DNA from: Ilyonectria destructans
Taxonomy: Eukaryota; Ascomycota; Sordariomycetes; Hypocreales; Nectriaceae
Reading direction: 5' to 3'
DNA length: 64,000 nucleotides
Assembly (NCBI GenBank): GCA_020740775.1
Contig: JAHEWK010000004.1
Span: forward strand, 1 to 64,000
In this document: positions 1 through 64,000 of the stretch, piece after piece
Layout: every line of letters starts with the position of its first letter
How positions within the stretch are numbered: the stretch's first letter is position 1
Position numbers and translations under genes: made by a program
Notes under the pieces: generated by a model
Told to the model about the DNA's origin: nothing
Seen by the model: only the letters and a program-made list of their open reading frames with translations
The model's database searches: none

Positions 1-1479
1 CCAAGTTCCAGTATTATTATTATAAAGATTGAGAATAAGTTATATAGATAATAAAGTGGAAATATACCGGCCTTTATATTTCTTATCTATATATTGCCTC
101 TTACTATTATAATAGGTTTTATACTAAGTAACTTATTACTTTTATCCTATTATTTTATTGCCAATTTATTTCACTTTCTTCCCTTAGTTACTTTTTCCCT
201 TTTATATTCTCTTTCCCCCTTATAATCTCTTTCTCTCTTAAATCCCTTAAGAGCCTTCTAACTTTATATACTACTATTCCCTATATTACTTCTAAAAAAC
301 TGGTCTCCTTCCACTTCTGATGCCCGAGTATCTAAACATATATATTCAATAAGAACTTCCTTTTATCCCTTTTATTATCTAGATACTATTTATACTTATA
401 GGTTGGCTACTTATTATCAATCTATTTAAGCTAACTTATAATATCTCCTACCTATTACTCTTCTCCCTTCTATATATAGAATGCCTAATAAGAACTAATA
501 CCTTACTATAATATCCTAATGCCTCTACCCGCTATTATAACCTAATATCAATAGGGAGGATATTCACTGTAAACTGCCCCCTAGCTAATATAGTCTTCTT
601 CTTTATTCTCTTATAACTGCAGATCGAATAAAGATTACTATCCACCAGACTACTATATTATTCTTTATTATAGTCGACCTATCTATAAATGCCCTTAGTA
701 ATAGGCTTTAAATAGCTTTTTGCAGACTGTTCTTTCTAATTTACTTTACTGTAAATAATATAATAAGTTTATCTAAACTCTGCTCTTACTCCTTCTTTAG
801 TATAAGCTCTATTTCTTCTAGCTTTTCTTTTTTCTTTAAGTATACCAGAAAGTATACTATCTCTATCTATATAGCTTAGAAGAAGCGCCTTACTAATAGA
901 GATTTAAATACTATAGCATTCTATCCCCGGGATTATTAATTTAGTATTAGTTATACTACTTTAGGCTAACTTTCTGATTGTACTTTAAGTCTGTCTATCT
1001 ATTCCTATAGTGCCTCTTAGATTGCTATATACTGGTAACAGTCTGCAGTTAGTATAGATCTTCAGGTTGGCAGTAATATTATAGATAAAAAGTCTTTCTA
1101 ATTCTATTTAATTACAGCCTATTATTTATTATATTTGAAGAATCTGACCGATTTAAGCCACTCTTTACATACACTTTAATCCTCTACTGAAATTGCTAGT
1201 ATATTGCCTACAGTTAATTATCGTATATATTTAATCTAAACTATATTTCCCTTTTAACCCCTAAAAAATATCTACTCTTATATTAAGATTTCCAGAACTT
1301 ATATATCAATATAGGCTCCTTATAGTTTACTAGTTACTTAATGTTATTAATTTATATAGTAGTGTATAAAGAAAAAAAGAGAGGGGAGAAATTATCTAAA
1401 ATAGATAATATTTAAATTAGTTATATACCTCTTCTAGCTACAGCTAATAAGTACTAACTAGTATAAATACCAGTTCTAT

Positions 1480-2340
1480 TCTATCTAGCTTTTATAATTA
1501 ATATATATCTATCCACCTAGTTCTTACTATTATTACTTTTAAATATAAACCTAATAAAATATCTTATATTGTTTATAAGAAATGTAAGTTTTTTGCAGAG
1601 TGAATTAAGCTCCTCCTCTAACCTTAAAATTACCTTATTAATCTGTAGGCAGTCTTACCTACTTTAAATATATATCCACTTAAGCTCTTATAATATATAG
1701 ATACTCCCACCCTTATACTCTACCTTAACTATTAGTTTTAGTATAAAACTCTATATATATTAAGATTTATCTAGCTTTTTAACTATTTTTAAGACTTAAA
1801 GAACCTCTTTATTATTCTTTTCCTATAGAAATACCTCTAGCTTTAGAAACTAGAGTATCTATATCACTATATTAGCTGCTAGTAGTACTGGGTCCTTTTA
1901 CTTCCCTACGGTAAATACACACTCTTTAAACTTAATCTTAGGTATTTCAGTTAATATAGCTATAGTTAGTACCAGTATCAGCATAAGATTATAATGTAAA
2001 TCCCTGAGGCAGCTCTTAAGGCAATAATACGCTGTGCAGTAATACGCTAGAACCTACTGGTCTTTATTAGCAAATATCCGCTGGAGTTTACTGAACCTAT
2101 TTTAGATAAGCTTAGATACTATCTTAAATGGAATCTTATATCCAAAATCAATTTGCTGCCACCTCTATCTTCTGGGCCTAGCAGAATCTGACGCTATCTG
2201 AGCCTCTACTTCTATAGCCTTTTACTTTAGGCTGCTAAGAGGAGCTATTATTAATTTGGGTGGAGCTATAGACTTAATAAGATATACTACTCGCCTATAT
2301 ATAAGCCTCTGGCTATATAACTTAGGAACCTACTTAATAC
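1480..2340 (-). pseudogene. RIP-degraded coding remnant, family not assigned
   Basis: Reading the minus strand from about 2,340 down to 1,480 gives one frame that stays protein-like for nearly 290 codons. It is broken by about a dozen stops, nearly all TAG or TAA where CAG, CAA or TGG would fit. Readable stretches include WQQIDFGYKIPF, LAYYCTAYYCLKSCLRDLHYN and LQINKVILRLEEELNSL, separated by stops. The style resembles a fungal repeat-encoded protein, but I do not recognise the family with certainty. The frame has no credible start, and it probably continues to higher coordinates. Treat it as evidence of decayed coding sequence rather than as a gene. Confidence 0.4.
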
Positions 2341-3117
2341 TTATTATAAGTATAGCTGCTGTAATTTCTGTAATCTATTAATCCTTTAATATAGTAGCTT
2401 TACTGGTATATTAGATAGCCGCCTGGATAATTAATAGCTAAGTTGAGTGAGTGGATATATAGGCTTCAATTTGAGAACCCTTAGTATTCTCCTCTGCTAA
2501 TATATTATAGATATCTTTAGTAAAGTCTTATCTGGTTTTAGTTATAATTTTTAACTTCTTATTAGATATCTTATAAGTAAACTTAAAAACTTCAGTAGAG
2601 AGCTTTTTAAATTGCCTATTCAGTATTATAGTTAGCTACTTAAGTATTTACCTTTAAGGTGTAGAATAATAAAAAAGAATAGTAATTTATAACTAGGTAA
2701 ATAAAGATATATATTCCTTTTATACTGTTAGTATTATAGTAGCCTTATTGGCACTCTCCTTCTTATCTAGCAAAACCCCACTATAAAGGCTATAACTAAG
2801 GCTACTATAAAGTTAGTAACTAATAAAGGCCTTTATCTTTAGTACCTAAAGGTTATAGAAGACTTCTTCTAGAAATAGAGTTAAGCCTAACAGTCTATTA
2901 ATAGCCCGTTCTTCTAGCTTAGTAAACTAAAGCTAGCTATATCTATTTACTGCCACTATAGGTCTATAGTAATATACCAGTAATATAATATACATTAAGA
3001 TAGAGCAATTATTATTATTTATCTTTAGCTACTGTATAAGATAGATTAACTCTTGGCCTTTTATAAGATTAAGTATATATAGATATAGATATAGCTACTT
3101 ATACTTATACAGGCTGT

Positions 3118-3440
3118 CTGTTATCCCAAGCGGACTGAATATCCTAAAATGGAGTACTCTTAGATCCCCAGTAAAATAGAAATTACCCAGCTGGTTAAGA
3201 GCTACAACACCCTCTAAGAGTGCCAAACCGAGCCCTTAAGACCCACTATTCTGGAACCAGCAGTCTATCTTGCTGATACTGAGTTTAATAGTCCGTATAA
3301 ATACCGTCAGCACCCCAGGAAATACTGCAGAAGGAAATCTCTACAGGATACCTATATATAGTTGCTTCTCCTTCAGGAAGAGTTATATAAGCTGGAAGAT
3401 AGACTGCAGTATATTACTGAAGTTTCGGCGTTTATGCACT
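3118..3440 (+). pseudogene. Short decayed reading frame, unknown
   Basis: A plus-strand frame of about 107 codons with only two internal TAG and one TAA stop before a final TAA. It is rich in charged and proline residues (for example KYRQHPRKYCRRKSLQDTY). It lies in the least AT-rich part of the first block. No domain is recognisable. It is listed because the stop pattern matches RIP of CAG/CAA codons, as in the other relics here. It could equally be chance in a less AT-rich patch. Confidence 0.25.
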
Positions 3441-6400
3441 AAATGTTAAGTATTAATAGAGATAACTTGCTCGAACCGGTAGGCGAATTTATCCTCTGCT
3501 ATTAAAGCTTTAACCTGCTATTACTCTTATATAAATAGCGTAGATACTCTGGGGTTCTTAGGAGTGAGTTCTCCCTATAGCTGCCCGAGAAGCTGCTACT
3601 ACTTTACTTATAAGTAAGCCCTGCAGCTGGCCTCTATAGCCGGAATAGTAAGAGCTGCTATTACTACTTCTTAATTAGTAAGTAAGTTATTAGCCTAATA
3701 GTAAAATAACTGCTTTAAGTTTAAGTAGCCCTAAAAGAAACTAAATAAGAGTATATTAGCACTTTAGTTTTAGTAGCTTATATTATCCTTTATAATAGTA
3801 AACAAATTATCATCCAAAAAGGCAGGGGGCCTATTAGAAGTAAAGTTTCTAAATACAGAATAAAAGCCAAGTAGATAGAAAGTGTAGTTACTGCTATAAA
3901 ATTCTATTGCAATCTAATTACAGTCGGCAAGCAGACAGACTGCTACTTCCAACTAATCTAACACTATATAATAGACATCTACTGCCAGAATATATAAAAT
4001 ATAGCTGATATTCTTAAGGTTATACTTCTACTTAAGAGCCTTATAAAGTTATCCGAGACTATTACTATATAGACCTTTTTAGTCCTCAGATATAGGGAAT
4101 ATATCTGCTAGAGGAGTAATAGTAATACTCTCTAGGCTTACTCTAATTATCTCTAATAGTATAGAATTAATAGCTTCTCTTAACTTATACTGGCTGTCTG
4201 AAGCGGACTATTAGTAGCTAAGATCAGACTTAGAATAATTACTAGCCTCTATAATATTCTTACCTTCTTTATCTACCTCCTCCCTACCCCTATTATTCTC
4301 TTAGTTAGTTTTATTACTATTATACTCTACATCCTACTGATATATCTATATATAAGTCTCCTGCTCTAAATTCTATATTATAGGGTTTATCTTAATCTCA
4401 ATATTTACCCTATAATTATATATATAAAAGGCCGGCTAATTATCAATCCAGTATATATTATATAATTACTACTTAATAAAGTCAGGCCAGCCCTCTATAA
4501 ATAGATCTTAAAAGGTTATCTATTTACTAAATACAATTATCTATAAATACTGTTCTTTAAGTATCTATAAGGGCTCTATACCCTCTCTAAGAAGTTCTCT
4601 ATAAAGAAATACTACCTTAATATAGGATATAAGCACCTCTACGTAGTGCCTTATAAGTATACTGCCCTATTGCGCCCGACCGATATATTAACTATTTAGC
4701 CTTAGTAGGGCTGCTTAAATTGGATATATAATAATAAACTAAGCTTCTTACATTATACCTATAGTAAGACAAAAAGTACGACCGGTAAGGTTAAATAGTA
4801 TACCTTCTATATATTTAGCGCTATATAGTACTTGCCAGTATTATAGTAATATAGTAATATTATTAAAGAAGTAGCTATAGCAGCAGATCGATTGGAGTGG
4901 CTAACTAATAATACTAATAAAGTTCAGTTAGAACCTGGGGAAGTATATATTATCTTCTCTAGCTGGAGTTAAATCTATCTTCCTACTTCTATAGTTTATT
5001 ATATATAATCGCTATAGTATATCGAAAGTCTGTACGCTATTAAAGTTAGAATTACTTATCTTTATAATAAAGTTAGCTACTATAAATATCAGGCAGTATA
5101 TTAATATAGATATAAGAGATATAGAATAATAAGTTAAAGGGTATACTGGTGGGGTTATACAGTCTATCTTAAAGCTGCTAGAGGAATAGGTAATTCTCTA
5201 TTTTAACTGCTGCTATTCCCTTATCTGTAAGTTAGCGTCCTCTTTATCTATATCCTTTAAGGTATTATTTGTCGATAGAGGGTGGAGATATATAGCCACT
5301 AAGCCTATCTTTATCCTCCTCTTAGTTAAAAGGTATTTCAGTATTATAATTGTCGGAAATTCCAATATTAAATAGAATAAATATAGTTTCAAACTGTATA
5401 TTAAGCTGTAGAGTAAATTATTAGTTGCCTGAAGCCCTTTAATAATTCTCTCTTTTATATACAGTATAGCAGTATCTTCTTATTCCAGCTATATTCTAAT
5501 TGCTTTTTAGTATACTATATAAATAAGTATATCTATCTAGAGGCAGCAGTCTGAGTGTACACTCTAGTAGCTTTAATAGAAATATAACTAGCAGGTAGAT
5601 ATAAGATATAGAAATTACAGTAATCTAGATTATAGTAGCCACCTGATATAAGGGAGGACTTATTATAACTATTATCTATAAGGTCTATAAAAAGTAAGAT
5701 AAGTTTAGTACTAAAATTTCTTATTAATAAGTATTGGAATTTAGAAGTAATATAAATAATATAGCTAGTAAGATATATTATTACAATAAGATAAAGTAGA
5801 CTATTATTAAGTGTATATTCTATAGAAATATAGTATATAATATATATATACTTAATATAACTAAGATATAATATAAATAATTTTCTTATAATCCAACTAG
5901 TCTATTATTTATATAGGGTAACTCCTCTTAATAATAATAGCTACTAGATGTTACAGTAAGTCTATCTGCTTAAGCTAGTCTCCTCTTTTTCTAACTGGCT
6001 AAAATAGGCAGGCCTAATATAAATCCTCTTACCCAATTATTAGTATAATTCTCCTTTAAGGGGCTGAGTCTAGCCAGTAGTCTAATAATTATAGAACTCT
6101 ATAGCATTCTTAATATATTCTTAATACAACTTAATACAGGCGGGGAGGGCTCTATTCTTACTGAAGGTAGTAAATAACAAGCTGCCTGCTTATCTCCACT
6201 TTACTTTTCTAGCTATATTATTATATATATAGCTGGAAGCTGGTCTAATTTCTACTGACTGGGAAAGAATTCAATAGAGACCTTATATTTCATCTATATT
6301 AATTTAATTAGCTGGACTAACTCTATTAATAATAGCCTTCTATCGTCTAATTCCTTATTATTTAGTACTTACTAATACTACTTTATTACCTACTGGTAAA

Positions 6401-8866
6401 TACTATAATTAATAATAGCAGCCAGCTCTATTAAAGTATACTTACTTATCAGTATGGGGTTTTCTGCTACCTTTAGTATGTTTTAAAGTTAGCTGCAGAT
6501 AGCCTGTATAAGGCTTAAAACCAGCTGGTAGCTTAAATAATAAGGCTCCTGAAGGTCGGAGATAATAGATCTCTATACCGGCTGAAAGTATAGGCCGACT
6601 ACTTCCTTTACGATTTAGTAAAGGTCCTTCTAGATGTCATCCTTAAATTATATACTATAGCTATTATCCCCTTCTTCCAGTATTAACTTCAGGTAGAGTA
6701 TAGTTAATAGGTCTTAAAATGCCTCTATATAGCCTCATATAAAATCGAGTACTTATTACTTAAGCAGAATAGAGCGCTATTCTGCCTATACTACTGAAGT
6801 AGTATTACTCTCTAAAAGTTAGCCAGAAGGTAGAGCTATTTTAAATAGTACACTCTGGCTTATAAGGTAGGGTAATATATACTCTTATAAGATAGAGACT
6901 ATATACTTTTACAGTAGGGGCTTAATATTGTCTTATTAGCAGATAATATCAGTAGGCTCTAGTATAACCCAGCCTATAATATAGGTTATTATATCTATTA
7001 TAATTCAAGCCTTCTTTTATTTTATATTAAGAAGCTGGTAAATATCTGGAAATTAGAGTATAAGGTACTCTATAATATAGTAATATACCTTATAGTATAT
7101 CTAGTTATTAAGAGCAATAAGAAAACCTGGCTTTTAATATACTTCAGATAATAGCTGGAATATACTAGCCTCTTGCTATTAATAAACTGGAAAGAATAGC
7201 TGCTATATTTTAGCGGCCGTACAGTTAATAGATAAGTACTTTAAGAGCTCCTTCCAGTCTGTAGCTAGAATAGAATTAATAGTATCTTCCGGGAGTACTA
7301 CTAATATCTCTAATACTTAGTTAAATATAGTAAACTAATACTGCAATATATAGTTAATAGTAATATTCAGATATAAATTATATATAGGCTAGGAAACTTA
7401 TATTATTAATATAATAACTTGCTAGGTATTCCAAATTTATAATATTAAATATTTCCCTTCTAACAGCTATCTTATATAGTTAAGTAATTATTAGCTTCTA
7501 ATACTTATTCCTCTATAGTATAACTAGCCAGCTGGTGGGGAACCAAACATTACTACTAAGGTAAAGAATATTAAATATACTCTTTTCTACTGCTACTTTT
7601 ATCTACTTCTTAGAGAAAAAGCTACTATTGTATTTAGATATAACGATAAGCTGCATCTAAATCTAGCTATAACTATTAGGTATAGCTAAATTCTGCCAAT
7701 TTAGCTGCAACTTAATATTTAATTTACTTAAAAGTATATCTGCAATATATACTATTAGTAAATTACACTTAAGAAAAGCATAAATACTTATCTCAGTTAT
7801 AAAACTTATATACCTACTAAAGCTCCTCTAAATTAAAACCAGTATACTTTATATACTCCTATAATACTTCTAGGTGATACTGGCCAGCTATAACCTCAGC
7901 CTTCTTATTATTAATATATAGTTAGTTCTGAAATAATAAAAGAGCCTTACTTTTATTCCTTAATCCAGCAGTATTAATTATATTCTAAATAGCCTATACA
8001 CTATATAAAATAAAGATATAGTTTTCCTTAGACACTCTTATTAGTTTTTCTTAATAGAATAACTGGTATAGATTCTATATATACACTTAGTTAACCTGTT
8101 AATTTGGAATAATATTCCATATATAGATAAGAGCTTATATTAGTATCTTAGCAGTAGCCAGTTAGTATAGCTTAGCCTGCTCTTAGATAGAATTAGTCTT
8201 CTTAAATATCTCTTTAGTATTACACCGGACCTATTTAGCAGGTGTAGCCTCTAATTTAAGTGGATATTTAGTTAACTTATACTTTATTTTAAATATATAT
8301 ATATTCTCTATCTATTTATAGAAAAGAAGATAGATAGCCCTTAAAGCTTTTATTATTCTTAATTTTGCCGCTTCTTATTAGGGGGTCCTACAGGTAAGTT
8401 CTGAATAGATAGATAGAATAGGCCTAAGGCTTCAGCCGAACTAAAAGAAGTAATCTTAGCTCCTTAAGCCACTTAAGCGACCTTTAGTATCTTATATAAC
8501 CTAGGTAGGTCTTACTAGTAGACAGCTATACTGCAGACACAATAAGCACCCTTATAACAATAAGATATAACTATTCAGAATAAATAATAGCCCGGTATAT
8601 TAGTTTTAAATCTTAGAAGTGTTCCCCTTATGGAATCTTACCCTCTAATGTTCTTTTTTATGCCTACTCGACCTGCTGCTGACAGCAGTATATAATTATA
8701 TTCCTTATTGGGTTGGGCTATACTACTAGCTGTACTTTTTCTCACAGATTATATTACTACTTCAATATATTAATATATTGCTACAGTAAAACTGATACTC
8801 TTAAAGCTGCTTACCTTTATTGGGGCAGATAGGTTATAAGTAGAATAGCAGTTTCTTTATCTGCCC

Positions 8867-9200
8867 TACTGACCTTACCTTATATACAGACTGCTGCCCC
8901 TAGGGGCAGATATAGGTCTACTTATATATTATACACTCTCTTATATCCATTTATTTATAATATTCACTTACTTATTATTATTGCTTACCTTACCTACTTT
9001 ACCTTATTTATATAGAGATATATACAGACTGCTACCCCTAGGGGCAGATACAAGTTACATACTTCCCATTACTTCCCTTTAACATCCATTCTATCTATCT
9101 ATTATTATAATTGCTATTCTTATTATTACTGATCTTACCTTACTTACTTAAGGAGGTATACAGACTGCTAGCCCTAGGGGTAGTACTAGCCTTACTCTTT
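8867..9200. repeat. About 138-bp tandem repeat with CCCCTAGGGG core
   Basis: Two full and one partial copy of a unit of about 138 bp. The best conserved part is TATACAGACTGCT followed by the palindrome CCCCTAGGGG and CAGATA. The cores begin near 8881, 9019 and 9157, so the spacing is constant. Pyrimidine-rich CTTACCTTACCT segments also recur. The last core (9157-9185) has lost one palindrome arm base. The array abuts the left edge of the G-rich block. Confidence 0.65.
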
Positions 9201-9239
9201 AAAATTATATAGCCTGTAGAATTAGTATAAGTGGCTCTG

Positions 9240-12200
9240 AAAGGAACTATTCCCTCGAGAGAAACCGAACGCGAACCGTAGAACCGCCGACTGGAAAAAC
9301 TGCACTATAAGACCCGCCCGTCGAACCTGGAGAAAGACCCGCCCGCGAACCGGGAGAAGACCCGCCCCCGAAGCGGGAGAAAGACCCGCCGGCGAACGAG
9401 AGAGAGAGACGCGGCGGGGGAGCGGACGGGCCCGGCGACGCGGGGGCGGACGGGGGGGCGCGAGGGGGGGGACCCGACGGGCGCGGCGACGGGGCGGACG
9501 GAGGGGGGCGGCGAACGCGGAAGAGACGCGGCGGGGGACGGGGGGAGACGACGGGGGGGGAGGGGACCGGGGAGGGGGCGGGGGCGGGGCGGCGCGCGGG
9601 ACGGGGAGAGGGCGGGGGGGCGGGGGGCGGGGGGCGGGGGGCGCGGGGAGGAGGGGCGACGGGGAGGCGGGGACGGACGCGGGCCGGCGAACGCGGAGAG
9701 AGACGCGGCCGCGAACGGGGAAAGAAAGGACGCCCGGGAAGCGGGACGAGAAGGACGGCGGCGAACGCGGAAAGAAAGGACGCCGGGGAAGGGGGACGAG
9801 AAGGACGGCCGCGAACGCGGAGAGACGGACGCGGCGGGGGGGGGGGGGCGCGGGACGAACGGGGGGGGGGGCGGGGGCGGGGGGGGGGACGGGGGGGGCG
9901 GGGGGGCGGGGGCGGGGGGCCGCGACGGGGCGCGGGGCGCGGAGCGGGAGCGGGCGGGGGGGGGGGGGGGCGGGGGGCGCGCGAGGGAGGCGGGCGGCGC
10001 GGCGGGGAAGGGACGCGGGCGCGCGCGGGGGAGCGGGGGACGGGGCGCGGCGGGGACGGGGAGGGGGGGGGCGGGGGGGGGGCGGGGGGGGGGGCGGGGG
10101 GGGGGGGCGGCGCGCGGACCGACGAAGGACGCGGGGGCGCGCGCGGGGGGAACGGACGGGGGGCGGGGGGCGGGGGGCGCGACGAGCGGGGGGACGGACG
10201 GCGGGGGGCCCGCGGACGGACGAGCGGCGGCGGGGCGGCGGGGGACGGGCGAACGCGGGGGGGGACGACGGGGGGGGGACGGGGCGCGGGCGGGCGAGCG
10301 GGAGGGGCGGGGCGGGCGGGGGCCGCGGGGGGGGGGAGCGGGAGGGAGAACCGGCGACGGGGAACGCGGGGGGCGGGCGGGCGGGGGGGGGGCGCGGGGG
10401 GCGCGGACGCGGGGGGGCGGGGGCGGGGGGCGGGGCGGGGGGGGACGGGCGGGGGGACGCGGGAACGGGGGACACGGGACCGGCCGCGCGGCGCGCGCGG
10501 GAAGCGGGGGGCGGCGGCGGGCGGGCGGGGGGGGCGCGGGACGGACGGGGGAGGGCGGACGGGGGACGGGGGACGCGGAAGGGCGCCCGCGGGGGCGCGG
10601 GCGGGGGGGGGGGGGGAACGGGGGGCGCGGGGGGGGCCGGGGGGGCGGGCGCGGGGAGCGACGCGCGAACGCGGGGCGGGGCGGGGGGAAGGCGGCGGCG
10701 GCGCGGGGGGACGGGGCGGGCGGGGGGGACGGGCGAGCGGGCGGAAACGAGAAACGCGAGACGAACGGAAGGAGCGGGGCGGGAGACGGAAGCGCGGGGG
10801 CGGGAGACCGCGGCGGAGGACGCGGGAGCGACGCGGGAACGGGGGCGGCGAGAAACGGACGGAACGACGAACGGGCCCCCGGGAGAACGCGAACGCGGGG
10901 GGGGAAAGCGGGCGGCCGCGAAAAAGAGGGGAAGCGAACGGGGAAGGCGGGAGCGGGGGAGCGGAGGGGGCGGGGGGAACGGGGGAAGGGCGGGGACGAC
11001 GGGCGGGCGACCGGGGGACGGGAGGGGGCGGGGGGCGACGGACGGGGAAAAGCGAGCGGGCGGCGAACGACCGCGGAAAACGCCGCGGGGGACGCGGGGA
11101 AGGGCGAGCGGGGGGGGGGGGGCGGGGAAGACGCGGGAGCGAGAGGCGGAACCGCGGGGAAGCGGGGGCGGGGCGGGACGGGGGACGCGGGAAGGGGACG
11201 GCGGGCGGGGGGGGCGCGGGGGGGCGGGGGGGGGCGGGGCCCGGGAAAGGGAACGAACGAAGGAGACGCGGGGAGCGAGACGGAGAACGCGGAAGGCCGA
11301 CGGGGCGACGCACGCGAGAGACGGGGGCGCGGGCGGGGGGAGGCGGGGGAAAGCGGGGGGAAGCGGGCGGACGGGGGAAAGCGAGGAAGCGGGAAGGGAA
11401 GGGAAGGGCGCGGGGGCGCGACGGGAACGGACGACGCGGGAGCGAGACGGAAACGGCGGGGGGGCGAGACGACGGACGGAACGAGGGAGCGCGCGAGGGG
11501 AGAACGGGAACGCGGGGGGGAAAGGACGGGCGAGGGAGCGGGAGAGGGAGGGGCGGGGACGGACGGACGGACGGGGGGGAGGGAGCGACGGGCGGGGGCG
11601 GGGCGGGCGGCGGACGCGAGAGAGACGGGGGACGGAGGACGGGGAACCGGGGGGCCGGAGGGAGGCGGGACGCGACGAGCGAGCGGGGGGCGGAGGAAAC
11701 GCGGAGGGGAGCGGAGCGGGGGGGGGAGGGCGCGGGCGGGCGGGGAGGGCGGGGGGGGGACGGCGGGGGGGGGACGGGGGGGGGGGACGGCGGGGGGGGG
11801 AGGGGGCGCGGGGGGCGGGGGAACGGGGGAACGGGGGGCGGCGCGGGGGGGCGGGGGGGGGGACGAGGGAACGGCGGAGGGGGAGACGGGGGGGGAAGAC
11901 CGGGGAGACGCGGGGGACCGGGGGGCCGACGGCGCGGGAGAGACGGGGCGGGGGGACGGGCGGGGGGCGCGGGGGCGCGGGGGGGGCGGGGGGGGCGGGG
12001 GGACGGGGGGGCGCGGCGGGGGGGGGGCGGGCGGAGCGGGGGACGGGACGGGAGCGAACGACGCGGGGGGGACGGGCGGGGAAGCGGGACGGGGGGACGG
12101 ACGGCGCGGGCGCGGGGGAACGCGGGGAGGGACGCCGCCGGCGAAGAACGCGGAGAAGAACGCCGCCGGCGAACCGGAAGAGAAAGACGCGGGGGAACGG

Positions 12201-14215
12201 GAAGAAAGGAAACGACCCGCGGGAAGGCGGAGAAGAACGACGGCGAGAGCGAACGGGACGGGGGGACGGGGAGAGGGGGAGCGGGGGCGGGGGAGGGGGG
12301 GGCGGGGCGAGGGGCGGGGGGAGGGGGGAGGGGGGGCGGGGGAGGCGCGGGAGGGGGACGGACGCGGGCGGGACGACGCGGGGGAAGCGCGGGAGAGACG
12401 ACGCGGGCGGAGCGGAGGGGAGGGGAGCGCGAGACCGACGGCGCGGGAGGGGGACGGGGGGGCGGGACGGACGCGAGAGAGGAAGACCGCGGGGAAGCGG
12501 GACGAGAAGGACGGGCGCGGGCGCGCGAGGGCGGGCGGGCGGCGGGGGACGGGGGAGCGGGGGAGCGGGAGAGAGCGGACGGAAGACGGGGGACGCGGGG
12601 GGAGCGGGGGGGAGCGGGGGAGGGGGAGGGGGGCGCGGGGGCGGGCGGGGGAGGGGGAGGGGGAGGGGAGGCGGGAGGGGGGGAACCGGGGGGGAGGGAG
12701 CCGGGGAACGGGGGGAGGGGGCGGGGAGGGGGGGAGGGGGGGGACGGGGGAGGCGGGGGAGGGGGGGCGGGCGGGGCGACGGACGGGCGGACGGGCGGGG
12801 GGAACGGACGCGACGGGGGAACCGGGAGAGAGAACCGACGACGACGCGGGGACCGGGGAAAGCGAGGGGGGCGGCGGGCGGCGGGGGGCGGGGGGCGGGG
12901 GGCGAAGGGGACCGACGAAGAGAGGGCGCGGGGGGCGGCGGGGGCGGGGCGGGGGGGGACGCGGGCGGGGAGAGCGGGGGGCGGGGGGGCGGGGGGAAGC
13001 GCGGGGGACGGGGGGACGACGGCGGGGGACGGGGGAACGGAGAAACGCGCGCGGCGGACGGGGGAGAACGACGACGCGAGAGACGGGAGAGAGAGGCGGG
13101 GCGGGCGAACGGCGCGGGGGACCGGGGAAGAGCGACGGCGGACGCGGCGGCGCGGGACGGGGGGCCCGGGGGGAGAGGGGGAGCGACGGGGGGCGCGACG
13201 GGGGCGGGGGGCGGGGGAAGGGACGGACGAACGGGCGGGGGCGGACGGGGGCCGGGGGGGGACGGGGGGGGGGGGGAGGAACGCGCGCGCGGGAACGGGC
13301 GGGAGCGGAGGGGGAGGAGAACGACGGACGCGAACGGGGAGAAAGACCCGCCCGCGAAGAGGGAAAGCGAGGCGCCGGCGAACGGGGGGACGGGGGCGGC
13401 GGGGAACCGGGAAAGACGCGCGCGGGGGAACGCGGAAAGAAAAGACGGGCGGGCGGGAGGCGGGGAGAGAGACGCGCGGGGGAACGGGCGGGGCGGAAGA
13501 GGGAAAGAGGGGGGCGGGGGAAGCGGGAAACGCGGGGGGACGCGAACGCGGGGGGGGGCGCGGGGCGGGGGAACGGGGAAAAACGGGCGGACGCGGAAAG
13601 ACGGGCGCGGGGGAAGCGGGAAAGAGAGGCGCGGGCGAAGGGGGAAACGCGCGCGCGGGGACCGGGGAACGCGGGCGGCGGGGAACGCGGGCGGCGGGGG
13701 GGGGGAGGCGGGGGACGCGGGGAAGGGCCGCGGGGGGCGGCGCGGGGGAGAGGGAGGGAGGGGGAACGGGGAACGCGGGGGCGGCGAGGGACGGGGGAAC
13801 GAGGGGGGAGCGCGGGGGAGGAAGGCGGACGGGAGACGGGAGGGAGGGAGGGGGACGGGAGACGGGGGAGGGGAAGGGCGCGAGGGGAAGGGGACGGGGG
13901 ACGGGCGCGCGGGGGGGGGGGGGGGAAGGGGGAAAGACGCGGGCGGGGGAAGCGGAAAAGAGAGGCGCGGGGGAAGCCGGAAAGAGAGGCGCGAGCGAAC
14001 GCGGAAAGAGAGCCGCCGGCGAACGTGGGAGAGAGAGTGAACGGGGAAGGGGGAAACGCGGGGAAGGGGAACGGGGAAAGAGAGCCGCGGGGGAGGCGGG
14101 AAAGAGAGGACCGCGTGAAGCGTGGAAGACGCGCGCGCGAGAAGGCGGAAAGAGGCCGCGGGGGAAGAGGCGTAGCGTGGGGCGATAAGCTCTAATTCGT
14201 GGGGGGGGAAGCGTT
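9240..14215. repeat. G-rich, T-free minisatellite-derived block
   Basis: A 5-kb tract of G with interspersed A and C on the + strand. I find no T from 9329 to 14025 (4,697 bases). At the edges a degenerate unit of about 24 bp is visible, approximately GAAC-nn-GGAGAAAGACCCGCC-nn on the left and GAAGCGGGAAAGAGAGGCGCGG on the right. Two clean copies occur at 9707-9816. Towards the middle the unit dissolves into G runs up to 15 long (for example 9956-9970) broken by single C or A. With no T, all six frames lack stops and also lack ATG, so long proline/arginine frames here are not genes. G-quadruplex potential is extreme. Collapse or miscalling of an unstable array during assembly cannot be excluded. 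Confidence 0.85.
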
Positions 14216-15060
14216 AAAAGACTCTCTTTTAATATTTTATTTAATCTCTACTTTATATTCTTTTTATTTAAATCTTAATTTTTTTCTTTTTTTTATATTT
14301 TAACTCTTTTTATTTATTTTATTTAACTTTTATTCTATATTATTTTCTTTAATCTTTTTACTTAATTCTTACTTTTAATTCTCTCTCTTACTTTAAATTA
14401 CTCTCTTTTTATTACTGCTAACTCTTTCTTTTCTTAAATAACTCTCTTTTTATTACTGCTAACTTTTCTTTTTCTAATTCTAGCAGTTAACTCTTTTTCT
14501 TTTTTACTCTAGCAGTTAATTCTTTCTTTTTCTTACTCTAGCAGTTAACTTTTCTTTTTCTTACTTTAGTAGTTATTTTAACTTAACTATTAAAAGTATA
14601 TAGCTAGCTTCTAATATAACTATTTAAAGTATATAGCTAGCTACTCTATCTATTAGTATTATTCTATATAATATAACTCTAGCTTTTAATATAACTATTT
14701 AAAATCTATCTATTAATACTATTTTATATAATATAATACTAGCTTCTAATATAACTATTTAAATAGCTTATATTCTACTTTAAATAGTTATATTTAAATC
14801 TATAGTTTAGTATTTTCTAACAGTCTTATTAGAAGTCTCTAGCTTCTCTTTAAATAGATTTATTTAAAGCCTATAGCCTTCCTTCTAATAGCCTTATTTA
14901 AAGCTTTTAGCCTTCCTTCTAACAGCTTTATTTAAAGTTTCTAGCTTCCCTTCTATTACAGTCTAACTCTAATTAAAGCTGCTATTATAAGCTGCTACTA
15001 TTATAAGCTAGCTGTAAATATCCTTACTTATATACAGCTAAAGTAATAGAAGCCTGCAGT
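14216..15060. repeat. T/C-rich tract with short tandem repeats
   Basis: Immediately after the G-rich block the + strand becomes strongly pyrimidine-rich. At least three tandem families follow one another. About 14,400-14,580 holds roughly 30-bp units containing CTCTAGCAGTTAACTC and a T-rich tail. About 14,582-14,775 holds roughly 35-60-bp units around TAATATAACTATTTAAA and TATATAGCTAGC. About 14,840-14,950 holds roughly 36-bp units with CTTCCTTCTAAYAGCYTTAT and TTAAAGC. No gene is seen. Confidence 0.65.
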
Positions 15061-15076
15061 TAAAAAGGCTGCTATT

Positions 15077-15195
15077 TCCTCTCTCTCTCCCTCTCTCTCT
15101 CCCTCTCTCCCTCCCTCTCTCCCTCCCTCTCTCTCTCCCCTTCTTCTCTATTGCCTCTATCCTTCTCTCCCTCTTGCTGCTGCTGCTGCTGCTGA
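15077..15195. repeat. (CT)n/(CCCT)n microsatellite and (CTG)6
   Basis: A polypyrimidine microsatellite of CT and CCCT units (15,077-15,142) is followed by six CTG triplets (about 15,176-15,193). Read on the minus strand in the frame of the helicase pseudogene, the CTG run is a CAG run coding a short polyglutamine. The CT tract codes a Glu/Arg/Gly-rich tail. These simple repeats may therefore have been the C-terminal coding tail of that gene. Confidence 0.75.
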
Positions 15196-18100
15196 ATAAG
15201 CCAGCTGAATAAAGCTATTATATTTGTTATCTCTACGCCGCCAACAAGCTGCAGATGCTGTTGCCCGAGCTAATTCTGATAGTCCCTCTTATCTTATAAG
15301 GCTTGCTTAATGATCTCTTTCTCCATCCAGGCCCGAATTAGCAGCTGGGTAAAGGCAATAAAGGCTAACGGCAGTACGATATGCTTATACCTACAGCTTC
15401 GGCCCTGATCCTTATAGCCCTCCGGGTATAGAGTCTGAGAGAGGTGGCAGTAAAAGCAGCTTAGGCACTGCCCTTGCCTGCCTCCCTTATAGCAAATGCC
15501 GCTCTGGAATTGTATTGTGTTTGCAAAGGAAGGCATATATAGCTCGCCCTCGGCTGCAGCTGCAGCCTCTATACCCTCTGCCCCTCTGCCCTCTGTGCCT
15601 TCCAGCCTGGGGCAGCGATACCACGAATGTCTTGCCTCGGCGGCTCCATATAGCAGCCAGCAGGGCCGGCACCCCATCCTTCCGGCCTTGCCTAGCCCTA
15701 GGCCCAGTGCGAGGCCGTCGATTTCCTCAAGCGCAGCCTCGATCGCGGCCAGCTCCCGGCTGCTTTGCTGCCCCTAAGCTTGAAGAAGGGCCGGCCCTAG
15801 AGCGAGCGGCTCGCCCTGCTGCTGGCAGTTATTGCAGAGTACGGCGTCAGGGCTAATAGCGCGGCAGCTGCAGTAGTCCCCATCCATATATCGGCCTAGG
15901 ATATAACGCCGGCACCCCTGGGTCCAGATCAGGCTTGCTATTTCCTGCTGTTCCTCCTCCCAGTAGGCCTCCTGCTTGGGGTTGCCGAGAGGCCAGTTTC
16001 GCTCTTCAACTACAACCTCTGCAACTGCCTGCTCTCCGGCCCGCCCGGCCCGCCCGGCCTCCTGTATATAGCTAAGGATACACCAAGGCAGGTCGAGGTG
16101 GATGATATGCACGACGGCGGCCACATCAAGCCCGGTGCCTAGGGCGGCTGTGGCTACGATATAGGGCGTCCGTCCCTCGACCCAGTCTTCAAAGCCGCTA
16201 TCTCGCTGGACCAGAAAGGCGGCATCGGGATCGTCTGGCTCTCCGTGGTAGTAGCAGCAGCCTAGCTGTAGCGCCACCGCCTTACAGCTCGCGTGGCTGC
16301 GGCAGAAGACAATGCCCTTCTCCCCAGGCTGCAGCATCTTAGCCCGGGCGGCTACGAGCTCTTTTACCTCGCGAATGCCTCGGCTATTTCGGACTTTATG
16401 GACTTTAAACTGCAGGTTAAGGCGGTAGCTTGAGGTGCAGATATAAATAGGATTTCGCAGCAGTATAGCAGCTTCAAAGTCCGGCTGCTTATACTGGGGC
16501 AGTATGGCCGTAAGGAAGACTAAGGGGCAGCAGAGGCCTCGCAGCAGTATGAGCCGCTGCAGCCTCTCTCGATAGGTCTGCGCTGCCGTAAAGGTCAGGT
16601 GGCATTCATCGATAACGATACGGTCGAGCCAGTTGCTCACGGTCAGCCCTGCAGCCCACTGCAGGAAGGTCTCGCTCACAGCGGCCTCGGCCGAGATGAT
16701 AGTAACAGTAGGCCATAGGTCCTGCGCTTCGGGCCAGGCGCTGCAGGTTAAGCCTGCCTCTCGGCAGCGGCTAACCAGCTGTACCTTAAGCGCGCGGAAA
16801 GGCACGACGATAATCGTCATGCCGGCGCCGATCAGGAGGGCCGGAACCATAAAGACCAGGCTCTTGCCGGCGCCGGTCGGAAGGATCGCTACTAGCGGCG
16901 TCTGCTTGGCGGCGGCTCGCTGGATGGCTTCCTTCTGCTCGGCCGAGCGAAAGTCGGCGCCCTCATCCTGCAGAGCCTGCTGTAAGGCCCGGCGGAGGAG
17001 GCGGTCGTGGCTAGCTGGGCTGCTGCTGCTGTCACTGCCTTCTCCGCTAGCCTGGAGTTGCTCGAGGGCAATAGGCCAGCTGCTTACCTGCTGCCTCTTC
17101 TCCGCCTTCAATAGCAGCTCGCTGCTGGCCGTGAGCCTCCTCTTCTTCTTCTCCAGCCCGGCCTCCAGCAGCAGCGAAGCCGCCTCCCTCCCTGCTAACC
17201 CTTCTAGCTCTTTGGCAGCCTCCGCGGTCTCGGCCTCAACCCCAGCTGTGCCGCTGCAGCCGAGGAAGCGATGCCAGCGCCGGCTAGCCTGGCCAAAGAC
17301 CTCGAGAGACTCGGAGGTTAGCCGCTTCAGGATGTCAATCGTCACGCTGTAGCCGGCCGCCGTGCGGCTCGTGTGGGCAGCCATAAGGTCTTCTATATCT
17401 TCGTAGCTCTCGGCCTCCTCTTCCTCAGCCTCAGCCTCGCCGGCTTCGTTAAAATTCGCCCTCTGAGCCCCCCTCGCTTGCGTATGCCGTCTGCCGATAG
17501 CAATAGCTATATGCCGCCATTGCTGGAGGGTAATCCTCTGGCCGGCGTAGTGCTGGCTCCATTTAGCAAGGGCCCGGGAGAGCTGGCTGCTATCCCAAGG
17601 CGTGCCGGGGCTCTCCGGCTGATGCCAGATGAAATCGCTCGGCAGGTAGACCTTATCGTAGAGAGCCCAGCGGCTGCCCTGGAGGCGGTCTGTAAAGGGT
17701 CGGATATAGAGCATATACATCACTATCAGCTGCCCTACCCAGCCTGGCAGCATCCGCGGGATCACCTTGGGGCTATCGAAGTGGGCGAGGGATTTGTGGT
17801 ATTGGCTGACGAGGACGACCTTGCCGTCGATAATAAAGAGGCTGCGGTCCCTATTGATGCCGTTAATAAGCCGCAGGCCGGTGATTTCCGGGCCTCGGAG
17901 GGGGTGATTTATAAGGTGGACTAGAAGTAAGAGCAGCTCCTGGAATCTCTTGACCTGCTGTAGATACTGCTGGACCCGGGGCCATTTCCACTCATCCCGG
18001 CCGTCGAGGAACTGCTTCTTCAGGGGCCCGGCAATCAGGTTCTGCAGCATCTCCTTTTCCCTGCCGAGCAGGCTGTTAGTGTGGAGGAAGGACTGGCTGT

Positions 18101-20105
18101 GCTGGGTCTGCGTTAGGTCGTCTTGAATAGTAGCAAGAGGGATAAGAAAGCGGCCTTCTTGCTCCAGTAGCCCCAGACCCTTAGAGCCTGAGCCCGAGCC
18201 TGCCTTATAAGGCCGGAAGAGCAGCCCGTCCCAGAGGAGGTCTTCTGCATCGGCTGTCATGCTTGCGACCAGCTGCCGGATTATCTCCATAGCTAGAGGC
18301 CGACCTTGGAAGTAGAGTAGCGTGCCGTCCCTATTCCACACTACAGCCAGCCGGCTGCCGGTCTCAAAGGCGATCTTCTTCCTATAGAGCAGGAGGTTGA
18401 GGATGTAGCCCATCGGCGCATAGCTGGACTTACACAGCCAGGCCTTCCGGATCGCTGCTAGCCGCTCGGGCAGGTCAGCCATCGCCGCCCGGTCCTGGCT
18501 AGGCAGGGCCGCCTCGGCTACGACCGCCCGGGCTGTGTAGATAAGGCCGGCGAGGATGCCGGTGAAGTGGTGCGCCGGCCGCAGCTGGCCCGTCTCGCCG
18601 TTAATGCCTAGGACGGCGACGAAGTGCTATAGCGGGCTCGCAAAGGGGTCGGAGGGCAGGCGCTGCATCCAGAAGCCGGCTAGAACCTGCAGGACCTCCC
18701 CTTCGAGGCTGCTGCTGCTGCTGCTATCTTCCCCTTCCTCCTCTTCTTCTCCTTTTCTGCTGCTGCTGCTGCTGCTGGTCTCCTCCGCTGCCGCTGCCGC
18801 CCTCTGCAGCCGGCTCCAGAGCGCTTCGAGCCGGCCTCGCTGCGCCGGCGTAAAGGAGAAGGCGTGCTGCTCGACGAGGTCGTCGGCGCCGAGGGGCAGG
18901 ACCCTCATGCAGTAGCAGAGGAAGCGCTTGCTGTAGCCCAGGTACCGGTCCATGCTGGCCTTTTCCTGCAAGGGCCCAAACGGCCGGCTGTGGGGGTCTT
19001 CGGGGTAGGGGCTGGCGAGGAAGAGCCGGCCGATAAGCGGCATCTCCTGCAGGCCCGCAACGCAGCCGCGGAAGAAGATGCTGTCGAGGGCCTTTACAAG
19101 CAGCTCGAGGCCCGGCTCGTCCTCGGGCTGCGGCATGCGGCTGGCTAGGTAGATAGGGCGCAGGTCTCGGCCGCCAAAGTGATCCATCCAGCCTGTATGC
19201 CGCAGCCAGTTGGTAATCTCGTGCTTGCGAACGCCGTCTTTAAGCATCTGGAGCTGCCTTTCCTGCTGCTGGCCCTGCTCGTAGTCCCACTGCAGCTGGA
19301 TGCTTGCTGCTAGTTGAGCCTGCTGCCTCCTCCTAACCCTTCCGGCCTCTATATCTTCTTGGTGTATAGCTGCTGCCGCCACTATTGCCGTAGCAGCTGC
19401 CTTTTCCTCGTCGTCTTCCTTATCATCTTCCCCGTCATCTTTCTTATTAGTTGCCGCCTCAGCTGCTGCAGTTGCTGCTACCCGAAAGTATCGCTGCTTC
19501 TGCTGTAGCCTGGTAAAGAAGGTCTGGACCCCAACGCCGAACCAGAGGCCGTCTCTGGCCCGGCTGCTCCGTGCTTCGTGGACCTGGCTGCAGTGCCCTT
19601 TGCATAGCTTCCAGCTGACAGTAAGGAAGCCGGGGCACCGTCGGCAGCCGAAGCCGTGGCGGATCGGCAGCCCGGCAATAGGGGCTGTAGGCTCCCTCGG
19701 CGGCAGCTGCTGCCTCTCGGCCGCTCCGGGCCGCTGCCAGCTCGGCCCTGTTAGGTCGCGCCCTCGGTAGTGCCTCAGGAGGGCCCTATAGGCTAGCCGG
19801 TCGAGATCGGAGTGTTTTCGTTGTAAGTGGCTCTCTAGGTCGGCGACGGCATAACCGTGGGTCTTGCAGACTAATGCCTGATGGGCGGGATGATAGATAA
19901 GCCAGCTCTTGCTAGCAGTAATAATCGCCGGCGGCTGTAGCTGCAGATGTATAGGCCTATTGGATGCCTCTGCCTCTGCCTCTGCCTCTGCCTCTGCCTC
20001 TGCCTCTGCCTCTGCCTCTGCCTCTGCCTCTGCCTCTGCCTCTGCCTCTGCCTCTTCCTCTTCCTTCTCGCCCTCTCTCTCTTTCTCTGCTGCTGCTAGG
20101 TCCAT
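15181..20105 (-). pseudogene. Nonsense-interrupted DUF3505 zinc-finger / RecQ-type helicase gene
   Basis: Three long open segments (20105-18627, 492 codons; 18482-15774, 902 codons; 15677-15294, 127 codons) are all in the same minus-strand frame. They are separated only by in-frame TAG codons at 18627-18629 and 15774-15776, with protein-like sequence continuing through both. TAA at 15294-15296 and TAG at 15270-15272 interrupt the tail. The N-terminal part carries an acidic Glu-Ala repeat, then OrsD-like DUF3505 features: CKTHGYAV...HLQRKH and CRRCPGFLTVSWKLCKGHC followed by VQTFF. The middle part has a possible tyrosine-recombinase-like segment. The helicase has PTGAGKS (residues 535-541 of the 902-codon segment), DECH (625-628), ATAALGTGLD and QEAGRAGR, then a RecQ-type Cys cluster. 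Such RecQ-like genes are often subtelomeric or mobile in fungi. The stops fit CAG-to-TAG changes, so I call it a recently silenced gene. Recoding or assembly error is less likely. Confidence 0.8.
19966..20053. repeat. Coding hexanucleotide (TCTGCC)n repeat
   Basis: About 14 uninterrupted copies of TCTGCC. On the minus strand they encode alternating Glu-Ala near the N-terminus of the interrupted helicase gene. The copies are perfect, so the tract is either young or prone to expansion. Confidence 0.9.
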
Positions 20106-20470
20106 TGAGTCGGCCTATTATAAAAGAGCGTTAGAAGAGAGAGGGGGGAAGAAAGAGAACCCCCTCCCTCCTCCTTTCCTTGGTTTTTTCTCTTATCTCT
20201 CGGCCGGCGCTTAAGAGAGAGGGGGGAGGCTGTGCTGCGATTGGCTGGAGACCGGTTATCCTATGGTATACAGTCATCCTATGGTATAGTGGATGCGGCG
20301 CCGCCCGTGCGCGGAATTTTGGGCCAATGGCGGCGCGCAAAACGGTCATCCTATGGTACCCGAGTACCACAGGATAACCGCGGAATAGCGGTTAGGTGTA
20401 GTATTTACTGTTTATCTCTACTGTTTGAGAATACTGTATGGCTTTGATCTATCTGATGATATTGAGTAAA
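20106..20470 (-). promoter_or_regulatory. Upstream region of helicase gene with repeated GGTTATCCTATGGTA motif
   Basis: Three direct copies of a motif near GGTYATCCTATGGTA lie at 20253-20270, 20272-20288 and 20342-20360. An inverted copy follows at 20364-20380, forming a hairpin with a 3-4 base loop and about two mismatches in 16. A perfect 6-bp inverted repeat AACCGC/GCGGTT lies at 20376-20393. CCAAT boxes occur as ATTGG near 20240 and CCAAT at 20324. A 17-base A run (20474-20490) marks the switch to AT-rich DNA. The motifs could be regulator sites or an element end. Confidence 0.5.
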
Positions 20471-20474
20471 GCTA

Positions 20475-23400
20475 AAAAAAAAAAAAAAAACCAAACCAAA
20501 TAAATATAATTAAGATATTTCCTAAAGTTTAATTACTTCTTTATTTAGTATATAAGATATTCAGTTTTTAATACTAATTTAGTATATTACTCTAAAGAGA
20601 GATAAGTAAAATAATAATAACTATTATTCTACTAGAGTAGCTAGCTGCTAATAATATAAAGTATAGACTCTTACTAATATTAATTTCTATTATTACTATA
20701 ATTAGACTCTTATTTATTATAATTAACTTAACTGCCTTTTATTATTTACCTTAAAAGTAAGTTTAATCTCTATATAAGCAGTAAAGTTCTTAATTAATAT
20801 TAATCTACTATAGGATTTTCTACTACTTAAGCTAGAGTTTTTATATTACTTTATAGTATAGTAATAAACTTTTCTACTTATACTCCAGCTTAAAAACCTC
20901 TTTAAATCTATTAATAGCAGATAGAAACTTTAAAAGCTAATATTACTCTTAGCTAATAAACTGAAAATTAATATACTGCTTATTTATCTTAAAATAACCT
21001 TTAGTAATAAGCTGCCTATAGATTAAGCTTATAATTAAGAATCTATATCTAGCTTAAATATTCTATAGACTATCTTTATTACTGTTATTATTACTCTTAC
21101 TGCTATAGCTTTTATTTACCTTACTAATAAGAGTTATATATACTGTAATTACAGTTTAAAAATACTAATATATAAATATAATAGTAAGATACCTCTAGCT
21201 ACTAATTATAAACTTCTTTTTACAGCTAAATTAGCTTATTCTTTATAGAATATAAATTATTTAGAGTAATATTTAGTATTACTTAAAGCTCAGTCTGTAT
21301 ACTCTCTATATAGACTCTTATAATAAATTAATCTTACTTTTAATTTTACCTATATTTAACTTATACCTATTCTTACTATTACTGATATTATTATTTAAAG
21401 TCTTCTCTATAGCCTAAAAATTAATACTAAACTAATTAATATTTTAAATATTAATCTATATCTTCTTTTAGTATAGTAATATAAGCTAGAGATAGTAAAT
21501 TAATAGAATATTAACCTTTTAAAGTATAAATTAATAGATAATCTTAAGATACTCTATCTTAAAGAACTCTTTATAGTAGTTAGTAATAAGTATAATAAGT
21601 TTACAATCTATTAAGATATTCTATATCCTACTATTTACTATATTATAATATTATAGAATAAAAAGCTTAAATACTTATATTAGCTGCCTGCTATAGAAAT
21701 AAATAAAAAATAAGAAAACCTTAAGAAATTCTTTTAAATTTATACTGTAATATAATATAGCTTTTTTATAGAGCTTAAAACTGAACTTTAAGTTAGACTG
21801 TATCTATTCCCTTTAAAATTTATTATTCTTCTATATCTTTTAAAAGAGTTAACTCTTACTTATAGAGTTAAATTAAAAGAGGCTCTCTATAAATAAATAG
21901 CTTATAGTAGTATTAGCAGTATTATTAATAAAATTACTCTATAAAATCTCAGATAGCTTAAGCTTAATAGGTAATTAATTCTTAAAATTCCAATAGAAAA
22001 ACAGCTTTTTATAGAGTAATAATTCAGCTTATTATAAAGCAGTCTAAAGTATTAACTAAATATTAAGAATATTAATCTAAAGGCTCTTATAGATAGTATT
22101 ATTACAGTTCCAGCTAATTAAACTTTCTATAGCCTTATTACTATTTACTGCTATACTGTAATTATAAAGTTATATAATGAACTGTATTAATATAGTATTC
22201 TAGCTCTTACTGCCTCTAACTATAAATTGGTATATTATATTAAAGATAAAATTAAAATAGCTTAAGCTATTCTTCTTTATATTCTTTTAGCTTTAATCTT
22301 ACTGCTTTTTTTATTAAATAGACTTAACTTACTTATTAACTATATACTTAATAAGTAGAAGATATAAGATAGCTATAACAGCTAAAAGCTTTAATATAAA
22401 ATTACTATAGGTTTTTTATATATTATTCTTATAAATACTTAAAACTATTAAGAAGCTAATAAGAATACTTTAGTATTTAGTAACTTTAGTAAAATAGTTA
22501 AAAATAGAGATATAAAGCTTTAATATAGCTTTCTTAAGTAGAATTTATATTTTTACTATCTATATTATATTAAGATTAATATTCTTCTCTTATAGAATAT
22601 TAGTAAGCTTATTAGTATACTATATTATAATACTATATATAGCAGACTGCTTTTTATTAAGCTTAAATAGTAGTTAGTTTACTAAATTCTTAAATACTAT
22701 AAAGTGCATAATATATATAAATAGCTATAAGTATACTATAATATATCTCTTTTAAATTACCTTTTTAAACTTAAAGTGGAATAATATACTCTACTTTTTA
22801 TTAAGCTTCTTCTAATTAATATTAAATAGTATATTCTATAAGATAATACTTAGCTTTATTACAGCTATAATATAGTAGATAAAATACTAAATAGTAAAAT
22901 AAATCTATTAAAGCTTAATATTATTATTACTCTTTAGATTCCCTAAATTAATAGTGTATTTAAGTGAAATTAAATTCTATAGAAACTTCTTCTTTCTATT
23001 AAATTTCTTTAGGTAAATAGATACTTCTAGTCTATAAAGCTATATATTTAAAAAAGTAAAATTACTTTACTTCTTAATATTCTTAGCCTCTTACTTCTAG
23101 ATATATTTTACTTTTAACTAAAAGACTTTTAAGATCTATTAGATATTTATCTTTATATTTTATACTTTAGCTCTTAAAGTATTAAGATTTTAACCTTTTA
23201 TAATCTTAAAGTTTTTACTATATAGACTCTTAGTAAAGAGCTATTAATAGAAGACTTTACTTCTCTATAGTATATTAATCTATTTCTTTTTAGTTTAAGC
23301 TACTAATTAGCAGCTAGCTTTAAGCTTCTTATTTTAATTATAAACTTCTTAGAGATAATATTAGTTTCTCTTTAATATAGAGCCTATAAAATAGCAGCTT

Positions 23401-26385
23401 ATTATAAAGATATATTAAAATTCTTTAGTTTTTAGCTTTTTAAATACTTTAATTAATATACTGTTATTAAATAGAAATAAAATATCTCTAATTCTATCTT
23501 CTTAATAGATAATATTAAGTATAGCTACTTACTGCTATATCAGTTTAATTTAAGCCTTAAGTAGCTTATAGAGTAATACCTAAAGATATAATTTAATTTT
23601 ATATCTAATAATAATTATCTTATAAAAATAGTAACTAAAAGCCTAAAAGTTTAATAAATAAGTAAAGTACTCTATTAATAAACTGATTTTATTTAGAATA
23701 TAAATATACTATATTTAATAGAGTATTTAATATTTTACTCTTTTTTTATACTTTTTCTAAATCTCTTATTACTTTATTTAAATAATAAATATAGATATAG
23801 CTATTATAGCTACTATATTTTATACTGTATTTTAATTTATTAATTTATATATACTTTCTCTATTACCTAATAAATATTAAAACTTAAAGTTACAGTAAGA
23901 TATAATATAGCTCTATAAATACTATATATAAAGAGAAAATAAATATATAATTTAATTTATATACTTAAAGTTAGTACTCTTTCTAATTTTTAAATTTACT
24001 GGATTTTTAGTAGTTAAAAAATAGCTAATTGCTACTTACTCTATTAGTTAATTAATAGTTACTTTATATTATATTAGTGTATTTTAGTATTCTATTAAAA
24101 TTTAATAGATATCTACTAAATATTACACTATATATCTTTAGGGGATAATATTAAAAGAGATATCTTTATTATATTTATTTATAAAAACCTTAAGGTAATT
24201 AACCTCTTTAGTAATATATCTATTATTATAATTAAATTTTATTTCTTTAAGATTCTATATTTAGTATAAATATAATTTATTTTACTATAAAAGCTTTAGC
24301 TTATTTACTATTTTTAAATAAATATAGTTAAATTCTATACTGCTATTTATTAATATAGTAAGCTAATATCTTTTAATTTATATTTAAATTTCTAAGTAAT
24401 CTATTTTTATACTTTCTATAATATATAGAGTTTTTATTAAAATTTTTACTTTTTTTAGCTTTAAATTTATTTATTACTCTATTATAAAAAGTAAGAGTAA
24501 TTTTTTATCTATAATTAAATTTTCTTATACTATTTTTAATCTTTAGTTTATCTATTAATTTATTAAAAAGAATTAAATATATTTTTAAATATTTTATATA
24601 ATTATTTATAAATAACTTTTTCTTTTTAAGTATATACTATATATTCTTTAGTTATATAATCTATTATAAATTATTCTTTATATATATTATTAAGTATAGA
24701 TATAGATATATATTTTTTCTTTATTCTTTTTATATAAAGAGAATTCTTTTTTATTTATATTTTCTATAATTACTTTACTTACTTAATATTATAATAAGTT
24801 TCTTTTTCTAATTAAATATAGATTTTTCTTTTTAATTATTTTAAGTTAATTTTCTATTTTTCTTTATTAAATATTATTATTAGATAATTTATTATATTTA
24901 GTTTTTTCTAAAAAGTAAATTTATATTTTTCTTTTTTAATACTATAAATATACCTTAATTTTTATATAAATTTAATATATTTAATATTAGCAGTTTTAAG
25001 AGTTTTATAACTCTTATATATATTATTATAGAAATTAAATTATTTTAGCTTTTAAAATAGTAATATAAAACTTAAAGTACTTTTTTATATTTTTATAATA
25101 CTTTATATTATTTTTTATATATAATTAAATAATAGAAATATCTAATAGTTTTAAAGAGTAATAACTATAAATCTATTTATTCTTTAGGTAGTAATAATAT
25201 TATAGATAGTAGTATAATATCTATAAAATTTAATTATATTCTTCTATATTTAAATAGAAAATAAGATAATTTTAAAATTCTTTTTTTAATTTTACAGTAA
25301 AGTATTTTATTATTTCTTTATAAGCTATTAATATATTATACTTTTAGTTTTTTATTATTAATTATCTTACTTATTAAATATAGCTTTATTTTACTATAGT
25401 TTTTTTATTATTATCTAACTTATTTCTTTCTAAATACTAAATATATATTTCTCTATATAGAAGTTTAATTTCTTTTTATTACTAAAGTTAGAATATTTAT
25501 TTCTAATATTATAGTTATCTAGCTATTTATTTAGAATATTATTATATATATTTAATACTTTTTATATTTCTTATTAATAAATTTCTAGTTACTTTTCTTA
25601 TTATATTATAGTTATTATTCTTAATATACTTAATATAATTTTATCTATTAGTAATTTTAATATTAGTATTTATACTTTTTACTTTTTTTTTCTATTATTT
25701 TTTAAAATAGATTCCTCTAAATAAAATACTTTTACTTCTTTTTAAAATAGATATTATTATCTACTTTATATTATTATAATAATTTATATTTATACTGCTA
25801 TTTTAAGTTCTTTCTATCTTTAAATAGTATTAATTAATTATTATTTAATATATATAGATTAAAATTATTATTCTTTTTTAAATTTACAGTATTCTTATAT
25901 AAAATATCTCTTTTTATTATAATTATAATATATAATATTCTTTTTATTTTAAAGCTATTTTTATATAGCTTTAAATTCTATAGATTTAAATTATATTCTA
26001 TAGAAGGTATTTCTATAAGAATTACTCTAATAGCTGCCTTTTTATTCTCTATTAAATTCTTACTAATAAGAATAATAAGAATTATATAGAGTATTTTACT
26101 CTTTTTATTATTTTACAGTTTTTTTTCTATATTTTTTATACTGTTATTTATTAATTTTAATAGTTATAGTAATATACTCTATAAAAGTATTAAATTAATT
26201 AGCCTTATAAAGCTTATTTTTAACTTTATTTTTTAGTTTTTAGTAGAATATTTTTATAAGTATATTATTATTCTACTTAAATTTAGTAGTAATTTATTTA
26301 AATATAATAATATAGATAGCAGCTAAATAAGTTTATTTAATTATATAGATTTTAATAGCTATCTATCTTTCTCTATTAATTATAC
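20475..26385. repeat. AT-rich, RIP-decayed repeat block
   Basis: About 5.9 kb of very AT-rich DNA with no frame above 60 codons. A minus-poor, plus-strand frame around 22,640-23,030 reads as protein with mainly TAG/TAA interruptions (for example VEQYTLLFIKLL after correction-free reading around a stop), but I do not recognise it. The rest, especially 23.7-26.3 kb, is too decayed for any call. Confidence 0.75.
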
Positions 26386-26387
26386 TA

Positions 26388-26463
26388 CCTATAGAATCTT
26401 ACTAAGTAGCTTTACTACTTAGTAGAGCTGAAAAATCTAAAATAATTAGAAAAAGTTAAAATA
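26388..26463 (+). repeat. Left terminal inverted repeat of pogo/Fot1-type transposon
   Basis: The repeat begins CCTATAGAATCTTACTAAGT and ends GTTAAAATA. It pairs with 34222-34297 in inverse orientation over its whole 76-bp length, with only C/T and G/A differences. Confidence 0.85.
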
Positions 26464-27177
26464 GTATAACCCCTTTAAAACTACAGCTAAAAATAGCCTC
26501 TAATACTGCAATTAATTCTAACAGTTATTTAAGCAATTTTATTACTGAGAAAATAGATATCCTAGAAGCTAAAGGTCTTATGAAAATAACTATATTATTA
26601 AATACTGTAAAAAATATACTTTTACGCTGGAATTACAGCCTGTATACAGATATATAACTAACTTAGCTAGATCTTTAAGGCCGCCCTACTACTGTAATTT
26701 ATATAGTATTATATCTATAAGAGCTATTATAATTCCTAAGGTTATAGCGGAATATCTTTAGGTTTTTTATTATATACTTATATATAGGCTGGCAATATTA
26801 TATATAGTATTTTAAGTATAGTATTTCTAGCCTCTTATTTACTTCTTCCGACTAATTAGATAGCAGTAAGAATTATTCCTACAGCTATAAATTTTATAAT
26901 ACTATAATAATTTCAATATTATTATTATTACCTAACTTGCCTCTATTGTATATATTATTTTTAGACTTAAGGAAATTCTTATTAATATTATCTTTATTAT
27001 TAAAGTTGCTAAAGTTAGTAGGGCTAAAGAAAGTATTATATTTTAAGTTACAGTATAATACAGTTAGCTCTATAGCCTTAGAAAGAGATTTAGCTATATA
27101 GTGAAGCTTGTAGATAGCTGCTTAAATATAAGAATTAGGCTTAGTATCAATAATAAAGCTATTATTATATTGCCTAA

Positions 27178-27352
27178 TGTCAGATATGTCAGTGGCGAAA
27201 GTTGCCACCTATTGCCACCTATTGCCACAAGGCTTAGCAATCAGCTTCTAGCTGATTCTATACAGAAGGGACAGGGTATATAAAGCTTGCTCTGAAACCT
27301 CAAGATATAGGGGGACACAATACACAACTTTGATTCACCCTAATATTTGACA
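27178..27352 (+). repeat. 5' LTR of copia element
   Basis: 175 bp, TGTCAG...TTTGACA. It contains a short tandem TTGCCACCTA repeat (27201-27230) and a TATA box TATATAAA at 27277-27284, placing transcription start near the LTR end. Only about 60 bp separate the LTR from the gag ATG. I could not identify a convincing tRNA primer site immediately downstream. Confidence 0.95.
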
Positions 27353-27412
27353 ATTAAGAGTCTCACTGCCTCAACCCATTTTAATATCTTTGAGAATCCC
27401 TCTATCTTATCT

Positions 27413-28627
27413 ATGATACTGCATAGAAAATCCCAGAAAGAAGGTCTTACAGCCACTCTTATAAAACCTGGGGACTTCCCGGACTGGGAGCACGAATTCC
27501 TTCTTCAGGTTGACCTTCTAGGTCTGCAACAGCACCTCAAAAGGAAGATTTTCCTTGAAGAGGAACCGGCCTTCCCCGATATCAGACGACGCAAATATAC
27601 CAAGACAACAGCAGCACAACGGACCATTCGATCAGAAACACCTGAGACTGAAGGGACCAATTCAGATGACATACAGGAGACAACCAACGGAACATGGTCT
27701 CTATCTGACCTAACTGAACAAGGTCAGAAGAGCTTCCAACAGGACCTCTCTTTATATCAGCTTCAAGAAAAATCGTCAGAAAGACAGAGGAAGTCTCTGA
27801 GAACCCTCCAAGACTGGGTTATCCGAACTGTCTCTCCCAGTTACGTCCGGACCTGTTGTCAGCCACGCAAGTCGATCTATGAATGGCATAAAAATCTTCG
27901 TGCCCGATGCGGGAGGTCAGAAGCAGACGAAACACGAGATGCCCGAAACACTTACTTGACCCTCATGAAAACGCCTCCAAAGACTATAACTCAAGCGGTC
28001 AAATGGTTAGAAGATTGGGAAGAAGCCCTGGCCAAAGGACAGCAACAAAAGGTCCCAGAGACCCTCTTTTGCAGCTCCTGGGCATATGACTTCTTCAACA
28101 TCTCTTCACAACTTCTCCCTGCCTGGACGGCAGCCTATGAAATTAGCCAACAAAACCTGATCCAAGATGAATCTCTTATCTATCGAGATCTAGCGAACGC
28201 CTTCCGGAATAAGCTCAAAAATGCAGAGGCCTTACGGGGCCCAGGTCGCACGGGAAATTTCTCCCAAGGTGCATTCTCTGCGAGCTTTGCTGGGGAGGAC
28301 CCCCAGGATGATGAACCAGAGGACGCTCGCATCATTGAAGGTCAGTACCGTTCTCTGAAGAAGGAAGGGCAAAGGACGAAGCGCCAGAGGCCTCCTGAAG
28401 AACAGGATAAATGCCCGGCATGCGGCCTACCCCATGTCCTTAAGAAATGCTTCTATGTTTTTCCAAACATAGCTTGGAGAGGGTTTAGGCCTCGAGAAAA
28501 ATTTCAGATAAAAGTAAGAGAAGCCCTCGAAGAAGACTTAGACCTACAGGCACAAGTGAAAGCTCTCACTCAGAAGAAGTCCAAGATCTCGCCAAAACTA
28601 GCCATCGAAGACACCTCTGACCAATGA
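27413..28627 (+). CDS. gag: Copia Gag
   Basis: 404-residue capsid/nucleocapsid protein that packages the retrotransposon RNA into cytoplasmic virus-like particles. I chose the ATG at 27413, the first in frame after the LTR; the frame itself is open from inside the LTR. The N-terminal part has the copia Gag pattern (IKPGDFPDWEHEFLLQVDLL). The C-terminal part has a CCHC-like zinc knuckle, CPACGLPHVLKKC (C-x2-C-x3-H-x4-C), near 28411-28449. It ends at TGA 28625-28627. The next codon continues directly into pol in the same frame, so Gag-Pol could be made by stop-codon readthrough (TGA followed by CTC) or the TGA may be a recent nonsense change. Confidence 0.9.
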   Translation: MILHRKSQKEGLTATLIKPGDFPDWEHEFLLQVDLLGLQQHLKRKIFLEEEPAFPDIRRRKYTKTTAAQRTIRSETPETEGTNSDDIQETTNGTWSLSDLTEQGQKSFQQDLSLYQLQEKSSERQRKSLRTLQDWVIRTVSPSYVRTCCQPRKSIYEWHKNLRARCGRSEADETRDARNTYLTLMKTPPKTITQAVKWLEDWEEALAKGQQQKVPETLFCSSWAYDFFNISSQLLPAWTAAYEISQQNLIQDESLIYRDLANAFRNKLKNAEALRGPGRTGNFSQGAFSASFAGEDPQDDEPEDARIIEGQYRSLKKEGQRTKRQRPPEEQDKCPACGLPHVLKKCFYVFPNIAWRGFRPREKFQIKVREALEEDLDLQAQVKALTQKKSKISPKLAIEDTSDQ

Positions 28628-31600
28628 CTCTATGGGCGGCTTATCGCTAAAGTCAACGCCGCATTTGCCGTTCAAAGCGATAACTATCCCTTACGAAAAT
28701 CTCAAATCCTAGACCCCGGAACAACGATCTCAATCACAAATGACCCCAATCGACTAGCTGATCTCCAGCCGGCCCTTCCAGGCGACTTCATCTGGTCAGG
28801 TGACCGAAAGTTACCAATTTTGGGATATGGAACAATGATAGTCAGGCTGACAAGAACTCGAGCCCTGTTGCTTGAAGATGTAGCCTACTGTCCCCGACTC
28901 CTCACAACTCTAGTCTCCTTACGTCAGCTACGGAAGAAAGGACTCTATTGGGATAACAGACGTGATCCAACGACCCTCCGTCATTCCGATCAGACAATCG
29001 CCTGCACGATCAAGGACCTATACGGTCAATACGTCATTGAATACCAACTGGCAGAGATAACCCCAGCGGCTTGGGCAGCCCACAAGTTCACCTCATACAC
29101 AAAGAGGGCTCCCTTGGCAGGAGAAGCTATACGCTGGCATAACCGCCTAGGGCATCCAGGACCGCAAGCTCTTGAACACCTTGTCTCAGCATCTCAGGGG
29201 GTGCGAATTCGAGGACCAACAACCGTCGAATGTGACGCCTGTGGCCTATCAAAGATCAAGAGACAAGTCAGACGGGCTCCAAGGCAGTCTATCCAGACAG
29301 CCGGTGAACGCATCGCTATTGATTTCCATGACTATGAAGAAGGCATAGGTAGCTATACCTCACAGATGCTTCTCACCTGCCGATCAACCGGTTACATTTG
29401 GGATTACTACCTTACATCTCGGACAACGGAGGCTATTATCGCAGTCTTCAAATCCTTCTTCGAACATCTACAAGTTCAACATAACATCAAGGTCAAAGTC
29501 ATCGAATGCGACAATGAGATCACAGAGGTCAAACCGCAAGTCGGAAACTTCCTACGGAATAGAGCCACCGTCATCGAGCCCTCGGCACCGTATAGCCAAG
29601 CCCAAAATGGCGGCGCCGAACGCTCAGGGGGTGTGATTAAGGATAAGGAAAGAGCCATGCGAACAGGCTCTAAGCTCCCTCATCAGCTATGGCCAGAAAT
29701 CGGCAAAACAGCAGTTTATCTATACAACCGAACGCCAAATTACAAATCAGGCTGGAAAACACCATACGATCAACTGCATACTGCAATAGCCAGAGCCAGA
29801 GGAATTCCACAACCGGTAAAACAGCCTGACCAAACACATCTAAGGGCATTTGGTTGCAAAGCTTATGCCATGACCCCTGAGGCACAACAAAAGCTCAACC
29901 GCAAGATGCGACTCAAACCGAAAGGATGGATCAGCTTCCTAGTTGGATACAGATCCTCGAATATCTACAGGATCTGGATCCCGACAATCAATCGGATAAT
30001 CAGCACCCGAGACGTCATTTTTAATGAAGACGAGGGCTGTAACGGAGACTGGGAAAACTTCAAGGATGACCTCTTAGAGGCAGACTTAGAAGAAATCGCA
30101 CGAATTGCATCCCTCCAAGACGAATCAATTGATCAGCTAGAAGCTGAAGACTCTATTGAGGTGGCTTTTCCTGAAGAAGAAGATGAACTCACACCGAACC
30201 ATCTCATAGTGGCGATTGACGAAATCTCACAGGCAAAGAGGGCAGAATACGAAGACTTCCCCACGCCTCCAGATACACCGCCATCTGCCCTACTCGCACA
30301 ATTACCTCAAAATGTGTCAGAACAAGGGAACAGAACTATCACATGGCAAGCAGCTTTTCTAGCTGGAACCAAATCTCCTCTGCAAATCTCAACAGAACGA
30401 AAGATCCGTCAAGGGGTAAAGATGCATAGAAGTGCATTACCTCCGGCACCAATGAAGCATCAAGATCTCATAGGACATCCATTGGAAAACCTCTTCCAGA
30501 AGGCTGAAGAAATTCATCTTCAAAGCCATAAGGAAATGAGGTCATGGACTGAGATCCGAGCCAAGGACCCTCGAACATTTGATCAACAGGTCCTAGGCTG
30601 TATGTGGGTGTACGTCTATAAAACAGACAAACACGGTTACTTTCAGAAATGCAAGGCCCGGCTAGTGGTGCGAGGAGACCAACAAGCAAAAGGGAAGCTG
30701 CAAGACACATATGCAGCTACCTTAGCCGGAAGGTCCTTTCGGACCTTGATAGCTATTGCAGCAAAATTTGATCTAGAAATGATCCAATACGATGTGGTCA
30801 ACGCATTCGTACATGCCCCAATTGATCAAGACATCTTCATGCAGATGCCTCCAGGCTATAAGAAGGCAGGAACTATCCTAAAGCTCAACAAAGCTCTATA
30901 CGGACTGAGAGTCTCCCCCTTACTGTGGCAGAAGGAGCTTTCTAGGACCCTCTTAGAGCTGGGCTACAAGCCAGTTCCACACGAGCCTTGCTGCTTCAGA
31001 AAAGAAGGAATCCTATTCTTCGTATATGTCGATGATGTCATTCTGGCCTACAGGAAAACACAAGAAAACAAAGCTAAGGACCTGATCAGACAACTCCAAT
31101 TGAGATACAAACTAACAGGCGGCAACCCCGTACAATGGTTCCTTGGAATGGAAGTCATACGGGACCGACCTACAAGGAAGATCTGGCTATCCCAAGCAGC
31201 CTATATTGAGAAAATTGCAAACCTAGCTAATAAAGGAACAGCTACAGTACCAATGACTCAGTTAGAGCTACGGCCTGCCACAGGGCTAGCAACCCCAACA
31301 GAAATTCAACGATACCAACGCAAGATCGGATCAACCCTCTATATCGCAGTCAACACCCGACCTGACATTGCCTTTGCCGTCTCCAGATTGGCCAGATTCC
31401 TCACCAATCCAAGTCAAATACACCAAGAAGCGGCTGACCGCGTTATCCATTACCTCACACATACAAAGAACCTAGCTCTATCTTTCGGAGGACCCGGCGG
31501 TCTCAGCATTGCTAGCGATGCCTCTTTTGCCGACAACACAACTGATCGGAAGAGCTCGCAGGCATATACCATCAAGCTGTTCAACGGACTGATCGGATGG

Positions 31601-32020
31601 AGAGCCAGCAAACAAGACACGGTCACAACATCAACAACAGAAGCAGAGCTCCTAGCCCTAGCACAGGCAGCTAAGGAATCTCTCTTTGTGAGCCGACTGC
31701 TCAAGGAGCTGACAGTTCAACTGGATGACTTGACCATCCAGATTGACTGCGATAACACTCAGACTATCAACCTCGTGACGGCTGAGATAGCTACTTTGAG
31801 GACCAAGTTGCGGCATGTTGATATCCACAATCACTGGCTCAGACAGGAGGTTCAAAGAGGGAAAATTCAAGTCAAATACGTCAAATCAACAGACATAGTC
31901 GCAGATGGCCTGACGAAAGCACTTCCAGCCGGAAAATGGAACCGCTTTTTATATCAACTTGGATTAGAAGACGTTAGAAAGAGGCTCCAGAAGGACGAAG
32001 AAGGGCTTCAGACTCAATGA
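28628..32020 (+). CDS. pol: Copia Pol (protease, integrase, reverse transcriptase, RNase H)
   Basis: 1,130 codons in frame with gag across one TGA. The first internal ATG is at 28820, which would omit the protease, so readthrough is the more sensible expression route. The order is as follows. Protease has the active-site region ILDPGTT at about 28706-28726, with Pro where Ser/Thr is usual. The integrase zinc finger is WHNRLGHPG...CDAC. The integrase core triad is IDFHDYE, ECDNE and NGGAERSGG. Reverse transcriptase has CKARLVVRG, QYDVVNAFVHA and YVDD at about 31025-31036. RNase H has ASDASFAD and TSTTEAELLAL. The frame is full length for a fungal copia and unbroken. The protease substitution is the only suspicious residue. 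Confidence 0.92.
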   Translation, partial: LYGRLIAKVNAAFAVQSDNYPLRKSQILDPGTTISITNDPNRLADLQPALPGDFIWSGDRKLPILGYGTMIVRLTRTRALLLEDVAYCPRLLTTLVSLRQLRKKGLYWDNRRDPTTLRHSDQTIACTIKDLYGQYVIEYQLAEITPAAWAAHKFTSYTKRAPLAGEAIRWHNRLGHPGPQALEHLVSASQGVRIRGPTTVECDACGLSKIKRQVRRAPRQSIQTAGERIAIDFHDYEEGIGSYTSQMLLTCRSTGYIWDYYLTSRTTEAIIAVFKSFFEHLQVQHNIKVKVIECDNEITEVKPQVGNFLRNRATVIEPSAPYSQAQNGGAERSGGVIKDKERAMRTGSKLPHQLWPEIGKTAVYLYNRTPNYKSGWKTPYDQLHTAIARARGIPQPVKQPDQTHLRAFGCKAYAMTPEAQQKLNRKMRLKPKGWISFLVGYRSSNIYRIWIPTINRIISTRDVIFNEDEGCNGDWENFKDDLLEADLEEIARIASLQDESIDQLEAEDSIEVAFPEEEDELTPNHLIVAIDEISQAKRAEYEDFPTPPDTPPSALLAQLPQNVSEQGNRTITWQAAFLAGTKSPLQISTERKIRQGVKMHRSALPPAPMKHQDLIGHPLENLFQKAEEIHLQSHKEMRSWTEIRAKDPRTFDQQVLGCMWVYVYKTDKHGYFQKCKARLVVRGDQQAKGKLQDTYAATLAGRSFRTLIAIAAKFDLEMIQYDVVNAFVHAPIDQDIFMQMPPGYKKAGTILKLNKALYGLRVSPLLWQKELSRTLLELGYKPVPHEPCCFRKEGILFFVYVDDVILAYRKTQENKAKDLIRQLQLRYKLTGGNPVQWFLGMEVIRDRPTRKIWLSQAAYIEKIANLANKGTATVPMTQLELRPATGLATPTEIQRYQRKIGSTLYIAVNTRPDIAFAVSRLARFLTNPSQIHQEAADRVIHYLTHTKNLALSFGGPGGLSIASDASFADNTTDRKSSQAYTIKLFNGLIGWRASKQDTVTTSTTEAELLALAQAAKESLFVSRLLKELTVQLDDLTIQIDCDNTQTINLVTAEIATLRTKLRHVDIHNHWLRQEVQRGKIQVKYVKSTDIVADGLTKALPAGKWNRFLYQLGLEDVRKRLQKDEEGLQTQ

Positions 32021-32044
32021 GAAGTCATTGAATCTGAGGGGGTG

Positions 32045-32219
32045 TGTCAGATATGTCAGTGGCGAAAGTTGCCACCTATTGCCACCTATTGCCACAAGGC
32101 TTAGCAATCAGCTTCTAGCTGATTCTATACAGAAGGGACAGGGTATATAAAGCTTGCTCTGAAACCTCAAGATATAGGGGGACACAATACACAACTTTGA
32201 TTCACCCTAATATTTGACA
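32045..32219 (+). repeat. 3' LTR of copia element
   Basis: 175 bp, no difference from the 5' LTR by eye. It is preceded by the polypurine tract and followed by the duplicated target CCTAA. Confidence 0.95.
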
Positions 32220-32899
32220 CCTAAGGAGGTTAAGATACTTTTAGCTGGAGTTTTCTATATCTAGAAAGTAATTCTTCCGGCCAGTTAGCTCTAGCTACTT
32301 TTTAAATATAGGAATCTTCTTTATAATACTATTAATTTTAACTTCTTTATTAGAAGATTGCTATTCTTCCCTCAGCTTATCTATCTCTTTCTTTAAGATT
32401 ACCTAATAGCCTTATAGCTTACAGTAATAACTCTTTTCAGCCTTAACTTAAAGGGTCTCTTTCTATTGCTGCTAGATCTCAGCTAAGTTCAAACTTATAA
32501 TAAAGCAGCCTTAGGGCTTAACTAACTTACTGTAGCAACAGACTTATAATAAGCAGTTAATATATTCTGTGCGGTTATAATAGAAGGTAGTAACTTTAGT
32601 ATTAAGAATAGCAGCTTTATAAATAACTAAGCAGACCTACTAAAGAGCAGTATATAACAGCAAGTTTAGCAACTAACTGTATTTAGTATTAAGATACTAT
32701 ACAGTATCTAAGGCTCCTTAGAATTATATTTCTAGTAGAAGAAGTAACTTATAGACAGAGTTAACAGCTTTATACCACTTTTTCTATATTAATACTAACT
32801 TTATAATTACCGGTATGCTATTTAGCGGGAAGAAACTGGTTTTTTCAAACCCTAATATAATATTATATATACTGAAGCTAGTATTAAAAATCTTTTAGA

Positions 32900-34125
32900 A
32901 GGTAGAGATAAAATTAATACAGTTAAAGGTAAGGTTGCCTTTCTAAAGAGACTTATAGATAGCTACTTAATATATATTCTTTAACAGCTAAAAGATACTA
33001 ATATCTATTGGCTGTATAATATAAGTTAAATACAGTAGCAGTATTATAATTAGAATATTAAATTAGATATAATATTTAATAAACTGAAAGAATAAGTACT
33101 CTATAAAGCTATTAATAACTAAAAGGCACTAGATTTTCTTCTCTTTAGGATAGTAGTTAGGCAGCTTATTAACTGTAACTTTAGTAATACTATTAATATA
33201 CTTCTACTTATTATAACTAAATTAGTTATTAAATGTAACTTTAAGTCTTAAAGCTTATATTAACTTTATCTAGAAAACTCAGTTAAACTTATAAAGCCAG
33301 TTAAATATAACTTTAATATTACTAAATACTATATCTATCTGTATAAACTGTATATTATTATCAGCTTTAATAGCAGTAAAGTTTTCTATAGAAAATAACT
33401 TAAAGATAAGCTAGAGAGAAATAAAGTTTCCTACTATATTTCCTATACCAATAAGGGTATAAAACTTACAATTAGCTGAATTTAGAACTTTAGGGCAAGA
33501 GGTATATATTATATGTATAATAAGAACCTATATAGTCTCTTAAAGGCAGCTAATTTAAAAGCTGGCTTTATCTTTATTCTAGATCTCTAAGGTATTAATT
33601 CTCTTACTTTTAATAAGTTCCTTAAGATCCTTAAAGAATATAGTTATATCAGTAATATCTGTTAATTTAAATAACTTCTATAACTTTTTAATAGCCTTTA
33701 GAAATAAGCTATAAAGCTTTAGGTAGTCTTTATAAAACTGGGGATATTAGGCCTTTAAGACTGGAGTTAATTTTAAGTCTCTTTAAAGCTAAAAGCTATT
33801 TGTAGCTGCCTTAACTTACAGCTTAAAGGCAGGAAATCCAGCGTATTCTATCCACTAAATATACACTGCAATAGTATTACCTTTAGCAGGTATTAATAAT
33901 ATCGGGCGGCCTTAAGACTGGGATATATCGAAAGAGTTACTTTTTAGCTTCTTTAGCTGCCTATAGACTTTACTTATACTGACTTTATAGATATATACAG
34001 CAGTATAAAGAGAGAGAGGGTTTTTTCTAACTTAAAGGTAGGTATTAATAGCTCTCTAGTGCAGAATCTTATAGGCAGCCTTTTAGCTTTAGATTTACTT
34101 AATAGTATCAGCAGAAATTATTATA
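32900..34125 (-). pseudogene. Decayed pogo/Fot1-family (DDE) transposase
   Basis: One minus-strand frame from about 34,125 to beyond 32,900 is readable through more than twenty TAA/TAG (rarely TGA) stops. The order is that of pogo/Fot1 transposases. First comes an N-terminal helix-turn-helix (about 34,060-33,905, with SKVYRQLKKLKSN and GRP). A CENP-B-like region follows (YAGFPAFKL, YPQFYKDYLKL). The first catalytic Asp region is NKDKASF at 33551-33577, then FTAIKADNNIQF, a degraded second Asp region at 33093-33119, and the typical YIIQPIDISIF...LKNIY motif at 33020-32960. Nothing here can be functional. The C-terminal end is probably continued on the far side of the copia insertion, but I cannot read it securely. 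Confidence 0.8.
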
Positions 34126-34221
34126 AATATATTTAGTATAGATTATATCTTATAGTATTAATAAAATAATTAATTTTATATAGTAAAGTATTAATATTTA
34201 TAATAGCTTATAGTAGTAGGG

Positions 34222-34297
34222 TATTTTAACTTTTTCTAACTATTTTAGATTTTTCAGCTTTACTAAGTGGTGGAGCTACTTAATAAGACTCTATAGG
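34222..34297 (-). repeat. Right terminal inverted repeat of pogo/Fot1-type transposon
   Basis: Read on the minus strand it begins CCTATAGAGTCTTATTAAGT. It is the partner of the left repeat. The outside TA is at 34298-34299. Confidence 0.85.
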
Positions 34298-34299
34298 TA

Positions 34300-37200
34300 A
34301 ATATATTTTAGTGCTATTTTAAAGTTATTTCAGTCTGTAAATAGATTAACTGTATTTTAATTCTAATTAGCTTTATTATTATTAAAAAAATCCTAAAGAA
34401 TAAATTTAAACTATATTTTAGTATTATTAGTTATTAGATTACTTATAAATAGTAGGTATAATTCTATAGATATAGAATATTAAGAATACTACTAAAAGTA
34501 TTTTTTTATTTTAATAATAAAGAGTATAATATTACTAGAAGTACTATTAAATTTTCTAGTAATAGTAGTTTTATTATCTTCTTTAAGTTATATTTATTAG
34601 TAATTAATTCTAATAGAGTATTCTATATTTACTGCTATAATATATAAATCTAATTTTACAGCTATATAAGCTTAGCAGTTAGTTTAATATTATTCAGTAG
34701 GATAATATAAACTGATAGTATATTCCCTAAAGTAATAGATATTAAATTAATTCTAAATATTCTAATAGTATAAAATATTATTTAATTAGTAATATAAATA
34801 ACCTTTTTAAATAAGGGCTTTTAATATATAATAGTTATATCTCTAGCCTGCTATATATACAGTATAGAGTAGATAAAAGTTTTAATTACTAATATATAAA
34901 CTATAGATTTATATTAGCAGATTAATTAGAATATTACTTACTAAATAAATATTATATTTAGTAATAGTTAAATATAGTAATATATAGTAAGTTAAAATAA
35001 TTAAAATAACTAAATTATATTAAAAGCTAAATAGCTACTTATAGTAAATATATACTACTTAATTACTTATATATTATAGTAATTAGATATAATTACTATA
35101 TAAGTAATTATAATTACTAGTAATTAAAGGTAATTATAGAGTAATTATATATAGCTAAATTATATTTTATTTTAAAAGGCTAATAAAAGTAAAGCTCTAT
35201 TTAAAGCTTAATATAAATTACAGCTAGACTATAATATATACTCTTTAGCTTTAAATACTATTATATCTATTATTATTAATACTATTAATATATATTATAC
35301 CTTTTATAATATATTATATAATATATTAAATAATATATTTATTTCTTATTATATATATTTATATATAATATTATAATCTTACTAATTAATTATCTTTTTA
35401 TTTAAAGTTATAAATTAGATTTTTAATCTATATAAATATATATTAATAATTTAATCTATTAATATTAACTTTATATTCTTAATATTAAATATCTATATTA
35501 TAAACTGCTATATCTTACCTTAAATAATATAGAATAATTTATTAGCTTTTTTCTTTACTCTCTATATATTTATTATTTACTATAATTATATAACTTATTT
35601 TTATTATTTTAATATAAATTAATATAATATTAAATATTAAGTTATCTTAATAATAGCTAAATATACTTACTATTTGAATCTAACTTTATTATAGTTAATA
35701 TACTAATAATAATACTTTTATAATACTATTTATTTTTTAATAAATAGTTAAATATCTATATAATAGTATCTATATAATATTACTTTAACTATTTTTTAAT
35801 ATACTAGCTAATAATATTAAATTCAGATATAACTTATTTAACTTCTATATAAAATTACAGTTATATCTTATTTTATTATATTATTATATAGTATAGTAGC
35901 TATTTTCTTTTATATTTACTTTAAAATTTTTAATTCTCTATATTTATACTACTATAAATATTCTTATAAATACTCTTATTAATATTATACTCAATATTAT
36001 TATTACTATTATTACTATTATTATTATTATTCTACTTTATATCTAATAATTATAACCTCCTTTAAATATATATTATAATCTATTAATACCTTTATACTAT
36101 ATCTATATATCTAGCTTTATAATCTTTTTAAATAGCTTATTAAGCTTAATATTAATTTCTTTTTACTTAATTTTAAATAATTTAACTATATTAAAACTAT
36201 AATAATTAGTAGCTATATATATATTATTTAATATATATTTAAAAATCTTCTATATCTTCTATAATACTAGCTTATTTTTATTAATTAGCTGTAATATCTT
36301 TTTTTATAATTATATCTTATTAATACTAGTTAAATATTAAAGCTATCTATATTATTTTAACTATTACTATACTTTCTACTTATTATTAATATTCTAAATT
36401 TAAATATTAATCTTACTTTTAAATATATTTTTATCGTCTTACTGAATATACCTAATAAATTTAACTTTATAATTAGTATTATTCTAATTATTCTTTTTAT
36501 TATTTAATAGTATACTCTAATTAATTTTAAACTAACTGCTAGCTATTTAATTTTAGAAAAAATACTGGTATTATACTTCTATTTTCTATAGTATAATTAA
36601 GTTAGCTACTATAGACTTTTTAATATACTAACTGTATATTTAATAGTTAATCTATTTATATTAAATTTAATAATATTATTAAATATCTTATAACTAGCAG
36701 ATTATATATAGATACTTTTTATATTTTAATTTATTTAATTTAAGTAGTATTATTATAGAATTAAAGCTATAATTAAAAGTAATACTAATTATTACTTTAA
36801 TACTTTTTAATTACAGATAATTTTAAAAATAGCTTTAATAATATTATAGATATATTTGGCTTTATTATTTACTATATATTATATCTTTATATATTAAACT
36901 ACCTTATTAGATATAATAGCTATTTAGTATAATTTATATATAATAAATAGATATTTAGATAAATAAATAAATAGTTTTATTTTAGTAATAATAATAGTAA
37001 TATTAATAGCTAGACTATAGGTATATTATTATTTTATTATACTATTTAATATATTACTTTTATTAAGTTACTAAATTACTATATTAACCTTTAGACTATA
37101 AGTAGATTAAATTTCTATTATAAGTTTTTACTTTTAACTTTAAATATTTATATTATAACTCTCTATATTAAATTATATTAATAAATTCTACTTAAATTTA

Positions 37201-38330
37201 AATTTAATTATAATAATATAATTAAAATAATATAGTTTTATTATTAAATATTCTAACTTTTTTACTTCTTACCTTTTAATATATACTGATTTTATCTATT
37301 TTACTACTTAAAACTTAAATTAAATCTATATTTTACTTTTTAAATTAAATTTACTCTCTATAATTATAATATAGTTTTTTTTATTATAGAAATATAACTT
37401 AAGTTTTTAAAAACTTTATTTATAATTTATAAATAGCTTATTAAAATATTAAAAAAAGTAACTAATTAAATTAAAAGTTTTAATTTATTTAAGTAATTAT
37501 TAACTTTTAATTAAACTGAATATATAATTTATATTATTAATATTATTATTAGTATTTTCTTTTTACTATTAAGCCTTTAATTCTCTTTTTAAATATATAT
37601 ATATTAAAGTATTTTAACTTTATAATAAATTTTATATTAAAATCTAAAGTATTAATAATAACTTAATTTTATAGTTTTTTAAACTTATTCTATATTTTAT
37701 TAAAGTAAGATAGATTTAATAATTAATTTTTAAATAATATAAATTTAAATAAAAAAAACTAATTAAAAAAATAAAAAAAAAAGAGAAAATAAGATAATAT
37801 ATATAGTAGGAATATTATTAAAATTACTATTCTAACTACTATTTTAAATTCTGTATTATATATTTATATAAATATAATAAGAAACTTAATTTATTAATTA
37901 TAAATCTAATTACAGTCTTATTAAAATATTAAAAAAGATAATTAATTAAATTAAAAACCTTAATTTATTTAAGTAACTATTAATCTTTAAATAAACTGAA
38001 TATATAATCTGTATTATTAATAGTATTATTAGTATTTTCTTTTTACTATTAAGATTTTAATTTCTTTTTTAGATATATATATATTAAAGTATTTTAACCT
38101 CTTAATATATAATAAGAGTAATACTATTATTAGATATAATATAATACAGTCTTTTATTAAAAAAAGAATAATTTCTATAGGCTGAATTTAAATTAAGCTT
38201 TAATATCTATCTAGTAGCTATAAAACTAGAGTCCTTAAGGTATATACACTTTAAAATCTAAATATACTTAATAAGAGTTAAGTATTTATTCTAACAGTCT
38301 TAAGCTAAATAAAATAGCGCGCAAGTTTCT
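34300..38330. repeat. AT-rich, RIP-decayed repeat block
   Basis: About 4 kb of extreme AT content with no frame above 60 codons and many short TA-rich runs. The only internal structure I can support is the pair of diverged direct repeats at 37,441-37,618 and 37,921-38,098. The block ends in a gradual transition to the gene island at about 38.3-38.5 kb. Confidence 0.75.
37441..38098 (+). repeat. Diverged direct repeat pair offset by exactly 480 bp
   Basis: Segments 37441-37618 and 37921-38098 (178 bp each) align without gaps and differ mostly by transitions. Both contain TTAAAATATTAAAAAA, AACTGAATATATAAT and TTTTCTTTTTACTATTAAG. They could be decayed LTRs of a short element or two units of a larger tandem repeat. 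The sequence between them shows no repeat of its own. Confidence 0.7.
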
Positions 38331-38480
38331 AATTAGTTAGACACTTAATTAAAAAGCTAGAGCTGAGTGTAGCTACTCTATCTAATTCCTCCGCAATAGC
38401 CTTCTACTTATATAAAAGATAACCTATAGCTTCGCCTACACTATTCCCCGATGCTCAAAAGGCCCGATATAGCCTGGGCT

Positions 38481-38556
38481 AAAAGAGAAGAGTATTGCAC
38501 AAGAAAAGCATCGCAGAAGAGAAGATTATCACACGAAAAAGTATCGTAGAAGAGAA
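38481..38556. repeat. About 33-bp tandem repeat, 2.3 copies
   Basis: Units of AGAAGAGTATTGCACAAGAA plus AAGCATCGCAG type recur at about 38,483, 38,516 and (partial) 38,549, with a few transition differences. They sit at the edge between the AT-rich block and the gene island, just downstream of the secreted-protein gene. Confidence 0.55.
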
Positions 38557-38679
38557 GCCCAGAGCCCTTCACTACCAGGAATCAACGTAGATCCTCCTGT
38601 TCCCCCTATGCTCCGTCCGTCGACTGCAGCCCTGCTGTCTGATTCCTATATCCCAGGGAGGCAGACTCGGAGAGTTAGC

Positions 38680-39777
38680 TTACCACGTGCCCTTGCCCTT
38701 GTTAGTCCAATCCACGGCGCCCTGGTGCTTGCAGTCGTTTCCACGGTAGCACACAAAGGCGTGGTGCTGGTTGCCCTTGAGCGGAGACGTGATCCTGTAC
38801 CAAGGGGTGGTCGGTTCGCCGAGGCCAGTGCAGGAGTTGTGGAGGTATTTCCTGGCGTCGTATGCGATGGATCGGCGCCAGTCCCATACACAGACAGTCT
38901 GCCATGCCTTGGCGTCGCAGCTGATGCCTTGGCTGTTTGACCAGGTCGCCGAGACGGCATATCCGCCAGAGACCCAGTTGGCGTTGCCGATGGTGAGGTG
39001 GGCTTTGTGCGTGATGGAGAATGTCTGGCCGGCGAAGGCGGTGCAACTTCCATCGCGGCAGCTTGCATTGGACTAGTGACCATATTAGCAACAACGGGCG
39101 TGAGTAATAGACGGGCCGTGATGGCTTCATGGCCAAGTGTTTTTATCACGTACCGTGGCTTGTATCCAGTGCAGCCACTTGCGCGGGTTGTTCTTCTGGG
39201 GAACGACAACCCTACTGCCCCACTGACAGATGACCTGTCGCTCCTCGAGGCCCGTTAAGGGCAGCGGGCTCGTGTCGGCGACTTCCTCCCTCGCGTTGAT
39301 GAGGCCGTCGTCAACGTAGAGGGACTCGGCCATGGCCGGTTCGAGGCCGTCGCTGATGCAGTCGAGCTCGCTACCCTCGGACGCACGCTCGACGTCGTCC
39401 AGGCTTACGGCCCACGGGACCTCACACTCGACGGTGGAGGCGAGCCGGTTCCAGTGACCACCACAAACGATGCCGCCGCTGGTCTTGGCATCCTCGTCAA
39501 GGGTGTACACCTTGCCGTCCACCTTCAGCGTTCCCTGGGTGCTTTCATCGGCGTTGACCTCGATCTTGATACCCTTGAGCGTCAGTTTGTTCCCGCAGGC
39601 GAAGACGACGAGTGATTTGTCGGTGGTGCTCCTGACGGAGATGACCTCCTTGCCGAGCGCCAGGTTCTTCTCGAGGCTGACGATGATGGTGCCGTTGGTA
39701 GGAGTGGCCACGGGCTGGGGGAGGGCAGCCGTAAGGGCTGCGAGCCCAGAGGCAATAAAGGCAAAGGCGGTTTTCAT
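38680..39777 (-). CDS. Small secreted cysteine-containing protein (two exons)
   Basis: Exons complement(39154-39777) and complement(38680-39072), intron 81 bp (GTACGT...CACTAG), giving 338 residues. Residues 1-20 are a clear secretion signal (MKTAFAFIASGLAALTAALP). Residues about 20-178 look like a pro-region, followed by LEER|QVICQWG, a possible processing point. The C-terminal part is rich in Trp and Cys (CRDGSC, WSNSQGISCDAKAW, VCVWDW, FVCYRGNDC), typical of a disulfide-bonded secreted domain. I do not recognise the family and assign no function. The first gene next to a transposon-rich AT block, it has an effector-like genomic setting. A TATAAA lies on the minus strand at 39873-39878, about 95 bp upstream of the ATG. 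A further tiny 3' exon cannot be excluded because the stop overlaps GTAAGC. Confidence 0.75.
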
Positions 39778-41145
39778 GATGAGAGGTTTTGAGGGATGAG
39801 ATGAGAAGCTGGTGGTTGAAGCTGAGGGTACAGAATCAAGAACTGGTCCCGGATAGAGGATCAGTCGGCGTCTTTATAGTCTCGAGTCCCGGCTCTCGCC
39901 TGGAGGTCAAGACGGCGCGAGCGACACAGCACACGAGGGACTGTTTTCGGTCACGCCGGCGAATATGTCTGTTGTTGGTCCCAGGCCTAGACTCCGGCGA
40001 CGCTGGAGCGCCAACGACAAGGAAGTTTGTGATCAGTAACGTTAGTTGGAAGGACCAACAGCATTTAGGAACTCCATCCCTACTATGTATATGGACTCCC
40101 CTGCCATGACATGGTTTGATAGGATATGGGATGACCTATACTCCACAGGCTAAGGTTACAGCAAAGTGCCAACCAACAAACGACATTCACGAGTTCTACG
40201 CTGCCTACTATGGTAACTAGCCGCAACCTGATTCAGCCGGATCCGAGATCGCCCTAAACTCTATGGTTAAGTTTACAACAGAGTGCCAACGACAGCCAGA
40301 CCAATGCCAGACACAGTAAATCAACTAACTAATGACACTTACTCAGAGACTTTTTCGTCTGCCCTCCGACCCTGCAGGGTCTCCGTGGGGAAGGTCGATT
40401 TGTGCAGGGGGTATATTATGTGGGTACCTATAGTTTAACCAACATCTTCGGTTAACCAACCGCTTCAGTTAGGAATCTCCAGCCGCAGAGTGGAATGCAC
40501 GGCGTCTGTTCACCGCTGGAAATGACAAAACAGGGCTAGATCAGGCCTACAGAACTTCTGCTTCGGGAACCAGCTCGTGCTGTGAATGTGGCCAGATAGA
40601 CTAATACAGCCTAGGTTGCCAGGGTGGTCACGCGACGGGCCGTCTGGAGGCGAGCAGTGTTAGTGCCAACAAGCCTTTGCCCCCAGTAAGTGAGTTGGTG
40701 GCGGCCGTGCCGCAAGGAAACTACCACGTAGTAGGCTGTGCCGGCCTAGGAGTTGAGTAATAGACGGAATACCAAGCCTTCGGTTAGGTGGCTAGATGCT
40801 TATTTGGCCGAGCAAACCCCGCTGTTGGTTGTTGGTATCCATTATCACGACGCCAAGAGTGAGTCCGTCGGCTGCACAGCACTGCAATTCTTCAGCGTCA
40901 ACCCCTGGCGCTTAGCGGACGAGTCCCCGCACTGGGACGACCCGGCCTGGTACGCTCCTGACTAACGTTACATTAGGCAGATTCACAAGGCACCGCAGAT
41001 GGGACCCCGATCTCAACGACTCTTCGCTCAAGAGTTTTGCTGGCGGCGTCTCCCGCTCGCTCCCCCGATGAAAGCACATCCGCCAGCCTCTGCAACTCGC
41101 GCTGTCCAAACCGTCTCGTCCACTTGCTGCCGCTGAGAGCCGGAC
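39778..41145. other. Intergenic region without supported genes
   Basis: About 1.4 kb between the divergent secreted-protein and arrestin-like genes. Frames present here are short and have no family features. Two loosely similar segments (CAAAGTGCCAACCAAC near 40153 and CAGAGTGCCAACGACA near 40270) are the only repetition noticed. It presumably holds both promoters. Confidence 0.5.
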
Positions 41146-42453
41146 ATGCCGCAAACCTCCATAAAGGCCGGCCCCGCGCTGGGCATCCGCCTCGAGGGTG
41201 GCCGTACCGCCTTTGCCCCCGGCGACACCATCGCCGGCCAGGTCTTCCGCGGGATGCATATCGTCAGCACTGAGGCGGTGATCAAGGTCACGCTGTCCGG
41301 AAGGGTAAAGACAAAGGTCATCGCCGGCCCCAGCGCCGTATACCGCGGCCGGACCACCCTGATCGATGAAGAGAGGCACGTCCAGGTCAGCTTCCAAGGC
41401 CCTCTACACATCCCCCCTGCCCCTACGCCCGAGGAGGCGGAGCGTGCATGGCCATTCACCATTGCCATACCGATGTATACTGCGGACGTGTTGGCCGAGC
41501 AGTCCCCTCCCGCGGGGCATATGGCCCGCCAGATCCTCCCAGGGACCTTCACTATGGATCGTACAGGCCTCGGCGCCCAGGACGAGGCATTTATCGAGTA
41601 TGCTGTTAAGGCCGAGCTGCAATCCTCCGCACACGGATCCGTGGAGACAACCGACGCCATCCTCCCCATCACCATCAGGACCGCCAGTCTCGAGCCCCCG
41701 ATCGTCGACTTCCAACTCACGAGGCACCGTCTCTACGGCTGTATCTCCTCGTACCGCCTGCTCCCGGAGGTGGGCCGCGCCGGGCCGTCCTTCTCGCAAA
41801 AGGCCCGGTCGCTCCTCGGCTCCCTCAAGGTGCCCGCGTTCGCCGGCCACATGGAGATCGACACCCCGGCCGTCATCCAGCTGGAGCACCCGAGCCCGAT
41901 CCCGCTCCGGTTCCGGTTCGTCCCGGATGCCAACGTGCTGAGGGGCAGCCGCATTGAAGACGTACCGCAGAAGATCCAGCTCCTGATGCTCTCCATGGAG
42001 ATCCGGGCCGCCACGGAGATCAGCGGCGACGGCGCCTCGGGCCCGCGGTCCGCTGTCAGCCCCGCTGTTATGTCCATCTCGGCTTGGTCGCGCGTCGCCC
42101 TCGGCCCCGGCACGCCGCCGCTCTACATCCCCTGCGCCGGCGAGGGCCCGCCTGTCGACGTAGGCCAGAGAGTTAATCTGCGTCTCGGCTACAGCGGGCT
42201 GATGAGCAAAGCGTTCGCTCAGGGGAATATCCACCCCTCCTTCGCCACACGCTATCTGAAGTACACGCACCGCATTCACTATAAGCTCAGCGCTATAGTT
42301 GCCGAAGAAGAGCTTAAGTTCCGGTGGGGAGTGGACGTAACTATTCTTCCGTCGGCCGGGACGTCGGAAGAGCATCCGCCTCCTCCTTTTGAAGAGACAT
42401 GGATTCGTCCACCTCCTGGGCGTGATGCGCCTCCTCAGAGTATCGAGAGGTAG
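41146..42453 (+). CDS. Arrestin-like (alpha-arrestin) protein
   Basis: Single exon, 435 residues. The N-terminal third has the arrestin N-domain pattern: a lipid-like opening, then FAPGDTIAGQVFRG (about residues 23-36), VIKVTLSGRVKT, and later a long beta-rich stretch with FTIAIPMYT and LPGTF. A second beta-domain follows to about residue 400 (FRWGVDVTIL). The tail is proline-rich, with PPPPFEETW resembling a PPxY ubiquitin-ligase contact but with Phe in place of Tyr. Fungal alpha-arrestins act as adaptors that bring Rsp5/Nedd4-type ligases to plasma-membrane transporters for endocytosis. That role is inferred from family. It sits upstream of a transporter-rich stretch but on its own transcription unit. 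The start is the first ATG before the conserved domain. Confidence 0.75.
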   Translation: MPQTSIKAGPALGIRLEGGRTAFAPGDTIAGQVFRGMHIVSTEAVIKVTLSGRVKTKVIAGPSAVYRGRTTLIDEERHVQVSFQGPLHIPPAPTPEEAERAWPFTIAIPMYTADVLAEQSPPAGHMARQILPGTFTMDRTGLGAQDEAFIEYAVKAELQSSAHGSVETTDAILPITIRTASLEPPIVDFQLTRHRLYGCISSYRLLPEVGRAGPSFSQKARSLLGSLKVPAFAGHMEIDTPAVIQLEHPSPIPLRFRFVPDANVLRGSRIEDVPQKIQLLMLSMEIRAATEISGDGASGPRSAVSPAVMSISAWSRVALGPGTPPLYIPCAGEGPPVDVGQRVNLRLGYSGLMSKAFAQGNIHPSFATRYLKYTHRIHYKLSAIVAEEELKFRWGVDVTILPSAGTSEEHPPPPFEETWIRPPPGRDAPPQSIER

Positions 42454-43121
42454 CGCCGTATAATTTGAAAGCCCTGGGGCTGCGGGCTGGGCATGGAGGT
42501 GAGGTCGAGCGAGGAAGATACGTTGTTACTTAATTACAGACTCCCTCCTTTCGTTACAGCGTAAAGTGCACTTTAGCCATCTGATGGATCCGATACGGTC
42601 AATTCAATCGTTGTAATATTGTTCAAATTGATGATGATTGTCTTGAGCGATCCGGGTCATCCGGATCAGCCGGATGAGGGGCCTTTTGGTCTCGTCATCA
42701 TGACTAAAGACCAGATATCAATCTACTGAAGGTTTCCTTGTACAGGGTCTCTCTCCAACACCATCTGTGAAAGCGGTATGTCACTTGGTATCCGTGGCGC
42801 CGCTGAGCCGTCGCTGATTTACAGCGGCGAGGTGTAGCGCCTACCAGCTGATTCAAGACCCCGCCGCCTGCAGCGCTTGGCCAATAGTATCTCGGCATAT
42901 AGGCTGGCTGTGCAACAATAATATAGTTATATTTTACATTGTATCCACAGACTATTTATCACAACGTAATACTCATATTTTCGTGAAGTAAGTTGCCTTC
43001 GTCTAACTGTGGAGAAACGTTACTAGCAATAAGATATAAAGTGATACAGCCTTTACCATCCCTCGAATAGGTACAACGAGGATCTTATATTAACTTTCAT
43101 TGAAAGCAAATAATATGACCT
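42454..43121. other. Intergenic region, nothing recognisable
   Basis: A convergent 3' region between the arrestin-like gene (+) and regulator A (-). It becomes AT-rich around 42,900-43,110. GATCCGG...CATCCGGATCAGCCGGAT near 42,650-42,676 forms a small inverted repeat of the kind seen in fungal 3' regions. No gene is supported. Confidence 0.5.
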
Positions 43122-45955
43122 TTACTGGTCTTGCAGTGGAAAGCTAAAGGTCGGCTCCTCGACTAACTCCATTATCTGATCATTGCTGTTAAACCACTCC
43201 TCCAGCTGGGCCGGGTTGTCCATCCAGGTCCTTTGGTCCACCCCTCTCTGCCCTTGTGTAATATCCAACATACTGCTGTCACTTGTGATAAGTCCGGAAC
43301 CAGCATCTTGGACTTGGCCTAACTCGGTTGATGGTTGGTGCCGATCATCGAAAGACAGCGGTAAGCCCAGCGCGGCGATATATGTGTTTAGCTCGATGTT
43401 CGCCTGCGCCTGGGCTGTCGGCGGGGCAGAGGTGCGGAATTCAATATAGCGGAGGGCTACATTGTAGAGGACCTGGAATAGCCAGAGCATCTTGACTGCT
43501 GCGTCCGAGACTGCTGGGGCAGACTCCATGGACACAATGAAACTATGAAGGCGTTCTAGGTCCATTTCGTCTTGGGTCTCGATGACTTGACAAAATAGGA
43601 CTATGAAGGGAATAAAAGGGGCGAAGAGTAACGTCCTGAAAGCATTAGGATGGCCTGATAACAGAGGATTCAGAGTAGGTGCCATGGGGGAGGTGGCCGG
43701 GGATGTGTTGCTTGTAAACATCACTTACCAGCTCACGTAAACAGGGAAATATAAGGAATGGACATTTTCAATAACTTCCATGCAATCTTGGTGACGCTGG
43801 AGGGTTATTCGTGCTGCTTCGATACACTGCGGGGTGAAGGGCGTAGAGGATTCCCCTTGGAGCGGGCTTGCCCGATATACGAGTGTCAGAAGGGAGAGGC
43901 GAAGTACGTCGTCTGAGACAACCACAAAGTTTACCAACCCGCCATTACCCGTCTTGATGCCCTTTCCCATCCACTCTGGCTACACAATGAGGGTCAGTTC
44001 GTGATCTTGGGGTCTGATTCAGCGTCGCCAGCTACGGAGCAGGAGACTCACATGGTTTTCAGCGGCCTTTTTTCTGATCTCCCTTAATTGGCTTGCTAGA
44101 GCTTCGACTCGAGATCTCCGCACATGATCCGGTTGCACGAGGGCGCTAGGGCAGTATAGCATCTCATAGATGTTCCCCTGGCACCGAGCAGTCATGATCC
44201 ACAAGCAAACCGATGGCACTAAGGGACTGGTAGCGAAGTCCTCTGTAGTAGGGGGAGGTACAGTGACGTCCCAATCCGGGATGGTCGAGGCGCGTCCCAG
44301 ACGAAGTGATAAGCTTTTGTCGATGGAGTACACAGACCAGAATATCATTTTTTTATGTCGCACGACGCTAGGGATATCGTCCTTCATGGATGAAAGTCGG
44401 TGAAATCCTGCCGTCTGACACAGCTCGGACGCCTTGGACGCCAACGTCCAGGACAGCGAAGGTTTCGAAATTTCAACGGCGTAAAAGGCCTAGGTGAGTT
44501 ATTAGCTCCTGCACATGTTAGTCCAAGTGGAGGAACTTGAAACACACGCCTAAAAGAAGAGCAGAAATCATAGTCGAGGTAGCGGGCAGGTGCAAGGGTA
44601 GATTTGAGAGGGCCGTCTCAAGGTTCTTGCGGCATAATGCGACAAACGAAAGAGTCTCCTCCGTGTTATCCGGTACGCGGTGCGAATGCTCCAACAACAG
44701 GTAGAGAAGGCCCATGTTGACAATGATAAAATCGGCCTCGGAAAAATCCTCAGAAAAGTAGACGCTGAGGCATAAGTCGGAGAAATATGCCAGTGGAGAG
44801 AAATCGTGGATCCATGGTAATGTGTCCGAGGGGTGCGCCGAGAGCACTGCTGGAAGTTATGGGACTTGTTAGCTACAGGCGGTTGAGGACAATTGTAGGG
44901 AAGTAATCCGTGCTAAAAAGTTCTGAACCTAGAAAAACTCACCTTTGGCGATGCGTATAAAAGCCACAGCCTTTTCTATGGGCGGCAATTCGCAATCTCT
45001 GAGGGAGAAAGGGGCGGTAGGTTTAGCATTCGGATAAGACATGGGAGTTGCAGTGATCTGCTGCTTCAGAGAATCGACGATATGGTGAAGAGAGTCCAAA
45101 GCGCCACGCATCTCGAGGCTGGAGTCTTGAGCAGAGCCGGCCCGGACCGCGTTCTGGAGGAACTCATTGGCGAAGACAGAGTGGGCGGCAAGAGAGGGCT
45201 CTGTATCAACGACAGGGCTGTCGGAAGCCGACTTAACGACGCAGCCAAAGGGCCGAGACGATGTTGCGGGAACGAGGGACTCGGCTGTGCTCCCAGGGCT
45301 CCTGCTGTTCCGCACAGGTTGAGCACCCGAATCCAGCAGGCTTGTCTTGAGGTTCTGAAGAAGTTGAGTGACACCCTCCAGCCGGTGATCAATGCGGTCT
45401 ATCTTTCGCTCACTTTGGCAGGGAGAAGTGAGCTTTCGAGTCAAATTCGCAACGTAGCGGAATCGGATGATTGGAAAGGTAGGAAAACATCATCTTGGGG
45501 CGGGAGGACTTACTATTGCGTAGATAGAAGGATGCGGGTGCGCTTCGCCTTGGGCTGTGGATTGGCTTGGGTACATGGGATCTTGGCTTGGACACAGTGT
45601 GAACAGGGGCTGGTTCTATCACAACGGATCTACGGTTCTCGCCATTAGTCTCATCGGCGTTTGATTGAGGAATCATAGCAAAAAGAGAGCGAGACCTTGT
45701 GTGGCGAGCGGCTTGCTCGCGGACCGAGGTCTCCTCTGATAGAAGCCCACGGCAAGACCAAGAAACAATCGACGCACGAACCTTGCGGGCGCGACAGGCT
45801 TCACACTGGATAGGTGTAAGCTATAGATACGAGACTTGGAATCAGGACTAGGGACTAACAGCTCGCCGGTTGAATGAGACAAAGGAGTTGTTTTGTTGAG
45901 AATCCGAGATATTCTCCGGGGTGTCGGCCTCGGAGCAGCAGTCATCGTTGGCCAT
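43122..45955 (-). CDS. Zn2Cys6 transcription factor A (eight exons)
   Basis: Predicted exons, in transcription order: 45860-45955, 45782-45805, 45514-45629, 45412-44943, 44849-44548, 44489-44052, 43979-43729, 43635-43122 (complement). They total 736 residues with all phases consistent. The zinc cluster is split by an intron: CEACRARK on a 24-nt exon and IRCDRTSPCSHCVQAKIPC on the next (C-x2-C-x6-C-x5-C-x2-C-x6-C, residues 33-59). A linker with a short coiled coil (ERKIDRIDHRLEG) and then a fungal-specific regulator middle domain follow, including DLCLSVYFSEDFSEADFIIV, DKSLSLRLGRASTIPDWD and LSLLTLVYRASP. This is a nuclear DNA-binding activator/repressor by family. It is a paralog of regulator B at 56835-59733 and is divergent from the permease gene. 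Exon limits are by hand and supported by the paralog. Confidence 0.85.
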
Positions 45956-46764
45956 GGTGGCACGTCAGCTGCGACTCGAGAGGTTGAATATCGAGTAGTA
46001 CACCAGGTGGCGGAGAGGTGACGGGAGTTGTAGCGAGGGAGACGGGAACAGAAAGTCGGGGGCCGAGGATTAGGCAGGTTTTGTGCGGAAGAGCGGCTTG
46101 CCCGTTTTGGAAACGCGATGGAACGAGCGAGGCAGACAAGACGGAATGCGCGGAGTCCTCCGTCGCGTCCGAAGCTGCGGCGGAACAGGATTTCACGGCG
46201 CCCTCGGGGCCGAAGGGCAACGGGATCCAGCGGGGTTTTTGTGTTTTCTGTGGAATCCGCGGAACCCGTTGAGCGGGTGCAGCCTTGTGGAGCCGGTCCG
46301 AGCCGGACGCCACCCGGAGCCAAACCACATGCCTGGGCTGTATCTTGAAGACCCTCATAAATCATTGTTGACTGTAAATGCCTTTTAAAAGTGCCAAGGC
46401 ATATTTACAGCATTCCCAGGATTTGATCTTGGGTTAGGTTCAAGCTACTCATGTTGCTGCAGTGTTCAAAGGACTGCTTGTGCTTCAGCTCCTCCTCCGT
46501 GAAATCTCTTCCCCCTATCTTGCCTCGAGCGTATCCCCCTTCCCCTTTGTTTCTCCCATAGGCTAAATATGTCCATCATCATGCCACGCATGACGCTCCG
46601 TCTCTCTGGCCAATAAACCACCGTCCCTCCATAGATGTAACACTAGTAATCCCCGAGTTACTCCACCGTTCCGCCCAGCGTATCTTGTGTCGTTGCCCAC
46701 GAGGTAGTTTTCACTTGCTCAACATTTTCTCCCCATTCGCTCACCCAGCTGAACTTCCACCAAA
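45956..46764. promoter_or_regulatory. Divergent promoter between regulator A and permease
   Basis: 809 bp shared upstream region. A near-palindrome TGCCTTTTAAAAGTGCCAAGGCA lies around 46,378-46,401. A pyrimidine-rich stretch precedes the permease ATG (about 46,690-46,760), as is common in ascomycete core promoters. Open frames across 45.96-46.36 kb on both strands are mutual shadows with no domain. Confidence 0.5.
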
Positions 46765-48587
46765 ATGACGAACACAACCACCATGCTCATGCAAGATGCC
46801 GCCTCCAAGGAATCCGACACCCATAACCCGCGCACCCATGAAAGCAGCAACAAGGATTCGGCAGACCTTCGCTGCCACAGCCCCGTTAGTAACATCGCCG
46901 ACCATGCTCTGAACTCGCTGGGCTACAAGCCTGAGCTGGCACGCAACCGATCCACCCTCCAGGTGGCTTTCATGTCATTCGTCTTGGCATCCGTCCCCTA
47001 CGGCCTTGCGACGATGCTGTACTACCCAATTCTCGGAGGCGGGCCAGTCAACATCATCTGGGGCTGGTTCATGGTGTCCATGATTACTCTTTGCGTGGCC
47101 ATGTCGCTCGGAGAGATCACGAGCGTCTATCCAACAGCTGGAGGTATTACCTTGTGCTTAGATCCCTTACCGAGTGGCCCCAGGCCATCGGACTCGCCTT
47201 TCAATAACTGATTAAATCCTTATGCGTCACGCAGAGCTGACTTTCCCAAGGTGTCTATTACCAGTCCTTCGCGTTGGCTCCGCCCTCGTGGCGCTGTGTT
47301 GCTAGCTGGATCTGTGGCTGGTTGTATACGATCGGTACAATATCCATCACGCTCTCTGTGAACTTTGGCACCTCTCAGTTTTTCGTAAGCTGTATCAACA
47401 TCTTCGAATCTGAACATGGTGTTGGAATCTTCGAGGCAACCGACTACCAACTTTATCTCGTCTTCTTTGGCATTACACTGCTGTGCAATATTACCTCCTC
47501 CGTGGGCAATCGTTACCTGCCTCTTCTTGATGTATGAAAACCGGCTCCCATCGTCTACACTTTATACTATATGCTGACTATTTTAGACCGCTGCCATCTT
47601 CTGGACATTTGCTGGCGTGATCGCTATCATCGTCGCTGTGCTTGCCACGGCCAAAGACGGCCATCGGAGTGCAGAGTACGTGTTCACTTACTTTGAGTCC
47701 AACTCCGGCTGGCCCGATGGCTGGTCTTTTTTGGTCGGCACCCTCCACGCTGCCTACGCGACGTCTTCTACAGGCATGATTACCTCCATGTGCGAGGAAG
47801 TCCGCGAGCCGTCTACTCAGGTGCCCAAAGCAATGGTCCTTACCGTCTTGATAAACACCGTCTGCGGCTTCCTTTTTCTCATCCCCCTGGTCTTTGTGCT
47901 CCCCGACCTTCAGGATCTAATCCCGCTTAGCCAGCCGGTCCCTTTTATCATCAAATCCGCCGTCGGATCGCCCGGCGCAGCCATCGCCCTCTGCCTGCCG
48001 TTGATTGTTTTGGGAATCTGCTGTGGAATTGGCTGCACTACCGCCGCCTCCCGCTGCGTCTGGGCTTTTGCTCGTGATGGCGCTATTCCCGGCTCCGGGT
48101 GGTGGAAACAGGTCCACCCGAACCTCGACGTACCCCTGAATGCCATGATGCTTTCCATGGTCGTCCAGATCCTGCTCGGTCTCCTATGGTTTGGTTCATC
48201 AGCGGCCTTCAACGCCTTCTCCGGCGTGGGCGTTATTTCGTTGACTACAGCATACGCCTCTCCTATCGCAATCAGTCTGTTCACAGGTCGCAAGGCTATG
48301 AAGGGCGCCAAGTTTAACCTAGGCGCCTTTGGTGTCTTTGTCAACGTTATTGCACTAGGTGCGTTGCTTCCCCTACTTCGTCCCTGGGTGATAACTGACG
48401 ATTCTCGACAGCCTGGTCCGCACTCGTCATGCCTCTGTTCTGCATGCCTGCCTCTCTCCCCGTCACGGCCAATACAGTCAACTATGCCCCCGTCGTGTTC
48501 GTTGCTGCTATCCTCATCTCCGCTGTCTGGTACGCCCTTTGGGGCCACCGTAACTACGCTGGCCCCCCTACCCAAGAAACGTACTAA
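46765..48587 (+). CDS. APC-superfamily amino acid/choline (GABA-permease-like) transporter
   Basis: Exons 46765-47143, 47251-47531, 47587-48358 and 48412-48587 give 535 residues with consistent phases. The product is a polytopic membrane protein of about 12 helices. It has a hydrophilic N-terminus, then the family's opening NSLGYKPELARNRSTLQVAF, the conserved SLGEITSVYPTAGG helix, WICGWLYTIGTISITLS, and SSTGMITSMCEEVREPSTQVP (the cytoplasmic loop typical of fungal GABA/choline permeases). SRCVWAFARDGAIPGS and a last exon coding LVMPLFCMPASLPVTANTVN follow, with tail GHRNYAGPP. The family imports GABA, choline or other amines with protons across the plasma membrane; the substrate here cannot be told. 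It is divergent from regulator A, which may control it (inference). Confidence 0.9.
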
Positions 48588-50727
48588 AACGCTCCCGACA
48601 TCACCAATCTCCAGCGACAGAAACTGAAGCAGCCTTTCTACCAGTGCGACTTTTGTATATTTATTCTTCTACACGATGAACAAGCGACTTTTTAGTATGC
48701 TCAGTAACGTGTTGCCGCTATCTCACGGGCTATTCATTTCTCTTTGTATTTCTAATATAGATAATTGAGATATCTATTTCCCTTACATATAATGCCCTGA
48801 AGTATCTTGACGAAACTAGTACTAGATAAGTTATTGATAAAGCTGCCTGAATGTTTCAGCTTATTAGGTTCTCGACTATGCTTTGGATAGTGCTGCCTTC
48901 AGGGAGTTTTCCTGCAATCTGGAGTAGTACCTTAATCGCTAAGTCTCTTGAGAACTAGCAGTGACGCTTGGCATGCTCCATTAATAACGACCAGTAAGCG
49001 AGGACGATAAGTGCAACGGAATCCCGGCGCCTAGAGCTTTAATTTAGTAACTAGTAGTTAGTAACAAACCACCAACTGTTAATACTCTAGACTATATCAA
49101 CTTCGATGCATGGATTCCTCGCCTCGAAAACCGCTGAAAGTAGAGACTTGGCAGCTAAATGCAAATGCTCGTCAAAGGGTAGTCAATCCAAAAGCCGGTA
49201 GAGTGCTGCGGAGAACCCAGGATACTCCTGCAGAGAGTGTCAACAGACTGTGATGCATGTCCTCTTGCGCTGCTGGAGCACAGGGACCTACAGTGATAGG
49301 CATCAGCAACCTTCCAGGACGAATTCACCTCAATGCAGTCTTGAGTGAGCGCAGAGCAGCTATAAGGCCATCACATCTATAGACTAAACACAGTTGCTCT
49401 GGCAATTTGGTGTCACATTTCGGGGTTATCCTGAGAAGCATGATGACCTAATTTCCAGCTTTCCTAGACAACGCGACTTCCCTTTCTTTCTCATCTTATC
49501 TCAGACCACATTCGCCGGCCCTGTGACGACGATCCCGGCCCCTGCGGCGGTGACGGACTGCCGCCTCCGGCAGCAGCCGTCTTCATCATGTATAAACACG
49601 GGCTCTAGGCCCGTCCCTTAGCTAAAAATCAAGACCTTTCATCATCATCATCCTGACTCTATCCACTCAGTGAGACATTTGGGTTCCCAGAGTAGAAATA
49701 TAAAGCTGTGTGCTAGGGGGGAAGACTAGAGGTAGATAACACATCTGTACACTAACGGCAGCCGTACATAGCTACAGAGTCATGCCGGCTACGCCTAAGT
49801 AGGAATTTGAACCAAACTGAACTGAAGCGATGAATCAAGCCCCACCGCATCGCAATGCGTAAAGTGGAAAACAAATATGGGACAGGGCTCCTCTTTTAGG
49901 CCACGGTCAGAGTCTCGCTGTGGTTCAAGAACCCGCGTTAGAGGGACCTCTATATTCAACACTATCACTGCTTATACTGTTTCCCTTTCTTTCCTAGCAG
50001 ATACAATTCCGTCCCTTTCATCACCGTTTATACTTTATAAACGATGTGTAACTGAGGTCTGCCTCGATAATCAGTGGTATTGAAAGGAGTTGATTGAATC
50101 ATGGTTACTGGGGTTAATTCTGCGTCTGTGATGCTGTCTGTGTTCGAGAATTAAGGATGTGTAAAGCGTTATTGTCGTGAACGTTACGTAGAGTGACTAT
50201 ATTCCTTGGCCCATATACGCTTCATGTCAATAAAACATCAACTCCAAGTATCAATGGCGTTATTGTAGTTCAATCGATACAGCAAATATACCAACCGTAC
50301 GAGTTATAAAGGTCGGTGGAGGCTTTGGTGTCTTGTTATAGTGTGGGGAGTCTTGGGCCAACAATATTGGGTGCCCACGGCGATGCCCAAGGTTATTTAG
50401 GCACTTAGGTGCCCATGTATTGGCCGTCCAGTTGAAGCTTTACTTAATAGCGAGTTTACTTTTATTCTATATAGCCTTAGTTGTTATAAATAGAAGCTAC
50501 CTCCTTAGCTCAAATATACCTCCTCCTTTTTGCAGCTTACTAATTTCTAAAGGGCAGACTGATAATTTATCTAGAATTCTAAACAGGGAAAGAAAGAAAA
50601 GAAAGAATAGAAAGAAAGGGCGGGAAGCCCTAAGGGCCCCGGAAACTAAGACTGGCGGATGTAAGTATTCTAATAACGAGACGGGACCCTAACCAGGCTC
50701 TTCGGGTATGATACAGCTAGAACATCT
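48588..50727. other. Intergenic region between permease and ABC transporter
   Basis: About 2.1 kb where the two genes converge. AT-rich near 48,700-48,850. A less diverged but gene-free part lies at 49.0-50.2 kb. A patch at about 50,400-50,700 contains a (GAAA)n-like purine microsatellite (50,588-50,625) and TA-rich sequence resembling the RIP-type blocks, possibly a small repeat remnant. No tRNA, coding or element ends are supportable. Confidence 0.5.
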
Positions 50728-53700
50728 CTACTCCTTCTTCACCTTGGACTTCTTAGGCACACGAGCCAACCAGTACAAACCGATCGCGGCAAACACATTG
50801 AAGATAATAAACACCCACATGAGACCGAAATTGCGCCATCGGTTTGCAAAAGAGATACTGACACCAGATAGGAAAGTGTTGGTATCTGCGATGGCACAAA
50901 AACGGCATCCGTCGGTGCTGCTAGCATCTTCAACGAAGCCGCCAGCCATATCGAGATACGACTGCATGTATTCGCCACATGTCGTACCGTTCGGGACGTT
51001 GAAGAATACGAACTCGTTGTCTGAGCACGTAGCTGGCGCATTGGAAAGGGCGGTACCGACAAAACCGTCAACAAAGTACGTGAATGGGTTGACGCGGTAC
51101 ATGAAGATCCAGAAACCAGGCATTTGTTCTGGACTGGCAAGAATACTAGATTTCTGGGTTAGCAGCTGCGTTATATAGATGAGGAGGACTTGGAATGGAG
51201 AGATGAGAACATACCCGCAAAACGTAAACATCATGACGGTGAGAAGTCCAACGATTCCTCCAGCCACCTCGGCACTGTCGATCCCAGCGATGATAAGATG
51301 CGCAAAGGTGCTTGAGAACAAGAAGAATACCCAGACGAAAAGGAAGACCAAAACACCGCGGGAATGCTCCGCATCGGTGTAGCGCGCGTTGCGGTACAAG
51401 CCCATTGGGAAGTACCAGACAAGGAAGCTCAAGAGTGAGCATATCTATACAGTGTGAGTGGTGACCATTATGAATAACAAAGACGAGAGATATCTGCTTA
51501 CCGAGTTCCAAAAGGCTTCCACAATCATGTTTGCGCCGAGGAAGGCCATCCAAGAATAGCTTTTGGAAGGGCGCTCGCGAGCCTCATACATGGTCCGTTG
51601 GGAGACGAAAACGGGAAGAATCTGATCGACAACTTGACTGAAGATGGTGAGGAAGATAAATACTCCAAAGAGCTGATTCTGGAGACCACCTTGGGTATTA
51701 CCAATGTTCAAGAAAGACAAGCCAATGAACAGAGCCTGGAATGGTTAGCACAGGTTTGAAGGGGAAACAGTTGGGCAGTGAAGTCTTACCCCTCCGGCCG
51801 ACAGAAATCCTTTAGACAAGATATAGGTAGGACTGCGGTAGTACTGTTGGAAGACACGCCAGCAGACCTCTCTGAACTGAAGCCCGAAAGGTGCTGCGAA
51901 CTCGGAGATGTTGGCCGATCCCTGCGAAGTCTCGGCGGGAGTAGTGGAATGGGATGACAGCCTGTTGAGCTCGTACTGGACGCCATTGTACTCTGGGCTT
52001 TCTCGCCACACTACAGGCCAATCGATATCACTCCCTGAGCCAGGAGCAGCACCGATCACATGCAACATGTGTTCGGCCGGGTTAGCACCTGGTGGGCATG
52101 AAGCGCCACCGTTGCGGACAAAGTAGTCGAGGAGGGTTTGCGAGTTCTTTCCAATTGGGCCAAAGTAGACCGTGCGACCTCCCTTTGCAAGAAGGAGTAG
52201 TCTATTGAAGCGTTGAAATAGAATGGCGGAGGGCTGATGGATCGTGCAGAGAATAGCTTGGCCACTGTTTGTGAGCTTCTCCATCAGATCGCAGATAGAC
52301 CATGATGTCTGACTATCAAGGCCTGACGTTGGCTCATCAAGAAAGAGAAGCAGCTTGGGCCTGGCAGCCAACTCAACTCCAATCGTAAGTCTCTTGCGCT
52401 GCTCCACATTGAGCCCCTCACCAGGCACACCGATAATAGCATCAGCATATCGCTCCATATCGAGAAGATCGATAACGGTATCGACGTAGTCTATCTTCTC
52501 TTGCTTCGAATAGGTCGGCGGCTGTCTTAAGAGGGCACTGAAAGTCAATGCCTCTCGCACAGTCGAAGTATATAGGTGCAGATCTTGCTGTTGGACGTAT
52601 CCCGTCTGACGCTGGAATGATGCATCCCGATGGTTTCCGTCAACCAATATGTCTCCAGTGATAACACCTATAGTCACCCGACTTGCCAAGGCGTCAAGGA
52701 GGGTAGTCTTTCCAGCTCCCGAAACTCCCTATTATACCATGTTAGTACACTTCACAAGCTGAATCAGATCACACGTACCATGAGTGCCGTCAGTGTTCCT
52801 GGTTTCACCCATCCATCGACATGATCCAGGATGCGGCGGGGCTCATTCTTGATCTTGATGTCGTAACAAATATCCTTCCAGTGGAAGACAGATGTAGCCT
52901 TCTCGATGTTCGCGGCGCTCTCGTAAGAAGGATCACCAGAGACAACTTCCTTGCTTGGGCGGTTGTCGGAACCAGTCTCAATATCCTGCACCTCGGCAGT
53001 GTGCTTCTTGATGCCACCGCGGGTGAAGACAGGAACCTCACCCTTGGAACGCTCTGAAGCGACATACTCAGCTGCAACCAAGTGACCCACCAGGAAGGCG
53101 ATGCAGAATGCGATCATGATACCAAAGTTGCGCCACTTGTGGGCATTCTGGTAGCCATACGAGGTAGAAAGATAGGACGTTCCACTGACGAAGTCTGCGG
53201 CTGGAAGAGATCCGGCCACAGTACAGACACGCTCGCTCGCATCGATTGTCTCATAGTCGGGGCCCTGTGGTACATAGGAAACGCACTCGAACATACGTCC
53301 CACAAGTTCGTTGGTAAGGAGACTTTCGAATCCGTAATGCACGGGGTTGATCCACCGAAGCCATCCGAGCCACACTTTCATATATTGAATCTTGATGGCA
53401 AATCCCGTGTACAAGCAAATGATCAGGAGAATGACAGACGCCGGGGCCAAAGCCTGAGCGATGGTCTTAGTGAGTGACGCCATGAGCCTAAACATCATCG
53501 ACATGGTGATGGTGACGAGGAAGATGATCAGGAGGAAGAAGAAGAATGGCCCGACTTCACGTCGCATATTGCACATAAAATAGAGTGCAATATTGCAAAT
53601 AAGACAATTGATGATTTTATAAGGCAGGTCGACAATAATAGACGATAGAGCTTCAGCGCTAGGGTGATATAGCGCGTACCGATTATGTTTTTCGACGATG

Positions 53701-55473
53701 GGTCTTTTGGCGTACAGAGTCATGATCTCCAGCATACTGCCGAATGCATTGCTGAGGATGATGAAGAAGATGAGGGTGCCACGTCTGGTGAGACTTTCGG
53801 ACGTAGGCGATAAGTTGTAGAAGATACTGGCGGTAATGAGGGACATAAACAGGTTGGTGAACAGCATGGTCATGGTCATGCTCGGGTCAGACTTAAGAAG
53901 AACCCAGCTTCGCCACAGAGTGAGCTTGACTTGCTGTGCGTATGACAGATTGAAGGGAGAGCTCTCGCGCTGCGAGTTAGCCTGGTCGACTCGTCGTGAG
54001 GCCAAGAAGGTGTCGTAATGCTGGCAGTCGAATGGGTATTGAACCAGGTACTGGTCAATCTCGAGATTCAGATGAGCTCGGTGTTGACTCTGCTTCCAGG
54101 CTTGAGCGAACTCGTCGGGGCTTCGCGGGGCATTGGCGCCAGGGCGGACAACTCGCTCCCGGTGGCTGGTCATGGAGGTAAGGAAATCGGCCGTGGTCTG
54201 ACGCTCAGGACAGATGAAGCCGAGGCCTTCAAAGTAGGCCTTTGCCTGATCCGTGCGACCGAAAAAGATCTGTCGACCCTCATACAAGACGATGACTTTG
54301 TCAAAGACCTACATCACATAGTTAGCACCGCGATTTTAGAAGACGACGAAACTCATGCTCTGGTCCGTCCCTACACCGCCTTATCTCACGTACCTCGTAA
54401 GCATCCTGTGAAGCTTGATAAATCGCGACGCAAGCAGTTGACCCCAGGACGTCGGCCTGCGTTCGTAAGGTTCGGCAGAACTCGAGAGCGTTGGCACTAT
54501 CCAATCCTCGCGTACTGTTATCCCAGCATTGCAAAGGTGAGTGACTAAGGGCAGCCTCAGAAATAGTAACACGCTTCCTCTCACCACCACTAACGCCGCG
54601 GATAAAGTCATCACCGACACGGGTGTTCCTCGTATGCGAGATGCCAAACATAGCCATCATAACATCGCGCAGATGCTCAGCATACACTCGGCGAGTCACA
54701 CCTTCGGGCATAATCTTAGGGCAACGAGCAAGAGCGGCAAAGTAGAGCGTATCGCCGACCGTTAAGTGGGGAAAGTGAGCATCGACCTCGGCTGTGTAAA
54801 TAGCTTCACCACGGAAACGAGTGGCCATCTGCTTAGGACGGATTCCCTGGTAGTTCATCATGGACTCGTCGTCGACATAGAAGCCGTGTGTATCTCCGGC
54901 TATCGTGCGTAGAAGGGTCGAGCAGCCTGAGCCAGGGGGGCCGAGGACGGCAAGCATCTCGCCATGATGGACAACACCTTCGAGTCCTCGAAGGATATCG
55001 ATACGCTGCTGCTTCTGTCGCAGCACCACTTTCTTGAAGAGGGTAATGCCTTCCAAGATGGTGTTGCCCACCGTCTTTTGGTAGTCAGTCGCCGCGCCAA
55101 AACCGTGAACATTGAGGTCTCGAAAGGCAACGCCGGCAGTTCTGGGCTTGATGCCGGGGGCATTGATGTTGTTGCGAAGCTCGAAGAAGGCCTGGGCCCA
55201 CTTCCTGGGGTTGAAGTTGGGGCTTTCGGGATCAAGAGGCCCTTCGGCGGGGAGCGGAAACAGGCTAGGCTGCGGGTGCTGGGCATTGGAGGTGTATCGA
55301 CGGGCCAGCTGGGTGAGTTCCTCGTCCATACGTTCGTTGTTGTGAGATGCATCAGCAGCCGCTTCGCGGGAGCCAACGCTCTTCTCGGCCACAACGGTCT
55401 TTTCGGCTACAGCGGTGCCGTCAGAATGCATCGAGTCGGGGGTGTAAGTCCCCTGTTTGACATGTTCAGTCAT
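50728..55473 (-). CDS. Full-length PDR-type (ABCG) ABC transporter
   Basis: Predicted exons, in transcription order: 55473-54394, 54308-52779, 52728-51790, 51735-51502, 51444-51215, 51145-50728 (complement). They total 1,476 residues, the usual size for fungal PDR pumps, in the order NBD1-TMD1-NBD2-TMD2. NBD1 has GPPGSGCS (about 178-185), VSGGERKR (about 294-301) and the degenerate Walker [16 protein letters not shown]2 has GVSGAGKTT (871-879), the divergent signature LNVEQRKR, and [13 protein letters not shown]. Membrane domains contain the family motifs [19 protein letters not shown] and [18 protein letters not shown]. The protein is plasma-membrane ATP-driven efflux of hydrophobic compounds by family. 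The frame extends further upstream in principle, but the ATG at 55473 gives the normal hydrophilic N-terminus. It appears intact and is divergent from regulator B. Confidence 0.92.
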
Positions 55474-56834
55474 GTTCTCTGATTCCGTCCGTTCCTCCGT
55501 GGCGGAACGTGGGTGATGGTAGTGGTACGGGTTGAGGCGTTGCCAAAGATGAAACGAGGAATGTAGATGGGCAAGGGCAGCGATTAGTATTATTAAGAGG
55601 GAAGAGAAGGAAATAATAGTATGAAGGGAAAAGGGAGGGTAAGAGATGGCAATGTATGGAAGGAAAAAGATGCCGAGTCTAGAAAACAAAGGAAGGTGCG
55701 ACTGAGGAAGTAAAAGACACAGGAGAGAGAACTCGAGGCGGCGTAGCTGTTGTACTAGTTGTGCTGCTGTGAGCCTGCAAGTTGCTTGTCATTCAACGAA
55801 AGGGAAGGGGGGATTGATGTTAAGTAGAGCGCTCTTTACATATAGGGGACAAGAGGCGCTCCAGCCTGATGGCAGAACTTGTCTCTGCAGCCGCTTGACG
55901 GCTCCCACGGCCACCGACGCTCCGCACTCCGCCCGAAGTGCCGAGCCTTTTCACTTCTCAGCGGCCGCCCAACCAACCGATTGGCTGGGTCCTACGGTGA
56001 GTGCGGCCTCCGTCAACGAGCTTGCGCATGCGAAGACAACCAAAGACTGTACGCAGATTACCGTCATCCATCATGTCTCTGAGAGAACACACTTCTCCGT
56101 CTATTCCAGACGTTGTATAAATAGGCCGCGACATTCCCGCCACGCAGTGGTAAATCCACTGGCATTTCTCGTCGAGACGTTGGAGCAAAGTGTCGTTTCT
56201 GGTCCACGGTGTCAGAAGTCATAGCCACAGAGGGACGGAGGTGCACAGGATGGGCTCGCTGCAAGGAGCTGGACCGCTGGGTGGAAGTCGCCGGTGCAAG
56301 CAGGCTGTCTGCACTCTGTAATTACTTGTCGTGTGTATTCAAGCTATTTCCTTAGTCTGCAATCTTATACAACTACAGCAATTTTCGTTTTCTCTGCTTT
56401 ATTTCCTTTCGTCTTGTCATATCTGACTGTGTCTTGGTTTAAGGTTCTTTTTTTTTTAGCAAAATTTAGCGACTGCCCGCTCAAATGAGAGTTGGCTTGA
56501 CTGGCTCCGCCTTGATTGGTGGCTGTGGTTGGTGAGACAGAGCCAACGAGTTGCGGTCGTGTGTGCTCCATATTCCGGTTACGGTACTTGGGTACTTGGG
56601 TACATATCTTACACATACTCCGAGACGAGAGCCCCCTCCTTGGCTCTGGAGTAATTGGACGCCCCTGTTTGTGGAGTCTGTGCCAATCTCTGCCCTCCTC
56701 CCTCCTCCCCCTCGCCCCCCGTTGATCGGAATGTCGGGCATTTCGGCACCCGAAGGACATGCAAATACCCTGCGCACTTTCGGCTCTTCGACTACGTCCG
56801 TTTCCCCAACTACTCTCTTTCACTTACTCTCACC
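55474..56834. promoter_or_regulatory. Divergent promoter between ABC transporter and regulator B
   Basis: 1,361 bp shared upstream region. Visible elements are a partial palindrome CCAACCGATTGG with an inverted CCAAT box near 55,976-55,987, TATAAATA at 56116-56123 on the + strand, an (N)9 T run near 56,449-56,457, and three head-to-tail copies of GGTACTTG/GGTACATA at 56583-56606. A pyrimidine-rich stretch (about 56,690-56,720) precedes the regulator B start. None of these is a proven site. The shared region makes co-regulation of the pump and regulator B plausible. Confidence 0.45.
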
Positions 56835-59733
56835 ATGGCGGACTCGCAGAATGCTGAGCCTGCCGTTGAGCCAAGGGCCGACACTGTTATCAAAGCAGTA
56901 AGTCCGTCGTCTGCGCATTCTGTCCATTCCGTTTCTGCGCCCCCTTCAAGGCTCGAGTCTTGAGTTTGGTTGACAGAATCACCTCAATAGTGCGAGAATT
57001 GCCGACATCGAAAAGTAAGTCATACTCCGCCAATACCGACTCTAGCCTGCTGTTGACTTACCTTGTGCTGATCAACTGCCAGATTCGCTGCAACAGGCAG
57101 TCACCCTGTTCAAACTGTCAGCGAACGGGCCACCGCTGCACAACCTCACCGCGCGTCCCAAGATCAAAGAGACGTCCAAACCCAGGACCATCCAACTAGT
57201 GAGCGTGCACTTCCCCTGTTCGAACTTGCAACACCGGGGCATGCTTGTGTTGACGCCCGGGCAGCGATGGTAGAATTAGCAGCATCGATGAACGACTCGA
57301 CCGAATGAGTCAAATCCTGGAAACCCTCGTTGCAGACGACACTAAGAGCCAGCGATCGACAGCCTCTCTGGAGGACGCGAATAGCCCTATGAGTCCTCCC
57401 TTTAGTTTGTCACGAACGCCCGTCACAAACGACCTCACTGCGCAGCAGGATCTGGCCTTCCCGGGGGAAGGGCATTCGGGCAGGGTGTCTCCCGCCGGCC
57501 ACACCCCTAGCAGCGGGTCAAGGCAGAAGGAGCCCAAGAACAACCCGATCGAGGGCCCGTCGTCCTTTTCTGCGCACTCGACGCTTGCAATTGATTTTCT
57601 GCACAAGGTCGCCGACGCTGAGCGTGATAGCGTCGACAACACCGAGATCAGAGAGCTCCTGGACTCATTGCATCAGATTGTTGACGCCGTCAAAGTGCGT
57701 CGGCAGTCGACAGAGTCCCTCTTCCCTCTTGCGGACCATTCTGCCGCACAACGCTCACCGGCCGACCTGCCACCCATACATGTGGCGGTCGCTGCCATCC
57801 GAAAAGCTCAAGGTAACTTTGTTCATTTGCTTCCGTCTCTCTCCCCGTATTCTCTGTTGGTGGTCAAACTGCCGTTAACGACAGTAACGACGCATCTGTT
57901 GCATACCAAAGCTCCGACCATGGGCCAAGGGCTGATGAAGAGTGTAGATTTATGCGACCTGAGCCTCACCGTTATCAATGAGCTACTCCACGACCAGAGT
58001 CTGTCTGACATATGTCTGACCGTATATTTCTCTCAAGATTATTCGAACGCAGAGTTCATCATTGTCAACGTTGCTCTATACTGTAAGTGAACGACGCAGA
58101 AACGTGAGCGAAACGCCCCGCTTGCCGCAGTTTGAAAAGCCTTACTTAGACCTGTTGCAGTTTTGATCTCGGACTCGACCCTCGCGGGGTTGGAAGATGG
58201 ACAACAAGGCCAATCCTGCGAGAACTACCGCCTTCTGTGTCAGCGAAACATTGAGACAGCTCTGTCCAAGTTGTCCCTGTACATCGGAGCCACGCATGAC
58301 ATGGCCTTGGCCCTTGCTTTGGGGGTAAGAAGCTGCCCCAGAGGCCGGTTGCTGATGGCCGGTTGCTGATCCCGTTGCTGAATCCATCATTGCTAACTGC
58401 AAGACTACCACAGGCTATGTATGAAGTGGACATGTCGAGGCCCACCCTGGCTTGGACTTTGATTTGTGCCGCATACCAATGCTCCTACTCGCTCGGTTAC
58501 CACACACGGGCATACGGCTCGAACCCGTCTTCTGACGTACCGAACCAGTCTGGGTTGCTCTTCTGGGCCATATATTACCTGGAGAAGCACCTCTGCTTAC
58601 GACTTGGCCGTTGCTCCGCCATCTTAGATCCCGATATCACAGTTCCTCCACCAGGGGGCAACGGGACGGCGAGTACCCCAGGGACGCGCCACTGCCGCGT
58701 CATAGTCAAGGCTGGGAGCCTGACCAGCCGCGTTTACGAAGAGCTCTACAGCGCGCAGGCTTCCTTTTCGCCACGCGAGCTACGCATGCAGAGAGTGCTG
58801 AGCTTGTCGGAAGAGTTGTGCGGAATCCGAGAGGAATCTCGTAAAGTCTTTGTAAGACCAGCATCCCATTCAGGCTTGTTCAAATGATATTCGGCCAGTT
58901 GCACTAACCCTCCTCCGTTTGCTCCATATCTAGCAAACCTGGATTCAGTCTCGATCCGACGAGGGTCTGCCCGGTGTGGACATTCTCGAATATCTGGCAA
59001 AAATTGATGAAGTCTTTTGGTGGTCCTTACTCACACTTATATACCGAGCTGTGCCTGCCCATCCCGACTTTTCCATGAACTATGCCAATGACTGCATCGC
59101 GTCTGCTCGAGCAGCTCTCGCATCGCATCAGGCATTTGCCTCCACCAGGCAACTGAGTGGGCTGCTGCCTCTATCTTCCTACATCAACTGGTGAGTGATT
59201 ACGTGGTGGCTGGGTCGATTGTCAAAGCATTTCGACGACGCTGACTGGAAGAAAGGACAATCATCTCCTCGCCATTTGTGCCGTTCCTTGTCCTTTTCTG
59301 TAACGCTATAGAGCACGAGGACGTCAACGACCTCGACGCCATGCAGGGGTTTGTGGACTCGATCGAATCCGCCAGCCATTGCTCCGTCCCGATCGCCAAA
59401 CATCACAGGCTCTTTCATGTCTTTCATAATGTCGCACGACGCTATCTACAGATGAAAGCGGCAAGCACGCCGTCTCAGCATGGTCATGCCGAACTCAGAA
59501 AGCAAATGGATCACTGCCTGAGCGCGCTAGGACTGCAGCCCCACGACTGCATGCAAAATGGTTTTGAAGACGGTTCAATGCTTTCGCCTTCAATAATGCC
59601 AATGCAGCAGATTCAGGGCAACGATACAGAGATGGGAAGGAGCGTAGAGCAGCCTGTCCAGATCATGAACTGGTATGCTCTAAGCCAGCAGATGATTGAA
59701 TCGTTTGATAATGACGACCAGCTACCTCTCTGA
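56835..59733 (+). CDS. Zn2Cys6 transcription factor B (nine exons)
   Basis: Predicted exons 56835-56897, 56991-57014, 57083-57198, 57280-57812, 57885-58082, 58161-58324, 58414-58851, 58934-59190 and 59256-59733 total 756 residues, with phases consistent throughout. The zinc cluster is again split: CENCRHRK on a 24-nt exon, then IRCNRQSPCSNCQRTGHRC (residues 22-48). After it come a short amphipathic stretch (IDERLDRMSQILE) and the fungal regulator domain, with LSDICLTVYFSQDYSNAEF, EKHLCLRLGRCSAILDPDI and WWSLLTLIYRAVP. It is clearly paralogous to regulator A, with exon lengths 24, 116 and 438 nt identical and one extra intron (58083-58160). Exon 4 could instead start at 57283, which differs by one codon. 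Divergent from the PDR pump, it is a candidate pump regulator (inference). Confidence 0.87.
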
Positions 59734-60099
59734 GGTCACTTGGAGCATGTTGGGAGATGGAGGCAGCACAGGGTAGATCTTTTTTCTTTCAACTTAGTTA
59801 TGCGCTACGTATTCATTTACTCTTGTCGATTGGGAGTTTCGCAGTCTATGCGAGCGACTGCCCGAAATGTAGGCTGATGTAAGAGTTCATACACTTATAG
59901 ATTTAGGCAATTGTTGTTTCAAGGACAGATGTCTAGCGCGAATAACTAATCCTACAATAAATACGCAATAGTACTGCTAATAGCATATTTACATCATTAC
60001 CTAAGCTGTTAGATCGCGTATGGCATATTTCATTGAGAGATTTTTACTGTATTGGATCTGATGCATAGAATTGTTGACTTAATTGATCTGGGATCTCTC
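59734..60099. other. Intergenic, 3' side of regulator B
   Basis: AT-rich 3' flank with no frame or repeat I can support. It ends at the probable solo LTR. Confidence 0.5.
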
Positions 60100-60510
60100 T
60101 GTTACGGCCCAGGTTGAGGTCAGGCGGTCACTACTGGCAGAACTAGAACGTACCCACGTTTCCTATCCTATCATAACATATACACACATACATATCGAAC
60201 GAGCTCCGTTCGACACGGCTCGACGACAACACACATGTATATATCGAACGGCATCTGTTCGACACAGGTCGATACCGTTCGACAACCATAGCCAAGCTAG
60301 TATATAGTAAACTGAGAAGTGTATATCTAAGTGTGGGCAGCTCCTCAGCTATTAATACAACTTAATTACATTAAGTATCCTTTACTCTACTATTATCAGA
60401 CGTAACTGACTTATTCAATCTTGACTTGTCTGATTTATTGCTAATATAAAACCAATCAGGATCAGCCTACCCTAGACTCATGAGTATAGTGTAGTGTATG
60501 GATCGTTACA
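60100..60510. mobile_element. Probable solo LTR (gypsy-like ends)
   Basis: A 411-bp segment begins TGTTACGGCC and ends GATCGTTACA, giving TG...CA termini with imperfect inverted ends. The flanks are CTCTC (60095-60099) and CTCTT (60511-60515), an apparent 5-bp target duplication differing by one C/T transition. Inside, two copies of ATATCGAACG...GTTCGACAC...TCGA (60192-60223 and 60241-60272) carry CGAACG/CGTTCG palindromes. A TATA-like ATATAAA lies near 60,444. No internal coding region is attached, so it is best explained as a solo LTR left by recombination. Family assignment is uncertain. Confidence 0.6.
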
Positions 60511-61038
60511 CTCTTAAGCCTCTCTTTCCTCGAGAGGGGCTTTTACACTTCATTCTATTGTATATTCTTTCTGAGTAAGATTATGACATTGTTCTATCGA
60601 CGTATATTCTCATATAAGCTTAATTAATTACTTAAAGATATAGTGAAGAGTAGAGAACTGGAATGATATAGTTTTTAAATTACCATGAAGAAAGATTAAC
60701 TAGCTGTTTGATAAAGTATTATTAAAATGTATATACTTTGTTAAGGTAAGTAGCAAGAGCTGGTGGTGGTGGGTATCTGGTGACCTACTCTAAATCTACA
60801 GCACTAAACTACTATAAGAGTAATGTTCATGTGATTATTGTTAAGCAAAATTAATTCTATCTAGCATTCGTGTTTACATGCTTGTATATCAACAAATACC
60901 AAGCTCAACCTCGTCAGGCACTTCGGTTGCAGTAACGCTGGGATTGACCAGCTGTGCCAACTGCTGGGAAGAAAGCACAGGAGGGCAGACATACCCGAAC
61001 GAGTGAGATGGGGGAGAGGACTTGTTGAGTCGTATCCT
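60511..61038. other. Intergenic region between solo LTR and sterol reductase
   Basis: AT-rich, no gene. Just beside the LTR, AAGCCTCTC...GAGAGGGGCTT (60,515-60,542) forms a short imperfect hairpin. The remainder is the 3' flank of the sterol reductase gene. Confidence 0.45.
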
Positions 61039-62735
61039 TTAAATGACGTACTTGACACAAATCAGTTGTGATGGTCATTCGGCTGCGCGCGTTGGGAGAA
61101 CTTACAGGGATCCACACGTAGGGGACATCGCGCTCATACTGGGCCCAGGCCTCGCCGTACTTTTCACGGCAGCGACGGGTGTCGCGGCCGGCACGGTGGA
61201 TGCACATGATGGTGAAGAAGACGGGGTAGAACCAGGGGAAGGGGCTGTCAAAGCCCGTGATCAGGCCCCAGGAGAGGGCGAAGAAGATGTCGCAGGTGTA
61301 ATGGATTTTGCGGGCATAGCCGAGCCAGCCGTCGACCATGATGGTATCACCCCGGGCCGAGGTGATGGTCTTGGGGTTCTTGACTGTTCGCCACGGCAGC
61401 TGCGGGAAGGCTTTGCGGATGACCAGCTGTCCGCGTTCCTGAGCGCGGTACCCGTTCTTCTGGCTGTTTGTGGTATCCCAAACCCAGTATACAAATACGT
61501 ATACAATATAGAAGACTGCAAGAGTAGCGGTCTTCCATTCGTATTCGTCTGGGTGGTGGTAAGCCAGGAACAGGGCAGCATGACAATACGACAAGGGTAC
61601 ACCGGCAAGGTTCCAGAAGATGATCATAAAGCCCCATTTCTCATAGTAGATGTCCCTAGGTACAGCAAGGTCAGACATGCAGACGTATACAGGCCAAGGC
61701 CGGAAAAGACTTACCAGCTGGAGATGATGAGCTGCTCGCCCTTGGCGCAGGCATTAGCATAGAGATAGTGCGCTACAAGAAGGAAAATCGCCTCGCCAGA
61801 GACATACCCGTACCTGTCATACTGACGCGCAGCGGTTGCGAAGGTGATGGCAATAAGAATAAACCACGGGATGCGGACCATAAAGAACATCTTAAAGTCG
61901 AGGACACCAAACATGCGGGGGTTCCGCTCGGCGCCGAGAAAGAAGTCATAGATGGGGTAGCCAGTCATTCGGTGCTGAGCGCCTCTCCAGAGAGCGGAGA
62001 AGTATGCGGGGAAGGAGACGAGATAGCCGCTGAGGATGGCGACGGACAGCAGAGGGCCAAACAGGTCGATGATGGTGTAGAGGGGGAACAGGCCAGTGAA
62101 ATGAAGGAGGGCGCCGATGGCGATGGAGAAGTGAAAGGTGAAGTAGCAGTTGCACTTGTACTTTAGCTGCTTTCCGTTCTGGTACGGCAAAGGTTTTCCC
62201 CAGCCCCAGACGCCAGGCAGGACGCAGTAGGAGACAGCCTCGAAGATGAAGAAAGTCCAGTAGATACGCCAAGCGCGGAGGGTAGGGAAAGCACCCGTGT
62301 AGACGAGATCGACGAGGTGCCTGCCAAACTCGCCCCAGCTTTGGCCCTCCTCGCGCGTAGGCAGCTTTCCATCGTAGAAGGCGGCTCCAATCCACATGTA
62401 CCACATCAGCAGGGGAAAGCCGATCATCAGGGCCAGGACGCCGAGGCTGCCACCGAATTCCGTCTCGCCCGATGTGTCGACCTTGGGATCCGTGCCGACT
62501 TCCCAGGCATCAATGATCTCGCCCTTGCGGTAGACGCGTTTTCCGTTCCCGGTGCCCGAGGGCTGCGCCTCCGTCCTGGCCGACTTGACACGTTCGTTCA
62601 GTCCGTTTCCGTTGGCGGAGTGCGAGGTAGAGTATCCATTGCTCCTCGTAGATGACTGAGTTAGCACAATGCTGCCAGGCCCATGAGGATTGCGCTCGGT
62701 TCTCACCCTTTGGAAGCCTGAGCAAGGGACGCCAT
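61039..62735 (-). CDS. erg4: ERG4-type sterol C-24(28) reductase
   Basis: Predicted exons, in transcription order: 62735-62707, 62644-61715, 61655-61106, 61050-61039 (complement), about 506 residues. ERG4/ERG24-family membrane reductases use NADPH in the endoplasmic reticulum. ERG4 catalyses the last step of ergosterol synthesis. Family features are the N-terminal [23 protein letters not shown], which is ERG4-like and not ERG24-like, then [54 protein letters not shown], and the C-terminal DVPYVWIP. The canonical end is completed by a 12-nt last exon coding YVI and stop. The first exon and its 3' splice site (CTACGAG) are uncertain. A start at 62735 with the intron containing GCTAAC is preferred over the open frame reaching 62955. 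It may be a second copy of a housekeeping gene. Confidence 0.85.
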
Positions 62736-64000
62736 GGTTCAGTCTGCGATGACTGCTCCCTGAAGACAGCGCACTCAATACAGTCGTGTGTAGTGGGTGG
62801 TTGTTTGCCGCAGGCCAAGGTGCCAGGAGCACAGGTGCAAGAAAGAATGTTGTAGAAGCAGAATAAAGGTGCAATGGGAGCTGGCGCGCGGCGAGAAACA
62901 CATAACCTCGACTTGGCACTGACAGCTCTTTATACATACCGGACGTCCTGTACAACTAGACTACAGCAACTGGGGCGGAGACCAGGAAGGGTGGGGCTTC
63001 ATGCATCTTTCGTATAGCAAAGGTGGCTAACAGTATCGTCGGCGCAAGACTCCGCAGCGTGCGTGCCTGTACCGTCCGCCCGACAGCCGTGCCTCGATCT
63101 CGTCCACTCTGTATCACCGTTGCAAGCAGATTATCATGTAGCTGCTCTACTTGCTTAGTTTTCAAGCCCGTGTTACATTTCTCATTATGAATGAAACTCT
63201 TGCTGAGGGTTCGTTGATCGTATGTCCAGGTTTAGGACTGGAGAGTGCTACTACCTAAGTAGTTGTAGGAGTCCAGGTGGTCCGCGTTGCAGGGCCCCCG
63301 GAGGAGCGAGGTAATGCCATTGTTATTTCATATTTCATCTACCACGACCTCAACACATACCCACATAACTACATCCGTTGAGTCGACTGCTCGCTCTTTC
63401 CTAACAACCGGAGTGCCGAAATCCCGTGAACCGGGGCCCGAGATTTCCGTGGTCCACGACACATACCTAATCATTGACCCACTTGTCAGACGGAGTTGCG
63501 GGGTCTCGGAGGCCGTAGATGAGGGAAATCCCGCGACGGTCAAGACGAACAACACAAGCAGGTCAAGAAGAGATAACGGCATGAATAACCCGTAATCTTC
63601 ATCAAACGTGGATTGATGTCAATATATTGATCAACGCGTTGATCGGGTGGATTGATAAGCATCTCTACTGGGGATGAAGACTGCCTTTGTCGTGAGGAGG
63701 TTGGAATACCTTCTTGTTGTTCGTATCGAACAGTCTGACAATGTATTCTGCCAAAAGCGCTGATAGTTGAGACTATAGTGATCTCAGCCTTATTGCGTTC
63801 TTAGCTCTTGTCTTTCGGCCTTATAACTTCTGCTTTAAGAGATAAAACCTCTATCTCTACAGTCTTCTTTAGACTATAGATTCCAGTCTTAACTCTACGG
63901 ACTTTCTCTGCAATTATAGGTATTACCTTCTAGATTAATCCAGCCTAGCTATTTTTATAATACTCCTTAGAGGTATATTAAATGCTTATAGTAAAGCTTT
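62736..64000. other. Upstream flank of sterol reductase and start of next AT-rich block
   Basis: Frames of 60-100 codons occur here but have no family features and overlap on opposite strands. From about 63,760 to the window end the sequence becomes AT- and TA-rich with CTTTA/TATAG runs like the RIP-type blocks at the left of the window, so another repeat block probably starts here. A near-palindrome TATTGATCAACGCGTTGATC lies at about 63,623-63,643. Confidence 0.5.

Follow-up and report, generated by a model that had tools for sequence, protein, structure and literature searches.

The window, the whole 64,000-base stretch of DNA that was analysed, comprises bases 1-64000 of a 3,664,193-bp contig (C34) in a 71.7-Mb assembly of 74 contigs; other contigs are given below by their C numbers. 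Its most striking feature is a block of almost 5 kb without T, flanked by fringes of intermediate composition and followed by repeats and a helicase gene (Table 1). In a tblastn search of the helicase against plasmid records, three of the best 5 of 138 matches were annotated RecQ. With 50 of 121 candidates scored, the genome yields at least 65 match rows for this gene, and four of the ten best matches lie no more than 6 kb from a contig end (C10, C14, C41, and C73). Together with the neighboring OrsD frame, it belongs to a large helicase/OrsD-type family, with members at window 15774-20105 and on C41, C26, C10, C67, C40, C74, C14, and C73; several lie near contig ends and several contain many in-frame stops. 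The family resembles the telomere-linked helicases of fungi.

Domain searches identified further neighbors of fungal type: a Copia-type element, a PDR-type ABC transporter, and an ERG4/ERG24 gene. The Copia-type retroelement (RVT_2) occupies 27178-32225 and carries 181 bp direct repeats at both ends that are 98.9% identical; it looks like a recent insertion within AT-rich DNA. The PDR/CDR-type ABC transporter, on the minus strand at 51745-55689, extends over three open frames, as it would with introns or damage.

Table 1. Coordinates of the block without T, its surroundings, and the adjoining genes in the window
Feature	Position	Strand	Basis
T-free block; probably a T-rich, G-poor array whose T has been recorded as G (and A as C on the minus strand)	9329..14025	+	0 T in 4697 bases; dinucleotides
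Left fringe, partly changed, with both T and G at sites where the paralogs have T	9233..9328	+	Comparison with paralogs on C1, C10, C12, and C56
Right fringe, G still high while T returns	14026..14220	+	T counts per 40 bases
24-bp tandem unit, 3.7 copies, best kept at the left edge	9309..9397	+	86% matches; 9309-9420 is 88% identical to the unit
G-free array of T (125), A (44), and C (27) that seems to continue the block in unchanged form	14221..14416	+	Composition
T-rich tandem repeats (41-bp and 29-bp units), where the C41 relative ends	14393..14575	+	Repeat detection; C41 match
Helicase gene with DEAD and Helicase_C domains, multicopy, outside the probable artefact	15774..18482	-	Domain search, tblastn, genome matches
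Open frame with OrsD domain adjoining the helicase	18627..20105	-	Domain search

An earlier note on this DNA had reported that T is missing from the plus strand between 9329 and 14025 and that all six reading frames are thereby free of stops and of ATG. Both observations are exact. The run spans 4,697 bases (3002 G, 897 C, 798 A, and no T), more than any other T-free run in the window, and ATG, TAA, TAG, and TGA are absent from both of its strands; the open frames reflect the missing T and nothing else. The T-free runs ranking next, of 77 bases (14039-14115) and 49 bases (14124-14172), both lie inside the right-hand fringe of the block, and after them the longest are two runs of 36 bases elsewhere. 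As T accounts for 17,865 of the 64,000 bases of the window, a chance origin of the 4,697-base run is excluded.

The block does not end abruptly on its right side. Counted per 40 bases from 14021, T numbers 2, 0, 2, 2, and 8, followed by 23 in the interval from 14221. T thus recovers over about 200 bases, and the next 196 bases (14221-14416) lack any G on the plus strand, so that a G-free stretch, on which the earlier note is silent, abuts the T-free block. The right flank has a relative on C41, in which 188724-190157 matches window 14394-15770 at 86% identity. C41 itself ends at 190183, only 26 bases beyond the match, and the assembly therefore breaks where the array begins.

On the left side, relatives of the flank on C56, C1, C10, and C12 allowed us to compare the window with its paralogs site by site. 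A consensus letter required at least two paralogs to be present with 75% agreement; 85 of 252 window positions were excluded for too little agreement or lack of paralogs. At the 29 sites of 9216-9310 where the paralog consensus is T, the window reads T 15 times, G 12 times, and A twice. In 9061-9215, the 39 corresponding sites read T (35) or C (4) and never G. With the split between 9215 and 9216 chosen after the alignment had been viewed, this difference (12/29 versus 0/39) gave a Fisher P value of 7e-6, and it persisted when only unanimous columns were considered (8/20 T read as G within the fringe versus 0/39 outside). At two of the 12 T-to-G sites (9216 and 9286), one paralog has G as well; position 9233 is the earliest at which the window has G against T in all four paralogs. 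The other letters are preserved almost completely within 9216-9310 (A 32/33, C 17/17, and G 4/4). Therefore, T gives way to G on entering the block, with hardly any other change.

In four of the nine non-self match rows of the left flank, similarity ends at 9310. We rejected this as an effect of the base change, since the query stopped at 9330 and the relatives also diverge from one another beyond that point. At the place of the array, the relative on C56 (11551-13050) runs into other DNA, bounded by what visual inspection suggests are inverted copies of a motif resembling AAGCGAGTGGGACAAA and followed by apparent reverse-transcriptase sequence, also recognized by eye.

Tracts of similarly extreme composition were met elsewhere during these comparisons, and those described here are the ones so encountered, not a genome-wide census. 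Among the loci retrieved at or around helicase-family matches, a T-free run of at least 100 bases was present on C28 only; it is part of a tract at 47084-47546 that spans 463 T-free bases (241 G, 113 C, 109 A). To its left lie 445 bases with T 249, A 115, C 79, and G 2, and to its right 300 bases with T 150, C 73, A 71, and G 6. Within the tract, G stands in the place of T, and A and C remain about level. A helicase-family match (C28:48920-50113) lies about 1.4 kb from this tract, parallel to the arrangement in the window. Tracts composed of C and T only, on C74 and C26, were considered as examples of the same kind and set aside as, by eye, ordinary microsatellites.

A further comparison came from A-free, C-rich tracts on C2 and C57, which appeared among the relatives of the right flank. 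C57 is 27,665 bp long and collinear with C2 at the three places sampled: its bases 401-900 match C2:2677486-2677990 at 99%; 20001-20600 match C2:2697110-2697706 at 98%, with an offset that agrees with that of the first match within 24 bp; and 2,202 bases of 3573-6665 align to C2. Most simply, C57 is a redundant version of the C2 locus from about 2677086; it could instead be a recent duplicate or come from a second nucleus. The size and gene counts of the assembly may include duplicates such as this one.

Within one tract of 758 aligned columns, 442 of the 450 A of C2 are C in C57, a count favored by our lenient scoring of A/C (or T/G) mismatches, which was also used for the C70/C71 and C18/C71 alignments below. 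The other letters of C2 are kept at 121/122 G, 155/156 T, and 11/11 C, and this retention does not depend on lenient scoring of A-to-C. Upstream of the C57 tract, only one of 385 aligned A of C2 is C in C57, and five T-to-G differences from C2 occur. In the adjoining tract, C2 is itself A-free for 215 bases, and C57 carries nearly the same letters there. At the far border, C57 has A in place of 10 C of C2 within about 50 bases and C in place of seven A of C2, the latter mostly slightly further on; the borders of the changed tract thus differ between the two contigs. C57 differs from C2 by numerous one-base indels, with 25 gap columns among approximately 1030 unchanged columns. A single locus, other than that of the window, is accordingly present within the assembly in changed and unchanged form, as looked for in an artefact. 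When used as a query, the C57 tract matches the block of the window at eight places (67-69%) and C28 at one (72%), which is expected from their like composition.

A second group of contigs differs in a similar manner. C71 shares a flank with C70 (2638/2685 columns identical) and with C18 (2649/2679), and beyond it the forms diverge: C71 is composed of T, A, and C, C70 has A written as C, and C18 is partly G-rich. Under the lenient A/C scoring, 49 of the 62 mismatches between C70 and C71 are A-to-C. The comparison of C18 with C71 is weak, as 62 of 87 mismatches are T-to-G under a scoring that made T-to-G almost a match.

The window's own block has no second, unchanged version that we could find in the assembly; the best relatives of its flanks are 86-87% identical. 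Its dinucleotides were compared with those of the G-free flanks. Reading G as T brought the block nearest to the flanks (L1 distance of 0.255), and the five other relabelings gave distances of 0.495 to 1.250. A BLAST search of the block relabeled in this way against the fetched loci yielded a best score of 186 bits, hardly above the reversed control (178 bits) and a 3-mer shuffle (143 bits). Since neither an unchanged copy nor this search provides a direct match, we infer from composition and by analogy with the other tracts that the interior follows the same T-to-G rule.

Taken together, it is highly likely that the block is an artefact of base calling or of the consensus and that the true DNA is a T-rich, nearly G-free minisatellite array near a subtelomere-like helicase gene. 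This conclusion draws on the one-letter exchange between C2 and C57, which leaves the other three letters almost untouched, and on the partial change in the left fringe; the C28 tract, the C70/C71 mismatches, and the dinucleotide comparison add to it. Almost all T of the plus strand would have been written as G along some 5 kb, or equivalently almost all A of the minus strand as C. The earlier note had envisaged either strand-asymmetric conversion or the miscalling of an unstable array. The asymmetry and its specificity (T to G on the plus strand, A to C on the minus strand) are borne out, and miscalling is the better supported of the two because two contigs of another locus carry almost identical DNA, one with the change and one without it; a T-free, G-rich array as such probably does not exist. 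The exceptional potential for G-quadruplexes and R-loops that had been attributed to the block is most likely illusory, given that the actual sequence probably abounds in T and contains hardly any G, and the biological novelty of the block is most likely nil.

We consider a technical cause of the exchange to be by far the likeliest, and an error of long-read signal labeling in DNA that lacks one base is a likely candidate. In single-molecule real-time (SMRT) sequencing, if one member of a color pair were absent for hundreds of bases, the software might mislabel the remaining member. A strand free of G is free of C on its opposite, so that reads of both strands would agree on the wrong letters and a consensus could not mend them. 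We assume that in two-color, amplitude-coded SMRT chemistry A and C would share one color and G and T the other, which would fit the exchanges seen here. Both in the fringe and between C2 and C57, exchanges are almost exclusively A/C and G/T, in agreement with this assumed pairing of dyes. The base that is gained is also mostly missing nearby, with G at 0/196 in the right flank of the window, G at 2/445 beside the C28 tract, and C at 3/725 in the C2 stretch. The differing borders of the change in C2 and C57 likewise suggest a technical origin. C70 is an exception: the C71 form of its tract contains C, so the gained base is not missing there and calling of the absent base is no universal rule. 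Within the same artefact reading, and not in addition to it, some other machine cause, for example nanopore miscalls or polishing, may have acted in place of SMRT signal pairs; we regard this as possible though rather unlikely. Long reads of both kinds, when lightly polished, would be expected to leave one-base indels like those between C57 and C2, and the nearly exclusive exchange of A/C and G/T would have no obvious reason in nanopore sequencing.

Two explanations would instead make the unusual letters real. In one, the living fungus hypermutates one strand, with nearly all A becoming C (T becoming G on the other strand) across as much as 5 kb of repeat DNA lacking G, within some of the nuclei or copies; copying with dGTP or oxidized dGTP replacing dTTP would be one route. 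In its favor, the change affects one base in a strand-asymmetric way, its borders are graded, and several loci show it. Moreover, the changed letters of a common core occur in both C2 and C57, as they would after a heritable change, and we count this against an artefact. The hypothesis must nevertheless accommodate both states in otherwise collinear contigs of one assembly, and the same difference between C70 and C71 beside a nearly identical flank. It must also explain why 442 of 450 A changed when the other letters did so at only 0/11 (C), 1/122 (G), and 1/156 (T) sites; we know of no mutator that would fit such a pattern, with the other letters almost intact. We therefore hold real hypermutation to be very improbable. 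A processive, strand-specific A:T-to-C:G mutator that acts almost completely over as much as 5 kb of G-free arrays (C-free on the opposite strand), leaves graded borders, and operates alongside unchanged copies in the same culture would be remarkable if true, and we give it an equally slim chance.

The other explanation, a genuine T-free, G-rich minisatellite diverged through ordinary mutation, takes up the 24-bp minisatellite that the earlier note had described at the edges of the block. The unit is clear at the left edge (9309-9397) and reappears in islands at 9660-9840, 12130-12240, and 13320-13700, and the block contains 42 repeated 20-mers, compared with means of 8.5 and 12.4 in Markov models of order 3 and order 5. 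This modest excess of exact internal repeats fits a tandem array and says nothing about the cause of the missing T. Outside the islands, the description holds less well: the match of the T-free stretches to the unit barely exceeds that of their shuffles (scores per base of -0.35 to -0.57 versus -0.41 to -0.62, with five shuffles each), and a minisatellite reading of the block as a whole was rejected as the unit fits well in the islands only. In genome searches that skip simple repeats, 9240-9420 and 9309-9420 matched only themselves, and 9660-9860 matched only the block and its right fringe. Between islands, identity to the unit falls to 54-61%, yet without a single T. C-to-T is usually the commonest change, which argues against such T-free divergence by ordinary mutation. 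The T carried by the paralogs at left-fringe sites, and likewise the C2/C57 exchange, also speak against a genuine minisatellite of this composition, and we consider it scarcely credible.

If the block is a miscalled array, letter substitution can produce, in long-read assemblies, long runs free of one base, islands rich in G-quadruplex motifs, and frames without stops. Scans for extreme composition should first check the flanks and redundant contigs. An exchange of A/C or G/T, mostly where the gained base is missing, offers a simple screen.

Among the matches listed in our literature searches, no paper described one-base mislabeling of this kind, and the known systems that come closest each differ in an essential respect. 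Repeat-induced point mutation (RIP) in fungi changes C to T (G to A). It resembles the present case in affecting repeat DNA through a strand-specific base change in a fungal genome with AT-rich stretches, but the change here is T to G or A to C, and the fringe at 9216-9310, which retains all of its 17 C and 4 G and converts 12 of 29 T to G, does not bear the mark of RIP. The "dark G" error of Illumina two-color sequencing likewise loses T and gains G, and in the older scheme loss of the green channel would also turn A into C on the same strand. In the block, by contrast, A persists beside G. Passages of two papers (PMC9186530, PMC9241371) describe dropout of HiFi reads in GA-rich (TC-rich) DNA, the kind concerned here. 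The likeness, which we count in favor of an artefact, lies in accurate long reads failing in long purine-rich or pyrimidine-rich DNA, as C41 ends at the array; in those passages, however, the failure takes the form of missing coverage and not of base-for-base substitution.
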